Below, one piece after another: positions 1 to 64,000 of a stretch of DNA of 64,000 bases. The notes beneath the pieces are model-generated. The model made no database searches, was not told the DNA's origin, and was given only the letters and a program-made list of their open reading frames with translations. How positions within the stretch are numbered: the first letter of the stretch is position 1; every line of letters begins with the position of its first letter. Position numbers and translations under genes: made by a program. This DNA is from Metaclostridioides mangenotii (GTDB lineage Bacteria; Bacillota; Clostridia; Peptostreptococcales; Peptostreptococcaceae): assembly GCF_018917235.1 (NCBI RefSeq), contig NZ_JAHLOF010000004.1, forward strand, positions 186,001-250,000, in the 5' to 3' direction.

Positions 1-162
1 GAAGTGTTCTTTTTAGGATTTTTTGCTGGTAAATGGAAGGACTATATGGATAGAAATAAATTTAATAAAAATTATGATAATATGATATATAAGATTAAAA
101 TATTAGAAAGAGATAATAAATATTTAAAAAATAAGCTTTTGTTAAAAGATAGGACGTTGTAA
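1..162 (+). CDS. 3' end of an unidentified gene (5' truncated by window)
   Basis: An open frame enters at base 1 and ends in TAA at 160-162, giving 53 residues with no start in view. It begins with a short hydrophobic stretch (FFLGFFAG) followed by a lysine/asparagine-rich, probably helical tail. This could be the end of a single-span membrane protein with a cytoplasmic coiled coil. A rho-independent terminator follows immediately, which supports a real gene end. No family is recognised. Confidence 0.5.
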   Translation, partial: EVFFLGFFAGKWKDYMDRNKFNKNYDNMIYKIKILERDNKYLKNKLLLKDRTL

Positions 163-184
163 AAAATAAAGCAATTTTATTAAG

Positions 185-208
185 AGCCCTTTTATAAGGG
201 CTTTTTTG
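185..208 (+). terminator. Rho-independent terminator after the truncated gene
   Basis: A 7-bp stem (AGCCCTT / AAGGGCT) with a 4-base loop is followed by a run of T. It ends the transcript of the gene entering from the left. Confidence 0.85.
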
Positions 209-258
209 TTATACTATATTAATAAAGTGAAAATTATAAGTATAAAAAGGAGAAAAAT

Positions 259-681
259 ATGAGTTCTTATAAATTTAACTACAATGAAATGGAATATATA
301 TTATCTGAAGAAAATTGTATAGAAGTTGTAAATGATGAAGAAAAGCCTGTTAACAAATTTGATCTAAAAGAAGTGTTAGAGCTACTGAATAAAACTGAAA
401 AAGGAGTAGATTTTGATACAGAATACTATCAAGAAGCATGTACAGTTTGTTTAGATGGAGTAAAGGAGAAGCAAAAGTTCTTTGCATTTTTAGAGTATCA
501 TTTTTATATCTTCACAAAGAAAGGAGATTATAAAATAAGTGATTTATCTATAGATTATTCAGGAAAATCTTTCAATAAGCTTTCGAAAGCAAATGAAGTT
601 GATTATAGCTATATAGTAAGTGTTATTGTTTGTAAAAGCTGTGGTAAATTTGTTGTTCAAATTGAAAACTGCATAGTATAA
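259..681 (+). CDS. Hypothetical protein, 140 aa
   Basis: ATG start preceded by AAGGAG at good spacing. The 140-residue product is acidic and soluble, with no signal peptide or membrane segment. Two Cys pairs are visible: CTVC near residues 55-58 and CKSC near the C-terminus, which could bind a metal or be coincidental. The gene stands alone between two terminators. I do not recognise a family. Confidence 0.7.
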   Translation: MSSYKFNYNEMEYILSEENCIEVVNDEEKPVNKFDLKEVLELLNKTEKGVDFDTEYYQEACTVCLDGVKEKQKFFAFLEYHFYIFTKKGDYKISDLSIDYSGKSFNKLSKANEVDYSYIVSVIVCKSCGKFVVQIENCIV

Positions 682-1050
682 TTTGTTAAAATAATATATA
701 TAATTATACAGAAATTCAATAATATATTAACAATGTTATGAATTTTCATAATATCACAAATATTTTTTACCAGCTATGAAAAAAGTAAAATACTTTACAT
801 ATTTAATTTATGTATTTAGTTAAAGTAGATTTCTCATATTTAGAGATATCTACTTTTTTTAAAAAATTTTTAAATAATATTTTGAATAATATAAGAGTTT
901 TTGAAATTATTCAATTATAAATTTAAAATATATAAAATAATATGTAAATACTAAAATAATTAGTGAATTAAAAGTGAATTAAAAAATATTTCACTTTAAT
1001 GTATTTTAATTCATGATTATTTGTTATTATTATTAGGGGAGTGATAAACA
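682..1050. other. AT-rich intergenic region
   Basis: 369 bases with no supportable gene. It contains one clear rho-independent terminator (822-860), which probably ends the 140-aa hypothetical gene, and then about 190 bases of very AT-rich sequence that must hold the promoter of the first YczE-like gene. I cannot pick a convincing -35/-10 pair there. Confidence 0.6.
822..860 (+). terminator. Rho-independent terminator
   Basis: A 14-bp stem starting AAAGTAGAT and closing with ATCTACTTT (one internal mismatch), followed by seven T residues. Confidence 0.8.
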
Positions 1051-1740
1051 GTGAAAAATAGCTTGGGTATTATAGTTAGAATGTTTTTTGGATTTTTTAT
1101 AGTTGCTGTTGCCTCTGTACTAATGATCAATGCAAATATTGGCCTAATGGCTTGGGATGTACTTCATCAAGGCTTGTCAAATCTAATCGGTATAACTATA
1201 GGTCAAGCGTCAATTACTGTTGGCGTTTCTATTGTTATTATAGATGTTTTGTTGGGCGAAAATATCGGTTGGGGAACAGTTCTCAATATGATATTTATAG
1301 GAGCATTTATGGATTTAGTAATATATCTAGACTTCATACCACAGTCGCACAATATTTATATGGGACTATTTATGAACTTTATAGGATTAATTCTTACTTC
1401 TATCGGATCTTTTTTATATTTGGGTGCTCATTTAGGAAGTGGACCTAGAGATGGTCTTATGATTGCACTTCATAAAAAAACTAAGATGTCAGTACGTATG
1501 GTAAGAACTATGCTAGAAGTAGGAGCTCTTATTGTAGGATGGACTTTAGGTGGTACAGTTGGTGTGGGAACTTTCTTATGTGCAATAGCGCTAGGATATG
1601 TTATGCAGCTTGTATTTAAAGTATTTAAGCTTGACACATCTACTATAGTTCATAGATCAATAACAGCAGATATTGTGTTTTTAAAATCAAAGCTTAATTA
1701 TAAGCAAAAAGAACATGAAGAAAAAGATTTAACAGCTTAA
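1051..1740 (+). CDS. YczE/YitT-like integral membrane protein (copy 1)
   Basis: 229-residue polytopic membrane protein starting at GTG, with GGGGAG upstream. About five hydrophobic segments cover residues 7-30, 45-65, 75-95, 105-130 and 150-190, followed by a charged tail. The pattern GLMAWDVLHQG near residues 31-41 and LGSGPRDG in the middle are typical of the YczE/YyaS/YitT membrane family. Its role is not established; transport or regulatory functions have been suggested for relatives. The next gene is a close tandem paralogue in the same orientation, separated by an attenuator-like hairpin. Confidence 0.85.
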   Translation: MKNSLGIIVRMFFGFFIVAVASVLMINANIGLMAWDVLHQGLSNLIGITIGQASITVGVSIVIIDVLLGENIGWGTVLNMIFIGAFMDLVIYLDFIPQSHNIYMGLFMNFIGLILTSIGSFLYLGAHLGSGPRDGLMIALHKKTKMSVRMVRTMLEVGALIVGWTLGGTVGVGTFLCAIALGYVMQLVFKVFKLDTSTIVHRSITADIVFLKSKLNYKQKEHEEKDLTA

Positions 1741-1754
1741 AAAATTTAATTAAC

Positions 1755-1792
1755 TACGAGTAGTGCAAAGTTAGGCCTACTCGTATTTTAAT
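1755..1792 (+). terminator. Hairpin/attenuator between the paralogues
   Basis: A perfect 9-bp stem (TACGAGTAG / CTACTCGTA) with a 13-base loop, followed by TTTTA. It may partly terminate transcription between the two YczE-like genes. Confidence 0.65.
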
Positions 1793-1803
1793 ATAAAAAA
1801 GGA

Positions 1804-2517
1804 GTGGTTGGCATAAATAAAGTTACAGTTACCGGTATATTTAGGATGTTCTTGGGATTTTTTATTTTTGCGATTTCTTCAGTGCTTATGATTAATGGAA
1901 ATATAGGTCTTATGGCATGGGATGTATTTCATCAAGGCGTATCACAAACTTTAGGAATTACTATAGGGCAGGCCGCTATATCTGTAGGATTAATGATAAT
2001 TATTATCGATGTGTTTTTAGGTGAAAATATAGGTTGGGGAACTGTATGCAACATGATTTTTATCGGATTATTTATGGATTTGATTATATACGTCGATATA
2101 ATTCCAAAAGCTGAGAATATTTATATAGGAATAATAATGAATTTGATTTCAATAGTTCTAGCCGCGTTTGCATCGTTCTTATATCTTGGAGCTTATTTAG
2201 GAAGTGGTCCAAGAGATGGTTTGATGCTTGGAATTCATAAAAAAACTAAAATATCAGTTAGAATGATTAGAACACTAATAGAAGTTGGAGCTTTAGTTAT
2301 AGGTTGGCTCTTAGGAGGAACAGTAGGAGTAGGTACATTTTTAAGCGCTTTTACTTTGGGATATGTATTACAGTTAATATTTAAAATTTTTAAGTTTGAT
2401 ACACAGTCTATAGAGCATAGACCTATAGCTACTGATGTGAGATATTTAAAAAATAAATTTGGCAATAAAGTTGATTATAAGTCCGAAGAAGAAAGTAAAA
2501 AAGAAGTAGAAGTTTAA
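1804..2517 (+). CDS. YczE/YitT-like integral membrane protein (copy 2)
   Basis: 237-residue paralogue of the preceding gene, alignable over its whole length (GLMAWDVFHQG, ENIGWGTV, LGSGPRDG and GTVGVGTFL are shared or nearly so). The charged C-terminal tail has diverged. The start is uncertain. GTG at 1804 overlaps the AAAAGGAG element itself, which leaves no spacing. An ATA codon at 1813 has ideal spacing and would align the N-terminus with copy 1, so a rare non-canonical start is possible. The function is unknown beyond the family. Confidence 0.8.
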   Translation: MVGINKVTVTGIFRMFLGFFIFAISSVLMINGNIGLMAWDVFHQGVSQTLGITIGQAAISVGLMIIIIDVFLGENIGWGTVCNMIFIGLFMDLIIYVDIIPKAENIYIGIIMNLISIVLAAFASFLYLGAYLGSGPRDGLMLGIHKKTKISVRMIRTLIEVGALVIGWLLGGTVGVGTFLSAFTLGYVLQLIFKIFKFDTQSIEHRPIATDVRYLKNKFGNKVDYKSEEESKKEVEV

Positions 2518-2587
2518 GAAATGAAAAGATATAAATAGATAATTTGTAAATTTACCTATGCGAAAGTTCATAAACTTATGCAAATCA

Positions 2588-2620
2588 AAAGGTGGCCGTA
2601 TTGACCACCTTTTGGTTTTC
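2588..2620. terminator. Bidirectional terminator
   Basis: Stem AAAGGTGG / CCACCTTT with a T-rich tail on the plus side and an A-rich stretch on the other side. It serves the YczE-like pair and probably the convergent DUF1540 gene. Confidence 0.75.
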
Positions 2621-2633
2621 TTAAAATTAGAAC

Positions 2634-2939
2634 TTATTTTGAAACAAACGTTTCACAACTAGCATCGTTAGCATTTATGTGTACGCTTTCTGCTTTGCAA
2701 AGTTCACTTTCGTTATATTTACATTTAGTTGCTTCGCAATGTATATCGTTTGGATTTACTTGTTTAGAAGAGTCGGCGCTATTAGTCATTCCTGATTTTT
2801 CTCTATCTTCAAAAGAAGCACAATAAGTACCATCTGTAGACATTGCTTGTCTACCGTCTACTTTAATATTACCAGCGTAGCATAATTGGCTAGAGTTATA
2901 GACACAATTAGTAGCTGCACAATCTAAATTTTCATGCAT
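2634..2939 (-). CDS. DUF1540 domain protein with two Cys-rich repeats
   Basis: 101-residue protein made of two similar Cys4 repeats: C7, C12, C20, C40 and C68, C73, C81, C95, each beginning with the pattern C-x-A-T-x-C-x-Y-N. This is the DUF1540 pattern common in clostridia, probably a small metal-binding module, of unknown function. ATG start with an AGGAGG-type site upstream on the minus strand. There is no signal peptide, so it is expected in the cytoplasm or spore. It is a single-gene transcript. Confidence 0.85.
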   Translation of the reverse strand: MHENLDCAATNCVYNSSQLCYAGNIKVDGRQAMSTDGTYCASFEDREKSGMTNSADSSKQVNPNDIHCEATKCKYNESELCKAESVHINANDASCETFVSK

Positions 2940-3028
2940 AATTTTACCTCCTAAAATTTTAGTCGATTTTAGTATGTGTAAAAATGTACTGTTTATTCAT
3001 AAAATTGCGTAATCGTTTTAAAATAGTA

Positions 3029-3057
3029 TTGACATTAATTTGAATATTAATTATTAT
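3029..3057 (+). promoter_or_regulatory. Probable sigma-A promoter of the LacI-type regulator
   Basis: TTGACA at 3029-3034, a 17-base spacer and TATTAT at 3052-3057, about 40 bases before the start codon. Confidence 0.6.
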
Positions 3058-3094
3058 TTTAAAGGAATAAAATAAAATATAAAGGATGAGGTAT

Positions 3095-4114
3095 ATGATA
3101 ACTATAAAAGATATAGCTAAGAACTTAGGTGTCAGTTACTCAACTGTATCTAGGTGTTTAAACTCTTGTCCTAATGTATCAGAAGAAACCAAACGAAGAG
3201 TAGAGGAAGAAGCAGATAGATTAGGCTTTCATTTTAATGTAAACGCTAGAAATTTAGTAAAAAAGAGTACAAATACAATTGGTGTAGTTTTTTCAAATAA
3301 TTTCAATGACAGTGATATGAGAAGATTTTTTAGTGATGCAATGGAAAGTTCTATAAGATCGATCGAATCGAATAAATATGATTTTATTATTCAGCCAAAT
3401 AATAATATTTCTGGTGAAAGTAATATATATAAACTTGTAAACGGTCAAATGGTAGATGCGTTATTGATAGTATCAGAGGATATAAAAGAGAAAGAATATG
3501 AATTTCTTAATAAGAATAATTTTCCGCATGCATATGTATTTTTTAAACCGAAATATTATATAGAAGAAAGAAATAACTATTTTTGGGATGATAATGAGTA
3601 TGGTGGGTACATATCCACAAAACATCTTATAAATAAAGGACATAATAAAATACTTACTATAACATCTAAAGATAAAAATAGTGATATGTATATGGATAGA
3701 ACCGCTGGTTATCTTAATGCTATGAAAGAATCAAATTTAGAACCGCACATTATGGAGACTAACATGGATTTTGAATCTCAGGTTGAATTTGTAAATCAAA
3801 ATATAGAAGAGTTAAAAAAATACACTGCAATTTTTATACAACAAGATATTCCTGCAATTTCGATAAATCAGGAACTTAAGCTAACTCATAATATTAATGT
3901 CCCAGATGAAATATCTATAATTACATATAATAATATAGAGTTAATAGATTATTTCAAATCTGAACTAACTACAATAGATGACAAAAGGGAAGCAGTTGTA
4001 AAAAATGCTACAGATTATTTAGCAGAAACTGTAAATAAAAAATCTGGTGAAGGTATTAAAAGGGTTCAGTACCCATCAATTATAGAAAGAGGCAGCGTAA
4101 AATCAATAAATTAA
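3095..4114 (+). CDS. LacI/GalR-family transcriptional regulator
   Basis: 339-residue DNA-binding regulator. Residues 1-50 form the LacI helix-turn-helix (TIKDIAKNLGVSYSTVSRCL) with a hinge helix, and the rest is a periplasmic-binding-protein-like sensor domain. An in-frame ATG lies at 3086, but the AAAGGATGAGG element overlaps it and has correct spacing to ATG 3095, giving a start of MITIKDIA, the usual one for the family. The convergent neighbour is a CstA-type transporter, so control of carbon or peptide uptake is possible but not shown. The ligand is unknown. Confidence 0.9.
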   Translation: MITIKDIAKNLGVSYSTVSRCLNSCPNVSEETKRRVEEEADRLGFHFNVNARNLVKKSTNTIGVVFSNNFNDSDMRRFFSDAMESSIRSIESNKYDFIIQPNNNISGESNIYKLVNGQMVDALLIVSEDIKEKEYEFLNKNNFPHAYVFFKPKYYIEERNNYFWDDNEYGGYISTKHLINKGHNKILTITSKDKNSDMYMDRTAGYLNAMKESNLEPHIMETNMDFESQVEFVNQNIEELKKYTAIFIQQDIPAISINQELKLTHNINVPDEISIITYNNIELIDYFKSELTTIDDKREAVVKNATDYLAETVNKKSGEGIKRVQYPSIIERGSVKSIN

Positions 4115-4121
4115 AATAAAT

Positions 4122-4152
4122 AAAAAAGAGGATAATTTATCCTCTTTTTTAT
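4122..4152. terminator. Bidirectional terminator
   Basis: Inverted repeat AAAAAAGAGGATAA / TTATCCTCTTTTTT between the convergent LacI-type and CstA-type genes, T-rich on both exits. Confidence 0.8.
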
Positions 4153-4180
4153 TTATTTATATTATTTTTATAAAATTTAC

Positions 4181-4201
4181 TAACTAACTAACTAACTAAC
4201 T
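4181..4201. repeat. TAAC tetranucleotide repeat over a stop codon
   Basis: Five perfect TAAC units lie across the 3' end and stop codon of the CstA-type gene. Any phase of the repeat meets TAG within 12 bases, so slippage would change only a few C-terminal residues. Confidence 0.9.
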
Positions 4202-5642
4202 CAAGATTTTTCTCTTTTAGCTTCTTTCCGTATTTAATAGTTAAGAATGCATATAAAAGTGTTAATGGTGCAGAAATAATATAAGATATATTTAAACTTA
4301 AGTTAAAACCTATTTTCGCATTAAGTATATAACTGAATATTACGTATGCGTAGAACATACCTGGTATTAATGACATCAGATAGTTTTTATTTCTAACAAT
4401 CAAATACACTGTAATCATTGCAAATGCGAACACTGCAATTGTTTGATTACTCCAAGAGAAATAACGCCACAGAATATTAAATCCTTTTTCGCTAGATTTC
4501 GCAAATACAAGTATTGCAATTACGGGAATAAATATACCTATAGTAAGAACAATTCTATTCCTTTTAATTTTTTGATCAAATTTAAAATGCTCTGCAAGTA
4601 TTAATCTTAATGATCTAAGAGCAGTATCACCTGAAGTTATTGGAAGTACAATAACGCCTATTATTGCTATAACTCCTCCAACAGAACCAAGTAGATCTCT
4701 TGCTACAAGTCCTATTACAGAAGCTGTACCTACAAATGAGCTATCAATTCCTTTAGAATAGATCCCCATTGCAGCAGCAGCCCATATCATAGCTATTAAA
4801 CCTTCTAATATCATAGTATTGTAGAATGTGCCTCTTCCTTCTCTTTCGTTTGATACAGATCTTGCTATAAGAGTAGCTTGAGTAGAGTGGAATCCAGATA
4901 CAATACCACAAGCAATTGTTACGAAGAAAGTTGGTATTAAAGGAATTCCATCAGGATGAATACCAAGCCAGTTTGCAGTACTAAGTTCGCTAAGCTGATA
5001 ACCATTTGTAAATATTCCAACTCCGACACCTACAGCTGATAACAGTAATATAGCACCAAAAATAGGGTAAATACGACCGATAATTTTATCGATTGGGAAT
5101 AGTGTAGCACATAGATAATATAAAAATATAAGTCCGTATACAATCCATACAACTGGGTTACCCATTACTGGTTTTTGTCCAAGTAGCTGAGACACAACTA
5201 AATCTCCTGGTGTATATATAAATACTGTACCTACTAGTAACATAAGTAGACATAAGAAAATCTGATAGACTCCGTAAACTCTTTTACCTAAAAATTTGTT
5301 TACTAAAGCGGGCATTTGAGCACCTTTTTCTCTAATAGATATCATTCCACACATATAATCATGTAGAGCTCCACCAAAAACACAACCAATTGGAATTAAT
5401 ATAAAGGCGATAGGTCCAAATAATATCCCTTGTATTGGCCCTAATATAGGTCCAGTACCGGCTATATTTAATAATTCGATAAGACTATTTTTCCATTTTT
5501 TCATTGGAACGTAGTCAACGCCATCCCCTTCTGTAATTGCAGGTGTTTTTCTGTCATCTGGCCCAAATACTTTTTCACAGTATTTTCCGTATAGGAAGCC
5601 ACCAACTAATAGTAATGCAATACCTACTAAAAATGTTAACAT
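4188..5642 (-). CDS. CstA-family carbon starvation/peptide transporter
   Basis: 484-residue membrane protein with more than ten hydrophobic segments. The CstA pattern is clear: an N-terminal GKYCEKVFGPDD region, then GPILGPIQGILFGP and GALHDYMCGMISIREKG. CstA relatives import peptides or pyruvate with a cation. The protein is shorter than E. coli CstA (about 700 residues) and matches the short CstA type of Gram-positive bacteria. ATG start with a GGAGAGGTGAT-like site on the minus strand. A strong inverted repeat lies about 30-55 bases upstream of the start. The C-terminus is encoded by a TAAC repeat. Confidence 0.9.
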   Translation of the reverse strand: MLTFLVGIALLLVGGFLYGKYCEKVFGPDDRKTPAITEGDGVDYVPMKKWKNSLIELLNIAGTGPILGPIQGILFGPIAFILIPIGCVFGGALHDYMCGMISIREKGAQMPALVNKFLGKRVYGVYQIFLCLLMLLVGTVFIYTPGDLVVSQLLGQKPVMGNPVVWIVYGLIFLYYLCATLFPIDKIIGRIYPIFGAILLLSAVGVGVGIFTNGYQLSELSTANWLGIHPDGIPLIPTFFVTIACGIVSGFHSTQATLIARSVSNEREGRGTFYNTMILEGLIAMIWAAAAMGIYSKGIDSSFVGTASVIGLVARDLLGSVGGVIAIIGVIVLPITSGDTALRSLRLILAEHFKFDQKIKRNRIVLTIGIFIPVIAILVFAKSSEKGFNILWRYFSWSNQTIAVFAFAMITVYLIVRNKNYLMSLIPGMFYAYVIFSYILNAKIGFNLSLNISYIISAPLTLLYAFLTIKYGKKLKEKNLELVS

Positions 5643-5672
5643 AAAATATCACCTCTCCATAGAAATATTAAA

Positions 5673-5696
5673 TTTTGGTTAACTTTTTAACCAAAA
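5673..5696. promoter_or_regulatory. Perfect inverted repeat upstream of the CstA-type gene
   Basis: Ten-base arms TTTTGGTTAA / TTAACCAAAA separated by CTTT, 30 bases before the start codon on the minus strand. It is a candidate operator or 5'-UTR hairpin. It has no T tail in the reading direction of the gene. Confidence 0.5.
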
Positions 5697-5839
5697 GTTA
5701 ACTCAGTATTTAGTATAAGTTATAATCACGAATAAATCAAGAAAGATTAGTTGAAATTTTCTGACAATAGGGGTTAATAAATTATCTTATTACCGAAATA
5801 ATAGATAAATACTATATTGCAATTCGTTGATATAGTTAA

Positions 5840-5868
5840 ATGCAATTGTACTTTGCATCTTATATAAT
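5840..5868 (+). promoter_or_regulatory. Putative promoter and operator of the sao operon
   Basis: TATAAT at 5863-5868 is preceded by an inverted repeat ATGCAA-N7-TTGCAT (5840-5858) placed where a repressor would block polymerase. A second TATAAT lies at 5871-5876. No -35 box is convincing, so activation or a weak promoter is also possible. Confidence 0.4.
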
Positions 5869-5924
5869 TGTATAATTATGTAAGAAAAGAATATCAAAAA
5901 ATGTATAATTTTGGGGGTATTAAA

Positions 5925-6257
5925 GTGAAGGTTGCTTATATTTTTAGTAGTACAAACGCACATAAAATATTGGACAAGATGATAATTCCTCAACTTGAAC
6001 AAGGAAATCATGGTGCAGAGGTTCTAGGAATGTTTTTCTTTATGGATAATACGTTATTTCTAACTAAAGGTAATCCGGTAGGTGAAAGACTTAGTAAGCT
6101 ACATGATAAATCTGGAATGATTATTATGGGTTGTGATCAATGTACAATTGAAAGAGGAATTGATAACAATTTAGTAGATGGGGCTACTATTGGTTGTTTT
6201 CCAAATCTATATACGTGCTTAGGTAATGCTGGTATAGATCAAGTAATTACATTATAA
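5925..6257 (+). CDS. saoD: DsrE-related protein, first gene of the SAO operon
   Basis: 110-residue soluble protein of the DsrE/DsrF sulfur-carrier fold type: an N-terminal beta strand (VKVAYIFSS) and then Cys-containing loops GCDQCT (CxxC) and IGCFPNLYTCLG. An upstream in-frame ATG at 5868 exists, but the GGGGGT site with proper spacing supports GTG 5925. DsrE-like proteins relay sulfur, or other thiol-bound groups, between partners. Here it heads a gene set with four selenoproteins, so a thiol/metal relay is a reasonable inference. The name saoD is from memory of the SAO system and is moderately certain. Confidence 0.75.
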   Translation: MKVAYIFSSTNAHKILDKMIIPQLEQGNHGAEVLGMFFFMDNTLFLTKGNPVGERLSKLHDKSGMIIMGCDQCTIERGIDNNLVDGATIGCFPNLYTCLGNAGIDQVITL

Positions 6258-6283
6258 AGTATATTTTTATAAAGTAGATTATA

Positions 6284-6317
6284 AATCACCCATAGAGAGC
6301 GATATCTGTGGGTGATT
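6284..6317 (+). other. Intercistronic hairpin between saoD and saoT
   Basis: Nine-bp stem AATCACCCA / TGGGTGATT with a 16-base loop and no T tail, followed by a small ACGT-flanked A-run. More likely a processing or stability element than a terminator. Confidence 0.45.
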
Positions 6318-6404
6318 GTTACGTAAAAAAACGTTATATATTTATAAAATTTAAAATTTATTTTGTGGGATAGAGATTTTTATTTTTTAATTGGAGTGTG
6401 AATT

Positions 6405-6656
6405 ATGTCAAAAGTTTTAGTTGAGTTTATAAGCACTTGACCATCTTGTGATGAGCATGGAGGGCTTATTAAAGAGCTTGGCGATAAATACAGCGATAAA
6501 TTAGAAGTAAAGCTGTATACTGCCGGAAAGGATTTTTCGTATGTAAAAAAATACGGGCTTATAACAAAAGGGACGATGATTATAGGTCAAAAGAAAAAAT
6601 ACGACAGATTAAATAGAAAAAGTATTGAAAAAGCAATATTAGAAGCGATTAAATAG
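6405..6656 (+). CDS. saoT: Thioredoxin-like selenoprotein with UxxC motif
   Basis: Ordinary gene calling misses this gene because codon 12 is TGA (6438-6440). Read as selenocysteine it gives an 83-residue thioredoxin-like protein: strand KVLVEFIST, then U12-P-S-C15, a helix, and a C-terminal region with KKYGLITKGTMIIGQKK. UxxC replaces the CxxC redox pair of glutaredoxin/thioredoxin-like small proteins. The frame is open with normal codon use on both sides of the TGA up to TAG 6654-6656, and a GGAG site precedes the ATG. It probably reduces or transfers a group between partners in the operon. Name saoT from memory of the SAO system. Confidence 0.85.
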
Positions 6657-6754
6657 AATTTATTTTTATGATATTGAGTTTTCAGTTAAAATTTTCGCTA
6701 TTAAAATCTATTAATTTTTATATTTAATCAAAAATTTATATTTTTAGGAGATTA

Positions 6755-7843
6755 ATGAATATGTTAGAGACGATCTTTACTGCTGTAAAAGATACTATTA
6801 TTACAGCATTTATTATGTTAAATGGATCATCTGGTTGGCTAATGATAAGTTTTGTATTAGCTGGTGTTCTTCATAATGTCGTTACTCCAGAGAGATTTCA
6901 AGAACATCTGGGTAATAAAAAAGTATCATCTTTATTAAAGAGCACTATATCAGGAATGTTTTTACCAATTTGCAGTTGTGGAGTTATTCCTATAGGAATA
7001 AGTATGTATTATTCTGGAGCATATTTAGGACCAATGTTGGCATTTATGACATCAACACCTATTATAAACCCGATAGCTGTAATACTTTGTTTTGGCCTAT
7101 TAGGTCCTCAGATAACTATAATATACATTATTGCAGGGTTTACGCTGCCGATGTTAGTTGGTTTTTTAGGGAATACATTCGCTAAAGACGAACTTTATGT
7201 TGTTAGTAGTGGTGATGATTCTGAAAAAATAGATTTAGAAGAAGAAAGAAAAGGTTTTTTTGAAAATTTAATAGACGGAATGAAATGGTCATTTAGTGAA
7301 CTTGCCCTTACTATAAGTAAATATGTAGTAGTAGGGATGATCATGGCAGGGTTTATTACTACAATTCTTCCAAGCTCGATCATACAGAAGTATTTAGGGA
7401 ATCCAGGTATGATATCAATGGCAAGTATAACCATTTTGGCATGTATCATGTATGTCTGTGCAGTTGGCCACATACCATTTATTGCTGCACTAGTAGCAAG
7501 TGGAGCGTCTCCTGGAGTAGCGATAACATTCTTAATTGCTGGAGCAGCTACTAATTTACCCGAGCTTATTAGTATGTATAATGTTATTGGAAAAAGATGT
7601 GTAATTATATACACAGCAACTCTTACTATAGGATCCATAATTATAGGTTATATAACCAATCTACTTTTAAGTGGCAATTCAAATATTGTAAATAGTCAAG
7701 CCGATGGACCATCGGTACAACTTGCAAATAGTTTATTCTTAAATATCCCAGAATCTATCACATATATATGTTCAATAGCAATAATAATTTTCTGTATAAT
7801 TGCAATCTTTCCTAAAATGAAAGAGTCAATTAATAATGCGTAA
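6755..7843 (+). CDS. saoE: ArsP-like (DUF318) permease, probable organometal efflux
   Basis: 362-residue membrane protein (356 if ATG 6761 is used, which has better spacing from AGGAG). It has about eight to ten spans. The hallmark is LPICSCGVIPIG with a CxC pair at about residues 73 and 75, shared with the ArsP/DUF318 permease family, whose characterised members expel trivalent organoarsenicals. A second conserved half-motif, VGHIPFIAALVASG, and AGAATNLPEL near residues 230-275 support the family. Within this operon it is best read as the export arm for a soft-metal or metalloid product. Its stop overlaps the next gene by 8 bases. Confidence 0.85.
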   Translation: MNMLETIFTAVKDTIITAFIMLNGSSGWLMISFVLAGVLHNVVTPERFQEHLGNKKVSSLLKSTISGMFLPICSCGVIPIGISMYYSGAYLGPMLAFMTSTPIINPIAVILCFGLLGPQITIIYIIAGFTLPMLVGFLGNTFAKDELYVVSSGDDSEKIDLEEERKGFFENLIDGMKWSFSELALTISKYVVVGMIMAGFITTILPSSIIQKYLGNPGMISMASITILACIMYVCAVGHIPFIAALVASGASPGVAITFLIAGAATNLPELISMYNVIGKRCVIIYTATLTIGSIIIGYITNLLLSGNSNIVNSQADGPSVQLANSLFLNIPESITYICSIAIIIFCIIAIFPKMKESINNA

Positions 7844-8297
7844 AAAAATAATTGTAGCTGGCATTGTGATAGTATGCTTGATATTGGGTTCAAAAATATT
7901 GGAAGAAAACTTAAAAGAAGATGATGGATTACCAAATGTAAATAAACAAACACTTAAATACTTTAAATCAAATTGCGAATACAAAGATATCATAACTTAT
8001 GCTGAAGAAGATGTTAATGGTGATAATAAAAAGGACCTTGTAGTTATTTATAAAAATATAGAAGGTCATAATAGATTAATTGTCGTTGCAAGCAAAGGTG
8101 ATGATTATTACATGACAGATCCAATAACAGCACCAGTAGAAGATCAAGCTATAACATTTAAAGATATTGATTCAAAAGGTGTTATGGAGATTATGATTTC
8201 TGGTTCTAAAAATAAAAAGTTTGGTTACGCAATTTACAGATTGGAAGGCAATAAGCTAGAAGATTTATTTGGTGAAAATATGGAGAGTTGTTGTTAA
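7836..8297 (+). CDS. saoC: Exported protein ending in Cys-Cys-COOH
   Basis: 153-residue protein with an N-terminal signal anchor (IIVAGIVIVCLILG) and a small extracytoplasmic domain. That domain holds an EF-hand/FG-GAP-like loop, DVNGDNKKDL, near residues 60-70. The last residues are MESCC, so two cysteines form the very C-terminus. This is the signature of the 'Cys-Cys-COOH (seleno)protein SaoC' family as I recall it; some relatives carry Sec there. Here both codons are TGT (Cys). It is translationally coupled to saoE by overlap. A terminal CC could bind a soft metal outside the membrane and hand it to the ABC importer (inference). Confidence 0.8.
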   Translation: MRKKIIVAGIVIVCLILGSKILEENLKEDDGLPNVNKQTLKYFKSNCEYKDIITYAEEDVNGDNKKDLVVIYKNIEGHNRLIVVASKGDDYYMTDPITAPVEDQAITFKDIDSKGVMEIMISGSKNKKFGYAIYRLEGNKLEDLFGENMESCC

Positions 8298-8322
8298 TTT
8301 AATTTAATTTGGAGGGAAAAAA

Positions 8323-9420
8323 ATGAGTAAATCAAAAAAGGTTAAGGCATTATTGTTAGTTACTGTACTTGGGACTTCGGTACTGACAGGATGTAGCTCT
8401 AAAAAAGAAGCAGCTAAAAATGATGATGATTACGCAATAACAGTTGGATATTATAATTGTGATCACATGACTGCTGCACCAGTTGGAGTTAAAGCTGGAA
8501 TTTATGAAGATTTGGGTTTGAAAGTTAAAACTTTAGGAAATGGAAAAGTTCCTGAAGCAATGGCTGCTGGGCAGATGGATGCTGGATATATAGGTACTGG
8601 AGGTTTAGCTGGAGCAATTCCAAAGGGATCACCAATAGTGGTTGCGGCAAATAATCATAGTGGAGGTTCTGAGTATTTGATTGTCTCAAATGATATAAAA
8701 GACCCTAAAGATTTAATCGGGCAAAAGATTGCTGGGGATCCTGATAATGATACTTTGTGGCAAACTGACTATGGGCCTGAAGCAGGGATACCTGCAAAAT
8801 CAAGTGAGTACGATTGTGTAGATATGGAGTCAGACAAAGATGCGTATTTAGCATTTAAAACTGGTAAAATTAAAGCTTTTACATCTTGTGATCCATGGGG
8901 ATCAGTAGCAGAATTTGAAGGTACAGGTAAAATAATTGCTTCTACACAGTATAAAGAAGAATCAACAGGGAAGCAGTATAATTGTTGTTCGTTTTCACTA
9001 AATAAAAACTTTATTAAAGAGCATCCAGAACTAGCTAAAAAATTAGTTTTAGCTCATACAAAATCAATTGAATACATATACACTAACCCGGTTAAAGCAG
9101 CAAAAATATTTGCTGAAGACTATAATGTAGAAGAAGAAGTAGCACTTATGACGATTTATAAGAAAACAGTTGGGGAAGGTAGAACTTTAACTTGGAAAAT
9201 TACTGGTGATGAGTATAAAAACAATTTAGAGATGTATAAAGAGTACAAAAAAATGGATAAAGTTCCTAATTATGACGAAGTAGTAGATAAAAGTTTATTA
9301 GATTCATGTGGAGCTGATGATTTCGATACATTTATTAAAGAAAAAGTAGATCCAGTATTTCCTAAAGGCATGAGCTATGAAGAATGGAAAGCTAAAGCTA
9401 TGGAAATGGATGAAAAATAG
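8323..9420 (+). CDS. ABC substrate-binding lipoprotein (NMT1/SsuA-like) of the SAO operon
   Basis: 365-residue lipoprotein with lipobox LTGC (Cys24) and a type-2 periplasmic-binding fold like the taurine/alkanesulfonate/nitrate binders. Cysteines unusual for the family lie at likely ligand-contact positions: YYNCDHMTAAP at the first strand, EYDCVD, TSCDPWGS in the hinge, and NCCSF. These could hold a soft metal. It has a GGAGGG site at good distance. The next gene encodes a second, smaller substrate-binding-like protein carrying Sec, so the importer may use two binding proteins. Which of the two carries the name saoB is not certain to me. Confidence 0.85.
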   Translation: MSKSKKVKALLLVTVLGTSVLTGCSSKKEAAKNDDDYAITVGYYNCDHMTAAPVGVKAGIYEDLGLKVKTLGNGKVPEAMAAGQMDAGYIGTGGLAGAIPKGSPIVVAANNHSGGSEYLIVSNDIKDPKDLIGQKIAGDPDNDTLWQTDYGPEAGIPAKSSEYDCVDMESDKDAYLAFKTGKIKAFTSCDPWGSVAEFEGTGKIIASTQYKEESTGKQYNCCSFSLNKNFIKEHPELAKKLVLAHTKSIEYIYTNPVKAAKIFAEDYNVEEEVALMTIYKKTVGEGRTLTWKITGDEYKNNLEMYKEYKKMDKVPNYDEVVDKSLLDSCGADDFDTFIKEKVDPVFPKGMSYEEWKAKAMEMDEK

Positions 9421-9427
9421 ATAGGCT

Positions 9428-10234
9428 ATGAAGTTAATGAGTAGATTAAGAAATATTGTAATTTCGGTAACAATAATTTTAATATGTTTGGTTTTGTTAT
9501 TTTTAAATTTTAATACGAAAGATCATATAAAAGGCAAAATGAAAATAGGGGTATCTGATGATACCTCTGGTTTCGTAATAAACTACATGACAGAAAAAAA
9601 TATATTTGAAGGATTAGAAATCAATGATGTTTTAGATATGTATTCTGTATCTGACTGCTGATCAAGTACTACACAGTGGGCTCTGAGTTCAGAGGAAATG
9701 GATATGGCAATAATCTGCAAAGATGCAGCTAAAGAATATGTAAAAAATGATGCAAACTTTGAGATAGTTGGACCTCTAATTAAAAATTCGGATATATTTT
9801 TGTTAGGGCCTAAAATACCAAAATCTATTGGAGTAACTCAAAAAAGAGATTACCAATACGATTTGGTTAAAAAGTATTATAAAGATGCAGAGATAGTTCC
9901 ACTTATAGGAACAGCTTTGGGCTATGGACTTGAAAGCAATTTAGTCGATGCAATAGTTATTGATGCTATTAAATCTCTTACTATAAAAGGTGATAAAAGG
10001 TCAACTGCAACAGAAGGTGAGTACGAAAGCTATGTACTAGTTGTAAATAAAGATTTCAAAGATACAGATTCATACGCAAAATTTATAAGGTTTTACAATG
10101 AAGCTGTTAAAGATCTAGAGAATGGGAAAGTCTTTAAAAAAGCTATCGAAAATTATAAGGGAATTGATATTTCAAATAAAGAGATGGAGGAAATAATAAA
10201 TTGGAAAGTAAAATTTCTACAGATAGAAGAATAG
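9428..10234 (+). CDS. saoB: ABC transporter substrate-binding selenoprotein (Cys-Sec motif)
   Basis: Codon 78 is TGA (9659-9661), directly after a Cys codon. Read through, it gives 268 residues with the motif SDCUSSTTQW. The part after the TGA continues as a normal binding-protein domain (GVTQKRDYQYDLVKKYY, ALGYGLESNLVDAIVID). An N-terminal membrane anchor (VISVTIILICLVLLF) replaces a lipobox. A small hairpin CTCTG-AGTT-CAGAG at 9681-9694 could be the bacterial SECIS. The protein is shorter than typical SsuA-like proteins. The adjacent Cys-Sec pair is a plausible soft-metal clamp on the outside of the membrane. The name is from memory; the Sec call is from the sequence. It overlaps the permease gene by 34 bases. 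Confidence 0.82.
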
Positions 10235-11010
10235 CTATTAGAAAAAAGAAAAATACAATAAGTTTTTTAGAAACACTATATAGAGTTTTACTTGTGTTGA
10301 CTATAGTAACAGTATGGCATTTTGCTGCGATTGAGATAGGAAGCTCATTACTACTTCCTATGCCATTAGATGTTTTTAAAGGATTTATAACATGTATTAC
10401 TGATCCTGAAATAGTAAAAAATCTAATGATAACTCTTCAAAGAGTATTAAAAGGTTTTTTATGTGCACTTGGGATAGGTCTTCCAATAGGGTTAATTATG
10501 GGATTTTCAATAACTAGCGAAAAAGTATTATCACCTATGATTGACTCGGTGAGACAAGTACCAATAATGGCATGGGTCCCACTTACAATAGTTTGGTTTG
10601 GTATAGGCGATGGGCCTACAATATTTTTAATAGCATTTGCAGGTGTATTTCCTATTATCCTAAATACTATACAAGGGGTTAGAGCAATATCAAAAGATTA
10701 CTACAATGCTGCAAGAAGTATGGGTGCATCTCCGATATCGATTTTCTTTAATGTTATTATTCCAGCTGCTCTACCGGATATACTCACAGGTTCAAGGCTT
10801 GCAATAAGTACTGGTTGGATGTCTGTAATCTGAGCAGAGTTTATAGCTACGAGTGCCGGTCTTGGTTACTCTATGGTACAAGCTCAGACAATGATGAGAA
10901 CTGAGCTATTGGTTGCCCTTATGTGTATGGCAGCTATTATAGGATTTTTAATAGATTTAATATTAAAATTTGTAAACAAAACTCTTTGTAAATGGAGGTT
11001 TGCAAGCTAA
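10201..11010 (+). CDS. saoP: ABC transporter permease selenoprotein
   Basis: 269-residue BPD-type permease (SsuC/TauC-like) read through TGA at 10831-10833 (codon 211). Before it stands the EAA-type loop NAARSMGASPISIFFNVIIP. The Sec lies in GWMSVI-U-AEFIATSAGLGY, immediately before the conserved AE that follows the last loop and where other permeases have Val or Ala. Without readthrough the protein would lose its last 58 residues including the final membrane span. The TTG start overlaps the end of the upstream gene. A Sec inside the translocation path of an ABC importer is striking and suggests direct selenolate contact with a soft-metal substrate (inference). Confidence 0.87.
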
Positions 11011-11762
11011 TGAAGTTGGACGTAAAAAATATAAGCAAATCGTTTATAAACAATAAAAAACATGTAGAAGTACTCAAAAATATTAATTTAGAAGTAGATC
11101 AGGGCGAGTTTATATGCCTACTTGGTCCTTCTGGATGTGGTAAGACTACTTTGCTTACTATAATAGGTGGATTTCAAAAACCTGATAGTGGAGAAATTTG
11201 GGTAAATGAAAACAAAGTTACTAAACCTGGAATTGATAGAGCATTTATATTTCAAAATTATGCTTTATTTCCTTGGAAGAGCGTAAGAGACAATGTACTA
11301 TACCCTATGAAACAGCAAAAGATATCAAGAGAAGAACGTGAAAAAAAGTTAGCAGAACTTATAGAAATGGCTGATTTAAAAGGAAAAGAGAGTATGTATC
11401 CGCACCAGCTTTCTGGAGGGATGAAACAGAGAGTTGCAGTAATAAGAGCTTTAGCATGCAATCCAGAAGTACTCCTTATGGACGAACCTTTGGGAGCTGT
11501 CGATCTTAAGATGAGACAAAATCTACAAGAAGAGTTAGAAAAAATATGGTCATCTAATAAAATTACTGCTGTTATGGTAACTCATGATGTGGATGAAGCA
11601 GTATATATGAGTGATAGAGTAATAATTATGTCACGTAACAAAGGTGAGATTATAGGAAATATAAAGGTTGAAATTCCTAGACCTCGAAATAGAGAATGCA
11701 AGGAATATGAAGAATACAAATCTCATGTATCTGAAATACTATCAACTTGTTATGATGCTTAG
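11010..11762 (+). CDS. saoA: ABC transporter ATP-binding protein
   Basis: 250-residue ATPase of the nitrate/taurine/sulfonate type. Walker A GPSGCGKTT (about residues 37-45), Q-loop FQNYALFPW, signature LSGGMKQR, Walker B VLLMDEP and switch His in VTHD are all intact. ATG 11010 overlaps the saoP stop (TAATG), with GGAGG at ideal spacing. An in-frame ATG at 10992 lies before that site and is rejected. It energises the import of the compound bound by the two upstream binding proteins. Confidence 0.92.
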   Translation: MKLDVKNISKSFINNKKHVEVLKNINLEVDQGEFICLLGPSGCGKTTLLTIIGGFQKPDSGEIWVNENKVTKPGIDRAFIFQNYALFPWKSVRDNVLYPMKQQKISREEREKKLAELIEMADLKGKESMYPHQLSGGMKQRVAVIRALACNPEVLLMDEPLGAVDLKMRQNLQEELEKIWSSNKITAVMVTHDVDEAVYMSDRVIIMSRNKGEIIGNIKVEIPRPRNRECKEYEEYKSHVSEILSTCYDA

Positions 11763-11770
11763 GGGGAAAT

Positions 11771-12394
11771 ATGAGCGAAGTAGAAAAGTATAAAAATTTA
11801 GATGAAACTGAAAGACATATAAGACTATCAATAATGAATATGATAATTGATGAAAAACGTAGTGTTTCAGTTGATGAAGTTGTAGAAAAACTAAGTGCAG
11901 AATTAAATTTGGATGAATATCGTTTAGTAAAGACGTTAGAGCATTTTAAAAATGAAAATGTACTTGTAACCGATGAAGAAAATATTAATTTTATATATCC
12001 AGTGTCTGCATTAGCAACAAATCACAATGTTACTCTTGATGATGGTAGAAGTTTTTATGCAATGTGTGCAATTGATGCAATTGGAACATCATGTACTTTT
12101 CATCAAAATGTAACAATTAATTCGATGTGTTGTGTAAGAGGTACAGAGATTAATATTAGAGTTAAGGATGAGCAGATTGAGTATGTAAACAATCAAGACC
12201 TTAGAGTTCTACATGTTAATTTAGACAAGCACTCAGAATGGGCGGCAAGTTGTTGAAACATTATGAATTTCTTCTGGACGAAGGATGAATATTCAAACTG
12301 GGTGAAACTAAATGAAATGGAAAATAATGAAGATATATATTGCTTGGATATTCAAGAAGCATTAGATGTAGCATATAAAATATTTAAACTATAA
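11771..12394 (+). CDS. saoL: MerB-like organometal lyase selenoprotein
   Basis: 207 residues when TGA at 12254-12256 (codon 162) is read as Sec. It resembles organomercurial lyase MerB: a winged-helix-like N-terminus, FYAMCAID (C99, D102), C120 in NSMCC, and SCU162N followed by FFWTKDEYSNW, matching the F-F-A-S...W stretch of MerB. The known MerB residues Cys96, Asp99, Cys117 and Cys159 correspond here to C99, D102, C120 and U162, all with the same offset of 3, so the Sec falls on catalytic Cys159. A CTTC-TGGAC-GAAG hairpin at 12271-12283 fits a bacterial SECIS. It likely cleaves a carbon-metal or carbon-metalloid bond in the cytoplasm. It is last in the operon, before a terminator. Name saoL from memory. 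Confidence 0.87.
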
Positions 12395-12397
12395 TTC

Positions 12398-12455
12398 ATA
12401 CGGTACTTTTTATAAGATAAATTATTATTTTGTAGGAAGTAGCGTATTTTTTATT
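12398..12455 (+). terminator. Terminator of the sao operon
   Basis: Stem ATACGGTACTT / AAGTAGCGTAT (one mismatch) with a 28-base AT-rich loop, followed by a T run. Confidence 0.6.
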
Positions 12456-12538
12456 ATTTTTTTTACTATGTTATAATTATATGTAATAAATTAATATCAA
12501 AAATATTTATAAACTAGTGAAATGAAGGAGATGATATT

Positions 12539-14233
12539 GTGAAATTTTCAGAATTTAAATATATAAGACCGGATTATTTGTATCTAAAATCTAATTTTAT
12601 AGATATTGTGAGTAAAATTGAGAAAGCAAAATCTTATAATGATCAAAAGTCACATATCGAAGAGATAAACAAACTTAGAAATGACATAGAATCTATGAAG
12701 ACTATAGTTTCTATAAGATACGGATTAAACACGAAAGATAAATTTTATTTAGATGAAAAGCAGTATTGGGATGACTACGGTCCAATATACGATGAATTAA
12801 ATTCTATGTTTTATAAAAGTATAGTGAACTCTAAATATAAAGATGAGATTGAAAAAGATTTTGGAAGGCAATTTTTAAAAATATGCGAGTATTCTATTAA
12901 AGCTTTTTCATCTGATATAATATCTGAACTACAGGAAGAGAATAGACTATGTTCAAAATATACAAAGCTATTAGCATCAGCGGAGATAGAGTATGATGGA
13001 AAATTGAATAATTTATCAGGTGTAAATGCTTATTTGTACAAACAAGATAGAAAAAGTAGAGAGGAAGCTTCCAAAAAATATTATCAATACTTTGAAGAAC
13101 ATCAATTTGAATTCGACAATTTATTTGATGAGCTTGTAAAGATAAGGGATTGTATGTCTAAAAAACTTGGTTTTGAAGATTTTGTAGAATTAGGTTACTT
13201 AAGAATGATGAGGACAGACTACAATGAAGAGATGGTAAAAATCTTTAGAAATCAAATTTTAAGTGATATAGTTCCTTTAGCAAACGATCTATACGACATG
13301 CAAGCTAGACGTTTAAATTTAAAAAGCTTAGATTACATAGATGAGAACATAGAGTTTTCAAATGGAAATGCAAGTCCAAAGGGTGATTCTGAATTTATTT
13401 TTAATTGTGCAAAGAAAATGTATTCAGAACTTTCTAATGAAACGAAAGAATTTTTTAAATACATAATGGATAACGAACTTATAGATTATGAAAATAGATC
13501 GAACAAAGGTGCTGGTGGATACTGCACGTATATACCAAATCAAAAAGCACCTTTTATATTTGCCAATTTCAATTCAACGCTTGATGATATTGATGTACTT
13601 ACTCACGAAGCTGGTCATGCTTTTCAACTTTATATGTCTAGATGGATAGATTGCCCAGATATAAATTTTCCAACTTTAGATAGTTGTGAGATACATTCAA
13701 TGAGTATGGAATTTATAACGTGGCCTTGGATGTATTTATTTTTTAAAGAAGACACTGAAAAGTATAAGTTTTCACACCTATCTACAGCTATTAAATTTAT
13801 CCCGTATGGTGCTTTAGTTGATGAATTTCAACACGAAATATATAGGAATCCAAATATAACAAATACTGAAAGAAAAAATATTTGGAGAAATTTAGAAAGA
13901 AAATATCTCCCTCATAGAAACTACATTGGATGTGATTTTTTAGAAAATGGTGGTTGGTGGTATAAACAAGGACACATATTTAAAAACCCATTTTATTATT
14001 TAGACTACGCACTGGCACAAGTATGCGCTTTGGAAATATGGAAAAAAAGTAGAAATAAAAAAACAAATTATTTTGAAGATTATAAAAATATGTGTAAAGC
14101 AGGAGGTAGTAAGTCTTTTGTAGAAATGATAGAAATAGGAAATTTAAATTCTCCTTTTGAAAAAAATACAATAAGAGAAGTCATAGATGCTGTAGAATTA
14201 TATATTGAAAATATCAATGAGGATATATTTTAA
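12539..14233 (+). CDS. M3-family oligoendopeptidase (PepF-like)
   Basis: 564-residue zinc metallopeptidase with the active-site motif LTHEAGHAF (HExxH) around residue 355, and DSCEIHSMSMEF supplying the third ligand. The length is usual for the M3 oligoendopeptidase F group, which degrades short peptides in the cytoplasm. GTG start 8 bases after AAGGAG. It stands alone between the sao terminator and the glycine riboswitch. Peptide breakdown feeds the Stickland amino acid pathways encoded nearby. Confidence 0.9.
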   Translation: MKFSEFKYIRPDYLYLKSNFIDIVSKIEKAKSYNDQKSHIEEINKLRNDIESMKTIVSIRYGLNTKDKFYLDEKQYWDDYGPIYDELNSMFYKSIVNSKYKDEIEKDFGRQFLKICEYSIKAFSSDIISELQEENRLCSKYTKLLASAEIEYDGKLNNLSGVNAYLYKQDRKSREEASKKYYQYFEEHQFEFDNLFDELVKIRDCMSKKLGFEDFVELGYLRMMRTDYNEEMVKIFRNQILSDIVPLANDLYDMQARRLNLKSLDYIDENIEFSNGNASPKGDSEFIFNCAKKMYSELSNETKEFFKYIMDNELIDYENRSNKGAGGYCTYIPNQKAPFIFANFNSTLDDIDVLTHEAGHAFQLYMSRWIDCPDINFPTLDSCEIHSMSMEFITWPWMYLFFKEDTEKYKFSHLSTAIKFIPYGALVDEFQHEIYRNPNITNTERKNIWRNLERKYLPHRNYIGCDFLENGGWWYKQGHIFKNPFYYLDYALAQVCALEIWKKSRNKKTNYFEDYKNMCKAGGSKSFVEMIEIGNLNSPFEKNTIREVIDAVELYIENINEDIF

Positions 14234-14514
14234 AATAATGGGCACTAATTAAAAATTTTATAAAAAATTCATTATATTTAATCATTTTTTTGAAGTATAT
14301 TTCATATAACATAGTAAGAAAAGTTTGTGATTTCAGTGAATTTTCGGTATAAAATGAAAAAACTTACTTTTTTTGTAAAAAATATGTTGCAATTTGGATT
14401 GAATATTTATATACTATTAATTAAAGAGATAGTAAAAAACTATTAGACAAAATAGTTAAAAACTTATCCAAATGTATTTTTGCATATTTATATACTAAAA
14501 CTAAACATACGGTT

Positions 14515-14645
14515 GAAGCGTATAGGAGACGGCCACATACTATGATGGCGACCGAAGGGACAAATCTAATCTTAGAATCCAAAAGGTTTAGATGAAATTC
14601 TCAGGTAACAGAAGACTATACGTGGACGTGGCTCTGAAGAATATT
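14515..14645 (+). promoter_or_regulatory. Glycine riboswitch aptamer
   Basis: The 495-base gap before grdX holds a glycine-aptamer core: GACCGAAGGGACAAA at 14549-14563, CTCAGGTAACAGAAGAC at about 14600 and CTCTGAAG near 14632. Outer pairings are GCGTATAG (14518-) with CTATACG (about 14617-) and GGCCAC with GTGGC. Only one complete aptamer is evident. It precedes an intrinsic terminator and then grdX, so glycine should switch on the reductase operon. The stretch 14234-14510 holds nothing else I can support. Confidence 0.82.
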
Positions 14646-14648
14646 TTA

Positions 14649-14693
14649 ACAGGGAATGCAAATTGGATATTTGTATTTTCTGTTTTTTATTTT
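14649..14693 (+). terminator. Riboswitch expression-platform terminator
   Basis: A 15-bp stem with G-U pairs (14649-14663 with 14669-14683) followed by a T run, directly after the glycine aptamer and before grdX. Confidence 0.75.
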
Positions 14694-14728
14694 AAGTAAA
14701 TTACAAATTCGAAAGAGAGAGTGTATAA

Positions 14729-15103
14729 ATGATCATTATAACAAACAACTCAAAAGTAAAAGAAGAAACAAATGATGATTTAAATGTTCTATATAAAGAA
14801 GTTGGTTATATAGATATACTGAAAATTTGTAGAGATTTAATTCATGAGGGTTTTAAACTTCTTTCACATCCACTATATGGAAGTGTGAAGCCAAATGAAA
14901 CACCATATAGAACCATAATTTTGAAAAAAGGCAGCGAACTTGATGTACAATCGTTAAGTTTAATCGAAGATTCAATAATTACCGCGACAAAATTCCAAAA
15001 TGACAAAAAAACTCCAAATTGGACTGAATCAGTAAAAGATGATTTTAGAGTAATTGATTTTGATATATTTTACAACACAGTTCAAAGGATACATTATGTA
15101 TAG
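14729..15103 (+). CDS. grdX: GrdX family protein
   Basis: 124-residue small protein beginning MIIITNNSKVKEE, the typical GrdX N-terminus, which precedes trxB in glycine reductase operons of several clostridia. It is soluble, without obvious catalytic residues; its role is unknown. A GAAAGAGAG site precedes the ATG. It is the first gene behind the glycine riboswitch. The gap to trxB is about 260 bases and very AT-rich, so trxB may also have its own promoter. Confidence 0.87.
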   Translation: MIIITNNSKVKEETNDDLNVLYKEVGYIDILKICRDLIHEGFKLLSHPLYGSVKPNETPYRTIILKKGSELDVQSLSLIEDSIITATKFQNDKKTPNWTESVKDDFRVIDFDIFYNTVQRIHYV

Positions 15104-15365
15104 ACAATAGAGGGGAATAAAATAATTCTTTTAATAAACAAGTAATATGAAATAAAACCTTGACAAAGTGGAATTTTCTGAAAAAAGGGAATTTTTAAAA
15201 AAGTAACTGAGGTTTATTTGTTATACCTAAAAACGTTAAAAATCAAATAAATGTGTTTAGTTTAAGTAGATTGTTAAAAAATAGGCGAAAATGTTAAAAA
15301 ATAATCATGATTTTAATTAGTTAATTATTACCAATTATTATAAAACAAAACAGGAGGAATATAAA

Positions 15366-16313
15366 ATGGAAAACGTTTATGACTTAGTAATAATAGGCGC
15401 TGGTCCGGCAGGTTTGTCAGCTGGTTTATATGGATCTAGAGCAAAACTTAATACTTTGATCATCGAAAAAGACAAAACTGGTGGGCAAATAGTTATTACT
15501 CACGAGGTTGCAAACTATCCTGGATCTGTTAGAGAAGCTACTGGACCATCATTAGTTGCAAGAATGGTTGAACAGTGTGAAGAATTTGGAGCAAAAAGAG
15601 TAAAAGATACAATAGAATCAGTAGAGCTAGATGGTGATATAAAAGTTTTAAAAGGTCAAAAAGACGAGTACAGAGCTAAGGCTGTAATTATTGCAACTGG
15701 AGCATCTCCAAGAAAAATAGGCTGCCCAGGAGAGAAAGAACTTACAGGAAAAGGAGTTTCTTACTGTGCAACATGTGATGCAGATTTCTTTGAAGATTTC
15801 GAAGTATTTGTTGTTGGTGGTGGAGATAGTGCACTAGAAGAGGCTATGTATCTAACAAAATTTGCTAGAAAAGTAACTGTCGTACACAGAAGACAAGGAT
15901 TTAGATGTGCTAAGAGTGTGTTAGAAAAATCTCAGGCAAATCCAAAAATAGAGTTTTTACTAGATACAGTAGTTGAAGAAATAAAAGGTGATGGTTTACT
16001 AGAGTCAATAGTTTTCAAAAACAAAGTAACTGGTGAGACTCATGAGTACTTTGCTGATGAAGAAGATGGAACAATGGGATTATTCGTTTTCGTTGGTTTA
16101 GTTTCTCAAACAGAGCTATTTAAAGACAAAGTAGATATGAATGAACAAGGTTATATTATTACAGACCAAGATATGAAAACCAACATACCAGGGGTATTTG
16201 CAGCGGGAGATGTCAGAGAAAAATCATTAAGACAAGTTGTTACAGCATCTGGAGATGGTGCAATAGCTGCAGTAATTGCAGAAAAATACATTGATGAAAA
16301 ATTCCCAGAATAG
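15366..16313 (+). CDS. trxB: Thioredoxin reductase (NADPH-type flavoprotein)
   Basis: 315 residues: FAD-binding GAGPAGLSAGLY at the N-terminus, redox pair CATC (YCATCDADFF) near residue 135, the second dinucleotide site VVGGGDSALEEA, and C-terminal GVFAAGDVREK. It passes electrons to the TrxA next door, which reduces glycine reductase component A in the Stickland pathway. GGAGG site before the ATG. It is the first of the trxB-trxA-grdEABCD series. Confidence 0.95.
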   Translation: MENVYDLVIIGAGPAGLSAGLYGSRAKLNTLIIEKDKTGGQIVITHEVANYPGSVREATGPSLVARMVEQCEEFGAKRVKDTIESVELDGDIKVLKGQKDEYRAKAVIIATGASPRKIGCPGEKELTGKGVSYCATCDADFFEDFEVFVVGGGDSALEEAMYLTKFARKVTVVHRRQGFRCAKSVLEKSQANPKIEFLLDTVVEEIKGDGLLESIVFKNKVTGETHEYFADEEDGTMGLFVFVGLVSQTELFKDKVDMNEQGYIITDQDMKTNIPGVFAAGDVREKSLRQVVTASGDGAIAAVIAEKYIDEKFPE

Positions 16314-16385
16314 TATCCGATTGAATATTATTTAAGGGAGTTTAAATAATAAAATAAAAAATAATTAATATAAGGGGGAAACAAT

Positions 16386-16703
16386 ATGTTATCACTAGAT
16401 AAAGAAACATTTGAAGCTGAAGTATTAAATTCTGATGAGGTAGTATTTGTTGATTTTTGGAGTGAAGGTTGTGAGCCTTGCAAAGCTTTACTACCAGACA
16501 TTGAAAAGTTATCTGAAACATATGGAGATAAAATAAAATTCTGTAAGATGGACACTACAAAAGCAAGAAGATTAGCTATAAAACAAAAAGTATTAGGACT
16601 TCCAACTCTAGCAATATACAAAAATGGTGAAAAAATAGACGAGGTTACTAAAGATGATGCAACAGTACCTAATATAGAAGAAATGATCAAAAAACACTTA
16701 TAA
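16386..16703 (+). CDS. trxA: Thioredoxin of the glycine reductase operon
   Basis: 105-residue thioredoxin with active site GCEPCK (residues about 30-35) instead of the general WCGPC. The GCxPC form is typical of thioredoxins encoded in clostridial and eubacterial grd operons. The cis-proline region GLPTLAIYKNGE is present. Electron carrier between TrxB and GrdA. GGGGGA site before the ATG. Confidence 0.95.
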   Translation: MLSLDKETFEAEVLNSDEVVFVDFWSEGCEPCKALLPDIEKLSETYGDKIKFCKMDTTKARRLAIKQKVLGLPTLAIYKNGEKIDEVTKDDATVPNIEEMIKKHL

Positions 16704-16810
16704 AATACGTTGAAAACATTCGCAATCAATAGAAAAAAGAAGTAGACTAACAAAGGTATAAATTTGACACTGGTCAGATATATATAAATCTAAATATTAG
16801 GAGGTGCAGT

Positions 16811-18097
16811 ATGCGTCTTGAATTAGGTAAGATCAATATTAAAGATGTTCAATTTGGTGATGAGACAAAAGTAGTAGATGGTATTTTATTCATTAACAAA
16901 GATGAGATGCTACAAGAAATTGGTGGGGATGAGCACATTAAATCAATTGATATAGACATAGCTCGTCCAGGTGAAAGTGTTAGAATTACGCCAGTAAAAG
17001 ATGTAATTGAGCCTAGAGTAAAGGTTGAAGGAAATGGTGGAATATTCCCAGGAATTATATCAAAGGTTGACACTGTTGGAGAAGGTAGAACTCATGCACT
17101 TAAAGGTGTTGCAGTTGTTACTACTGGTAAAATAGTTGGTTTCCAAGAAGGTATAATAGACATGACTGGGGAAGGTGCAAAATACACTCCATTCTCTAAA
17201 TTAAACAACGTTGTTGTAATAGCTGAGCCAGTTGATGGATTAAAACAACATAATCATGAGTACGCAGTTAGAATGATAGGATTTAAAGCTGCAACATATT
17301 TAGGAAAAGTTGCTAAGGAACTTACTCCTGACGAAGTGTCAACTTATGAGACTAAGCCACTACTTGAGCAAATAAATGAATATCCTGAACTACCAAAAGT
17401 GGGGTATGTTTATATGCTTCAAACTCAAGGACTACTTCATGATACTTATGTATACGGAGTTGATGCAAAACAAATAGTTCCAACTTTATTATATCCAACT
17501 GAAATAATGGACGGTGCTGTTGTAAGTGGTAACTGTGTTTCTGCTTGTGATAAAAACCCAAGCTATGTTCACATAAACAATGGAGTTATAGAAGAACTTT
17601 ATGCTCAACATGGTAAAGAAATAAACTTCGTTGGTGTAATAATTACCAATGAAAACGTATACCTAGCTGACAAAGAAAGATCTTCAAACTGGACTTCTAA
17701 GTTGTGTAAATACCTAGGTTTAGATGCGGCTATAGTATCACAAGAAGGTTTTGGAAACCCTGATACTGACCTTATAATGAACTGCAAGAAGATAGAGAAC
17801 CAAGGAGTTAAAACAGTAATAGTTACTGACGAGTACGCTGGTAGAGATGGTGCATCCCAGTCATTAGCAGATGCTGATCCAAAAGCAGACGCTGTTGTAA
17901 CTGGAGGAAATGCTAATCAAGTAGTAGTATTACCAAAGCTTGATAAAATTATAGGCCATTTAGATGTAGTTGAAGTAATAGCAGGAGGGGCTGACGGTAG
18001 TTTGAAAGAAGATGGAACTATCGAGGTTGAGATACAAGCTATAACTGGTGCTACGAATGAAACAGGATTTGGTCATTTAACATCAAAAGGATTTTAA
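16811..18097 (+). CDS. grdE: Glycine reductase component B, alpha/beta proprotein
   Basis: 428-residue proprotein that is cut into two subunits. The processing site is SGNC-VSAC, with Cys242 becoming the pyruvoyl group that forms a Schiff base with glycine; the residue number equals that known from other GrdE proteins. Component B binds glycine and hands the carboxymethyl group to the selenocysteine of GrdA. AGGAGG site and ATG start. It is followed directly by grdA and grdB. Confidence 0.95.
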   Translation: MRLELGKINIKDVQFGDETKVVDGILFINKDEMLQEIGGDEHIKSIDIDIARPGESVRITPVKDVIEPRVKVEGNGGIFPGIISKVDTVGEGRTHALKGVAVVTTGKIVGFQEGIIDMTGEGAKYTPFSKLNNVVVIAEPVDGLKQHNHEYAVRMIGFKAATYLGKVAKELTPDEVSTYETKPLLEQINEYPELPKVGYVYMLQTQGLLHDTYVYGVDAKQIVPTLLYPTEIMDGAVVSGNCVSACDKNPSYVHINNGVIEELYAQHGKEINFVGVIITNENVYLADKERSSNWTSKLCKYLGLDAAIVSQEGFGNPDTDLIMNCKKIENQGVKTVIVTDEYAGRDGASQSLADADPKADAVVTGGNANQVVVLPKLDKIIGHLDVVEVIAGGADGSLKEDGTIEVEIQAITGATNETGFGHLTSKGF

Positions 18098-18171
18098 TTA
18101 AATTTAAATTGTAATTGATATTTAAGAATAAATATATAAATTAGATTTTAAAATAAACGAGGAGGAATATT

Positions 18172-18651
18172 ATGAGCTTATTGACTAATAAGAAGGTCCT
18201 TATAATAGGTGACCGTGACGGAATACCTGGACCTGCGATAGATGAGTGTGTAAAAACTGTAGAAGGGGCAGAGATAATATTTTCATCAACTGAATGTTTT
18301 GTCTGAACGGCTGCCGGGGCTATGGACTTAGAAAACCAAAAAAGAGTTAAAGATGCTTCTGATAAATACGGAGCTGAGAACTTAGTGGTTTTACTAGGTG
18401 CTGCTGAAGCCGAAGCTGCAGGTCTTGCAGCTGAGACAGTTACTGCCGGAGATCCAACATTCGCTGGACCGCTTGCTGGAGTTGATTTAGGATTAAGCGT
18501 TTACCATGTTGTTGAATCAGAGATGAAAGAGTTATTTGATGATGAAGTTTACGAAGATCAAGTAGGAATGATGGAGATGGTTTTAGAGGTTGACGAGATA
18601 GCAGATGAAATGAAAGAAATAAGAGATGAATTCTGCAAGTTCAATAACTAA
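18172..18651 (+). CDS. grdA: Glycine reductase component A selenoprotein
   Basis: 159 residues when TGA at 18304-18306 (codon 45) is read as Sec. The motif CFVU (Cys42-x-x-Sec45) is the classic GrdA redox site, which carries the Se-carboxymethyl intermediate shared by the glycine, sarcosine and betaine reductases. ATG with GGAGG upstream. The frame continues through [16 protein letters not shown], typical of GrdA. Only one grdA is present in the window, so both component B modules presumably use it. Confidence 0.97.
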
Positions 18652-18677
18652 AATAAAATCTAAAGGGGTGAAATCGT

Positions 18678-19988
18678 ATGGAAAAGCTTAGAGTAGTTCA
18701 TTATGTAAATCAGTTCTTCGCTGGTATTGGTGGAGAAGAAAAGGCTGATACAAAGCCTCACGTAGCTGAGACTTTGCCACCAATAAGTGTACAACTTAAT
18801 AAAAATTTGGGCGATGAATTAGAAATAGTTGGAACGGTTGTTTGCGGAGATAGCTATTTCAACGAAAACATTGACGACGCTAGTGAAGAAGTTCTAGGTA
18901 TGATAAAAGAATTCAAACCTGATCTTTTTATAGCAGGTCCTGCATTTAACGCTGGTAGATACGGGGTTGCTGCTGGAACAATAACAAAAGTTGTTCAAGA
19001 AGCATTAAATATACCATGTGTTACAGGAATGTATATAGAAAATCCAGGTGCAGATATGTTCAAGAAGGATGTTTACGTTATAGAAACTTCTGACTCTGCA
19101 GCGGGAATGAGGAAAGCGCTTCCTAAGTTAGCTAAATTTGCAATTAAACTTACTAAAGGAGAAGAAATCGGAGCTCCTAAAGAAGAAGGATATATGCCAA
19201 GAGGAATAAGAGTTAACTACTTCCACGAAGATAGAGGATCTAAGAGAGCAGTAGATATGCTTATCAAAAAGATCAAAGGAGACCCATTTGAGACTGAATA
19301 CCCAATGCCTGATTTCGACAGAGTTGATCCAAATCCAGCAGTAAAAGATATTACAAAAGCTACAGTAGCTCTAGTAACATCTGGTGGTATTGTTCCAAAA
19401 GGAAACCCGGATAGAATAGAGTCTTCGTCAGCTTCTAAGTACGGTTCTTACTCAATAGCTGGAGTAGAAAACCTTACTGAAGAAACTTATGAAACAGCAC
19501 ATGGTGGTTTCGACCCTGTTTACTGTAATATAGATTCAGATAGAGTTCTACCTGTTGACGTTCTAAGAGACTTAGAAAAAGAAGGAGCTATAGGTAAACT
19601 ATATGAGACTTTCTTCTCAACAGTTGGTAACGGTACTGCCGTTGCAAGTGCTAAGAAATATGCATCTGAAATAGGTGCTAAATTAAAGGCTGACGGCGTA
19701 GATGCAGTAATCTTAACTTCTACGTGAGGCACTTGTACTCGTTGCGGTGCAACGATGGTAAAAGAAATTGAAAGAGCAGGAATACCTGTTGTACACATGT
19801 GTACAGTTGTTCCAATCTCACTTACAGTAGGAGCAAACAGAATAATTCCAACTATTGCAATACCTCATCCACTTGGAAATCCAGCTCTAGAGCCGGAAGA
19901 AGAAAAGGCTTTAAGAAGAGGATTAGTGGAAAAAGCACTAAAAGCATTAACAACAGAAGTTGATGGTCAAACAGTGTTTGAAGACTAG
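18678..19988 (+). CDS. grdB: Glycine reductase component B gamma selenoprotein
   Basis: 436 residues with TGA at 19725-19727 (codon 350) read as Sec in the motif STUGTCTRCG. A perfect CGTTGC-GGT-GCAACG hairpin at 19740-19754 fits the bacterial SECIS. GrdB holds the Sec that helps split the substrate C-N bond with the GrdE pyruvoyl group. The start has AAGGGGTG upstream. A GC-rich hairpin follows the gene before grdC. Confidence 0.97.
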
Positions 19989-20059
19989 TAAATAAAAGAA
20001 ACAACATCAAATTATAATGTCACATCATATAAATACTTAACTATATACTATCCAATCTA

Positions 20060-20092
20060 TGGATTTCGCGGGCGTCCTGCCCGTGAAATCCA
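20060..20092 (+). other. GC-rich intercistronic hairpin between grdB and grdC
   Basis: A 14-bp stem (one G-U pair) with a 5-base loop and core CGCGGGC / GCCCGTG, far more GC-rich than the surroundings and without a T tail. It probably stabilises or processes the mRNA so that component B is made in excess of component C. Confidence 0.65.
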
Positions 20093-20145
20093 CAATAAAA
20101 TTAAGAACATAATTGAGAACAAAAAATCTTTGGGGGTGCAAATTA

Positions 20146-21681
20146 ATGACTTTTCCAGTATTAAAAGGTGCAGGCTACATACTTGCTCATACTCCGGATA
20201 TGATAATTCAAAATGGGACTACATGTTCTGTTGAGAGACAAACACATCCAGATTCGGAATTTTTAAAAGAAATAGGTAAACACATCAGAACTTTTGATGA
20301 AGTAGTAAACTACATGCCAAATCAAGTTTATATAGGAAACAATAGGCCAGAAGATTTAAAAGATTTAGAAATGCCTTGGTGTAACCAAAAAGTTGAAGGA
20401 AATAGAAATGGTAAATTTGGGGAAATAATGCCTCAAGATGAATTTTTAGCATTTATGCAAATTAGTGATGCTTTCGATTTAGTTAAATTATCTGAAAGCT
20501 TTGTAAATGAAGTAAAACCTAAAATTGAAAATAACTACCCTGAGATCGCGCCATTCTTTGGTAAATTAAAGGGAGACGATATAGAAGACGCAAGAGCTCT
20601 TATTGATGAGCATATAGCTGAAGGTTTATTCCACAACGGTGAACTAGTAGGATATGTAAAAAGAGCTCATGACGTAGATATTAACCTAAATGCACATACT
20701 ATGTTTGAAAACTTAGTAGTTAAGGCTTCAGGAATAATATCTGCAATACACATGTTAAGACATAGCGAAATAGATCCAAATGCTATTGATTATGTAATAG
20801 AGTGTTCAGAAGAAGCTTGTGGAGATATGAATCAGAGAGGTGGAGGAAACTTCGCTAAGTCTATAGCTGAAATCGTTGGTTTAACTAATGCAACAGGTTC
20901 CGATACAAGAGGATTCTGTGCAGCTCCAACACATGCACTTATTCAAGCAGCAGCTTTAGTAAAAGCAGGAATTCATAAAAATGTAATGGTAGTAGCAGGT
21001 GGTGCAAGTGCTAAATTAGGAATGAACTCAAAAGATCATATTAAAAAAGGTCTTCCTGTTCTAGAAGATGTAGTTGGGGGATTTGCAGTTTTAGTTTCTG
21101 AAAACGATGGTGTAAATCCAATTATAAGAACAGACTTAACAGGAAAACATACTGTTGGAACTGGGTCTTCTCCTCAAGCAGTTATGACCTCTTTAATCAC
21201 TTCAGGGCTTGATAGAGCAGATTTAAAAATAACAGACGTTGATGTATACTCAGTTGAAATGCAAAATCCTGATATAACGAAACCTGCGGGAGCTGGTGAT
21301 GTTCCAGAAGCAAACTACAAAATGATAGGTGCACTTGCAGTTAAACGTGGAGATATGGAGAAAAAAGATCTAAAAGCTTTCGTATCTAAGAGTGGTTTGC
21401 CAGGTTGGGCTCCGACACAAGGTCATATACCATCAGGGGTACCATATGCTGGTTTCGCTATAGATGATATGACTACAGGTAATAAAAATAGAGCTATGAT
21501 AGTTGGTAAAGGAAGCTTGTTCTTAGGAAGAATGACTAATTTATTTGATGGAGTTTCTTTGATTATAGAGAGAAATACAGGAGTTACAGAAGATGCATCT
21601 AATGGTGTATCTAAGGATGAAATTAAGAAAATAATTGCTGAATCCATGAAAAAATTAGCATTAGATATGATGGAAGAATAG
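20146..21681 (+). CDS. grdC: Glycine reductase component C, beta subunit
   Basis: 511 residues, start MTFPVLKGAGY after GGGGGT; an upstream in-frame ATT at 20113 is rejected. It has a FabH/thiolase-like fold with a probable active-site Cys in DTRGFCAAPTHAL. With GrdD it converts Se-carboxymethyl-GrdA to acetyl phosphate, giving ATP through acetate kinase. It is followed 10 bases later by grdD. Confidence 0.95.
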   Translation: MTFPVLKGAGYILAHTPDMIIQNGTTCSVERQTHPDSEFLKEIGKHIRTFDEVVNYMPNQVYIGNNRPEDLKDLEMPWCNQKVEGNRNGKFGEIMPQDEFLAFMQISDAFDLVKLSESFVNEVKPKIENNYPEIAPFFGKLKGDDIEDARALIDEHIAEGLFHNGELVGYVKRAHDVDINLNAHTMFENLVVKASGIISAIHMLRHSEIDPNAIDYVIECSEEACGDMNQRGGGNFAKSIAEIVGLTNATGSDTRGFCAAPTHALIQAAALVKAGIHKNVMVVAGGASAKLGMNSKDHIKKGLPVLEDVVGGFAVLVSENDGVNPIIRTDLTGKHTVGTGSSPQAVMTSLITSGLDRADLKITDVDVYSVEMQNPDITKPAGAGDVPEANYKMIGALAVKRGDMEKKDLKAFVSKSGLPGWAPTQGHIPSGVPYAGFAIDDMTTGNKNRAMIVGKGSLFLGRMTNLFDGVSLIIERNTGVTEDASNGVSKDEIKKIIAESMKKLALDMMEE

Positions 21682-21691
21682 GGGTGATTAT

Positions 21692-22837
21692 ATGTCTAAG
21701 AAAGTAATTGCAGATGTATTCTTAGAAGTAGCTAATGCAATAGAAAGTGGAGAATTCGGAAAAAAATTCAAAATAGGACTTACTACTCTTGGAAGTGAAC
21801 ATGGAGTTAAAAACCTTGTTGATGGTGCTGAACTTGCGAATTCTGGACTATTTGACATTGTTTTAATCGGACCAAAGTATGATACAGATTTAGAAGTTGT
21901 AGAAGTAAATGATGAAGCTGATATGCACTGTAAGATGGAAGAACTACTTGATTCGGGATATATTGACGCTTGTGTTACAATGCACTACAATTTCCCAATA
22001 GGAGTTTCAACTGTTGGTAGAGTTATAACTCCAGCTAAAGGCAAGGAAATGATACTTGCAACAACTACAGGGACTAGTGCGACTAATAGAATAGAAGCTA
22101 TGATTAGGAATGCTATATACGGAGTTTCTACAGCTAAATCAATAGGAATTAAAAAACCTACAGTTGGTATACTAAATGTTGATGGAGCAAGACAAGTAGA
22201 AAAGGGTCTTAAGGAGTTAAAAGATGGCGGATACGATATAGAATTTGCAGAATCTATAAGAGCTGATGGCGGATGTGTAATGAGAGGTAATGACCTTCTT
22301 GTTGGAGCCCCTGATGTTATGGTAACAGACACTCTATCAGGAAATATATTTATGAAGGTATTCTCCTCTTTTAATACCGGTGGAGATTATGAAGCACAAG
22401 GATATGGTTATGGACCTGGTGTTGGTGAAAACTATGATAGAAGAGTTTTAATACTATCTAGAGCTTCTGGTTCTCCAGTTGTAGCCAATGCTTTGAAATA
22501 CGCTTATGATGTTGTAAAAGGTTCAATTAATACTATAGCAAAAGAGGAATTTTCAAAAGCAAAAAAAGCTAAATTCGACGATATAATATCTTCTTTAACT
22601 AAAAAAGAGGTTAAATCTGAGAAAGTCGAAGTAAAGATGCCTGATAAAGAGGTAGTTACTTACCAAATAAATGGTATTGACATAATGGATCTAGAAGATG
22701 CTGTTGCCGAACTGTGGAAAAATGGAATATATGCAGAAAGTGGAATGGGATGTACTGGACCAATTGTACTTGTAAATGAAGACAAGGGCGGTGTATCAAT
22801 AGACACCCTTATCAAAGCAGGGTACACTGCCAATTAA
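21692..22837 (+). CDS. grdD: Glycine reductase component C, alpha subunit
   Basis: 381-residue PlsX/phosphate acetyltransferase-like protein, GGGGTG site then ATG. GrdD with GrdC forms the acetyl-phosphate-producing component C. The C-terminal Cys in SGMGCTGP is the conserved thiol that carries the acetyl group in GrdD. It is the last gene of the operon, followed by a strong bidirectional terminator. Confidence 0.95.
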   Translation: MSKKVIADVFLEVANAIESGEFGKKFKIGLTTLGSEHGVKNLVDGAELANSGLFDIVLIGPKYDTDLEVVEVNDEADMHCKMEELLDSGYIDACVTMHYNFPIGVSTVGRVITPAKGKEMILATTTGTSATNRIEAMIRNAIYGVSTAKSIGIKKPTVGILNVDGARQVEKGLKELKDGGYDIEFAESIRADGGCVMRGNDLLVGAPDVMVTDTLSGNIFMKVFSSFNTGGDYEAQGYGYGPGVGENYDRRVLILSRASGSPVVANALKYAYDVVKGSINTIAKEEFSKAKKAKFDDIISSLTKKEVKSEKVEVKMPDKEVVTYQINGIDIMDLEDAVAELWKNGIYAESGMGCTGPIVLVNEDKGGVSIDTLIKAGYTAN

Positions 22838-22890
22838 GCCTACTAAAAAATTTATAATATAGAATTAAAAGCTATAAAATCCAAACTATT

Positions 22891-22937
22891 AAAAAGAAAC
22901 AGACTCTTATTTTTACTTAGAGTCTGTTTCTTTTTTG
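22891..22937. terminator. Bidirectional terminator, grdD / PucR-type gene
   Basis: Perfect 17-bp inverted repeat (22891-22907 with 22919-22935, core GAAACAGACTCT) rich in A on one side and T on the other, between convergent genes. Confidence 0.9.
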
Positions 22938-22952
22938 TGTGGTTTAGTTGTA

Positions 22953-24110
22953 TTAAAAACTAGTATTCATTTGTTTATATATTTTATGTAGTTTGACACC
23001 TAAAGATATTCGCTCATAAAACTCTATTGTTGAATCCTCAAGGCCTAAAATAGATTTAACTTTAAGAACTCTATATCTAACTGTATTTTCATGTTGATAG
23101 ATAAGTTGGGCAGTCTTCTTATAATCTCCGCAACATTCAACAAAAGTGATAAGTGTGTGGAGCAGGTCTTTATTGTGATTTTTATCATATTGTATTATTG
23201 GTACAATTGTATTATTGTATATAGATTTTATAACAGGAGTATCTTTAAAGGATAGTAATAACGAGAATGATCCTAATTTACCATAGTATACAATAGAATC
23301 ATTGTGCAGCACTCTTGAAGTACAGCTTATAACAGCCTGTGAAATAGACTCTTGAATGTCCATTAAATGTAATAAGTTATTACTAACACCGACTATATAA
23401 TCATTGACGTTTGTCTTTATAAGTTCCAGGTAGTAATTTATATGCGAAATAATTTTACTGTTAGGCATATTATTGTAAGTCAATATTATTAGGAGACCAT
23501 TTTTATAAGGTATGCAGAAATTTTGTTTAGATTCATTTATAGCATTAATAAAATGGTTAGAAAATTTATAGTCAGAGTCGTTTGAATAACAGTATAGAGT
23601 TGTTACATATCCTAAAAAATGGGGATTTATTTCGTTGATAATTTTGTTAGTTTTAAGGGGATCTTTGGTTTTTATTAAATTCATTAACTGCATTTCTAAA
23701 ATAATGTTTTTTTGATCTTCAACCATGAGAAGATATACGCTTTTCATAATATCACCATAAGATACTGAATAATCTATCGTTAGGATAGGAAAATTTATAT
23801 TGTTGCAATGTTCAGCCATATCTTTAGTAAAGTATTCAAGGTATTCACTAGTTATGCAAAGACAACTACATTTTCTGGAATTTAAAAAATCAATAGCGAA
23901 AATAGCTTCTTTATAATCGTCTTTCCAAAAATAAAAGTTGGATACAAAAAAATCCCCTTCTTTTAAAACTATCAAATCCCTTTCAATTTGAATTGGGCAA
24001 TCAAATACCGATACTCTTTTCACAATACGATCAAGGCCATTTTTACCAGCTAAAACTGTTGTATTTTTGAACAAGTCTAGTTGTAATACATCCTTTACAG
24101 TAATTGACAT
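22953..24110 (-). CDS. PucR-family transcriptional regulator
   Basis: 385-residue regulator: N-terminal PucR ligand domain (VKDVLQLDLFKNTTVLAGKNG), a middle region, and a C-terminal helix-turn-helix with HENTVRYRVLKVKSILG typical of the PucR C-terminal domain. It is divergent from the second reductase cluster with a 208-base shared intergenic region, so it probably senses the amine substrate and controls that cluster (inference). Relatives act as activators of purine or amino acid catabolism. Confidence 0.85.
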   Translation of the reverse strand: MSITVKDVLQLDLFKNTTVLAGKNGLDRIVKRVSVFDCPIQIERDLIVLKEGDFFVSNFYFWKDDYKEAIFAIDFLNSRKCSCLCITSEYLEYFTKDMAEHCNNINFPILTIDYSVSYGDIMKSVYLLMVEDQKNIILEMQLMNLIKTKDPLKTNKIINEINPHFLGYVTTLYCYSNDSDYKFSNHFINAINESKQNFCIPYKNGLLIILTYNNMPNSKIISHINYYLELIKTNVNDYIVGVSNNLLHLMDIQESISQAVISCTSRVLHNDSIVYYGKLGSFSLLLSFKDTPVIKSIYNNTIVPIIQYDKNHNKDLLHTLITFVECCGDYKKTAQLIYQHENTVRYRVLKVKSILGLEDSTIEFYERISLGVKLHKIYKQMNTSF

Positions 24111-24318
24111 AATTAAGCCTCCGAATATATTTAATTATAATCTAACATCATATAATTATATTCTATCAAATAAAAAAGTAGAATGATATATCTTTGTAAT
24201 AATTACCAAAAAAACATATATTAATTAAAAAAATAACAAATAAATAAAAATAGTTATGTAATAAACTTATATTAAGGGGTAGAACTATAGTAAATATCTA
24301 TGATAGAGGAGGGTTATT

Positions 24319-25644
24319 ATGAAATTAGAAATTGGACAATTTTATGTTAAAAAAATCACTTTTGGCAAGAAAACGTTTTTTCAAAATGGTGTTTTAACGC
24401 TTAATAAAAAAGAACTTCTAGATTTTGTAAAGATGGATAAGAGGATAACTGAAGCCGATATACACATAGTAAAACCGGGAGATATGGTTAGAATTTGTCC
24501 TGTAAAGGAAGCAATTGAACCGAGGGTAAAATTAGATGGTTCGCCTCTGTTTCCAGGATACACTGGAGATGTAGTTCCTTGTGGAGACTCGAAGACACAT
24601 GCGATGAAAGATTGCAGTGTATTAGTTGTAGGTAAACATTGGGGTGGTTTCCAAGATGGTTTAATTGATATGGGTGGAGAAGGTGCTAAATATACTTATT
24701 TTTCAAAGCTGAATAATATTGTATTGGTAGCAGATACAGATGAGGATTTTGAAAAACGTGAACAACAGAAAAAAAACGATGCACTTAGAAAGGCTGGACA
24801 TAAATTAGCTGAGTATATAGCAAATTGTGTAAAGGATCTAACTCCAGATGAAACTGAAGTTTATGAATTACCATCAGTTACAAAGAGAGATAGAGATGTG
24901 AGTAAACTACCTAGTGTTGTATTAGTTATGCAAGGTCAATCTCAAATGGAAGAATCCGGTTACAACGATTTAGTTTATGGATGGGATATGAACCACTTTG
25001 TACCTACATTTATGCATCCAAATGAGATCTTAGATGGTGCTCTTATTTCTGGAAGTTTTATGCCTTGTTCTTCTAAATGGTCTACTTATGATATACAAAA
25101 TACACCAGTATTAAAAAGTTTATATAAGGAACACGGAAAAACTATAAATTTTTTAGGCGTTATTTTATCAAACCTGAATGTGTCACTTGAGCAGAAAGAA
25201 AGATCAGCAATATTTGTAGCACAGATTGCGAAATCATTAGGCGCAGATGGTGCTATTGTTACTGAAGAAGGATATGGAAATCCTGATGCTGACTTTGTTG
25301 GTTGTATTGTAGCACTTGAAGATGCAGGGGTAAAAGTAGTAGGACTTTCTAATGAATGTACGGGTAGAGATGGGAATTCACAACCATTTGTTACGTTAGA
25401 TAAAAAACTTGATGCAATAGTATCTTGTGGTAATGTTTCAGAAATTATAGAACTTCCAGCAATGGAAATTGTACTTGGAGAGCTAGAGTCTCTAGGGAGA
25501 GATGGATTAGCAGGTGGATGGGCTAATGATGAAGTACTAGGGCCTTCAGTTAGAGAAGATGGATCAATAATAATGGAAAATAACTCAATGTTCTGTGGTG
25601 ACCAAGTTTTAGGTTGGTCTACTAAGACAATGAAAGAATTCTAG
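24319..25644 (+). CDS. Betaine/sarcosine reductase component B proprotein (GrdG/GrdI-like)
   Basis: 441-residue paralogue of GrdE with the same layout (IEPRVK, GEGAKYT, DGALISGS, GYGNPDADFVG). The substrate is probably betaine because a BCCT carrier is two genes downstream; sarcosine is the alternative. The expected autoprocessing Cys is missing: where GrdE has GNC242 this protein has G-S-F247, and the nearest Cys is Cys250 in MPCSSK. Either cleavage uses Cys250 or the protein matures differently. AGGAGG site before the ATG. Confidence 0.88.
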   Translation: MKLEIGQFYVKKITFGKKTFFQNGVLTLNKKELLDFVKMDKRITEADIHIVKPGDMVRICPVKEAIEPRVKLDGSPLFPGYTGDVVPCGDSKTHAMKDCSVLVVGKHWGGFQDGLIDMGGEGAKYTYFSKLNNIVLVADTDEDFEKREQQKKNDALRKAGHKLAEYIANCVKDLTPDETEVYELPSVTKRDRDVSKLPSVVLVMQGQSQMEESGYNDLVYGWDMNHFVPTFMHPNEILDGALISGSFMPCSSKWSTYDIQNTPVLKSLYKEHGKTINFLGVILSNLNVSLEQKERSAIFVAQIAKSLGADGAIVTEEGYGNPDADFVGCIVALEDAGVKVVGLSNECTGRDGNSQPFVTLDKKLDAIVSCGNVSEIIELPAMEIVLGELESLGRDGLAGGWANDEVLGPSVREDGSIIMENNSMFCGDQVLGWSTKTMKEF

Positions 25645-25665
25645 TAGAATAGGGGGGGGAAATTT

Positions 25666-26976
25666 ATGAAAAAAGCAATTTTGTATTTAAATCAGTTTTT
25701 CGGTCAAATCGGTGGTGAAGATAAGGCTGACTATGAACCAGAAATTAGAGACGGTTTAGTAGGTCCAGCTTTACAATTAGATAAATTGTTAGAAAATACT
25801 CAGATTACACATACAGTTATTTGTGGAGATAATTTTATAGGATCAAACACTGAAGAAGCCATTAATAAAATACTTGGTTTTTTAGAAGATAAGGAGTTTG
25901 ATATATTCTTTGCAGGCCCAGCCTTCCAAGCAGGAAGATATGGAGTTGCATGTGGACATATATGTAAAGCAGTAAAAAATAAATTTGGTGTAGAAGTAGT
26001 CACATCGATGCATGAAGAAAATCCTGGTGTAGATATGTTTAAAAAAGATATGTATATTCTTAAAGGCGGAAATAGTGCAGGAAAAATGAGAAAAGATTTA
26101 TCTAGTTTAGCTAAACTGGGAAATAAAATACTAAATAATCAAAGAGTTTTAGACGCAGAAACAGAGGGAATTTTTGAAAGAGGAAAGAGACATCAAGTTT
26201 GGAGAGACGATAATGTAATGGCAGCAGATAGAGCAGTAGATATGATTATTAAAAAACTTACTGGACAAGATTTTATATCTGAGTTAGAGATACCTTTAAT
26301 TGAGAAAGTCCCAATAGCTCCTGCTGTAAAAAATATTAAAAATGCAAACGTTGCACTTGTTACAACTGGTGGAATAGTTCCTGTCAATAATCCTGATAGA
26401 ATTCAATCTGCATCAGCTACTAGATGGGGAAGATACGATATATCTAATATGGGGGATTTAAAAGCTGGTGAATTTAAAACTATACATGCCGGATTTGATC
26501 CTGCTGTGGCAAACGGAGATCCTGATGTAATAACGCCTATAGATGCTCTTAAAGAACATGAGAAAAAAGGGAATATTGGAAAACTTCACGAATACTTTTA
26601 TTCTACCGTAGGAACTGGCACAACACAAGGTGAAGCTATAAAGATGGCAAATGAAATGATTCCTTATCTTAAGGATGCAAACGTTGACGCTATTATTTTA
26701 GTTTCCACATGAGGTACTTGTACTCGTTGCGGTGCAACGATGGTAAGAGAGTTTGAAAAGGCTGGATATCCTATAGTACAAATGTGCAACCTAGTTCCAG
26801 TTGCTAAAACTGTTGGAGCAAATAGAATAGTAACTACGGTATCAATACCGTATCCGATGGGTGATCCAAAGATATCTAAAGAAGAACAGTATAAACTTAG
26901 ATTCGATATGGTTAAAACAGCTTTAGATGCACTTACAACTGAAATTGATGAGCAAACTGTATTTAAATACAATTAG
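25666..26976 (+). CDS. Betaine/sarcosine reductase component B gamma selenoprotein (GrdF/GrdH-like)
   Basis: 436 residues with TGA at 26710-26712 (codon 349) read as Sec in STUGTCTRCG, identical to the GrdB active site. The CGTTGC-GGT-GCAACG SECIS hairpin is conserved base for base with grdB although the rest of the genes has diverged. It works with the preceding proprotein to bind and cleave a methylated glycine derivative. There is no second grdA, grdC or grdD nearby, so those components are shared with glycine reductase. GGGGGGG site before the ATG. Confidence 0.92.
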
Positions 26977-27108
26977 TTATAAATAATTAACACCGGTTTT
27001 ACAAATATGGACTATAACTTATATAGAAAGACATATTTAATAAATACGATATAAGAACCAATGAACTTACTATATAAAGTATAGTCCTTAAAGTAGGAGG
27101 AGTTAAGT

Positions 27109-28665
27109 ATGGCAAAGAGCAATGAAAAGAGTTTAAAAGTCGACAATAGGGTTTTTTATACTTCATTGATTGTACTAATACCAATATGTTTATGGGCTAT
27201 CTTATCAAGTAAAAGTTTTACTAATTCCGTTAATACTGCATTTAACTTTTTCACGAGCAGGTTTTCTTGGTTGTATTTACTTTCAATGTTAGTTTTTGTT
27301 GGGTTTGCTTTATGGCTTGCATTTAGTAAATACGGCAATATAAAACTTGGAGCAGATGATTCAAAACCAGACTACAAGACAAGTTCTTGGTTTGCTTTGC
27401 TGTTTGGGTCAGGTATGGGGATAGGATTAGTATTCTGGGGTGCTGCAGAGCCTATATCACACTTTGTATCTCCTAAACCAGGTATAGATCCAACAAGTGC
27501 AGAAGCTGCTGCATTTGCTATGAAATCATCTTTTCTACATTGGGGAATTCATCCTTGGGCTGCATACAGTATAATCGGATTATCTCTAGCTTATTTTCAA
27601 TTTAGAAAGGGTAAATCTGGATTAATCAGTAACCTTTTTGAACCACTACTTGGAGATAAGGTTCACGGTGCCACAGGAGTAGTTATAGATACTTTGGCAG
27701 TATTTGCAACTGTAGCTGGTATAGCAACATCATTAGGTCTTGGCACGCTACAAATTAACAGTGGGCTTAGCTATATTTTCAATATAGAAAATACTATTAG
27801 ATCTCAAGTAATTATAATTGTAATAACAACAGTTATATTTATCTGGACAGCAGTTTCTGGTATTGATAAAGGAATGAAAATTCTATCAGATATTAATTTA
27901 GCAACAGCAGCATTGGTTACTGTAGTAGTATTGTTAATCGGTCCGACTATTCAAATCATTAACGGTTTTGTAGGAGGGTTAGGAAATTATCTACAGAATA
28001 TTTTTGCAGATAGTATGAATATAAGTGCTTATGGAGATAACACATGGGCAGGTAAATGGACAATATTTTACTGGGCATGGTGGATTGCTTGGGCACCATT
28101 TGTAGGAACCTTTATAGCGAGAATATCAAAGGGAAGAACAATAAGAGAGTTTGTATTTGGAGTAATGATAGCTCCAGCTCTAGCTTCTTTTACATTCTTT
28201 GCAGTATTTGGAACGTTAGGAATAGATTTATTTATGAAAGGAACTGTAACAGGACCACAATTAGCAGATATGACTAAGGATGTATCAATAACACTTTTCT
28301 CTGTACTGTCACATTACAATTTAGGTACTGTTATATCATTAGTTGCAATATTTTTGCTTTTAACGTTCTTCGTTACTTCTGCAAATTCAGCTACATTTGT
28401 TCTTGGAATGTTTACATCTAATGGAGACCTAAATCCATCAAACAAAAGAAAAATAATATTAGGAATAACGCAGTCGCTATTAGCTGTAAGTTTACTTTTA
28501 ACCGGTGGACTTGAAGCTCTGCAGACGGCATCTTTGCTAGCTGCATTTCCATTTATATTTATAATGTTTTTTGCTTGTGTGTCTTTATTTAAATCACTCA
28601 AAGATGAAGACTTAAATGCAGTTAATGAACAGAGGTTAAAAGAAAAGACTTTAAATAATAAATAA
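27109..28665 (+). CDS. BCCT-family betaine/choline/carnitine transporter
   Basis: 518-residue, 12-span transporter with family signatures GSGMGIGLVFWGAAEP, WGIHPWAAYS and YWAWWIAWAPFVGTFIARIS (substrate box and BCCT motif). It is the third gene behind the reductase pair with the same orientation and an AGGAGG site. This makes betaine uptake for reduction the most likely job. The C-terminal tail is short, so osmotic activation is less likely than metabolic use. Confidence 0.93.
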   Translation: MAKSNEKSLKVDNRVFYTSLIVLIPICLWAILSSKSFTNSVNTAFNFFTSRFSWLYLLSMLVFVGFALWLAFSKYGNIKLGADDSKPDYKTSSWFALLFGSGMGIGLVFWGAAEPISHFVSPKPGIDPTSAEAAAFAMKSSFLHWGIHPWAAYSIIGLSLAYFQFRKGKSGLISNLFEPLLGDKVHGATGVVIDTLAVFATVAGIATSLGLGTLQINSGLSYIFNIENTIRSQVIIIVITTVIFIWTAVSGIDKGMKILSDINLATAALVTVVVLLIGPTIQIINGFVGGLGNYLQNIFADSMNISAYGDNTWAGKWTIFYWAWWIAWAPFVGTFIARISKGRTIREFVFGVMIAPALASFTFFAVFGTLGIDLFMKGTVTGPQLADMTKDVSITLFSVLSHYNLGTVISLVAIFLLLTFFVTSANSATFVLGMFTSNGDLNPSNKRKIILGITQSLLAVSLLLTGGLEALQTASLLAAFPFIFIMFFACVSLFKSLKDEDLNAVNEQRLKEKTLNNK

Positions 28666-28787
28666 GATATATACAAGAAAATCTATATATAAAACAATAG
28701 AAGAGAATTTTGTATTAGATTTTTAACATATTTTTATTATAAACAAAATAGTTAGATGTAAAAGAGTGGTATATAAGTTTCTTAACA

Positions 28788-28858
28788 AAGACTATCTAAA
28801 TGTAAGACAGTCTTTATTAATACAAAAAAAGTGAGCATTTTGATAAATGCTCACTTTT
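28788..28858. terminator. Double terminator between the BCCT gene and guaB
   Basis: Two hairpins: AAAGACT / AGTCTTT (28788-28816) and a 13-bp perfect stem AAAGTGAGCATTT / AAATGCTCACTTT (28828-28857) with A/T-rich exits. They end the BCCT and guaB transcripts from the two sides. Confidence 0.8.
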
Positions 28859-28874
28859 GAAAATTTTATACCTA

Positions 28875-30374
28875 CTAAAGGTTTCTATTGTCTTTTAACA
28901 TAACGTCATGTGCTCCACCTTCAACGATACTAGTAGATGACACAAGAGTTAACTTAGCATTTTTTTGCAATTCTGGTATTGTTAGAGCGCCGCAGTTACA
29001 CATTGTGGACCTAACTTTGCTAAGAGTCATTACCACATTGTCTTTTAGTGGACCAGCATAAGGAACGTAAGAATCAACACCTTCTTCAAATGATAGTTTT
29101 TTGTCTCCACCAAGGTCGTATCTCTGCCAGTTTCTAGCACGTGCAGAACCTTCTCCCCAGTATTCTTTCATGTAGTTTCCGTTTATATTAACTTTATTAG
29201 TTGGACTCTCGTCAAATCTAGAGAAGTATCTACCAAGCATAACAAAATCTGCACCCATAGCAAGAGCTAAAGTTATATGGTGATCATAAACGATACCCCC
29301 ATCTGAACATATAGGTATATATATACCAGTTTTTTCAAAATATTCATCCCTAGCTTCTGCAACTTCTATAATTGAACTAGCTTGTCCTCTACCGATCCCT
29401 TTTTGTTCACGAGTAATACATATAGAACCCCCGCCGATTCCTACTTTTATGAAGTCTGCTCCAGCTTCAGCAAGATACAAGAAAGCTTCTCTGTCTACTA
29501 CATTTCCGGCACCCACTTTTACAGTATCTCCATATTTTTCACGTATAAAGTCTATAGTTATTTTTTGCCATTCACTAAATCCTTCAGATGAATCTATACA
29601 AAGTACATCTGCTCCAGCTTCTACAAGAGCAGGTATACGTTCTTCGTAATCTCTCGTATTAATACCAGCACCAACTACATATCTTTTAGATGAATCTAAA
29701 AGCTCAAGAGGATTTTCTTTATTTGTTTCATAGTCTTTTCTAAATACGATATATATTAGTCTTCCATCATCATCTACTACTGGTAGAGAGTTAAGTTTGT
29801 TATCCCATATTATGTTATTAGCTTCTTTTAAAGTTACATCTTTATTTGCATATATTAAAGAAGAAAGTGGAGTCATAAATTCAGATACTTTTATATCTGT
29901 ACTCATACGGCTTACTCTGTAGTCGCGGCCTGTTACAATACCAACAAGCTTTCCGTTTGAAGTGCCATCGTCAGTTACAGGCATTGTAGAATGACCACTT
30001 AATTTTTTTAACTCCAGAACATCTGCTAATGTGCTATCAGGAGTTAGGTTTGTATCACTTACGACAAATCCGGCTTTATGAGATTTAACTCTAGAAACCA
30101 TAGCTGTTTGATTTTCTATTGATTGTGAACCGTATATAAAAGAAATTCCGCCTTCTTTTGCTAGAGCTATTGCCATCTTGTCATCAGATACAGATTGCAT
30201 AACCGCAGAAGTAAGAGGAATATTCATATTAAGCGAAGGTTCTTCACCTTTTTTAAATTTAACTATTGGTGTTTTTAAACTTACATTAGTTGGTATACAT
30301 TTAGTTGAAGAGTAACCAGGTACAAGTAAATACTCACTAAAAGTATGTGATGGTGTAGAAAAATAAAATGCCAT
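28875..30374 (-). CDS. guaB: IMP dehydrogenase
   Basis: 499 residues starting [15 protein letters not shown] at 30374 has AAGGAG at good distance; the in-frame ATG at 30386 overlaps that site and is rejected. TIM-barrel enzyme with two CBS domains inserted (about residues 100-215). Catalytic loop [13 protein letters not shown] with the active-site Cys, and mobile flap around residue 400. It converts IMP to XMP, the first step to guanine nucleotides, using NAD. Single-gene transcript. The divergent neighbour xpt makes XMP by salvage. Confidence 0.93.
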
Positions 30375-30893
30375 TTTTAATATCATCTCCTTATATTTTA
30401 TATAAATAATTTCTAATTATATCTTGATTATAATTGTTAGTATTTATTATAACTTATTATGATAAAATTTAATATGCTTCAACAAGGTTTTTTTAAATGA
30501 AATTCGTTATTTTGCATATTATTTTGAAAAAAAGAGCAAAATAGTATATTTTTTATAAAGTCATTATGTATATTAACAGACATTTTATAAAAAAAACCAT
30601 AATTCGTTAGTTATTTATCATTGTATATATGAATATTGTTAACTGGATATATTTAAATTATATCCTATAATATGATAAATATTATTTATTTAAGTATCTG
30701 ACTAATAATATTGATATCTAATTAAAATACCCATATATTAATAGATTAAAATTTTTACTATTATAAAACTACAAATAATAACAGATATAAACAAATTTAA
30801 TTGATTTATAAAGCATGTTATAATAATATGTATATATGGAATTTTTGAATTAATAGTAGTATTAATTGATAGAAAGTTTATTAGGAGGAAAGT
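30375..30893. other. AT-rich region between guaB and xpt
   Basis: About 520 bases that must contain both divergent promoters. I looked for a purine riboswitch, expected before xpt in many Firmicutes, and found no core pattern. I see no gene or strong hairpin. Confidence 0.5.
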
Positions 30894-31466
30894 ATGAAGG
30901 CCTTAGAGGAAAAAATTTTAAATGAGGGTAGTGTGTCAGGTGAGGACATACTAAAAGTAGATCGATTTTTAAATCATCAAATAGATGTAGCATTTTTAAA
31001 TGAAATAGGAAAAGAATTTAAAGAAAGATTTAAAAATGTTAAGGTGGATAAAATATTTACAATAGAAGCGTCCGGGATAGCAATCGCATCTATTGTTGCA
31101 CAGTATTTCGATAATATTCCTGTAGTTTTTGCAAAGAAAGTCGAATCTAAAAACTTAGATAAAGATGTTTACGAAACTCAAGTATACTCTTTCACAAAAG
31201 CAAAAAATTACTCTGTAAAAACATCTAAAAAGTATCTAAATGAAGGTGAAAATATATTGATTCTTGATGATTTTCTTGCAAATGGGAGAGCTGCCCTAGG
31301 TCTTATGGATATAGTAAATCAAGCAAAGGCAAACCTTGCCGGTATTGGGATAGTTATTGAAAAAGGATTCCAAGAAGGTGGACAGATACTTAGAGAAAGA
31401 GGAGTTAGATTAGAATCATTAGTTATAGTTGACTCTATTGCTGAGGGTAAAGTAAACTTTAGATAG
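30894..31466 (+). CDS. xpt: Xanthine phosphoribosyltransferase
   Basis: 190 residues. The N-terminus [12 protein letters not shown] and hood region, plus the PRPP-binding loop [14 protein letters not shown], are typical of Xpt. It makes XMP from xanthine and PRPP. AGGAGG site before the ATG. It is divergent from guaB, which produces the same nucleotide de novo. Confidence 0.93.
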
Positions 31467-31533
31467 TATAGTATAAATAGAATTAAGATATTAAAGCTAC
31501 TTTAAATTAAACTAAATAATTTGGAGGGATACA

Positions 31534-32184
31534 ATGAGATTTTTTATTGACACGGCAAATGTTGACGAAATTAGAGAAGCTAATAGCTTAGGTGTTGTGT
31601 GTGGAGTAACTACAAATCCATCGTTAATAGCAAAAGAAGGTAGAGATTTTGTAGAAGTAGTAAAAGAAATTGCTGAAATAGTGGATGGACCAATTAGTGC
31701 AGAAGTAATAAGCTTAAATCATGAGGGTATGATTGCTGAAGCAGATAAACTAGCAAAAATACACAAAAACATAGTTATTAAATTACCTATGACTGCGGAT
31801 GGTTTAAAAGCTACAAAAGCTTTATCTGAAAAGAATATAAAAACAAATGTTACTCTTATTTTTTCAGCTGCTCAAGCATTACTTGCTGCAAGAGCTGGCG
31901 CTACTTACGTAAGTCCATTTGTAGGTAGATTAGATGATATAGGACAAAATGGTATGGGATTAATAGAAGAGATTGTAGAAATATTTGAAGTTAATGCTAT
32001 AGAAACAGAGATTATAGTAGCAAGCGTTAGACATCCTATTCACGTAGTTGAAGCGGCTAGACTTGGAGCAGATATTGCAACAGTACCATATAAAGTTATA
32101 AATCAAATGTTAAAGCATCCTCTAACAGATAAAGGTATAGAAAATTTTATTAAAGATTGGGAAGGCGCTTCATTAAAATTATAA
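31534..32184 (+). CDS. Transaldolase / fructose-6-phosphate aldolase family
   Basis: 216 residues, the short (TalC/FSA) type: start [29 protein letters not shown], Schiff-base Lys in IVIKLPMT and the C-terminal signature [20 protein letters not shown]. Cytoplasmic enzyme of the non-oxidative pentose phosphate route, or an aldolase on dihydroxyacetone; the sequence alone does not settle which. GGAGGG site. Followed by its own terminator. Confidence 0.92.
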
Positions 32185-32191
32185 TATTAAT

Positions 32192-32240
32192 AAGACACTA
32201 AAACTTGAGCATAGCTATTTTTGTTTTAGTGTCTTTTATT
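32192..32240 (+). terminator. Rho-independent terminator after transaldolase
   Basis: Perfect 13-bp stem AAGACACTAAAAC / GTTTTAGTGTCTT with a T-rich tail. Confidence 0.85.
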
Positions 32241-32291
32241 TAATAAATAAAAAATAAGATCGAAAAATAAGTAATTTTTAAGGAGATAATT

Positions 32292-33794
32292 ATGCATAAG
32301 TTACAAAATGGATCAGATATTAGAGGTATTGCATACCCAAACGATGAGAAGGAAGTTAATTTATCTGATGAAGTGGTAGAAAAAATATTTATATCGTTTT
32401 ATATTTGGTTAAAAGAAAGAACAGGTAAAAATAAATTGAGTATTGCTATTGGGACAGATTCTAGAGTTACTGGTGAAAAATTTAGGAAAATTGCAGTCGA
32501 TACACTTAAAACTAGAGGGTGTGATGTTTTTGATTGTAAAATGGCTACTACACCGGCAATGTTTATGTCTACAATTATGGGGGGCTATGATTGTGATGGA
32601 GCGGTTATGATTACAGCTAGTCATCTTCCTTATTACCATAATGGATTTAAGTTTTTTACCAAAGATGGAGGCCTTGAAAAAAATAACATTAAAGAAATTT
32701 TAGATTTAGCTTCTAATCTTAATAAAAATATAGAATACGATATAGATAAAAATTTTCAAAATGGAAAAGTAGTTTATCCAGATCTAATCAGCGACTATTC
32801 AACACTAATTCTAAATATTATTAGAGAAGGAGTCAACTCATCAGAGTGCTTCGACAAACCACTTGAGGGTATTAAAATATTAGTAGATGCTGGAAATGGC
32901 GCTGGAGGTTTTTTTGCAAATAAAATATTAACAAGCTTAGGTGCAGATACAACTGGAAGTCAATATTTAGAACCAGATGGAATGTTCCCTAATCATATAC
33001 CGAATCCAGAAAATAAAGAAGCTATGGAAAGTATATGTGATGCAGTAATAGAAAATAATAGTGATCTTGGTATTATTTTTGATACAGATGTAGATAGAGC
33101 TGCTATAGTAGGAAAAGGCGGTAAACCTATTAACAAAAATGCACTAATAGCTCTTATCTCAAAAATTATTTTAAATGATCATCCAAAAACAACGATTGTT
33201 ACAGATTCTATAACTTCAAATGGACTTACTAAATTTATAGAAGTTAATGGAGGGATACATCATAGGTTTAAGAGAGGTTACAAAAACGTAATTAACGAAG
33301 CCATAAGATTAAACAATGAAGGGCAAGAGTGTCATATAGCTATAGAAACTTCTGGTCATGCTGCGCTTAAAGAAAACTATTTTTTGGATGATGGTTCTTA
33401 TCTAATTGCCAAAATACTTGTAGAAGTAGCTAAATTACGCTCTAATGGAACTACTGTTACTGATTTACTTAGTAATCTAGAGGAAGCTAAAGAAGAAAAG
33501 GAATTTAGAATTAGTATAGATGTAGAAGATTTTAGACCTTATGCAGAAACAATTATTGAAGATTTAGAAGCTTACATTTCAAAATTAGATGGTTTAAGTA
33601 TTGTTCCAAAAAACTATGAAGGTATTAGAGTTAATTGCAATGAAGATAGTGGTGATGGGTGGTTTTTACTTCGAATTTCACTACATGAGCCACTTTTAGT
33701 GTTAAATATAGAATCAAATAAAATAGGTGGAGTTGAAGAAATCTACTCAAAACTTAGAAAATTTTTATCTAATTACAAACTAAAAAACTTTTAA
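32292..33794 (+). CDS. Phosphoglucomutase/phosphomannomutase
   Basis: 500-residue alpha-D-phosphohexomutase with four domains: phosphoserine loop TASHLPYYHNGFK (about residue 100), metal site DTDVDRAAI (about residue 260), sugar loop near AIETSGHAA, and C-terminal phosphate-binding loop. It interconverts hexose 1- and 6-phosphates for cell-surface sugar synthesis. AAGGAG site before the ATG. Specificity (Glc or Man) cannot be told here. Confidence 0.88.
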   Translation: MHKLQNGSDIRGIAYPNDEKEVNLSDEVVEKIFISFYIWLKERTGKNKLSIAIGTDSRVTGEKFRKIAVDTLKTRGCDVFDCKMATTPAMFMSTIMGGYDCDGAVMITASHLPYYHNGFKFFTKDGGLEKNNIKEILDLASNLNKNIEYDIDKNFQNGKVVYPDLISDYSTLILNIIREGVNSSECFDKPLEGIKILVDAGNGAGGFFANKILTSLGADTTGSQYLEPDGMFPNHIPNPENKEAMESICDAVIENNSDLGIIFDTDVDRAAIVGKGGKPINKNALIALISKIILNDHPKTTIVTDSITSNGLTKFIEVNGGIHHRFKRGYKNVINEAIRLNNEGQECHIAIETSGHAALKENYFLDDGSYLIAKILVEVAKLRSNGTTVTDLLSNLEEAKEEKEFRISIDVEDFRPYAETIIEDLEAYISKLDGLSIVPKNYEGIRVNCNEDSGDGWFLLRISLHEPLLVLNIESNKIGGVEEIYSKLRKFLSNYKLKNF

Positions 33795-33838
33795 AAATTT
33801 AGTGGATTATTAAAATAACTTAATTAAAATAATATTAT

Positions 33839-33892
33839 TACATCCCTGTTACCTTAGATTACAATTTTGTAAACTCAAGTAACAGGGATGTA
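33839..33892. repeat. 14-bp perfect inverted repeat
   Basis: TACATCCCTGTTAC and its reverse complement separated by 26 bases, between the hexomutase and the secreted protein. There is no T run after it, so it is not a standard terminator; it could be an operator or RNA element. Confidence 0.6.
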
Positions 33893-33975
33893 ACTGTAAA
33901 TAGAGATTCACTGTGGTATTATATGGGTATAAGATAAATAAGCAATTATAACTTTAATAAATATCGAAAAAGGGA

Positions 33976-34701
33976 GTGAATCTTATGAAAAAATTAGTTA
34001 CAGTAGTATCAGTATTATGCACAGGATTATTAGTTGTTAGTCCATTAAAGAATGTTAGTTATGGGGCAGAGGTAGCTAATAATACAACTCCTATCGTTGT
34101 AAATTCTAACAATGGTGAAATGAAAAATTCAAATAAAGTATCAGACAAAAATTCATACATAGATAACAGCAAAAATAATATTGCTAGCAAAACAAAAGAG
34201 AGTGCATTAAAATTAAATGAAGTACTTGCAAATAAAAATAAAAAAGTAAATTCTGAAAATAATGTAAAACATACAGAAAACGAGAAAGTAGTAATAAATA
34301 ACAAACCTAATGTTGAAGAAAAGGAACAAGATAAAAAAGATGTTGTAGTAAACAACAATTCAAAAGAAGGTAAAGATAAACAAGATGTTATAAATAATGA
34401 AAACAAAAATGAGAGTAAAGAAGATGAGAATATGAATTCAAAAAAAGATGAAGATAGCACAGTAAAACCTGTTGAGTATATAAGCAAAGAGCAGTCTTTA
34501 AACTTACTTAAAAAACACTTACCTGATGTGAATTTCTACTACGAAGGTGACGAAAGTACATTTGATTATATAAAAGATAAAGGTTTAAGTGGTTATGTTT
34601 TCTTACCAGAAGTAGATGGAGATTTAGCATATTTCGTAGATAAAACTACTGCAAATATTTATTTCTTCCATCCAAGTGGATATTTAGAATTAATTGGATA
34701 G
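33976..34701 (+). CDS. Secreted low-complexity protein
   Basis: 241 residues. Signal peptide KKLVTVVSVLCTGLLVVSPLK with probable cleavage after SYGA; residues 40-165 are Asn/Lys/Glu/Ser-rich and disordered. A folded C-terminal domain of about 65 residues starts at VEYISKEQSLNLLKKHLPD and ends in HPSGYLELIG. Domain order suggests an exported protein with a flexible linker holding a small C-terminal module. I do not recognise the module. GGGAGTG site; followed by a terminator. Confidence 0.75.
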   Translation: MNLMKKLVTVVSVLCTGLLVVSPLKNVSYGAEVANNTTPIVVNSNNGEMKNSNKVSDKNSYIDNSKNNIASKTKESALKLNEVLANKNKKVNSENNVKHTENEKVVINNKPNVEEKEQDKKDVVVNNNSKEGKDKQDVINNENKNESKEDENMNSKKDEDSTVKPVEYISKEQSLNLLKKHLPDVNFYYEGDESTFDYIKDKGLSGYVFLPEVDGDLAYFVDKTTANIYFFHPSGYLELIG

Positions 34702-34717
34702 TCATAAAAAATATGTA

Positions 34718-34757
34718 GCTACTTAAGAATTATAAAAATTCTTAAGTAGCTTTTTTA
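34718..34757. terminator. Bidirectional terminator
   Basis: Perfect 14-bp stem GCTACTTAAGAATT / AATTCTTAAGTAGC followed by TTTTTT, between convergent genes. Confidence 0.88.
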
Positions 34758-34759
34758 TA

Positions 34760-35557
34760 CTACAAATAAGGTGTGTGGAGGTAAGAAGGCGCTGACTTAT
34801 TTTTTAAAAGTTCATCGAAAGACTTATGATCAGATTTATATCCTATACCTTCTCGAAAACTGTGTGAATCTACAAACTTATATTGTTCGCATGCATTTTT
34901 TATCTTATTGTAGTCTCTTTCAGATTTTACAGTGTAGATAATTTTATTATTTCTTGTAATTTTATCTTCGTATTTTGGTTTTACAAAGTACTTAGCATCT
35001 TTTATTTTCCCTGCATTGTACAATCCTTGAATAACAGATCCATTTTTAATATGTTGAAGGTGGTCATCTAATTTATAAGTATGAGCTACATGAGTAACAC
35101 TATTAAATTTATTTTCAAATTTTATCGCAATGTTTTCCATTGATTCAAAATAAGATTCATCCTGAGGACTAATCTTAGGAAGAATAATAGTGTTTTTAGG
35201 TATTACACCCAGATTTTTAGTAGATGCCAAGAACTCCCTATTTCTGTATTCTATTTTGTCTTCGGAATTTAAATTTTCAAATTTTTTGTACCTATCAAAT
35301 ACAGCTATTCCAGATCCGTTTGAAACTAAAACGACATATACATTATCTTTACCTACCTCATTAATTGCATTAATTATAGCACTTCCCGCCCATAAAACTT
35401 CATCGTCTTGATGTTGACAGTAAAATACTACATGATCTTTAAATTTTTCATTATTTTGTTGGCTGTATATATCGTAAGTAGTAAAAACAAAAAAAGTGGA
35501 TAAAATAGCAGATAAAACTATATATTTAATTGATAAGTATTTTTTGAAAAAATTCAT
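34760..35557 (-). CDS. PIG-L/LmbE-family deacetylase, membrane anchored
   Basis: 265 residues with an N-terminal signal anchor (YIVLSAILSTFFVFTTY). The zinc site of the family is visible as HQDDEVLWAG (H-x-D-D) near residue 50 and HTYKLDDHLQH further on. Such enzymes remove acetyl groups from GlcNAc-containing compounds. The anchor suggests action outside the membrane on cell-wall or surface sugars. Single gene. Confidence 0.85.
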   Translation of the reverse strand: MNFFKKYLSIKYIVLSAILSTFFVFTTYDIYSQQNNEKFKDHVVFYCQHQDDEVLWAGSAIINAINEVGKDNVYVVLVSNGSGIAVFDRYKKFENLNSEDKIEYRNREFLASTKNLGVIPKNTIILPKISPQDESYFESMENIAIKFENKFNSVTHVAHTYKLDDHLQHIKNGSVIQGLYNAGKIKDAKYFVKPKYEDKITRNNKIIYTVKSERDYNKIKNACEQYKFVDSHSFREGIGYKSDHKSFDELLKNKSAPSYLHTPYL

Positions 35558-35810
35558 AGAATCATCTCCTAATAAATTTTATCCTGTTTATATTATCGTT
35601 CAAAACCATTTAAAATATCGCAAGAATATCTCGTTAATTATTTACATTATAGTAAATAAAATTTAAATTTTTTAGATATTTTTTATACCATCCTTTTTTG
35701 TATATAATAAAACAAAGTTTTAATATGATATAATAATATTTTAGGTAGAAATACATATAAAAATAATTAGCAAATTTAATAAATATAAATGACTTGAAAG
35801 GAATTTAAAT

Positions 35811-37925
35811 ATGGGGAAAATTTTAGTATTAGCGGAAAAGCCATCCGTTGGTAGAGATATAGCAAAAGTATTAGGATGCAAAAATGATAAGCATGGATTT
35901 ATAGAGGGCCCTAAATATGTTGTAACTTGGGCATTAGGTCATTTGGTTACACTTGCAGATCCAGAAATTTATGACCAAAAGTATAAATTCTGGAATATGG
36001 AAGATCTTCCGATGCTTCCTAAATATCTAAAAACTATTGTAATAAAAAAAAGCGGTAAGCAGTTTAACACAGTAAAGAGTCAAATTAACCGAAATGATAT
36101 AGATGAGATAATTATTGCTACTGATGCAGGTAGAGAAGGAGAACTTGTTGCTAGATGGATAATAGAAAAATCTAAGTCTAATAAACCAATAAAAAGGCTT
36201 TGGATTTCGTCTAGTACTGATAAAGCAATAAAAGAAGGATTTAACAATTTAAAAGATGGTCACAAGTACGACAACTTATATTATTCAGCAATAGCTAGAG
36301 CTGAAGCAGATTGGATAGTTGGTATAAACGCAACTAGAGCTTTAACTACTAAATACAATGCACAATTATCATGCGGTAGAGTTCAAACTCCAACAGTTTC
36401 TATTATTAAAAACAGAGAAGATGAAATTCAAAATTTTAAATCAAAAGATTATTTTGGAATAAATGTAAATGCAATTAAAGGAAGCTCTGAATTTAGACTT
36501 ACATGGAATGATAAAAATAATTCTACATCTACTTTTAATAAAAATAAAGTAGAAGAAATAATAACTAAAATTAAAGGAAAAGATTTAGATGTAATAAACG
36601 TTAATAAGACGTATAAAAAGAAGCAATCTCCAGCGTTATACGATTTAACTGAGCTTCAAAGAGATGCTAACAAGATATTTGGGTTTTCAGCAAAAGAAAC
36701 ATTATCAATCATGCAAAAACTTTATGAGCATCATAAAGTATTAACTTATCCAAGAACAGACTCTAGATATTTAACAGATGATTTAGTCGATACACTAAAA
36801 GATAGAATAAAGGCTGTTAATTTCAGTGAATATTCAAAAGTATGCAACAAGCTGCTTAAGAATAAAATAGTTAAAAATAAAAATTTTGTAGATAATTCTA
36901 AGGTTACTGATCATCATGCCATAATTCCTACTGAAGAGCGTGTATTTATAAGTGATTTAAGCGATAAAGAGAGAAAAATTTTTGATTTAGTAGTAAAAAG
37001 ATTTTTATCAGTTTTATCTGAACCTTATGAGTACGAACAGACTAAAGTAATAGGAAAAATAGACGATGAAACATTTACAGCATCTGGAAATAAAGTTGTT
37101 AAATTAGGTTGGAAAGATAACTATAGAGAACAAGATGATGAAGGTTTAAAGACAATGCCTAATATTAATGAAGGTGATATTCTTAATATAGTGAGTATTA
37201 CTATGAGTGAGGGCAAAACAAATCCTCCATCGTACTTAAATGAAGGTACTTTGCTTACACAGATGGAGAAAAATGGTCTAGGTACAGTTGCAACCAGGGC
37301 TGATATTATAGAAAAATTATTTAACTCATTTTTGATTGAAAAAAAGGACAGAGATATACATATAACTTCTAAAGGTAAACAGCTTTTGGATCTTGTTCCA
37401 GAAGATTTGAAATCAGCTCAGATGACTTCTTCATGGGAAAAAAGGCTACAGGATATATCTAATGGTAAATTAAATAAAAATGTATTTATAAACGATATGA
37501 AAAATTATACTAAATCTATTATTAAAGAAATAAAAAATAGCGAAAGTAAATTTAAACATGATAATTTAACTAAAAATAAGTGTCCTGAATGCGGAAAATA
37601 TATGTTAGAGGTTAACGGAAAAAAAGGAAAAATGTTGGTTTGTGAAGATAGAGAATGTAATACAAGAAAGCTAATTTCGCAGACAACTAACTCTAGATGC
37701 CCAAATTGCCATAAAAAACTTGAATTAAGAGGCGAAGGGGAAGGAAAGATATTTATATGCTTATGTGGGTATAGAGAAAAACTAACTTCATTTAATAAGA
37801 GAAAAAATGAAGAAAAATCTAAGGCTAGCAAGAATGATGTAAATAAATACCTTAAAAATCAAAATAAAGATCAAGAGATATTTAATAATCCATTTGCTGA
37901 AGCCTTAGCTAAGTTAAAAAAATAA
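35811..37925 (+). CDS. topB: DNA topoisomerase III
   Basis: 704-residue type IA topoisomerase: TOPRIM domain (LAEKPSVGRDIAKVLG; acidic triad near ATDAGREGELVARW), active-site Tyr in YPRTDSRYL (about residue 310), and two C-terminal zinc-ribbon-like modules with CPECGKY and CPNCHKK. It relaxes and decatenates DNA. ATG after AAAGGAAT. The length is usual for Firmicute TopB. No mobile-element context is seen, so it is probably the chromosomal copy. Confidence 0.93.
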   Translation: MGKILVLAEKPSVGRDIAKVLGCKNDKHGFIEGPKYVVTWALGHLVTLADPEIYDQKYKFWNMEDLPMLPKYLKTIVIKKSGKQFNTVKSQINRNDIDEIIIATDAGREGELVARWIIEKSKSNKPIKRLWISSSTDKAIKEGFNNLKDGHKYDNLYYSAIARAEADWIVGINATRALTTKYNAQLSCGRVQTPTVSIIKNREDEIQNFKSKDYFGINVNAIKGSSEFRLTWNDKNNSTSTFNKNKVEEIITKIKGKDLDVINVNKTYKKKQSPALYDLTELQRDANKIFGFSAKETLSIMQKLYEHHKVLTYPRTDSRYLTDDLVDTLKDRIKAVNFSEYSKVCNKLLKNKIVKNKNFVDNSKVTDHHAIIPTEERVFISDLSDKERKIFDLVVKRFLSVLSEPYEYEQTKVIGKIDDETFTASGNKVVKLGWKDNYREQDDEGLKTMPNINEGDILNIVSITMSEGKTNPPSYLNEGTLLTQMEKNGLGTVATRADIIEKLFNSFLIEKKDRDIHITSKGKQLLDLVPEDLKSAQMTSSWEKRLQDISNGKLNKNVFINDMKNYTKSIIKEIKNSESKFKHDNLTKNKCPECGKYMLEVNGKKGKMLVCEDRECNTRKLISQTTNSRCPNCHKKLELRGEGEGKIFICLCGYREKLTSFNKRKNEEKSKASKNDVNKYLKNQNKDQEIFNNPFAEALAKLKK

Positions 37926-37931
37926 ATAAAA

Positions 37932-38003
37932 AAAATAATCGATTTGTTTACTCATAATAATTATTTAAATTATCGTTTTGAGTAAAGAATTGATTATTTT
38001 TAT
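37932..38003. terminator. Long bidirectional terminator
   Basis: Nested stems AAAATAATC / GATTATTTT and TTTACTCA / TGAGTAAA between topB and the convergent exporter gene. Confidence 0.7.
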
Positions 38004-39055
38004 TTAATAAACTTTATCGCTCCTGTGTCGTGTAAATTCTTGATTATAGTGGCTGCTATAGGAAATCCAAAAAGACCTAAGATTCCGAAGAGTTGCGCGC
38101 CAATAAACATACACATTAGAGTAATTAATGGATAAAGGCCTATCTGATTTCCTACAACTTTAGGCTCTAATACTTGTCTCACAATCGTTATTAATATATA
38201 GATTATAAATAAACCGATAGCCATACTACTGTTTCCGTTAATAAGCGAGATTATTGCCCATGGAATAATTATACTTCCTGTTCCTAGTATAGGGAGTATA
38301 TCTACTAAAGCTATTAAAACTGCGATAGGAAAAGCTGCATCTACACGAAGAATAGTGAGACCTATCCAAAGCTCTATAAAAGTTACCGACAACAAAATTG
38401 CATATGCTTTTAACAATTTTAGTACAGCTGTAATACTACTATTTTTTACATTTAGAATAAATTCACGATTTTTCTCTGAAAACTGATTCAATACAAAATT
38501 GATGATTTTTTTATAGTCAAAAGTAAAAAAGAAAGAAGCTATTATTGTAATTATTAGTTTTAACATAAGCCCCGGTGCTCTCGTTGCAGCGCTAGTTATA
38601 AAGTTTAACGCATTAGATGAAAATGAAGCAACTAAAGACATTATAGATTGCGATAGATTGTCCCAACCAATTAGGTCGATATTCGGAGCTAATAACTCTA
38701 TTTTTGAAAAGAAAGTATCTAAGTATGGTTCTATAGAATACTTGTATAAATCAGGAAGAGTAAATACCATTTCACTAATTTTCTCAAATATTTTAGCACC
38801 AAAACCTGTAAGTGCAGCTATCATAACAGCGTAAAATAAAAGAAGAACAACCGTTGATGTTAAAGCAGGATTGATTTTTATTTTTTTTGTTAGGAAATTT
38901 ATTGCTGGTCTCAATATAAAAGCAATAAAAAATCCGATTATAAATGGCATAAAAAGTGGCAGGATAAATTTAAAGCTTGCAAATATAAGAGCTGCTATCA
39001 ATATAAAGTATGTAAATTTTATAATAAAAGCTCTTTGTTTTTCTAGACTGATCAT
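38000..39055 (-). CDS. AI-2E family transporter
   Basis: 351 residues with about eight membrane spans. It has the AI-2E/YtvI/PerM layout: paired N-terminal helices (FILPLFMPFIIGFFIAFILRP), a soluble middle segment, and the C-terminal pattern EPKVVGNQIGLYPLITLMCMF-like near residue 305. Family members export various small molecules; one (YtvI) is linked to sporulation. The substrate is unknown. GGAGG site on the minus strand. Confidence 0.9.
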   Translation of the reverse strand: MISLEKQRAFIIKFTYFILIAALIFASFKFILPLFMPFIIGFFIAFILRPAINFLTKKIKINPALTSTVVLLLFYAVMIAALTGFGAKIFEKISEMVFTLPDLYKYSIEPYLDTFFSKIELLAPNIDLIGWDNLSQSIMSLVASFSSNALNFITSAATRAPGLMLKLIITIIASFFFTFDYKKIINFVLNQFSEKNREFILNVKNSSITAVLKLLKAYAILLSVTFIELWIGLTILRVDAAFPIAVLIALVDILPILGTGSIIIPWAIISLINGNSSMAIGLFIIYILITIVRQVLEPKVVGNQIGLYPLITLMCMFIGAQLFGILGLFGFPIAATIIKNLHDTGAIKFIK

Positions 39056-39483
39056 AAAAAACCTCCATAGTCATTGTTGTTTGATTGTATTATGTAATTA
39101 TTGACTAAAATTAACTAATCTATAACGTTGATAACATATATATTATATTTGGAATAGAAGGGCTAGTTTTTATATAGTGAATATATACTATTTTAAAATT
39201 CTACATATTGTTGATTTAGTTAATTTTAGCATTATTCTCATTTAAGTACCAGTTAAATTCTGATTAAATTGTCTGAAGGAATTAAATTTATATTTAAAAA
39301 AAATAGGATATCAATATGATTTAAGATTAGCGATTGAATTGTAATTATATATAAAAGACAAGAATTTTATTATGAAAATATGGATTTAATAGAATATTTT
39401 TATAAAGTTATACAAACATATTATATATTTTACATCATCAACATATATATACATTATGAGTGTTTTATAACAGTTTGTTTTAT
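39056..39483. other. AT-rich intergenic region
   Basis: About 430 bases left of the toxin-antitoxin locus. I see no gene, hairpin or convincing promoter other than the region expected to drive the exporter on the minus strand. Confidence 0.5.
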
Positions 39484-39628
39484 TGACTAAGACTTATTAT
39501 ATAGGGTATACTTTAATTAAGGAAAAAGAGATTACATGCTATGGGCTTAGGGTGTATCTCCATAGAATATAAAATATTTAATATTTTAATCTGAAGCATC
39601 CGAATTGCCGTTCGGGTGTTTTAATTTT
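39484..39628 (+). ncRNA. Putative type I antitoxin RNA
   Basis: A promoter TTGACT (39484) - 18 bases - TATACT (about 39507-39513) starts a plus-strand RNA of roughly 100 nt. It ends at a terminator hairpin AGCATCCGAA / TTCGGGTGTT (about 39595-39620) with a T run. It overlaps the last part of the small toxin ORF on the opposite strand, the convergent 3'-overlap arrangement known from C. difficile type I systems. Confidence 0.7.
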
Positions 39629-39747
39629 TTGATGTCTTTTTTTAACTTTATATATGTATTGATAAGTTTAGATAGTCTATTTAATATTAAAGTTATAGCA
39701 GCAAGTGTACTGCCGATAAAAAATAATATACTCAAAAAATCTCCCAT
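39586..39747 (-). CDS. Putative type I toxin, 53-aa membrane peptide
   Basis: A 53-residue ORF too short for most gene callers: MGDFLSILFFIGSTLAAITL, then a positively charged tail with many Lys (KLKKDIKKLKHP). A GGAGGTGAT ribosome site lies 5-6 bases before the ATG, nearly consensus. One hydrophobic span followed by a basic tail is the form of the C. difficile type I toxins. A TATAAT lies on the minus strand about 80 bases upstream. The antisense RNA covers its 3' end. Overexpression should be growth-inhibiting if the call is right. Confidence 0.75.
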   Translation of the reverse strand: MGDFLSILFFIGSTLAAITLILNRLSKLINTYIKLKKDIKKLKHPNGNSDASD

Positions 39748-40059
39748 ATATTATCACCTCCAATCATAAGGAAGGGATAATTTTTTATATGGATTTACAC
39801 CCGATAGTATGTAATCTCACTATTATTATAACATATATGTACTGTATTAAATTCATTGGATTGTAGCCAATTATTTTGATATTGTGACTTATTTAGAACT
39901 ATTATTTAATAAAGAAAGCAAAACTAAATTTCAATATGATTTGACAAAAAATCTTATACTATTGTGTTTTGAAAACAAGATTGGTAAAATTAAGATATTA
40001 TATGTAAACTAGTAAAAATTCTGACAATATTGTTTAGGTTAATTTAATGGGGTGAAAAT
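39748..40059. other. Toxin 5' leader and promoter region
   Basis: About 310 bases. Contains the long toxin mRNA leader on the minus strand (GAGATTACAT... at about 39818, downstream of TATAAT) and, on the right, the promoter region of the phosphatase gene. The leader start is an inverted copy of the antitoxin RNA start. Confidence 0.55.
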
Positions 40060-40800
40060 ATGAAAAATTTTAGAGATTTGGGAGGAATAAAATCTCAGGA
40101 TGGAAGAGTAGTAAAAAAGGGATATTTCTATAGGTCAGCAAATTTAGGAAATCTTTCAGAAGAAGATATAGAATCATTAAAAAGAATAAATATAAAATGT
40201 ATATTTGATTATAGAAGTGATAATGAAGCTAAAAATCATCCATCGACAGAAATCAAAGGCATAAAAAATATTAGAATTCCAGCTATGAGCTTAAAAAAGT
40301 TCAGTGGTGCAAAGTTTGGATCAATAGAAGATATGATAGAAAGTATGTTTGAAAAGTCTGGAGCATTCAATATGCTAAAAGAGAGCTATCACAAACTTCC
40401 TATTAACAACCCTTCTTACAAAAAGCTTGTGGAGCTAGTTAGAGACCAAAGTATGCTACCTTTAATCAATCACTGTACGGCAGGAAAAGACAGAACAGGG
40501 GTAGGGAGTGCTATTATTTTAATGATCCTTGGGGTATCTAGAGAACATATTATTGAGGATTACTTAAAGAGCAATGATTTTGCAGAAGAAGAAATTAATA
40601 AGCTAATAGAACAGAAGCCTGAGTTTAAAAATGTAGATAGGGAAAAATTAAACCATATTTTTGGAGTTAATTTAGATTACATCAGCGCTACTTTCAACAG
40701 GATAGACGAAGTGTATAAAACAACTGAAGACTATTTGTATGGGGAGTTTGGTCTAGACTTGAATGAAATAAATACTTTGAGAAATATGTATTTAGAATAA
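40060..40800 (+). CDS. Tyrosine/serine protein phosphatase
   Basis: 246-residue phosphatase of the Y_phosphatase3/SIW14-like family. The start MKNFRDLGGIKSQDGRVVKKGYFYRSANL is typical (N-F-R-D-L-G-G). The P-loop is HCTAGKDRTG (Cys-x5-Arg) at about residue 148, and a catalytic Asp lies in the DYRSD region. It may act on phosphoproteins or phosphoinositide-like compounds. GGGGTG site. Confidence 0.9.
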   Translation: MKNFRDLGGIKSQDGRVVKKGYFYRSANLGNLSEEDIESLKRINIKCIFDYRSDNEAKNHPSTEIKGIKNIRIPAMSLKKFSGAKFGSIEDMIESMFEKSGAFNMLKESYHKLPINNPSYKKLVELVRDQSMLPLINHCTAGKDRTGVGSAIILMILGVSREHIIEDYLKSNDFAEEEINKLIEQKPEFKNVDREKLNHIFGVNLDYISATFNRIDEVYKTTEDYLYGEFGLDLNEINTLRNMYLE

Positions 40801-40868
40801 AGTATTTAAAAGTAACAGCTTAAGATTTAAGTATAACTATGTTATAAAAAATTTTAGGAGGATATTGA

Positions 40869-41798
40869 GTGTTAAAAAAATGGTTTAACATTATAAAAAA
40901 TAAACAATTTGAAGGGATTGATAATGACGAGAAGGTTTTAGGTAATGAAAAATTAGAAAGCAATTTAGAAGAAATAAAAAATAAAGAAGATAGACAAGAA
41001 AAAAGGAAATTATATGAGACTGAGTGCAATGGAACTGGGTTAGTAGAAACAAAAGAAATCAGAAAAAAAACTAATTTAGATTTATGTGAAGTAGATTTAA
41101 GATTAGAAGAAAATATTGATTCTAATAAAAGTGATTTAGAAAAAAAAGATGACAATAATAGAAGACTAGAAGAAGCTGATGCAGAATTTATAAAAGAAGT
41201 GAAGTTAAGACGAGCTAAATCTATAGTAGCTACAAATATTTATACTAATGAAAAGATGGAGTTTAAAACTCACTCTGAGTGTAGTAGAAAGCTAAAGATT
41301 CCTTTACTTTACATAAAAGAAAATATCATATATGGATATACTGAATATTTCGGAGATGCTATTAATTATATTGGAGAGCAACTTGGATTATCTGAATTTT
41401 CATATAGAAGTGATAAATATTTTGAAAATGGAAAAAATCCATTCGAAATTTATAAGCAATTAAATGATAAAATTTTTTCAGCAAAACTTTCCGAAGAAAA
41501 AAGAAGTTCAATACTTATAAGCTCTAAAATAGAGCCGGTAAGTATGACATATTCATTTGAATGTCTTGACTTTGAATATGATGATTATTTTTTAAAGTAT
41601 AAAGATATTATAAGGAGAACTGGTAAAAAGAAAATTGAACTTGTCAAGAAAAATGGTGAGGTCTTAGAAGTATTTAAATCTATAGAAGAGTGTGCAAATT
41701 ACCTAAATATAGAAAAATCTAAAGTACAAGATATGCTACGATGTGGAGATACAAAAGTGGATAGAAATTACATAAGATATAGTTTCAGAAAAATATGA
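40869..41798 (+). CDS. Protein with two NUMOD1-like DNA-binding modules
   Basis: 309 residues, GTG start after AGGAGG. The N-terminal 115 residues are highly charged and probably coiled. Around residues 117-160 (ATNIYTNEKMEFKTHSECSR) and 254-300 (ELVKKNGEVLEVFKSIEECA) are two copies of a motif like NUMOD1, a small helix-turn-helix-like module usually found beside homing endonuclease domains. No nuclease domain is seen. It may be a domesticated DNA-binding protein. No closer identification can be supported. Confidence 0.6.
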   Translation: MLKKWFNIIKNKQFEGIDNDEKVLGNEKLESNLEEIKNKEDRQEKRKLYETECNGTGLVETKEIRKKTNLDLCEVDLRLEENIDSNKSDLEKKDDNNRRLEEADAEFIKEVKLRRAKSIVATNIYTNEKMEFKTHSECSRKLKIPLLYIKENIIYGYTEYFGDAINYIGEQLGLSEFSYRSDKYFENGKNPFEIYKQLNDKIFSAKLSEEKRSSILISSKIEPVSMTYSFECLDFEYDDYFLKYKDIIRRTGKKKIELVKKNGEVLEVFKSIEECANYLNIEKSKVQDMLRCGDTKVDRNYIRYSFRKI

Positions 41799-41913
41799 TT
41801 CACTAAAAATTCATATTAGTTTCGGCTTTTATTCACACAACACAAATTATTATGATGTAAAATAATATACAATAAGATTTGTGTAATAATTCGGAAGGAG
41901 CCTGATAGATCAA

Positions 41914-42954
41914 GTGAATGCTTCAAAGATTGAATTTAAAAAATCCCATGATCTATTAAGAATTAAGCAAATATCGATTATAACTTTAATAGGATTACTA
42001 TTTTTAGGTATATATATGTCAGGCAGATTCTCATTTAAAAAGCTTCTATATTCACAGAAAACTTATAGCAAAGATAAGATAATTGCTACTATGAGTGGAT
42101 TTAGCATCACTGAAGAAGATTTAAAATTAAAAATGGATCAAATATTGTGTTTTACGGACAAATCACCTATGGGTAACGATGAAGTTAAGAGATATGAGTA
42201 CAATTTAATAGACCATATGACAAAGACTGAAATATTGTATCAAGAGGGAATATCGAGAGGAATAAAAGTTTCAGGTGACGAAATAGATAAGCAGTATTTA
42301 ACAATTATAGATGGACTTAAAGAAAAGTATTCTCTGGACGAAGAAGGAATATTGAAAAAGTTGAATGTTAATAAAGTTGACTTTAAAAATGAACAAGATA
42401 AAGAACTTATAGCCAAAAAATTTATAGCATCTACCTGTAGCGTAACAGATAAAGAAGCGCAAGAGTACTATATAAATAATAAAGGTGATTTTTTGGAGAT
42501 AAGGGCGTCGCATATTTTAATAAAAGATATAGATTCAAGAGGAAATGATTTAAATAGAAAGCAAAAAGATGAAGCTAAAGTTAAAGCAGAAGAAATTCTA
42601 AAAAAAGCATTAAAAGGAGATAATTTTGCGGATTTAGCTAAAAAATATTCTGATGATCCGAGTTCCAAGTACGGTGGAGATCTTGGGTACTTTGGTAGAG
42701 GAGAAATGGTAGAATCCTTTGAAAATGCAGCTTTTTCATTAGGCGACAATCAAATTTATGATAAGATAGTAAAGAGTGATTACGGCTATCATATAATTAA
42801 AAGAACATCACAAAAATACAAAGATTTTAGTAATGTAAAAAATGAAATAATAAACATTATATCTTATGAGAAACAAAGCAAATTAATTAAGCAACTAAAA
42901 GTTAAGTATAATTTAAATATTGTGGATGAGTACAATTATAAAAAAATATATTAA
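41914..42954 (+). CDS. SurA/PrsA-like peptidyl-prolyl isomerase
   Basis: 346 residues: N-terminal membrane anchor (IITLIGLLFLGIYMSG), a SurA-N-like chaperone segment (residues 55-180), then a parvulin rotamase domain with RASHILIKDID and GGDLGYFGRGEMVESFENAAFSL (residues about 190-310). It folds exported proteins on the outer face of the membrane. There is no lipobox, unlike classic PrsA, so it is held by the uncleaved anchor. GTG start after AAGGAG. Confidence 0.88.
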   Translation: MNASKIEFKKSHDLLRIKQISIITLIGLLFLGIYMSGRFSFKKLLYSQKTYSKDKIIATMSGFSITEEDLKLKMDQILCFTDKSPMGNDEVKRYEYNLIDHMTKTEILYQEGISRGIKVSGDEIDKQYLTIIDGLKEKYSLDEEGILKKLNVNKVDFKNEQDKELIAKKFIASTCSVTDKEAQEYYINNKGDFLEIRASHILIKDIDSRGNDLNRKQKDEAKVKAEEILKKALKGDNFADLAKKYSDDPSSKYGGDLGYFGRGEMVESFENAAFSLGDNQIYDKIVKSDYGYHIIKRTSQKYKDFSNVKNEIINIISYEKQSKLIKQLKVKYNLNIVDEYNYKKIY

Positions 42955-42982
42955 AACTTTAATAAAAGTTTGCTGTTGACAC

Positions 42983-43008
42983 AAGCCTATAATTTATAGG
43001 CTTTTTAT
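42983..43008 (+). terminator. Rho-independent terminator
   Basis: Stem AAGCCTATAA / TTATAGGCTT followed by T residues, directly after the foldase gene. Confidence 0.85.
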
Positions 43009-43338
43009 ATGTTAAAATAAATAACTAGTAATTTGGATTATAAAAAACAATTCAGATAATTCTTTATATAGAAAGGTGATATGCTTTACTAACATATTAT
43101 TTTTAACAGAAAAAAGAATGTAAAAAAAAGTAATAAATTGTTGAGTAATAAATAAATTGATGATATCATTTACTTAAGAGATTATATTGTAAACGATTTC
43201 ATTTGGTAAAAATAGACAAATAAAATCTAAATAGTACATAAATATTCGAAGTAAGAAGGTATAATTACCTACTTGTTGAATATATAATTTCAAATATATT
43301 TATATTTGGTCAGAAATATTTTGAGGAGGTTTTTTATA
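43009..43338. other. AT-rich intergenic region before the first aminopeptidase
   Basis: About 330 bases without a gene I can support. The end holds AGGAGG for the aminopeptidase. I see no riboswitch core. Confidence 0.5.
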
Positions 43339-45132
43339 ATGAATGTAAAAGACAGAGTACTTAAATTAAGAGAGCTTATGGAAGAGAAAAATATAGATGC
43401 TTATATTATTCCATCTTCTGATAGTCATCAAAGTGAATACGTAGGTGATTATTTTAAATCAAGAGAGTTTATATCAGGATTTAATGGTTCAGCTGGTACA
43501 GTAATCGTTACTAAAGAAAAAGCAGGTCTTTGGACAGATGGTAGATACTTTATACAAGCTGAGAATCAATTAGAAGGAAGCACAATTGATTTATACAGAA
43601 TGGGTCAAGAAGGTGTTCCATCAATTGAAGAATTCCTATTTGAAAATATAAAAGATGGTGGAACATTAGGATTTGATGGTAGAGTAGTTTCAGCTAAAGA
43701 AGGTAGTTCTTATGCTGGTATGTTATCTAATAAGGGTGTAAAAGTAGAGTACCAATATGATTTAATCGATGGTGTTTGGGAAGATAGACCGGCTCTATCT
43801 GACAGTAAAGCATTTTTATTAGATGTAAAATTTACAGGTGAAAGCTTTAGCTCTAAACTATCTAGACTTAGAGATAAAATGAAAGAAGAAAACACAACAT
43901 ATCATGTAATCACTACACTTGATGATATAGCTTGGTTATTTAATATAAGAGGTGGAGACGTAAAATATAATCCAGTTGTACTATCGTATGCTGTCATAAC
44001 ACTAAATGAAGTGCATTTATTTGTTGATGAAAACAAATTAAATGATGAAATAAAAGCTGAGTTAGCAAAAGAGAATGTACAAATAAAACCATACAATGAT
44101 GTTTATGATTTCGTTAAACATGTAGGAAATAACGAAAGAGTATTAGTAGATGGAACTAAAATAAACTACGCAATACTTAACAATATTCCAGCTGGGGTTG
44201 AAAAGGTAGATCAATTTAACCCAGTTATGTTCTTTAAAGCTCAAAAGAATGAAGTAGAAATTGAAAATATCAGAAGATCACATATAAAAGATGGGGTAGC
44301 ATTTACTAAGTTTATGTATTGGTTAAAGAATAATGTTGGTAAAATGGAAATAACTGAAATGAGCGCTAGCCAAAAACTAGAAGATTTCAGAAGAGAGCAA
44401 GAAGGATTCTTCGAACCAAGTTTTGATACAATAGCTGGTTACAAAGAGCACGCTGCTATGATGCATTATAGTGCAACTCCTGAAACTGATTATAAATTAC
44501 AACCAGAGCATTTATTCTTAATTGATTCAGGTGGACAATATTATGATGGTACTACTGATATAACTAGAACTATGGCGCTTGGACCGATAAATGATGAATT
44601 AAGACTTCACTTTACATCAGTACTTAGAGGAATGATAGGCCTATCAAGAGCGAAATTCTTACATGGATGTAGAGGATATAACTTAGATATACTTTCTAGA
44701 GGAATTATGTGGCAAATGGGAATAGACTATCAATGTGGAACTGGTCATGGTATTGGATTTGTTCTAAATGTTCACGAAGCTCCAAATGGATTTAGATGGA
44801 GAGTTGTTCCTGAAAGATTTGATAGTGCTGTTCTTGAAGAGGGAATGGTAACTACTAATGAGCCAGGGATATACATTGAAGGTTCTCACGGTATAAGAAT
44901 AGAAAATGAAATAGTAACAAAAAAAGCCGAAAAGAATATGTACGGTCAGTTTATGGAGTTTGAAGTTGTTACATTTGCGCCAATAGATTTAGATGCTGTT
45001 GACCCAACAATAATGACTAAAGAAGAAAAAGACTACTTAAACTGGTATCATGGACAAGTATTCGAAAAGGTTTCTACTCATTTAAATTCAGAAGAGAGAG
45101 AATGGTTAAAAGAATATACAAGAGCAATATAA
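43339..45132 (+). CDS. Xaa-Pro aminopeptidase (M24), copy 1
   Basis: 597 residues, start MNVKDRVLKLRELM after GGAGG; an in-frame ATG-like start at 43306 precedes that site and is rejected. Two creatinase N-type domains, then the metal-binding pita-bread domain with the five ligands in DSGGQYYDGTTDITRTM, GTGHGIGFVLNVHEAP, EEGMVTTNEPGIYIEG and IRIENEIV. It is the large (about 600-residue) aminopeptidase P type. It removes N-terminal residues before proline, useful to a peptide fermenter. A near-identical copy follows. Confidence 0.93.
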   Translation: MNVKDRVLKLRELMEEKNIDAYIIPSSDSHQSEYVGDYFKSREFISGFNGSAGTVIVTKEKAGLWTDGRYFIQAENQLEGSTIDLYRMGQEGVPSIEEFLFENIKDGGTLGFDGRVVSAKEGSSYAGMLSNKGVKVEYQYDLIDGVWEDRPALSDSKAFLLDVKFTGESFSSKLSRLRDKMKEENTTYHVITTLDDIAWLFNIRGGDVKYNPVVLSYAVITLNEVHLFVDENKLNDEIKAELAKENVQIKPYNDVYDFVKHVGNNERVLVDGTKINYAILNNIPAGVEKVDQFNPVMFFKAQKNEVEIENIRRSHIKDGVAFTKFMYWLKNNVGKMEITEMSASQKLEDFRREQEGFFEPSFDTIAGYKEHAAMMHYSATPETDYKLQPEHLFLIDSGGQYYDGTTDITRTMALGPINDELRLHFTSVLRGMIGLSRAKFLHGCRGYNLDILSRGIMWQMGIDYQCGTGHGIGFVLNVHEAPNGFRWRVVPERFDSAVLEEGMVTTNEPGIYIEGSHGIRIENEIVTKKAEKNMYGQFMEFEVVTFAPIDLDAVDPTIMTKEEKDYLNWYHGQVFEKVSTHLNSEEREWLKEYTRAI

Positions 45133-45160
45133 TGAATTTTATATTTAGATAAATTATTTA

Positions 45161-45205
45161 GCGTGTTAATCTGCACATAAGTGCGGTTTAACACGCTTTT
45201 TACTT
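45161..45205 (+). terminator. Rho-independent terminator
   Basis: Stem GCGTGTTAA / TTAACACGC with an inner TGCAC / GTGCG pairing, followed by TTTTTAC. Confidence 0.8.
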
Positions 45206-45647
45206 TGTAGACGTATCCTGAAATCAACAACTGGTATTAGCATTGTATATATGGGTGGAGCAATGTAATTTATTGTATTAACATTATCTCTTGAGAAAAA
45301 TTAAGTCTACAAACGTTTACAAACTTTTTATTTGAATTTTTTATAAATACATAAATATATTTTTGTATTAAAAATATAAAAATTAAATATCAAAGAAAAT
45401 ATACTTAAAAAATATTTTATAAATTTTATGAAAGCATTCAATATCTTGCGAAATCAATATACATATTTTAAAATTTAATATTGAAATGCAATATGTTATT
45501 CAATTTACAGAAAATACGGTTATTCATATATTTAAAAAAATATAATTAATATGAAAAAATATTGAGAAGTATAGCGAATAGTGCTATATTTAAAGTATGT
45601 CATATTGACAAATTATGCACAGAAAATATTAATATCTGGGGGTATTT
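45206..45647. other. AT-rich region between the aminopeptidase copies
   Basis: About 440 bases without gene or strong hairpin. It must hold the promoter of copy 2, since a terminator closes copy 1. Confidence 0.5.
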
Positions 45648-47444
45648 ATGATGAAAGTAAAAGATAGAGTAAGTAAGTTAAGAGAACTTATGAAAGAGAA
45701 AAATATAGATGCCTATATTATTCCATCTTCTGATAGTCATCAAAGTGAATACGTAGGTGATTATTTCAAATCTAGAGAGTTTATTTCAGGGTTTACTGGA
45801 TCTGCTGGTACAGTAATAGTTACTAAAGAAGAAGCAGGACTTTGGACGGATGGAAGATATTTTATACAAGCCGAAGCACAGTTAGAAGGTAGTACAGTAA
45901 AATTATTTAAGATGGCACAAGAAGGGGTTCCGACTACTGCAGAATATTTATACGATAATATACCAAAAGGCGGGACACTTGGTTTTGATGGTAGAGTTGT
46001 ATCATCGAAAGAGGGTGCTAACCTATCCGAAAAACTAGCTGAAAAAGATATAAAAATTGAATACGAATACGATTTGATAGATATGATATGGGAAGATAGA
46101 CCAGCTCTATCTGACAGTAAAGCTTTTCTGCTAGATGTAAAATACACAGGAGAAAGCTTTAGCTCTAAATTAGTTAGACTTAGAGAAAAAATGGAACAAC
46201 TTAGCACTACATGTCATGTAATAACAAGCCTTGATGATATAGCTTGGTTATTTAATATAAGAGGTGGAGATGTTGAATTTAATCCAGTTGTTTTATCATA
46301 TGCAGTAGTGACTTTAGATAAGGTGTATTTATTTGTCGATGAAAACAAACTAAATGATGAAATAAACTCTGAATTTGCTAAGGAAAACGTTGTTATAAAA
46401 CCGTATAATGATATATATGAATTTGTAAAGGGAATAGAATCTAGTGAAGTTGTACTTATTGATGGTACAAAAATAAACTATGCAGTTTACAACAATATAC
46501 CAGAAGATGTAAAGAAAGTAGATCAACATAACCCAACTTTATTTTTTAAAGCTGTGAAAAACGAAGTAGAATTAAAAAATATAAGAAATTCACACATAAA
46601 AGATGGTGTTGCATTTACTAAATTTATGTACTGGTTAAAAAATAATGCAGGTAAGATAGAAATCACTGAAATAAGTGCTAGTCAAAAACTAGAAGATTTA
46701 AGAAGAGAACAAGAAGGTTTCTTTGAGCCAAGTTTTAGTACAATTGCTGGTTACAAAGAACATGCCGCTATGATGCACTACAGTGCAACTCCAGAAACTG
46801 ATTATAAATTAGAATCTGAAGGGATGTTTTTAATAGATTCAGGTGGACAATATTATGATGGAACGACAGATATAACTAGAACAATGGTACTTGGGCCTAT
46901 TAGTGATGAATATAAGTTACACTTCACATCAGTAGCTAGAGGTATGATAAGTCTATCTAGAGCAAAATTTTTACATGGTTGTATAGGATATAACCTTGAT
47001 GTATTAAGTAGAGGTATTATGTGGCAAATGGGTATAGACTATCAATGTGGTACAGGGCATGGGATAGGATTTGTTTTAAATGTTCATGAGGCTCCAAATG
47101 GATTTAGATGGAAAGTATCACCAGATAGATTCGAAACTGCAGTTCTTGAAGAAGGTATGGTTACAACAAATGAACCTGGTATATATATAGAAGGTTCTCA
47201 TGGTATTAGAATAGAAAATGAAATAGTAACAAGAAAAGCCGAAAAGAATATGTACGGACAATTCATGGATTTTGAAGTGGTAACATTTGCACCAATTGAT
47301 TTAGATGGTATAGTGCCAGAATTAATGACACATGAAGAAAGAGAGTATTTAAACTGGTACCATGGACAAGTATTTGAAAAAATATCTCCACATTTAACTA
47401 ATGAAGAGAGAGAGTGGCTAAAAAAATATACTAGATCTATATAG
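45648..47444 (+). CDS. Xaa-Pro aminopeptidase (M24), copy 2
   Basis: 598 residues (597 from ATG 45651, which aligns better with copy 1). Collinear with copy 1 with few differences over the full length and all five metal ligands kept (DSGGQYYDGTTDITRTM; GTGHGIGFVLNVHEAP; EEGMVTTNEPGIYIEG). The differences cluster in the N-terminal domains, e.g. IDLYRMGQEG against VKLFKMAQEG. This suggests a recent tandem duplication with possible change in substrate choice or expression. GGGGGT site. Confidence 0.93.
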   Translation: MMKVKDRVSKLRELMKEKNIDAYIIPSSDSHQSEYVGDYFKSREFISGFTGSAGTVIVTKEEAGLWTDGRYFIQAEAQLEGSTVKLFKMAQEGVPTTAEYLYDNIPKGGTLGFDGRVVSSKEGANLSEKLAEKDIKIEYEYDLIDMIWEDRPALSDSKAFLLDVKYTGESFSSKLVRLREKMEQLSTTCHVITSLDDIAWLFNIRGGDVEFNPVVLSYAVVTLDKVYLFVDENKLNDEINSEFAKENVVIKPYNDIYEFVKGIESSEVVLIDGTKINYAVYNNIPEDVKKVDQHNPTLFFKAVKNEVELKNIRNSHIKDGVAFTKFMYWLKNNAGKIEITEISASQKLEDLRREQEGFFEPSFSTIAGYKEHAAMMHYSATPETDYKLESEGMFLIDSGGQYYDGTTDITRTMVLGPISDEYKLHFTSVARGMISLSRAKFLHGCIGYNLDVLSRGIMWQMGIDYQCGTGHGIGFVLNVHEAPNGFRWKVSPDRFETAVLEEGMVTTNEPGIYIEGSHGIRIENEIVTRKAEKNMYGQFMDFEVVTFAPIDLDGIVPELMTHEEREYLNWYHGQVFEKISPHLTNEEREWLKKYTRSI

Positions 47445-47482
47445 AAAATTTAAATTCTGAGAATTTTAATTTACTTCAAATA

Positions 47483-47519
47483 AAAACCGTCTCAATATTA
47501 TATTTGAGACGGTTTTTAA
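47483..47519. terminator. Bidirectional terminator
   Basis: Perfect 14-bp stem AAAAACCGTCTCAA / TTGAGACGGTTTTT with A and T exits, between convergent genes. Confidence 0.9.
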
Positions 47520-47522
47520 TTA

Positions 47523-48911
47523 CTATTCTTCAGTCAATCCCAATAGCCATTTATTCAATAAAAATAATATCGAGCCGCATATAATTAAAACTGTTGGTAT
47601 TGTAATGTATACACTTAACATACCGACACTATCTATTATAGCTTGTGTATAACCAGAAATTTTGTTTGCAGCAAATTTTCCAAGAAACCAAATTGCAGTC
47701 AATGAAGAGACATATTTCTGAGGGGAAAGCTTGTTTACCATACCGTAACCAATAGGTGAAAAACAAATTTCTCCAATGCTTTGAAATGTTAAAAATCCTA
47801 TAATCCAAAGTATACTTGCCTTGAATGTTGGATCAATATTTGAAGTATTTTGAAAAATAGCACCTATTATAAATAAAAATGCAATTGCAAGTATTAAAAA
47901 ACCTAATCCCATTTTATTTACAACACTTACATCTTTTTTTCTAACAGTTGCTATTTTTATCCAAATATAAGAAATTGTTGGTCCAAGTAAAACACATAAA
48001 AGTCCGTTATATGAGTCAATCCATGAGGTTGGTACTTCAAAATTTCCTATAAATAAATTTATATGCTCTTTTGTATAAAGGGCAATTGACATTGTTGCTT
48101 GATTGTAAGCAATCCAAAAAAACACAGTAAAAAATGCTAACACCAATATCATTAATATTCTTTGTTTCTCTTTGAATGTTAATGGAACTAAAGATAATTT
48201 CTTTTTTTCCTCCAAAGTAATTTTTATTTGTTCTTTTCTACTTTTTCTATCTATACTTGAATCTTTAAAAAATATCTTATCTCCAATTGTAAAAACTAAC
48301 AAGCCGATGATTGTAATAATTGATGCAGTTAAAAAGACGTATCTGTACCCATATACTACAACGTCAGATCCTAGTTTATGTGAAAACCATGCATTAGCAA
48401 TAAGGCCTGCAACAAAAGGACCGATTAAAGTTCCTATATTTGTAGAAGTATATGTAATTAAAAATGCACTATCTTTTCTTGGATCCTCATTGTTATATAG
48501 ACTCCCAACTAAAGTATGCAAGTTTGATTTATAAAATCCAATACCAAGCCCTGTCAAAAATATCATTATATGTATAGAACTTTCGCTTAAAGCAAAAAAA
48601 CCAATAAAATAACCTATCGAAACTAATATTAATCCGATTTTAATGCAGTTTTTAGGGCCAATAAATCTATCGCTTACCCAGCCTCCAATGATGGGAGAGA
48701 AGTATGCCCACGACAGAAATGATGCCACCATAGAAGAGGCTTGAGCCGCACTTAATCCCAAGCCACCATTTATAGTATTTTCGGCTAAAAATAGTAAAAG
48801 CACTAGTTTAACACCATAATAAGCCAGACCGACTATAGTAAATATTGAACAGCAAAAATATAGAGCTGTCGGTTGTTTAATAATTTTTTCTTCTTTTAGT
48901 ATAGCTTCCAT
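47523..48911 (-). CDS. POT-family proton-coupled peptide transporter
   Basis: 462 residues, 12-14 spans, major facilitator fold. POT signatures: a GGLGLSAAQASSMVASF loop, then FSPIIGGWVSDRFIG and GFYKSNLHTLVG, and in the second half FQSIGEICFSPIGYGMVNKLSP. It imports di- and tripeptides with protons, matching the peptidase genes nearby. AAGGAG site on the minus strand. It lies 32 bases after the PfoR-like gene in the same direction, so the two are probably one operon. Confidence 0.92.
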   Translation of the reverse strand: MEAILKEEKIIKQPTALYFCCSIFTIVGLAYYGVKLVLLLFLAENTINGGLGLSAAQASSMVASFLSWAYFSPIIGGWVSDRFIGPKNCIKIGLILVSIGYFIGFFALSESSIHIMIFLTGLGIGFYKSNLHTLVGSLYNNEDPRKDSAFLITYTSTNIGTLIGPFVAGLIANAWFSHKLGSDVVVYGYRYVFLTASIITIIGLLVFTIGDKIFFKDSSIDRKSRKEQIKITLEEKKKLSLVPLTFKEKQRILMILVLAFFTVFFWIAYNQATMSIALYTKEHINLFIGNFEVPTSWIDSYNGLLCVLLGPTISYIWIKIATVRKKDVSVVNKMGLGFLILAIAFLFIIGAIFQNTSNIDPTFKASILWIIGFLTFQSIGEICFSPIGYGMVNKLSPQKYVSSLTAIWFLGKFAANKISGYTQAIIDSVGMLSVYITIPTVLIICGSILFLLNKWLLGLTEE

Positions 48912-48943
48912 TGTTTACTCCTTCTGATTTGTTTAATTATTGA

Positions 48944-49993
48944 TTATAAGTCTAATTTAAGGTCGCCATCTTTAATCCAATTTTTCTTTCTCATAAATTC
49001 AGCTATGATAAGAGTTATAACTGCGGGTAAAACAAAATGAAGTAATATAATTCCAAACCACATTGATGAACCTGATCTTCCTACACTTTCCATAGCAGTA
49101 ATTGTACCAAACTGACCGACAAAACCACATGTGCCCATGCCAGAACCAATAGGGATATTTTCCATTTTAAAAACTGTTGTAGAAATTGGTCCTAGTATTA
49201 AAGAGGACACAGTAGGAGGTATCCAAATTTTCCAATTTTTAATTATATTAGGAACTTGTAGCATAGAAGTTCCTATACCTTGAGCAATCAATCCTCCAAC
49301 ACCATTTTCTTTATAACTCATTACTGCAAAACCAATCATTTGACAACAACAACCAACAGTAGCAGCTCCTCCAGCAAGCCCTCCAAGGCTAAGCATAATA
49401 CATATCGCTGCACTACTTATTGGAAGTGTTAATGCAATACCTACTAAAGCTGATACAAGAGCACCCATTAATATTGGTTGCATTGTAGTTGATTTCATAA
49501 TTAAATTTCCAAAAGAGGTCATAAAAGCAGATATCACTGGACCTACTAAACCCGCTACAAAAACTCCAATTAGTATTGTAACTGCTGGAGTAATAAGAAT
49601 ATCAACTTTTGTTTCTTTTGATACGACTTTACCAAATTCTGTTGCAAATATTGTGGCAATATACGCTCCTACAGGTCCTCCAAGTTCGTAGCCGTATGAA
49701 CCAACTAAAACGCTTGAAAAAAGGACTAAAGGTGGAGCTTGTAAACCATATGCAATAGATACTGCTATTGCAGGTCCAGTTACTTGTGTAGCAATTGGGC
49801 TGATAACATCAGTAAATAGTTTGATATCTAGTTTTGTACCTATTGTGTTAAAAATGGTACCTATTAATAGCGAAGCAAATAATCCTAGAGCCATAAATCC
49901 TGTCGCATCTACGAGATAATTTTTTAACGAAATATCTATGTTTTTCTTTTCTAAAAAACTTTTAACCCCTTTATTCGTATTGTCTGGATTCAA
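48944..49993 (-). CDS. PfoR-like PTS_EIIC_2 membrane protein
   Basis: 349 residues with about ten membrane spans. Similar to C. perfringens PfoR (COG3641): glycine-rich repeats TGPAIAVSIAYGLQAPPL, LGGLAGGAATVGCCCQMIGF, IGSGMGTCGFVGQFGTIT. PfoR is annotated as a toxin-gene regulator but looks like a PTS EIIC-type transporter. The start is TTG 8-9 bases after AGGAGG. First gene of a likely operon with the peptide transporter, so peptide or amino acid transport is possible. Confidence 0.82.
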   Translation of the reverse strand: MNPDNTNKGVKSFLEKKNIDISLKNYLVDATGFMALGLFASLLIGTIFNTIGTKLDIKLFTDVISPIATQVTGPAIAVSIAYGLQAPPLVLFSSVLVGSYGYELGGPVGAYIATIFATEFGKVVSKETKVDILITPAVTILIGVFVAGLVGPVISAFMTSFGNLIMKSTTMQPILMGALVSALVGIALTLPISSAAICIMLSLGGLAGGAATVGCCCQMIGFAVMSYKENGVGGLIAQGIGTSMLQVPNIIKNWKIWIPPTVSSLILGPISTTVFKMENIPIGSGMGTCGFVGQFGTITAMESVGRSGSSMWFGIILLHFVLPAVITLIIAEFMRKKNWIKDGDLKLDL

Positions 49994-50261
49994 ACTTTAC
50001 AAACCTCCTTATAAAATAATATTTATAGCATGTGTTTATTATATATATTTTGCCCAATTATAGCAAATACTATTTAAAATAAGCGTTCCGAGTCGTTTGA
50101 TAGGTTTTTATCAAATGTTATTTTAGTTTTAAATTTCTAGTTTATAGTTTATAATTAAAAATAAGATTTTGATTTATCTAATCAATATTTTAAGTATTCA
50201 AAATTTTTATTAGGGTAAACAGCTTGTGAAATAACTGTTATTTATTAAAGGGAGTGAGAGG

Positions 50262-51800
50262 ATGAGATATTTAAAAGACAAAAAAACTTTAAAAATAGCT
50301 ATTTTATTATCTATTCCTGTTTTACTTGTAGCGCAGTTTTACCTGTTTAAAATTGGGATAATAAGACCGATGGTTAAAGGAGTAGAAATAGAAATTTCTG
50401 ATGGAGATTATATTAAAGATATAGATAAATATATTATTAAACTAAATGACACTGTAGAATTATCTAAAGGAAAATATATAAAGGTGCCATCTTATGCTAA
50501 AGATCCTAATCTTTGGTTTAATGTATTAGATAATAATGAAACTATTAAAATAGAAGGAAATAAAATGACTGGTCTAAAAGTTGGTTATTCTTCTATTGGT
50601 ATAATGAAAAATTCAAGGGTTCTAAAAAAAGCAATGATAAGAGTAGTAGATCCTAAAGTAGATTCTTTAGATATGCAGATAGAAGGTAATTTGAACTATG
50701 TAGGAGATACAGCAAAAATAGAGAGTGTTGTTGATGTTGATTACGATAAATTTAAAGTTGCATACAAACCAAAATTTACTAGTAGCGATACGGATGTGTT
50801 AAAAATTAAAGGTAAAAAAGTAATTGCTGTTGGAGTTGGTAAAGCCACTATAACTGCGAAATGTGGAGATAAAGAGATTGAAAAGGATTTTGAAGTCCAA
50901 GCGTATGTGGATAATATAAATATAAGTAAAAATATAACCATAGAAGTAGATCAAGAATATAATATAAATCCAGATATTGAAACCAGTCCTAAAGGTTTGA
51001 AACCTCCAAAGGTAATTTACAGTTTAGCTGAAACTAAGTTGCCTGTAGAGAGAAAAATAAGCTTAGGTAAAAATGGTAATATAGTTGGACTTAGACAAGG
51101 AAAAGAAAAGGTTAAGATTACTTGCGGTAATGAATCTAGAGTAATCACAGTAAATGTTGTAAATGAAATTATTTCAAATAAGAGTATAAAAAACCTAATA
51201 TTTGATCAAATAATAAAAGGAAATAAAATTTTAATAACTCTTTCATGGGATTATATGCAAAATGTCGATCATTATGATATATACTATAAAAATAACCTGA
51301 CGACAAGAAAGTTTTTAAGATTTGGATCTATAAAAGTTACGGGTAATGAGATTGGGTCAGATGGTAGAGTTTATTATACTATGGAAGTTCAGCTAAGCAA
51401 AAACAAAAAGGCTGACATTGATGTCTATATAATTGGAAATAGTGAAGGTTTACAAACTAAGCCAAGTAAATTGATAAATATCAGTAACAGCGAAGAAACA
51501 ATCAGTCAAATAGAAAATACAAAAGTTGAAAATGTTTCTATAAATACAGATGGAACTGATAGGGTAAATATAAAATGGGATAGAGTTAACTTTAAGGGTT
51601 CTACGTATAGTATTTATGTTAGAAATAATGCTATTGGTGAAAGTGATTTTACACTTTATAAAAATGGAATTTATGATAATGAGTATTCGTTTGAAAAACC
51701 AGAAGCAGGTGAAGATGGATTGATTAATTTAGACGCGTATGTTATAGCAACCCATAATGGAAATAAATCAAAACCTAGTAACGTTATAAATCTTAAATAA
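50262..51800 (+). CDS. Exported Ig-like (Big2/fibronectin-type) protein
   Basis: 512 residues with an N-terminal signal anchor (IAILLSIPVLLVAQFYLF). Beta-rich repeats follow: bacterial Ig-like (Big2) segments such as DVLKIKGKKVIAVGVGKATITAKCG around residues 165-210 and NGNIVGLRQGKEKVKITCG around 270-290. The C-terminal half has fibronectin-III-like strands (ITLSWDYMQNVDHYDIYYKN, NIKWDRVNFKGSTYSIYVRN). Likely a surface adhesion or structural protein. No catalytic domain is seen. GGGAGTGAGAGG site. Confidence 0.8.
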   Translation: MRYLKDKKTLKIAILLSIPVLLVAQFYLFKIGIIRPMVKGVEIEISDGDYIKDIDKYIIKLNDTVELSKGKYIKVPSYAKDPNLWFNVLDNNETIKIEGNKMTGLKVGYSSIGIMKNSRVLKKAMIRVVDPKVDSLDMQIEGNLNYVGDTAKIESVVDVDYDKFKVAYKPKFTSSDTDVLKIKGKKVIAVGVGKATITAKCGDKEIEKDFEVQAYVDNINISKNITIEVDQEYNINPDIETSPKGLKPPKVIYSLAETKLPVERKISLGKNGNIVGLRQGKEKVKITCGNESRVITVNVVNEIISNKSIKNLIFDQIIKGNKILITLSWDYMQNVDHYDIYYKNNLTTRKFLRFGSIKVTGNEIGSDGRVYYTMEVQLSKNKKADIDVYIIGNSEGLQTKPSKLINISNSEETISQIENTKVENVSINTDGTDRVNIKWDRVNFKGSTYSIYVRNNAIGESDFTLYKNGIYDNEYSFEKPEAGEDGLINLDAYVIATHNGNKSKPSNVINLK

Positions 51801-52440
51801 ATATTTAAAAAAATAATAAATAAAAAGAAAAGAACTCTATTAATTAATAAAGTTATTTTTTAAATTAGTTACTTAAGCAGGTATTTAACAATATTAAATC
51901 GAAAACTAAAAAACCCTTAAAGAAATAGTTAGACATAGGAGCGATTACAAAAGACTAATATAAAACTAAAAAAAGTTGTTAGCAATTAAAAAATGGAAAA
52001 TAGACCCAATAATAGGGTCTATTTTTTATTGACTGATTGCCACCATTTTGCTAACCAAATATAAATATTTAGGTGGCAAAATGTAGTGTTATCATATGAT
52101 TTAAACATATAATACATTTCTTACTATATTTTACACTATTTAATAGAAAATATAGAAGATTAAATATAAAGACTGTATTTAAGCCAATACTGAGACATTA
52201 ATAGAGTTTTTTTAACAATGAAAACTTTAAATTTTAAACATTATGGTAAAAAATATAGTTATTTACCAAGAAAAATCAGTTGTGGTCGATAAAAATTTAT
52301 GATAAAATAACTGACAGACATTAAAATTGCATTAATTTTTTTTTGAATGATAAATTGCAATTTTTTAAAAATAATAGTAAAATTATAAATAGTTATAAAG
52401 TACAGTCGGAATAGTCGCATTATTCGCTAAACTATTATTT
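51801..52440. other. Long intergenic region with a possible sRNA terminator
   Basis: About 640 bases without a gene. A strong terminator stands at 51997-52028, some 200 bases after the preceding stop, so it may end a small RNA or a long 3' UTR. An 8-bp inverted repeat TTGCCACC / GGTGGCAA lies at about 52038-52079. The remainder is AT-rich promoter territory for eam. Confidence 0.5.
51997..52028 (+). terminator. Rho-independent terminator
   Basis: Perfect 11-bp stem AAAATAGACCC / GGGTCTATTTT with T run. Confidence 0.85.
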
Positions 52441-52456
52441 CATGAAAATAATTTAG

Positions 52457-52501
52457 AAAGGAGGATTTATCAAGGATTATTATTCTTGATAATAATTAGT
52501 T
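52457..52501 (+). promoter_or_regulatory. Ribosome site separated from the eam start by a hairpin
   Basis: AAAGGAGG at 52457-52464 is 37 bases from the ATG, too far for normal initiation, and no in-frame start lies between. A hairpin of 11 bp (52467-52477 with 52482-52492, loop TATT) fills the gap. Folded, it brings the spacing to about 11 bases. Confidence 0.65.
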
Positions 52502-53767
52502 ATGAATGAAGAAACTAGAGTTTCCTTGGAAAGAGCAGATGTATTAAAGCATAAAATTGATGACTACATGCTTGCCAGAAAATCAATTTCAAGAGGTCTT
52601 GAACTTGAAGATGTAATTCAAGGTAGAAAAAAGAAAATATTAAATATATTAAATGGAACTGAAGAAGATTGGAATAACTATAAATGGCAACTTTCTAATA
52701 GAATAACTGATGTAGATACTTTGTCAAAGATCCTAGATTTGAGTGAAAAAGAGAAACAAAATATAAATGAGGTGGCTTCTAAATTTAGATGGGCTATTTC
52801 TCCATACTATTTAAGTCTAATAGATCCCAAAGATCCATATGATCCAATTAAATTATTATCGATTCCAATGAAAGTTGAATTGAATGATGATGAGAACGAT
52901 CTAGATCCAATGAATGAGAAATATACAAATCCTGCGGGATGTATAACTAGAAGATATCCGGATAGACTAATAATAAATGTAACTAATGAGTGTGCAATGT
53001 ATTGTAGACATTGTCAGAGAAGAAGAAATATTGGCCAAACTGATTCTCACAACTCTAAAGCAATGATACAAGAATCAATAGATTATATTAGAGAAAATGA
53101 AGAAATTAGAGATGTGCTTGTAACAGGTGGAGATTCGTTAACACTTAAAGATGATATGCTAGAGTGGATACTTAGTGAACTTAAAAGTATATCTCATGTA
53201 GATTATATACGTTTAGGAAGTAGAACATTAGTTACAATGCCGCAAAGAGTTACAGATGATCTATGCAATATGCTTAAAAAGTATCATCCAATATATATTA
53301 ATACTCATTTCAACCATCCGATGGAGATAACAGAGGAATCTAAGAAAGCTTGTGAGAAATTAGCAAATGCAGGTGTTCCACTTGGTAATCAAGCAGTCTT
53401 ATTAAATGGAATAAACAATGATAAATTTATTATGAAATGTCTAAATCATGAACTTCTAAAAATTAGAGTAAAGCCTTATTATATATTCCAAAGTAAGCAT
53501 GTAAAAGGAACTAGACATTTTAATACTTCAGTTGATTCAGGTATAGAGATTATGGAATATCTAAGAGGATATACTTCAGGATTAGCTATTCCTACTTATA
53601 TTATTAATGCTCCTAAAGGAGGAGGTAAAACTCCAATACTACCTCAATATTTAATTTCAAAAGGAACAGATTATTTAATGATGAGAACCTGGGAAGGTAA
53701 TGTAGTAAAGATGGAGGATCATCCTGCAGTTGATATTAAAAAGGTAATAGATAAAAGTATAAAATAG
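52502..53767 (+). CDS. eam: Glutamate 2,3-aminomutase (radical SAM)
   Basis: 421-residue radical SAM, PLP-dependent enzyme. Cluster motif CAMYCRHC (Cys-x3-Cys-x2-Cys) near residue 160. The PLP and AdoMet regions match lysine 2,3-aminomutase, but the two Asp residues that grip the lysine side chain are replaced: Lys332 in SKHVKG and Asn369 in IINAPKGGGK. These are the residues and numbers reported to distinguish C. difficile glutamate 2,3-aminomutase. It makes beta-glutamate, a compatible solute. The start is ATG after an unusual hairpin-spanned ribosome site. Confidence 0.93.
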   Translation: MNEETRVSLERADVLKHKIDDYMLARKSISRGLELEDVIQGRKKKILNILNGTEEDWNNYKWQLSNRITDVDTLSKILDLSEKEKQNINEVASKFRWAISPYYLSLIDPKDPYDPIKLLSIPMKVELNDDENDLDPMNEKYTNPAGCITRRYPDRLIINVTNECAMYCRHCQRRRNIGQTDSHNSKAMIQESIDYIRENEEIRDVLVTGGDSLTLKDDMLEWILSELKSISHVDYIRLGSRTLVTMPQRVTDDLCNMLKKYHPIYINTHFNHPMEITEESKKACEKLANAGVPLGNQAVLLNGINNDKFIMKCLNHELLKIRVKPYYIFQSKHVKGTRHFNTSVDSGIEIMEYLRGYTSGLAIPTYIINAPKGGGKTPILPQYLISKGTDYLMMRTWEGNVVKMEDHPAVDIKKVIDKSIK

Positions 53768-53789
53768 TTTTAAAAATAATGTATAAGAT

Positions 53790-53825
53790 AAGTAGATGCT
53801 AAATTGTAGCATCTACTTTTTTATA
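53790..53825 (+). terminator. Rho-independent terminator
   Basis: Perfect 12-bp stem AAGTAGATGCTA / TAGCATCTACTT followed by TTTTT. Confidence 0.9.
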
Positions 53826-53911
53826 TATTTTTTGTTTTGTTAATTGCATGCAAAATATAATAAAAAAAAATAATATTACATATATATGAATATACGATTA
53901 TAAGAATAGAG

Positions 53912-55528
53912 GTGAGGAGTATAGATAATGAGCTGATTGTAAAATACAATGGAGATATAATGCGTCTTGAACAAGAATTAGGTGTAAGAGTTGAGATACT
54001 CAGTCAGTTATATGCAATAATAACATTTACAGACATTGAACAAGTCAATCAATTGCTTCTATACCCTGAAATAGAATATATAGAAAGACCTTTTACCCTG
54101 GGTCTACAGGATGTTCAAAGTTTTTCAAGTACGGGAATAACATCTTTTAAAAATAGAACAGGATTGACAGGAAGAGGAACTATATTAGGAATTATTGATT
54201 CTGGAATAGATTATACTCTTCCTATTTTTAGAACTGAAACAGGAGAATCTAAGATATTGTATTTCTGGGATCAATCATTACCAGGAAATCCACCTCCCGG
54301 ATTTTATGAAGGTACTGTGTATAATAATGCTCAGATTAATGAATCTATAAACGGGACACCTACAATACCTATATCTACAACAAGCCTGCACGGTACGCAT
54401 GTTTCTGGGATATCAGCTGGAATAGCTACTGATGCGAGCATTATATTTGTTAGAGTTGGATCTAGACAAACGGATGTATTTTCTAGAAGTACAGAATTTA
54501 TGCGAGCAATAAAGTTTATTTTGGATAGAGCTTTAGAACTGAGAATGCCTGTAGCACTAAATATAAGTTACGGTACTAATGAGGGGTCTCATAGAGGACT
54601 ATCTCTTTTTGAACAATATATAGACGATATGTGTTTATTTTGGAAAAATAATATAGTTGTTGCAGCTGGAAATAATGGAGACAAAGGAGGCCACGCTAGA
54701 ATAAACCTAACAAATAATGTAGTTCAGGAAGTTGAGTTTGTAGTTGGAGAAAATGAAAGGATCTTAAATATTAATATATGGCCGCATTTTGTAGATACAT
54801 TTAGAGTAGGATTGGTTACACCAGCTAATACAAGGACTAATTTTATATCAATTGAAGCAAGGGAGATAAACGTTAGAGTCCTAAATACAACTATAGAAGG
54901 ATACTTTTATCCAATAGCTCCTTACTCTACAACACGTAGAGTATCTATTCAATTGAGGTCGGATTTTCAGATAGATCCAGGAATATGGAAATTGGTATTT
55001 GAGCCAGTGAATATAGTTGTTGGAAACGTTGATATATATCTACCTACTTCTGAAGGGTTAAGTGTAAATACTAGATTTTTAACCCCATCAAAAATACTAA
55101 CAACCACAGTTCCAGGAACTGCATCAAGAGTAATAACCGTCGGAAGTTATAATTCTAGGACAGATCAAGTATCTGTTTTTTCTGGTGAGGGAGATGTAGA
55201 AGCAGGGATAATTAAACCTGATATGTTAGCTCCAGGTGAAGGTATAACATCATATTTACCAGGAGGGACTTTAGGAGCTCTTAGTGGAACTAGTATGGCG
55301 GCACCTCATGTCACTGGTGTCTGTTCTCTTCTTATGCAATGGGGAATATCAGATGGAAACGATCTTTTTATGTATTCACAAAGGCTTAAATCAATTTTAA
55401 TCGAGCAGGCGAGAAGAGACACAAATACGAGATATCCTAATAATTCAAGTGGTTTTGGTAAATTGGATCTGTCAGGCCTATATATCACTAACACTGTATT
55501 TCAATCTGAATCAGAGGAATATTATTAA
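53912..55528 (+). CDS. Csp-like subtilisin (S8) protease with intact triad
   Basis: 538-residue subtilase. Catalytic Asp in [10 protein letters not shown], His in [11 protein letters not shown], Ser in [13 protein letters not shown] are all present. The inserted beta-sheet domain (residues about 265-385, with [18 protein letters not shown]) resembles the jellyroll of the Csp germination proteases of clostridia. A short N-terminal prodomain (residues 1-80) is visible. Unlike the C. difficile CspBA-CspC pair, there is no pseudoprotease partner next to it here. Spore germination is a likely role but not shown. GTG start with GAGG very close, so the start is uncertain. Confidence 0.85.
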
Positions 55529-55886
55529 TATAGAAAAAACAAATAAATAAAGAGTACACGATCTTATAAAATGGTGAAATTCTAAAGAAAGTTTAGAGGT
55601 TAAGATGGCTATTATGAATTTTAAAGATGAAAAAGCAAGTAGTAAGGAAATAAATAGGGATAAAAAGGGGTGCAAATAAATACTGGACTTATGAGACAAA
55701 ACAGTGATCTGTACGATGTAACATATTTAATGTTAGGTGCTACATAAAATAGATATTTATGAATATCCAAATTATTCACAAGGATATGGTTTAGTTGAAT
55801 TTAGAACTACAATCCAAAAAAAATCGGATAATTTATAGTAGTTTTGCCAAAACTAATACTAAATATTAAGTATTAGAGGTGAAAAC
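55529..55886. other. Region of decayed coding sequence
   Basis: 358 bases without an intact gene. Short frames with coding-like content are visible: 55603-55677 (24 codons, ATG), then a piece reading TGLMRQNSDLYDVTYLMLGA and, in another frame, IDIYEYPNYSQGYGLVEFR. The breaks suggest remnants of one or two genes. I do not recognise the parents. Confidence 0.4.
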
Positions 55887-56081
55887 ATGTCAAATAAAAA
55901 TCAAAGAACCTTAAAAGGTTTAAACAAAAAGATAATGAAAAGAAATGAAGAAGTTGGTACAGAGTCCACTGCAGCATGGCAAGATGTTGATAAATTAAGA
56001 GAAGAAACCAATGTTTCTGTACCATCACTTAAATCTGTAGAAGATGCTAAAGATTGGGTTGATAATGGAAGCAGGTTATAA
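55887..56081 (+). CDS. DUF3787 small protein
   Basis: 64 residues, ATG after AGAGGTG. The TAAWQDVD core and the closing VEDAKDWVDNG match DUF3787, a family of very short clostridial proteins of unknown function. There is no membrane span. Followed by a terminator (56107-56145). Confidence 0.75.
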   Translation: MSNKNQRTLKGLNKKIMKRNEEVGTESTAAWQDVDKLREETNVSVPSLKSVEDAKDWVDNGSRL

Positions 56082-56106
56082 ATTATTAAATCAATATATA
56101 TATTGT

Positions 56107-56145
56107 AAACACTTAGTTATAGAAATTATAATTAAGTGTTTTTTA
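56107..56145 (+). terminator. Rho-independent terminator
   Basis: Stem AAACACTTA / TAAGTGTTT with a 17-base loop and T tail. Confidence 0.75.
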
Positions 56146-56324
56146 ACTTAAACACACAACTATCACATAACCAAAGTTATAAAAAGTCATTACAACAGGA
56201 AGCACCAATGTTAATAGTGGAGATGTTCCAAACTTATAAGGTTAATGAATACTATTAGTACTACATATAGAATTATTTTATAATTAATAAATAATTAACA
56301 AAGTTCTTGTTTTTTTTGATATAA

Positions 56325-56416
56325 TACTTATGAGAATAGATAATTTCATATGGCAAGATGAATTTCCAATTTTCAGACCTAAAAAACATCCGTATCCCAA
56401 GCGGGTGTTTTTTTTG
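56325..56416 (+). ncRNA. Possible small RNA
   Basis: TATAAT at about 56320, then roughly 85 bases ending in terminator AAACATCCG / CGGGTGTTT (56384-56410) with eight T. There is no ORF inside. The terminator resembles that of the antitoxin RNA at 39.6 kb (CATCCG / CGGGTG), but no toxin ORF faces it. The rest of 56146-56324 shows nothing supportable. Confidence 0.4.
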
Positions 56417-56468
56417 ACTATATTAAATTATAGATAAAAATTTATTGCTTAAATACAATACTAATCAA

Positions 56469-56990
56469 TTAAAAATTAAATTTATTTGATATATCTAGTA
56501 TCATTTTCAAAGATACAAGATCAAAATTATTAAGATTATTATTTATTTTGCTTATTAATTCTATTTTTCTATCTCTGATGTACTGGGGTTCAGAATTATA
56601 CTGATTGCCCTTTATATAATCTGTTCTATTTTCTGAAGCAAAGTTAATAAATCTATCTTCAGCTTTTTGATTTTGTATCAACTCTTCTATTAATATGCTA
56701 TAAACAGAATCCTTTATAGACGTATTATTTATCTGGGAATGATCCATAGCTTTTTCTAACATATAATTTGCAAATAAATAATATTTAGGAATTTTATCTG
56801 TTTGTATAATATCTTCTGTAGAAATTTCTAGTGAACTTGCTATTTTTTTAATATCTTCTTTGCTTGGAATTATTTCGTTTCTTTCATATTTGCTAATTTT
56901 ATTTATAGTTATAGATGATCTTTCAGATAATTGTCTTTGTGTTAACCTTTTTCCTTTTCTAATTTTTTGAATATTATCTCCTATGCTCAT
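56469..56990 (-). CDS. XRE-family helix-turn-helix regulator
   Basis: 173 residues. Residues 1-60 form an XRE DNA-binding domain (GDNIQKIRKGKRLTQRQLSER ... ITINKISKYERNE), and the rest is a helical region of unknown use. AGGAGG-type site on the minus strand. It lies between gene remnants and asnS with no partner, so it may be a leftover of a mobile element or a local regulator. Confidence 0.82.
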   Translation of the reverse strand: MSIGDNIQKIRKGKRLTQRQLSERSSITINKISKYERNEIIPSKEDIKKIASSLEISTEDIIQTDKIPKYYLFANYMLEKAMDHSQINNTSIKDSVYSILIEELIQNQKAEDRFINFASENRTDYIKGNQYNSEPQYIRDRKIELISKINNNLNNFDLVSLKMILDISNKFNF

Positions 56991-57421
56991 TTATGCCTCC
57001 TTATATTAGTCTATTTATTATTATCTTTTTACTTTTAATAAATATATAATAGAGTAAATAAACTAGTTAATCTATATTTATCGTTATAATAAATAACAGG
57101 ATATATAAGTAGTTAAGCTTCCTATATTATTAATATTGTATAAATAAAAATATAATGTATATACTAATTATGCTTAAAGTTAGCACACAATCACAAAGAA
57201 ATGTATAAAATTAAGATAATAATTAATGAGAAGTAAAAGTTACCAATAGCAATGTTTATGGGGTGAATAGCTATAAATTGGCTATATCAAAATACTTTGA
57301 TCATGGAAGTAGACTTTAAGCATTTACTAAGTTAATAGATCATGCAGATATTTTATCATTGACTTAAAATTCTTTAATTGATATAATTTTATTAATTATT
57401 GCAAATAATGATAAAATAAAT
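56991..57421. other. AT-rich region upstream of the T-box
   Basis: About 430 bases without a gene. It should contain the divergent promoters for the XRE regulator and asnS; I cannot pick a clear consensus pair. Confidence 0.45.
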
Positions 57422-57670
57422 ACTATGAAGAGAAGAGTAGATATAAGATAGATTTTTAGCGAGTTGAGGATGGTGCAAGCTCAATATGACATTTATATTG
57501 AAGAACATCTCGGAGTTTCTAATCGAAAACGAAAGTTAGTAGGCTTAGACGGTAGGTTCCGTTATAGACTTTTGAGCAAAGCTCACTAAGAGGCCATTAT
57601 GGCAATTAGGGTGGTACCGCGAAATTATAGCTTTTCGTCCCTTTATTCAGGGATGAAGGGCTTTTTTTAT
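57422..57670 (+). promoter_or_regulatory. T-box riboswitch controlling asnS
   Basis: Classical T-box leader: stem I elements GAGTTGAGGATGGTGCAAGCTC at about 57456-57485 (given in parts: GAGGATGGTG core), probable specifier AAC (Asn) at 57504-57506 in GAAGAACATCTCGG, the invariant T-box AGGGTGGTACCGCG at 57608-57621, and an intrinsic terminator at about 57628-57668 ending in seven T. Uncharged tRNA-Asn should pair with the T-box bulge and permit asnS expression. The Asn specifier agrees with the downstream gene. Confidence 0.95.
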
Positions 57671-57707
57671 TATTAAAATATTATTAATATTATTAGGAGG
57701 ATGTAAA

Positions 57708-59105
57708 ATGCAAAAAGATTTTATAACTATAAAAGATTTATTTAGAAACAAAGAACAGTATATAGGGAGAGATGTAACTGTAGCTGGTTGGATAAGAACT
57801 TCAAGAGGATCTAAAAATTTCGGGTTTATAGAACTAAATGATGGAAGTTTCTTTAAAAATATGCAAATAGTTTATGATGAAAAGCTTGAGAATTTTAAGG
57901 ATGTATCAAAACTTGCTATCAGTTCAGCAATATTGGTTGAAGGAAAATTAGTTTCTACAGAAGGTGCAAAGCAACCTATGGAGATACAAGCAGACAAAGT
58001 AGTAGTAGAAGGCGAATCAGATAATTCTTACCCATTACAAAAGAAAAAACATACTTTTGAATATTTAAGAACGATAGCACATTTAAGACCTAGAAGTAAT
58101 ACTTTTTCCGCTGTATTTAGAGTAAGATCACTTGCTGCCTATGCTATACATAAATTTTTCCAAGAGAGAAACTTTGTATACGCACATTCACCAATCATAA
58201 CGGGAAGTGATGCTGAAGGTGCTGGAGAAATGTTTAGAATTACAACATTAGATATGGATAATGTACCTAAGATTGATGATGGTAAAGTAGACTATACAGA
58301 AGATTTCTTCGGAAAAGAAGCTCATCTAACTGTAAGTGGACAATTAAATGCAGAAATAATGGCTTTAGCTTTCAGAAATGTATATACTTTTGGGCCAACT
58401 TTTAGAGCGGAAAATTCTTATACAGGTAGACATGCATCAGAATTCTGGATGATAGAACCAGAGATAGTATTTGCAGACTTAGAAGATAATATGGACCTTG
58501 CAGAAGACATGATAAAATACATTATAAGTTATGTACTTGAAAATGCACCAGAGGAAATGGAATTCTTCAACCAATTTATTGATAAAGGATTGCTTGAGAG
58601 ACTTAATAATATTGTTAACTCTGAATTCACTAGAATAACTTATACGAAAGCAGTTGAGTTGCTTATAGAATCAGGCCATAAATTTGAGTATCCAGTTGAG
58701 TGGGGCTGCGACTTACAAACTGAGCACGAGAGATATATTACTGAACAAATATATAATGCACCAGTATTTGTAACTGACTATCCTAAAGATATAAAAGCAT
58801 TCTATATGAGAATGAATGAAGATGGAAAAACAGTAAGAGCGATGGACTTATTAGTTCCAGGAGTTGGTGAAATAGTTGGGGGGTCTCAAAGAGAAGAAAG
58901 AGAAGATGTGCTACTAGCAAAAATAAATGAAATGGGCCTAAATAAGGAAGATTATTGGTGGTATCTAGAACTTAGAAAATACGGTACTGCCACTCACTCT
59001 GGATTTGGTCTTGGGTTTGAGAGAATAATTATGTATATGACTGGTATGAGCAATATCAGAGACGTAATACCATTCCCAAGAACACCTAAAAACGCTGAAT
59101 TCTAA
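57708..59105 (+). CDS. asnS: Asparaginyl-tRNA synthetase
   Basis: 465 residues. N-terminal OB-fold anticodon domain ([24 protein letters not shown]). Class II catalytic core with motif 2 around [22 protein letters not shown] and motif 3 [27 protein letters not shown]. It attaches Asn to tRNA-Asn. AGGAGG site. Regulated by the T-box immediately upstream. The 3' end borders a degenerate integrase region. Confidence 0.96.
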
Positions 59106-59148
59106 GGGTTGTAGTAATTTTGTTAAAATATAAAAAACAATAAATATA

Positions 59149-59199
59149 GTAATTTGCCTACGGTTTGCCTACGGAGATATTAACTCGTAGGCAAATTAC
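59149..59199. repeat. Inverted and direct repeats at the asnS/integrase border
   Basis: Two adjacent direct copies of TTTGCCTACGG (59153-59163, 59164-59174), and a 14-bp inverted repeat GTAATTTGCCTACG / CGTAGGCAAATTAC (59149-59162, 59186-59199). Position next to the 3' end of an integrase gene suggests an attachment site, possibly doubling as a terminator. Confidence 0.55.
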
Positions 59200-59202
59200 A
59201 TT

Positions 59203-60253
59203 TTATAAAGTTTCAAAAATATCAGCTACCTTTCTAGCGGAGTCATCTGAAGAGTGAGCATAAGTATCTAGTGTTACACTTATATTTGCATGTCCTAATC
59301 TTACTTGGACTTCTTTAGGGTTAACTCCATTTTGTATTAATTTAGTTGCATGCGTATGTCTAAGCATATGAAATGTAAAATCAAAGCCGAGATCTTTTTT
59401 AGTTGCTCTTGTAAGGTAATCAAAATTACGTAGTTTTGCATGTGTACTATTTTCACTAGTACATACTAAATTAGGAATAATAAATCCGTTATCTTTATAA
59501 TGTTTACCATATTTTAGTTTCATCTCCTTTTGATACTTTTTATGTTTCTTCAATAAATTTACTAAAGTATCACCTATTGTAAAGGTCTATATCATCCCAC
59601 GTAAGAGCACAAACTTCTCCACCCCTCATTCCAGTATAAAAACCTATTAATAATAAAGGTATATAATAAAGAGTACCTTGTGGAAATATCTCAATTAATA
59701 AATCAAATCGTTCATTTGTAATCGTTTTAATCTCTTTTTTTATATTTTCATATTTAGGCAATTTAATATATCTATAAGGATTTTCTTTTATTATTTCAAG
59801 TGGATAGACTGCGTACTCTGGAGAAGAACGTATAACAATACACATAGAAGAAAGATAGTTCTTACTGTAGCCTTTTTTAAACATATCATTAATGAAACTT
59901 TGAACCATGGCAGGTGTTATATTCTTTAACTTGTATTTACCTAGTAATGGTTTAAGATGTCTATCTATAGTACCATTATAAGACTTTTTTGTATTAGTTT
60001 TACAGTTTATCTCAACATAATTCTTATACCAATAATCTAAATAACTTGCAAAACTCATATCAGTTTCATCAATATATTTCCCCTTATTTTCATATTCATT
60101 TAAAGCTTGGCGTAGAGATTTTTCGGCTTCTTTTTTAGTAGTTCCCCCAACTCGTTCAATTCGTTTTCTTTTGCCATCAACAGATCCTACTTCGAAACTG
60201 TAATACCATTTGTTACCACGTTTTCGTATATATCCTTGCATTTTATTTATCAC
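59203..60253 (-). pseudogene. Broken tyrosine recombinase (phage/ICE-type integrase)
   Basis: Two adjacent minus-strand frames make up one integrase. The N-terminal part (59570-60253, 227 aa) has the Arg-containing motif GMRGGEVCALTWDD and ends at TGA just after it. The C-terminal part (59203-59553) has HMLRHTHATKLIQNG (H-x-x-R) and the catalytic Tyr in LGHANISVTLDTYAHS. Between them about 25-35 residues normally present are missing and the frame changes, so a deletion inactivated the gene. The TGA here is not a Sec site: the frame beyond it soon stops. Confidence 0.85.
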
Positions 60254-60390
60254 CTTCTTAAATTATTTTTTCGTTGATATCTAATTCTCTTTTTAACTCT
60301 TCTACTAAACCCACATGTATAATACCACTTCATACGATAATGTAACTATATATTAATGTGTATTAATATACGTGTCAATATTTATGTACA

Positions 60391-60420
60391 AAAAGAGCAC
60401 TGCAAAAGCAATGCTCTTAA
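60391..60420 (-). terminator. Terminator of the Ltp-like gene (minus strand)
   Basis: Stem AAGAGCACTGC / GCAATGCTCTT (one mismatch) around an AAAA loop; followed on the minus strand by a T run. Confidence 0.75.
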
Positions 60421-60466
60421 TAGTTTTATTTATTTGTACTTATAGCTTATATAATCAATATTAGTT

Positions 60467-61030
60467 TTAGTCATTCAAATGTTCAACAGCATATGCAGCT
60501 TCTTCAGCAGTGAATTTTTCTCCGTGTTCTGATTTTAACTGGTCTTCAATCGCAGCAGGTGACATTGCCATGTCGTCTTGGTATACTTTTGCCTTCTCTA
60601 AAGCATTCTTATTCCAGTCAGCATTGATATTGTCCATTGCGTATTGTGCAGCTTCTTCAGAAAATTTTTCTCCGTGCTCAGAAGTTAGTTGATCATATAT
60701 ACCAGATTTTGACATATACATGGTATCTGAATAAATTTCTGCTTTTTTAAGTGCTGATGTGTATTCAGCGGGAACTTTACTATCAGATTGTTTTATACTT
60801 TCGTCATTGTTGTTAGTTGTTTCTTTTGTGGTATTGCTTGAATTAACAGTCGTTGTAGTTTCGCTACTATCACCTAAATTAGCCCCGATACTACCAACTA
60901 TAATTACTGTTAGTATAATAAACCATGCACGCTTATAAATTGGTTTCTTATTTTTTGCCCCGCAATTTGGACATGATTTAGCATTGCTTGCTATTTGGTT
61001 ACTACATGTTTTACATTGTTTCATTTTCAT
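60467..61030 (-). CDS. Zinc-ribbon, membrane-anchored Ltp (superinfection-exclusion-like) protein
   Basis: 187 residues from ATG 61030, which follows GGAGGG; a longer frame from 61105 starts upstream of that site and is rejected. Order: zinc ribbon CKTCSNQ...CPNCGAK (Cys4), one membrane span (AWFIILTVIIVGSIGANLG), Thr/Asn-rich linker, then two Ltp repeats (SALKKAEIYSDTMYMSKSGI and ALEKAKVYQDDMAMSPAAI, each closing with SEHGEKF). The Ltp repeat is known from a phage TP-J34 lipoprotein that blocks DNA injection by other phages. It lies beside the integrase remnant. Confidence 0.82.
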   Translation of the reverse strand: MKMKQCKTCSNQIASNAKSCPNCGAKNKKPIYKRAWFIILTVIIVGSIGANLGDSSETTTTVNSSNTTKETTNNNDESIKQSDSKVPAEYTSALKKAEIYSDTMYMSKSGIYDQLTSEHGEKFSEEAAQYAMDNINADWNKNALEKAKVYQDDMAMSPAAIEDQLKSEHGEKFTAEEAAYAVEHLND

Positions 61031-61750
61031 AATAATACCCTCCATAATAATTGTTCGATATAAGGATAACATAGCTTTTAGGATATTTATGTCGAATATT
61101 GTCATGAAATAAAAATAGACTCTGAATTTTAAGAGCCTATTGTATAATGTTAAAATTATATAATTTTAATTTAATAATTATTTGTATCTCCGTATAATTG
61201 ACGATAAGTTTAATTTAATCTACTGTTGTTCTTTCTTAATTTAGCTTTCTTGCTTTAAAACTATTTCTCACTCCAGGAATTAAGGTAGTAGCGATTAATG
61301 TTACAATCATTATATCCAAAATATATAGTTTCTATAGAACGGTTTGTTATTATACATATATTCAATCCTCCTATATTTTTTTTAATAATTATAGGAGAAT
61401 TGAATATATGTAAAAAAGATTTTAGTGCGAATAAATGTTTGGTTCCTATAAGGATCTTTATGTTAGAATAATGTATTACCGAGTAGGCATTAAAAATAAG
61501 AATTACATATTAAGGAAGGAAAAATAAATTAAAAAAAATTTGCCACCAATAATTTATTAAATCTATATAACACTATAGGAGCACAGTAGGATACTATAGA
61601 GTACTTTGTGGTTCGTTACTGTGTATTTATTTTTTAAATATGGCACATAAATTGGCTTTGCACGAGTTTGAAATTATTGGGATTACTAGAAATAATATTA
61701 TTAAAGATAAATGATACACGCGCGGGTACATAAAAAATGGAGGGATTCGA
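61031..61750. other. Decayed mobile-element DNA
   Basis: About 720 bases without an intact gene. On the minus strand a ribosome site and ATG at about 61367 start a 15-codon frame (MYNNKPFYRNYIFWI) that breaks and continues in another frame (MIVTLIATTLIPGVRNSF), i.e. a frameshifted small membrane protein. A 22-bp inverted repeat surrounds that start. The rest shows no supportable feature. Confidence 0.5.
61354..61411. repeat. 22-bp near-perfect inverted repeat
   Basis: Arms 61354-61375 and 61390-61411 differ at one position and are separated by 14 bases. Each arm contains a ribosome-site-like GGAG and an ATG reading outward; the plus-strand ATG is followed at once by TAA. Confidence 0.75.
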
Positions 61751-61849
61751 TTGAAGGAAAGGGTAAAAATTTTAATTGATGAAATAGAAGATATAAGATT
61801 TTTGGGGATTCTATGTCGTATGATAGAGAAACGTTTAGGTAAATGTTAG
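61751..61849 (+). CDS. Small TTG-start protein, 32 aa
   Basis: GGAGGG and then TTG start. Product MKERVKILIDEIEDIRFLG... ending in GKC. It resembles the very small helical proteins with an E-D-I/F-L core often found in clostridial phage and ICE regions. No function known. A second one lies 110 bases downstream. Confidence 0.45.
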   Translation: MKERVKILIDEIEDIRFLGILCRMIEKRLGKC

Positions 61850-61958
61850 TAATAAGTTTGCATAAGAAAAACTTATTTGGTACAATATAATTGTATGAGA
61901 CAAAGTTTCATTTCTCTAGTTAATAGTCTGAGATTATTAATTAGGAAGGAGTGGGATA

Positions 61959-62078
61959 TTGAAATCCGAGATATTAAGTTTATTAGATAACACAGAGGAT
62001 ATCAAAATACTAAATATAGTATACATGATATTAAAGACTAATAAACATAAACAAAAACATAATTTAATATGTAAATAA
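61959..62078 (+). CDS. Small TTG-start protein, 39 aa
   Basis: AAGGAGTGG site and then TTG start. Product begins MKSEILSLLDNTEDIKILNI and has a lysine/histidine-rich tail. Same design as the preceding 32-aa ORF (short leader, EDIKxL core), possibly a diverged duplicate. Confidence 0.45.
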   Translation: MKSEILSLLDNTEDIKILNIVYMILKTNKHKQKHNLICK

Positions 62079-62083
62079 AAAAA

Positions 62084-62193
62084 TAGCTAGAGCAAGAAAA
62101 GGATTAGAGAAGTTTCCTGATAATGTTACTATGTTTGTAGGCTATGACTTTAAGGAGACTTATAGAAAAGTGGTTGAGTGGTTGGAAAATTGA
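62084..62193 (+). pseudogene. Remnant of a small protein gene
   Basis: An open frame without a start codon reads RARKGLEKFPDNVTMFVGYD and ends with EWLEN at TGA. Coding-like composition and a terminator right after it (62210-62238) suggest the 3' end of a former gene. Confidence 0.4.
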
Positions 62194-62209
62194 AAATTGA
62201 TATAGGTAA

Positions 62210-62238
62210 TGGGGTAGCTTAATTGCTACCCCATTTTT
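62210..62238. terminator. Bidirectional terminator
   Basis: Stem TGGGGTAGC / GCTACCCCA with TTAATT loop and T run; also ends the minus-strand genes to the right. Confidence 0.88.
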
Positions 62239-62454
62239 TTATTTATTATTAATTGTGTTTTTTTTTGAATTACTTCTAAATATATTAATAATTTTTTCTA
62301 CAATGCTACATATTACTATAAAAATAATAATTCCTAATATTAAATTTACTATGTTTTTCTCAATCTTTATAACGTCGAAAATGAACACTGCATAAAAATA
62401 ACCAATCACGAGTTTAAGTATAAGTATATAGTCGAATTTATTATATTTTGACAT
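62239..62454 (-). CDS. Small membrane protein, 71 aa
   Basis: Two hydrophobic segments (ILILKLVIGYFYAVFIFDVI and IVNLILGIIIFIVICSIV) and a basic tail. AAGGAGG site before the ATG. It lies 10 bases downstream of the CWB2 gene, in the same operon. No family recognised. Confidence 0.7.
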   Translation of the reverse strand: MSKYNKFDYILILKLVIGYFYAVFIFDVIKIEKNIVNLILGIIIFIVICSIVEKIINIFRSNSKKNTINNK

Positions 62455-62464
62455 ACATCCTCCT

Positions 62465-64000
62465 TTAGTTTGAGACTTCTATATATCCATTATTTGGTTT
62501 CGGGTCTATAGAATCTATGTACTTCGCTATACGAAGACCAAAATCATAGTCAATATATTCTATTGCTATCCCTGCTGCTACTGGTGCGTATTTAACTAAT
62601 TTCTTAGCACCCATAGATTTTAATCTTCTAGCTAAAGTTTGTGTCATCATTTTCTTTACAACAGCTTTACCTTTTTTCTTAATTAAACCTTTAATTGCAG
62701 CTGTTTTCCCTATGGATAAAAAAATTGCTACATTGAATGCTTTACCTGCAGTTTTTACTTTAGATACTCTTATAATTAGTTTATTAGAATATAATTTTTC
62801 AGGATTTACTAAACTACTAAAGTCTATTCCAGGATCTGCACCAAGTATTTCATTTACAATTTCGCTATCAGGGACATATTCTTCCGGAATATTGTATGAT
62901 TCTTCATAATTATCAACTGCTATATTATTTACTATTTCATTACCAAATTCTTCTATTACATCATAACTTGCTGATTCATTCTCTACAATTAAATCTGGAT
63001 TATAGTATTCGGGCTGTCCAAAACTATTAATATTTGATGAAGTTTCAATTTTAATTCTAGTATCACTGATTTTAGTAAGTCTATTATATTCAGTAGATCC
63101 GCTTGCAGTAGTTCTTTGTATAATTACAATGTTATTTTTTTTGTCTACACTTTTAGTTTTCCAGCTTGAGTCATCATAATCAGAATAAATAGGTTCATCG
63201 TTTCTAAAAATCATTAATGATTCGGGGTCTATTATTAATTGCTTACTTTCATCACTTTCAGATTTCCAGATACCAAACATATCACCATAAACAGGATATG
63301 GAGCTAAGCAATTTTCTATTACTTCATTAGTTAAATTACCACATGCAATAACCTTCCCAGCGACATATAAAGATCCCTTATCATTACTTTCAGAGACTAA
63401 GGCGAAAAGTGAGTCTTTTGATATTATTGTTGATACTAATGCATTAGTAAGATTGTACCCATCTGCAACATAAAATTTTAAAGCCCCGTCTGTAACCATC
63501 TGACTATAAGCTTCTTCATCTAAGAAAGTATTAATTACCTCCTGGTTTGTTTCAAATCGATCATTACCAGAAATTCTGGTTGCTCCCTTGTTAGTTACTA
63601 TATCTTCACTCATTGAATTTGCCCCACCTATAACATAGCACGTCTTGTTCGATGTTGAATAATTTGTACTAGTACCATTTGTTAATATTATTGGAGCGCT
63701 ATATTTACATGCAATTGGAGATATACTTATAGCATCAGGTTCACCTTTAAAACCATTTAATAGGAAAACATAATTTGAATTTGTATATTTCTTTATTTCG
63801 TTAGCCACATTTATACTTGTTTCAATTCTATCTCCGCCTTGAATTCTAGTTATTGTTATTCCTTTTGATTTTAAGGTACTTTCTATACCAGAACTTACAG
63901 AGTTAGTTCCACCAATAATGTAAACTTTATTTACTCCAGAGGATAACCTTTTCATTGTTACAGTCGGTATACTATCTTTTTTAGTAAGCAATATAGGCGA
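62465..64000 (-). CDS. Cell-wall-binding repeat 2 (CWB2) protein, N-terminus outside the window
   Basis: The open frame continues through base 64000, so the start is missing; at least 511 residues are encoded here. The first about 165 residues are CWB2 modules (GVNKVYIIGGTNSVSSGIE, RIQGGDRIETSINVANEI, ATRISGNDRFETNQEVI), which anchor proteins to the wall by binding the anionic polymer PS-II in C. difficile. The following region to about residue 330 is a unique beta-rich domain. A C-terminal hydrophobic, lysine-rich segment (KTAAIKGLIKKKGKAVVKKM) is unusual for the family. It is probably an exported surface protein. Confidence 0.85.
   Translation of the reverse strand, partial: SPILLTKKDSIPTVTMKRLSSGVNKVYIIGGTNSVSSGIESTLKSKGITITRIQGGDRIETSINVANEIKKYTNSNYVFLLNGFKGEPDAISISPIACKYSAPIILTNGTSTNYSTSNKTCYVIGGANSMSEDIVTNKGATRISGNDRFETNQEVINTFLDEEAYSQMVTDGALKFYVADGYNLTNALVSTIISKDSLFALVSESNDKGSLYVAGKVIACGNLTNEVIENCLAPYPVYGDMFGIWKSESDESKQLIIDPESLMIFRNDEPIYSDYDDSSWKTKSVDKKNNIVIIQRTTASGSTEYNRLTKISDTRIKIETSSNINSFGQPEYYNPDLIVENESASYDVIEEFGNEIVNNIAVDNYEESYNIPEEYVPDSEIVNEILGADPGIDFSSLVNPEKLYSNKLIIRVSKVKTAGKAFNVAIFLSIGKTAAIKGLIKKKGKAVVKKMMTQTLARRLKSMGAKKLVKYAPVAAGIAIEYIDYDFGLRIAKYIDSIDPKPNNGYIEVSN

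Follow-up and report, generated by a model that had tools for sequence, protein, structure and literature searches.

Nine genes clustered on one strand of the Metaclostridioides mangenotii genome, four of them crossed by an in-frame UGA codon, raise the question of whether these codons are read as selenocysteine (Sec) and what compound the encoded proteins would handle. The window analyzed here, a stretch of 64,000 nucleotides, was initially annotated as carrying a Sec-rich operon of the SAO type for organometal uptake, lysis and efflux. SAO denotes the Sec-assisted organometallic system, which passages of PMC13188914 and PMC10418091 credit to Haft and Gwadz 2023 (J Bacteriol 205:e00259-22). 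These citing texts give its function as proposed, and PMC13188914 states that the precise roles need more study, in agreement with the initial annotation, which knew of no experimental proof. Excerpts of PMC12013277 and PMC11448449 merely cite the SAO paper, and the "SaoB" of a passage in PMC12674515 was rejected as a Sao protein, as it is an acronym for syntrophic acetate-oxidising bacteria.

The nine-gene SAO operon

All nine Sao genes lie on the + strand at 5925-12394, bearing out the co-directional arrangement described initially. Comparison with the Sao families, a check suggested at that stage, placed nine of nine products above the curated NCBIfam cut-off of the respective equivalog model (bits against cut-off, below), by which the identification as SAO is correct. 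The cluster opens with saoD (5925-6257; NF040732, 188 against 169), encoding a DsrE-related protein, and saoT (6405-6656; NF040730, 123 against 65), encoding a thioredoxin-like predicted selenoprotein with the motif U12-P-S-C15 in the site alignment. These are followed by the ArsP_1-type efflux permease gene saoE (6755-7843; NF040736, 543 against 325; PF03773, 175 bits) and by saoC (7836-8297; NF040734, 172 against 80), whose product has an N-terminal hydrophobic segment and a Cys-Cys-COOH end. The importer genes comprise saoX (8323-9420; NF040735, 524 against 300), for an SsuA/NMT1-type substrate-binding protein with a lipobox-like N-terminus as judged by eye; saoB (9428-10234; NF040727, 270 against 140), for a membrane-anchored substrate-binding protein, identified by model and fold match, with the predicted selenoprotein motif C77-U78; saoP (10201-11010; NF040733, 415 against 295), for an ABC permease and predicted selenoprotein, GWMSVI-U-AEFIATSAGLGY; and saoA (10992-11762; NF040729, 435 against 360), for an ABC ATPase. 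A further ATG of saoA lies at 11010. The last gene, saoL (11771-12394; NF040728, 205 against 140; PF03243, 95 against 27), encodes a MerB-like lyase. Promoter and terminator scans stayed near shuffle level (40 matches against 41.9 in shuffles, and 2 against 1.5, respectively).

By sequence, this operon is a further member of the known SAO system. All nine families are common to the two, as is predicted Sec in SaoT, SaoB, SaoP and SaoL, and the gene order D-T-E-C-X-B-P-A-L is that of six loci (L041-L046) from a group, g4, that is probably Clostridioides, judged from protein names. A passage of PMC13188914 describes an SAO operon with six selenoprotein genes, compared with four in the window, because SaoC and SaoX are Cys forms here.

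UGA codons at four Sao sites

The UGA codons lie, one per gene, at 6438-6440 (predicted Sec12 of SaoT), 9659-9661 (predicted Sec78 of SaoB), 10831-10833 (predicted Sec211 of SaoP) and 12254-12256 (predicted Sec162 of SaoL), exactly where they were first placed. Site alignments and database homologues bear on what these codons specify. Across 37 SAO genomes, the window's own among them, the SaoL site is Sec in 30 and Cys in 2, the gene being absent from 5; the SaoP site is Sec in 31, Cys in 5 and absent from 1; the SaoB site is Sec in 25, Cys in 8 and absent from 4; and the SaoT site is Sec in 26 (21 UxxC and 5 CxUC) and Cys in 6, with 5 absent or off the contig. With only Sec or Cys at all four sites, the random stops against which the initial annotation had set its reading are not seen. 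Among the database matches listed, Cys occupies the site in 15 of 15 SaoL, 3 of 3 SaoB and 34 of 39 SaoP homologues that span it; the other 5 SaoP homologues have W, probably a UGA translated with another code. The genome encodes SelB (G000:C4:114095-115954, 376 bits), as do all 37 SAO genomes, and it has a tRNA-Sec candidate scoring 66.3 bits against a gathering score of 47 although 5 of 14 controls likewise score above the cut-off of this model.

The RNA downstream of each UGA was examined in the window and in loci L031-L055, a subset of the 37. Hairpins 3' of each codon are stabler than in synonymous-codon shuffles (mean z per genus of -1.46 for SaoT, -1.85 for SaoB, -3.25 for SaoP and -2.18 for SaoL); in the window they are predicted as a stem within 6449-6471 for SaoT, at 9681-9694 with an AGUU loop for SaoB, at 10851-10871 with a GUCU loop for SaoP and at 12269-12285 for SaoL. 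A GGUCU motif was noted by eye at the SaoP hairpin in 21 of 25 rows. A codon-column control, run without the four SaoT rows of CxUC type and without the short SaoL row of L053, was clear only for SaoP (5/200) and SaoL (1/200) and not for SaoT (35/200) or SaoB (33/200), and same-codon conservation past the UGA did not rise in SaoT or SaoB.

The weak codon-column control for SaoT and SaoB would suit a reading of the UGAs as ordinary stops in truncated or decayed genes, as would the Rfam search, which at gathering scores found no SECIS in the operon and placed its only two SECIS hits in the window, at 19728 and 26713, in downstream grd clusters. We nevertheless reject that reading as practically untenable, because Sec or Cys alone occupies the four sites in 37 genomes and the protein sequence is conserved on both sides of each UGA; homologues with Cys that span each site, together with SelB and the tRNA-Sec candidate, likewise speak against it. 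The four UGA codons of the operon are accordingly predicted, from sequence comparison, to encode Sec.

SaoL, its partners and a proposed route

SaoL belongs to the MerB superfamily by both its Pfam MerB match and its MerB fold. It shares its fold with MerB of the mer operon, and its Cys99, Asp102, Cys120 and Sec162 align at MerB Cys96, Asp99, Cys117 and Cys159, such that the catalytic Cys96, Asp99 and Cys159 are matched with Sec in place of the third. Sec162 corresponds to Cys159 and not to Cys160, an alignment that was rejected because phmmer alignments to 1s6l, 3f2g and 5c17 run ungapped from Cys120 to U162. SaoL also differs from the MerB of 1s6l in having Cys161 where the latter has Phe158, and from mer-operon MerB in its partners, an ABC importer and an ArsP-type exporter. 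Its scores against the MerB equivalogs are far below the cut-offs (56.0 of 193 bits for NF009710 and 53.4 of 200 for NF033555). Since MerB2 has Ser at the Asp99 position in the 5c17 alignment, the presence of this Asp does not by itself prove activity.

In 32 of 37 genomes SaoL is retained, and its catalytic position then holds Sec or, as in L093, Cys. The other five have no MerB-family match in the whole assembly, which argues that the system can do without cleavage by SaoL. All five keep SaoX, SaoB, SaoP, SaoA and SaoD, and four of them keep SaoT, SaoE and SaoC, the fifth locus lying on a 4.3 kb contig. SaoL matches in genomes G547 and G512 fall under the cut-off.

Most of the proteins other than the four predicted selenoproteins had been described as carrying reactive Cys pairs, which is borne out as conserved cysteines: Cys70, Cys73 and Cys91 of SaoD (15 of 15), Cys73, Cys75, Cys235 and Cys339 of SaoE, Cys46, Cys189, Cys221 and Cys222 of SaoX, and the CC end of SaoC (22 of 22). 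SaoX, SaoB, SaoP and SaoA are of the same class as the SsuABC, TauABC and NrtABCD importers, by sequence or fold, and differ from them in the Sec and Cys residues of the binding proteins and permease and in having two binding proteins, one membrane-anchored. SaoE, like the ArsP and SO_0444-type permeases, falls in PF03773 (ArsP_1), scores under the cut-off of the SO_0444 Cu/Zn efflux model (NF033936, 194 of 300 bits) and differs from these permeases by its pairing with SaoC, seen in all 32 loci having both genes. Gene order, two saoE-saoC fusions and N-termini read by eye lead us to predict that SaoC is the extracytoplasmic partner of SaoE.

We moderately favor a reading in which the operon, with UGA as Sec, imports an organometal or organometalloid, cleaves its carbon-metal bond at Cys99-Asp102-Sec162 and expels the freed ion. 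Protein class and the conserved Cys and Sec residues suggest that SaoX and the membrane-anchored SaoB (Cys77-Sec78) would capture a soft metal by thiolate and selenolate exchange on the outside of the cell. SaoP and SaoA would bring it inside, and Sec211 of SaoP may serve as an extra ligand. SaoL, with Sec162 aligned at the Cys159 position, is predicted to donate a proton to the departing carbon group in the manner of MerB; SaoT and SaoD may reduce the enzyme or accept the metal; and SaoE would export the ion, possibly to the SaoC Cys-Cys tail on the outer face, a pairing indicated by the gene order and the two fusions. We consider an organomercurial the most likely substrate, followed by an organoarsenical. 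If this is correct, an anaerobe uses selenolates along the whole route of a carbon-metal compound, and SaoL would be a natural MerB with selenium as its third metal ligand, offering a direct test of selenium's contribution to the chemistry. An ArsR relative, found with one query at 1 of 37 loci, makes for a thin regulator argument and was dropped as a general clue.

Neighboring genes and competing functions

The import-cleavage-export logic of the initial annotation fits the parts, but is limited by the five genomes without a MerB-family match, by the low MerB equivalog scores, by the physiological oddity of importing a poison only for export, and by a recurrent neighbor that it leaves unexplained, a double-cubane-cluster anaerobic reductase with its activase. 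In 14 of 37 genomes, spanning 11 of 22 genera, the reductase gene lies no more than 2.3 kb from SAO. The reductase is absent from the examined stretch at the other 23 loci, three of which (L053, L091 and L092) have less than 1 kb of flank; these 23 include the window, where none lies in the 21 kb around the operon and an over-cut-off copy sits on another contig. When the 14 SAO-adjacent reductases are placed in a tree together with 21 further copies, at least 7 changes are required, which may be gains or losses of the SAO neighborhood, and 48 of 500 shuffles are as low, such that the label is not clearly clustered; a single SAO-specific reductase lineage was accordingly rejected. Nor is the Sec demand of SAO a sufficient explanation for the adjacency, because L090 and L093, without Sec at the four sites, also adjoin a reductase. 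Proximity to glycine reductase was dropped as a general SAO trait, since just two of the 37 stretches, the window itself and L054, yielded a grdB match.

The reductase neighbors, together with Se_S_carrier genes beside L054 and L055 (and, by similarity, L094), raise a selenium-metabolism link that competes with the organometal reading. In the general-efflux alternative, which is unlikely though the strongest of the rivals, SAO would handle and expel soft metals or metalloids as inorganic or small organic ions, with SaoL an accessory. The loss of MerB-family genes from five genomes that largely keep the other Sao genes, the placement of SaoE in ArsP_1 with its kinship to a Cu/Zn exporter family and the CC-COOH tail of SaoC are consistent with this, whereas the retention of SaoL with a catalytic Sec or Cys in 32 of 37 genomes, and L054, where SaoL has no other Sao gene in the surrounding 18 kb, argue against it. 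A somewhat less probable proposal makes SAO an arm of selenium metabolism, in which organoselenium or a selenium-bound metal would be processed by SaoL or the reductase and SaoD and Se/S carriers would pass selenium on. The scattered reductase adjacency and the carrier genes point this way, as do YedE/YedF-like genes, named by eye, 3.6-4.6 kb from SAO in L089, and five genomes whose observed SAO sites all lack Sec (G924, G790, G838, G956 and G941), all with SelB and four with SelD over the cut-off. However, MerB chemistry requires a metal binding two thiolates, a selenium-acquisition system made of selenoproteins would fail under selenium shortage, no reductase was seen at the 23 loci noted above, the reductase is common anyway (over the cut-off in 59 of 71 family genomes), and the Cys-only SAO systems of SelB genomes may be mere derivatives of Sec ancestors. 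Were this proposal true, the organometal name would need revision.

The least probable of these functional readings, distinctly speculative, casts SAO as a pathway that processes metalloids and is integrated with selenium metabolism rather than a cousin of mercury resistance, its carbon-metal bond cut interchangeably by SaoL or the ATP-driven reductase and its exit a SaoE-SaoC unit that would pass the ion on to a Cys-Cys tail outside the cell; the reductase does lie beside SAO in several separate reductase lineages and accompanies the SaoL-less systems L090 and L094. A dispensable SaoL, a SaoC tied to SaoE, the reductase neighbor and SelB in 37 of 37 genomes narrow the purpose of SAO to concrete experiments. 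In the passages of the literature searched, which did not include Haft and Gwadz 2023 or Haft and Tolstoy 2025, we saw no statement on SaoL-less systems, on fusions of saoE with saoC, on the alignment of Sec162 at Cys159 or on the reductase neighbor. In favor of the selenium-metabolism proposal, passages of PMC5322559 tie 2-hydroxyglutaryl-CoA-dehydratase-type and activase genes, YedE, YedF and DUF3343 to selenium use, and Sao genes appear in a PMC10418091 legend, that of a figure showing methyl-selenide-type clusters. The NCBIfam model number of the reductase is near those of the SAO models, and their author may know of the link.

Composition and distribution of the SAO operon

Nine genes in one direction occupy window positions 5925-12394 (+). 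The initial annotation had assigned nine co-directional genes to the Sec-assisted organometallic (SAO) system, and all nine (SaoD, SaoT, SaoE, SaoC, SaoX, SaoB, SaoP, SaoA and SaoL) indeed score above the curated cut-off of their own NCBIfam equivalog. Pfam is in line with the broad protein classes, matching SaoE to ArsP_1, SaoX to NMT1, SaoP to BPD_transp_1, SaoA to ABC_tran and SaoL to MerB, with DsrE for SaoD just below its cut-off (21.7 versus 22.7) and no match in the Pfam scan of SaoT, SaoC and SaoB. Four genes each contain one in-frame UGA, at exactly the positions annotated initially (6438, 9659, 10831 and 12254). The match of the SaoL model NF040728 covers 159 positions and stops immediately ahead of the Sec residue, so the C-terminal MerB part lies outside the model.

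The SAO system was published by Haft and Gwadz in 2023; the window operon is therefore a new member of it, with four Sec genes. By comparison, passages of a 2026 review (PMC13188914) describe an SAO operon with six selenoprotein genes, list SaoL, SaoC, SaoX, SaoB, SaoP and SaoT as selenoprotein families, and state that Sao roles need further investigation.

SaoL searches were positive in 24 of 71 genomes of the Peptostreptococcaceae (the window's own counted) and in 4/391 of an even sample of the class, two of them new; an even sample of the order gave 30 matches in 393, 28 over cut-off and three of those 28 new. A SaoP search of an even sample of the phylum added eight new genomes among nine over cut-off (of 398). 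The resulting 37 SAO genomes comprise the window and loci L031-L055, L063-L065 and L087-L094 from other genomes; L002 and L003, whose contigs match those of genomes G021 and G036 in length, were excluded from the counts, and G547 and G512, with SaoL matches below cut-off, lie outside the set. In L040, L048 and L049 a second SaoX-like binding-protein gene sits within the operon, the L040 copy scoring over the SaoX cut-off.

Predicted selenocysteine at the four UGA sites

The initial annotation had named random stops at these positions in related genomes as a refuting observation; across the 37 SAO genomes, Sec and Cys are the sole residues at the four sites. Sec, Cys and missing genes number 30, 2 and 5 for SaoL, 31, 5 and 1 for SaoP, 25, 8 and 4 for SaoB, and 26, 6 and 5 (absent or off contig) for SaoT. 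The usual SaoT motif is U-P-x-C or U-x-x-C; five genomes (L031, L032, L035, L040, L094) have C-A-U-C, with Sec two residues downstream, a shift that stays inside the redox motif. Among 120 listed of 147 SaoL relatives, 103 stop at the Cys preceding the site, 2 stop there otherwise, and the 15 running past it all have Cys. Among 120 listed of 1009 SaoP relatives (E 1e-20), 81 reach no further than the site; of the 39 that extend beyond it, 34 have Cys and 5 have W, a residue we take as UGA translated with another code. SaoB has 18 database matches, of which 15 start past the site and all three spanning it have Cys. SelB is over cut-off in 37/37 SAO genomes (24 in the family, 13 outside). This protein-level comparison carries the Sec reading at all four sites.

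The RNA evidence, drawn from the window and L031-L055, is good at two of the four sites and modest at the other two. A hairpin lies downstream of each of the four UGA codons, at the distance usual for bacterial SECIS elements, and the SaoP hairpin has GGUCU in 21/25 rows (by eye). Against synonymous-codon shuffles, mean stability z per genus was -3.25 for SaoP (10 genera), -2.18 for SaoL (11), -1.85 for SaoB (8) and -1.46 for SaoT (8); not every single genome is significant, and L055 opposes the trend for SaoP. Codon-column shuffling, run without the four SaoT rows that have CxUC and without the short SaoL row from L053, gave a clear signal for SaoP (5/200) and SaoL (1/200) and no clear signal for SaoT (35/200) or SaoB (33/200). 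Same-codon conservation after the UGA ranked 24/262 windows for SaoP, 9/205 for SaoL, 40/78 for SaoT and 100/255 for SaoB. At gathering scores, Rfam found SECIS_4 only outside the SAO operon, once in each of two glycine reductase (grd) clusters (19728-19765 and 26713-26750).

SaoC, SaoL and the proposed working

SaoC goes together with SaoE: its match directly follows that of SaoE in all 32 loci with both (gap -20 to +116 bases), and in L090 and L092 the two are fused into one protein that keeps the Cys-Cys end. By eye, the SaoC N-terminus is a hydrophobic anchor or, in L031, L032, L035, L065, L089 and L093, lipobox-like. The Cys-Cys tail may thus face outward and serve the exit step; the C-terminal Cys pair of MerA, mentioned in passages of PMC4525700, is a parallel.

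SaoL is a non-universal part of SAO. Five of the 13 SAO genomes outside the family (G924, G790, G838, G956, G837; drafts of completeness 94-99, in which the gene could be hidden) gave no MerB-family match. All five keep SaoX, SaoB, SaoP, SaoA and SaoD, and all except G838 (4.3 kb contig) keep SaoT, SaoE and SaoC. Conversely, L054 has SaoL and no other Sao gene within the 18 kb examined, and in L034 and L038 the Sao genes of the stretches examined are limited to X-P-A-D-L.

The analysis establishes the component proteins, where Sec and Cys stand in them, the MerB site with its predicted fold, and the SaoE-SaoC pairing. Beyond these, we lean towards import, protonolysis and export, with organomercurials as first-choice substrates and organoarsenicals second. 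SaoX and SaoB would capture the substrate, SaoPA import it and SaoL carry out C-metal protonolysis; SaoT and SaoD may provide reduction or hand-over, and SaoE would export to SaoC. A general soft-metal system is a live rival.

So is a role in selenium metabolism, on which neighbouring genes bear. A double-cubane-cluster anaerobic reductase gene lies inside or at most 2.3 kb from SAO in 14/37 genomes and 11/22 genera (L031, L032, L034, L035, L038, L054, L055, L063, L065, L087, L089, L090, L093, L094). Seven copies pass the cut-off of the reductase model NF040772 (L032, L034, L054, L055, L031 of G063, L035 of G064, L038 of G036), that of L065 matches Pfam HGD-D, and the remaining six were assigned by similarity to these. 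Since reductase matches number a handful per genome of 1-5 million bases, we informally judge 14 such close spacings to exceed chance expectation. Descent of the 14 as one lineage is ruled out, as well-supported branches force at least seven changes (gains or losses). Se_S_carrier genes, a type tied to selenium use in passages of PMC5322559, flank L054 and L055, and a figure legend in PMC10418091 names Sao genes, the figure's clusters being linked to methyl-selenide metabolism. L090 and L093 have the reductase adjacent all the same with no Sec at SAO sites, so SAO's own Sec demand does not explain the link. The other 23 loci have no reductase in the stretch examined (flank under 1 kb in L053, L091 and L092), the window's operon among them; its genome has an over-cut-off copy on another contig (L095), alongside an activase-like gene (by eye). 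Within the family, 59/71 genomes have the reductase over cut-off, including all 24 with SAO.

Genomic surroundings

An M3-family oligoendopeptidase gene (12539-14233) comes after SAO, and a similar gene was matched in 12/37 SAO loci, partially or weakly in L037 and L063. Positions 14513-19988 hold a glycine riboswitch (14513-14628) and, after it, a grd cluster that also contains genes for thioredoxin and its reductase; a second grd-type cluster lies at 24319-27000 (genes by eye in both). A small Cys-rich DUF1540 protein is encoded near SAO at 2637-2939 (-), and DUF1540-like ORFs were seen by eye near SAO in another genus (L033, L036, L037, L039). Upstream of the mixed Sec/Cys operon of L065 lies an ArsR-family regulator with a Cys-rich C-terminus (L065:7300-7776). 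Window positions 43306-47444 hold a tandem pair of very similar aminopeptidase-P-like genes (by eye).
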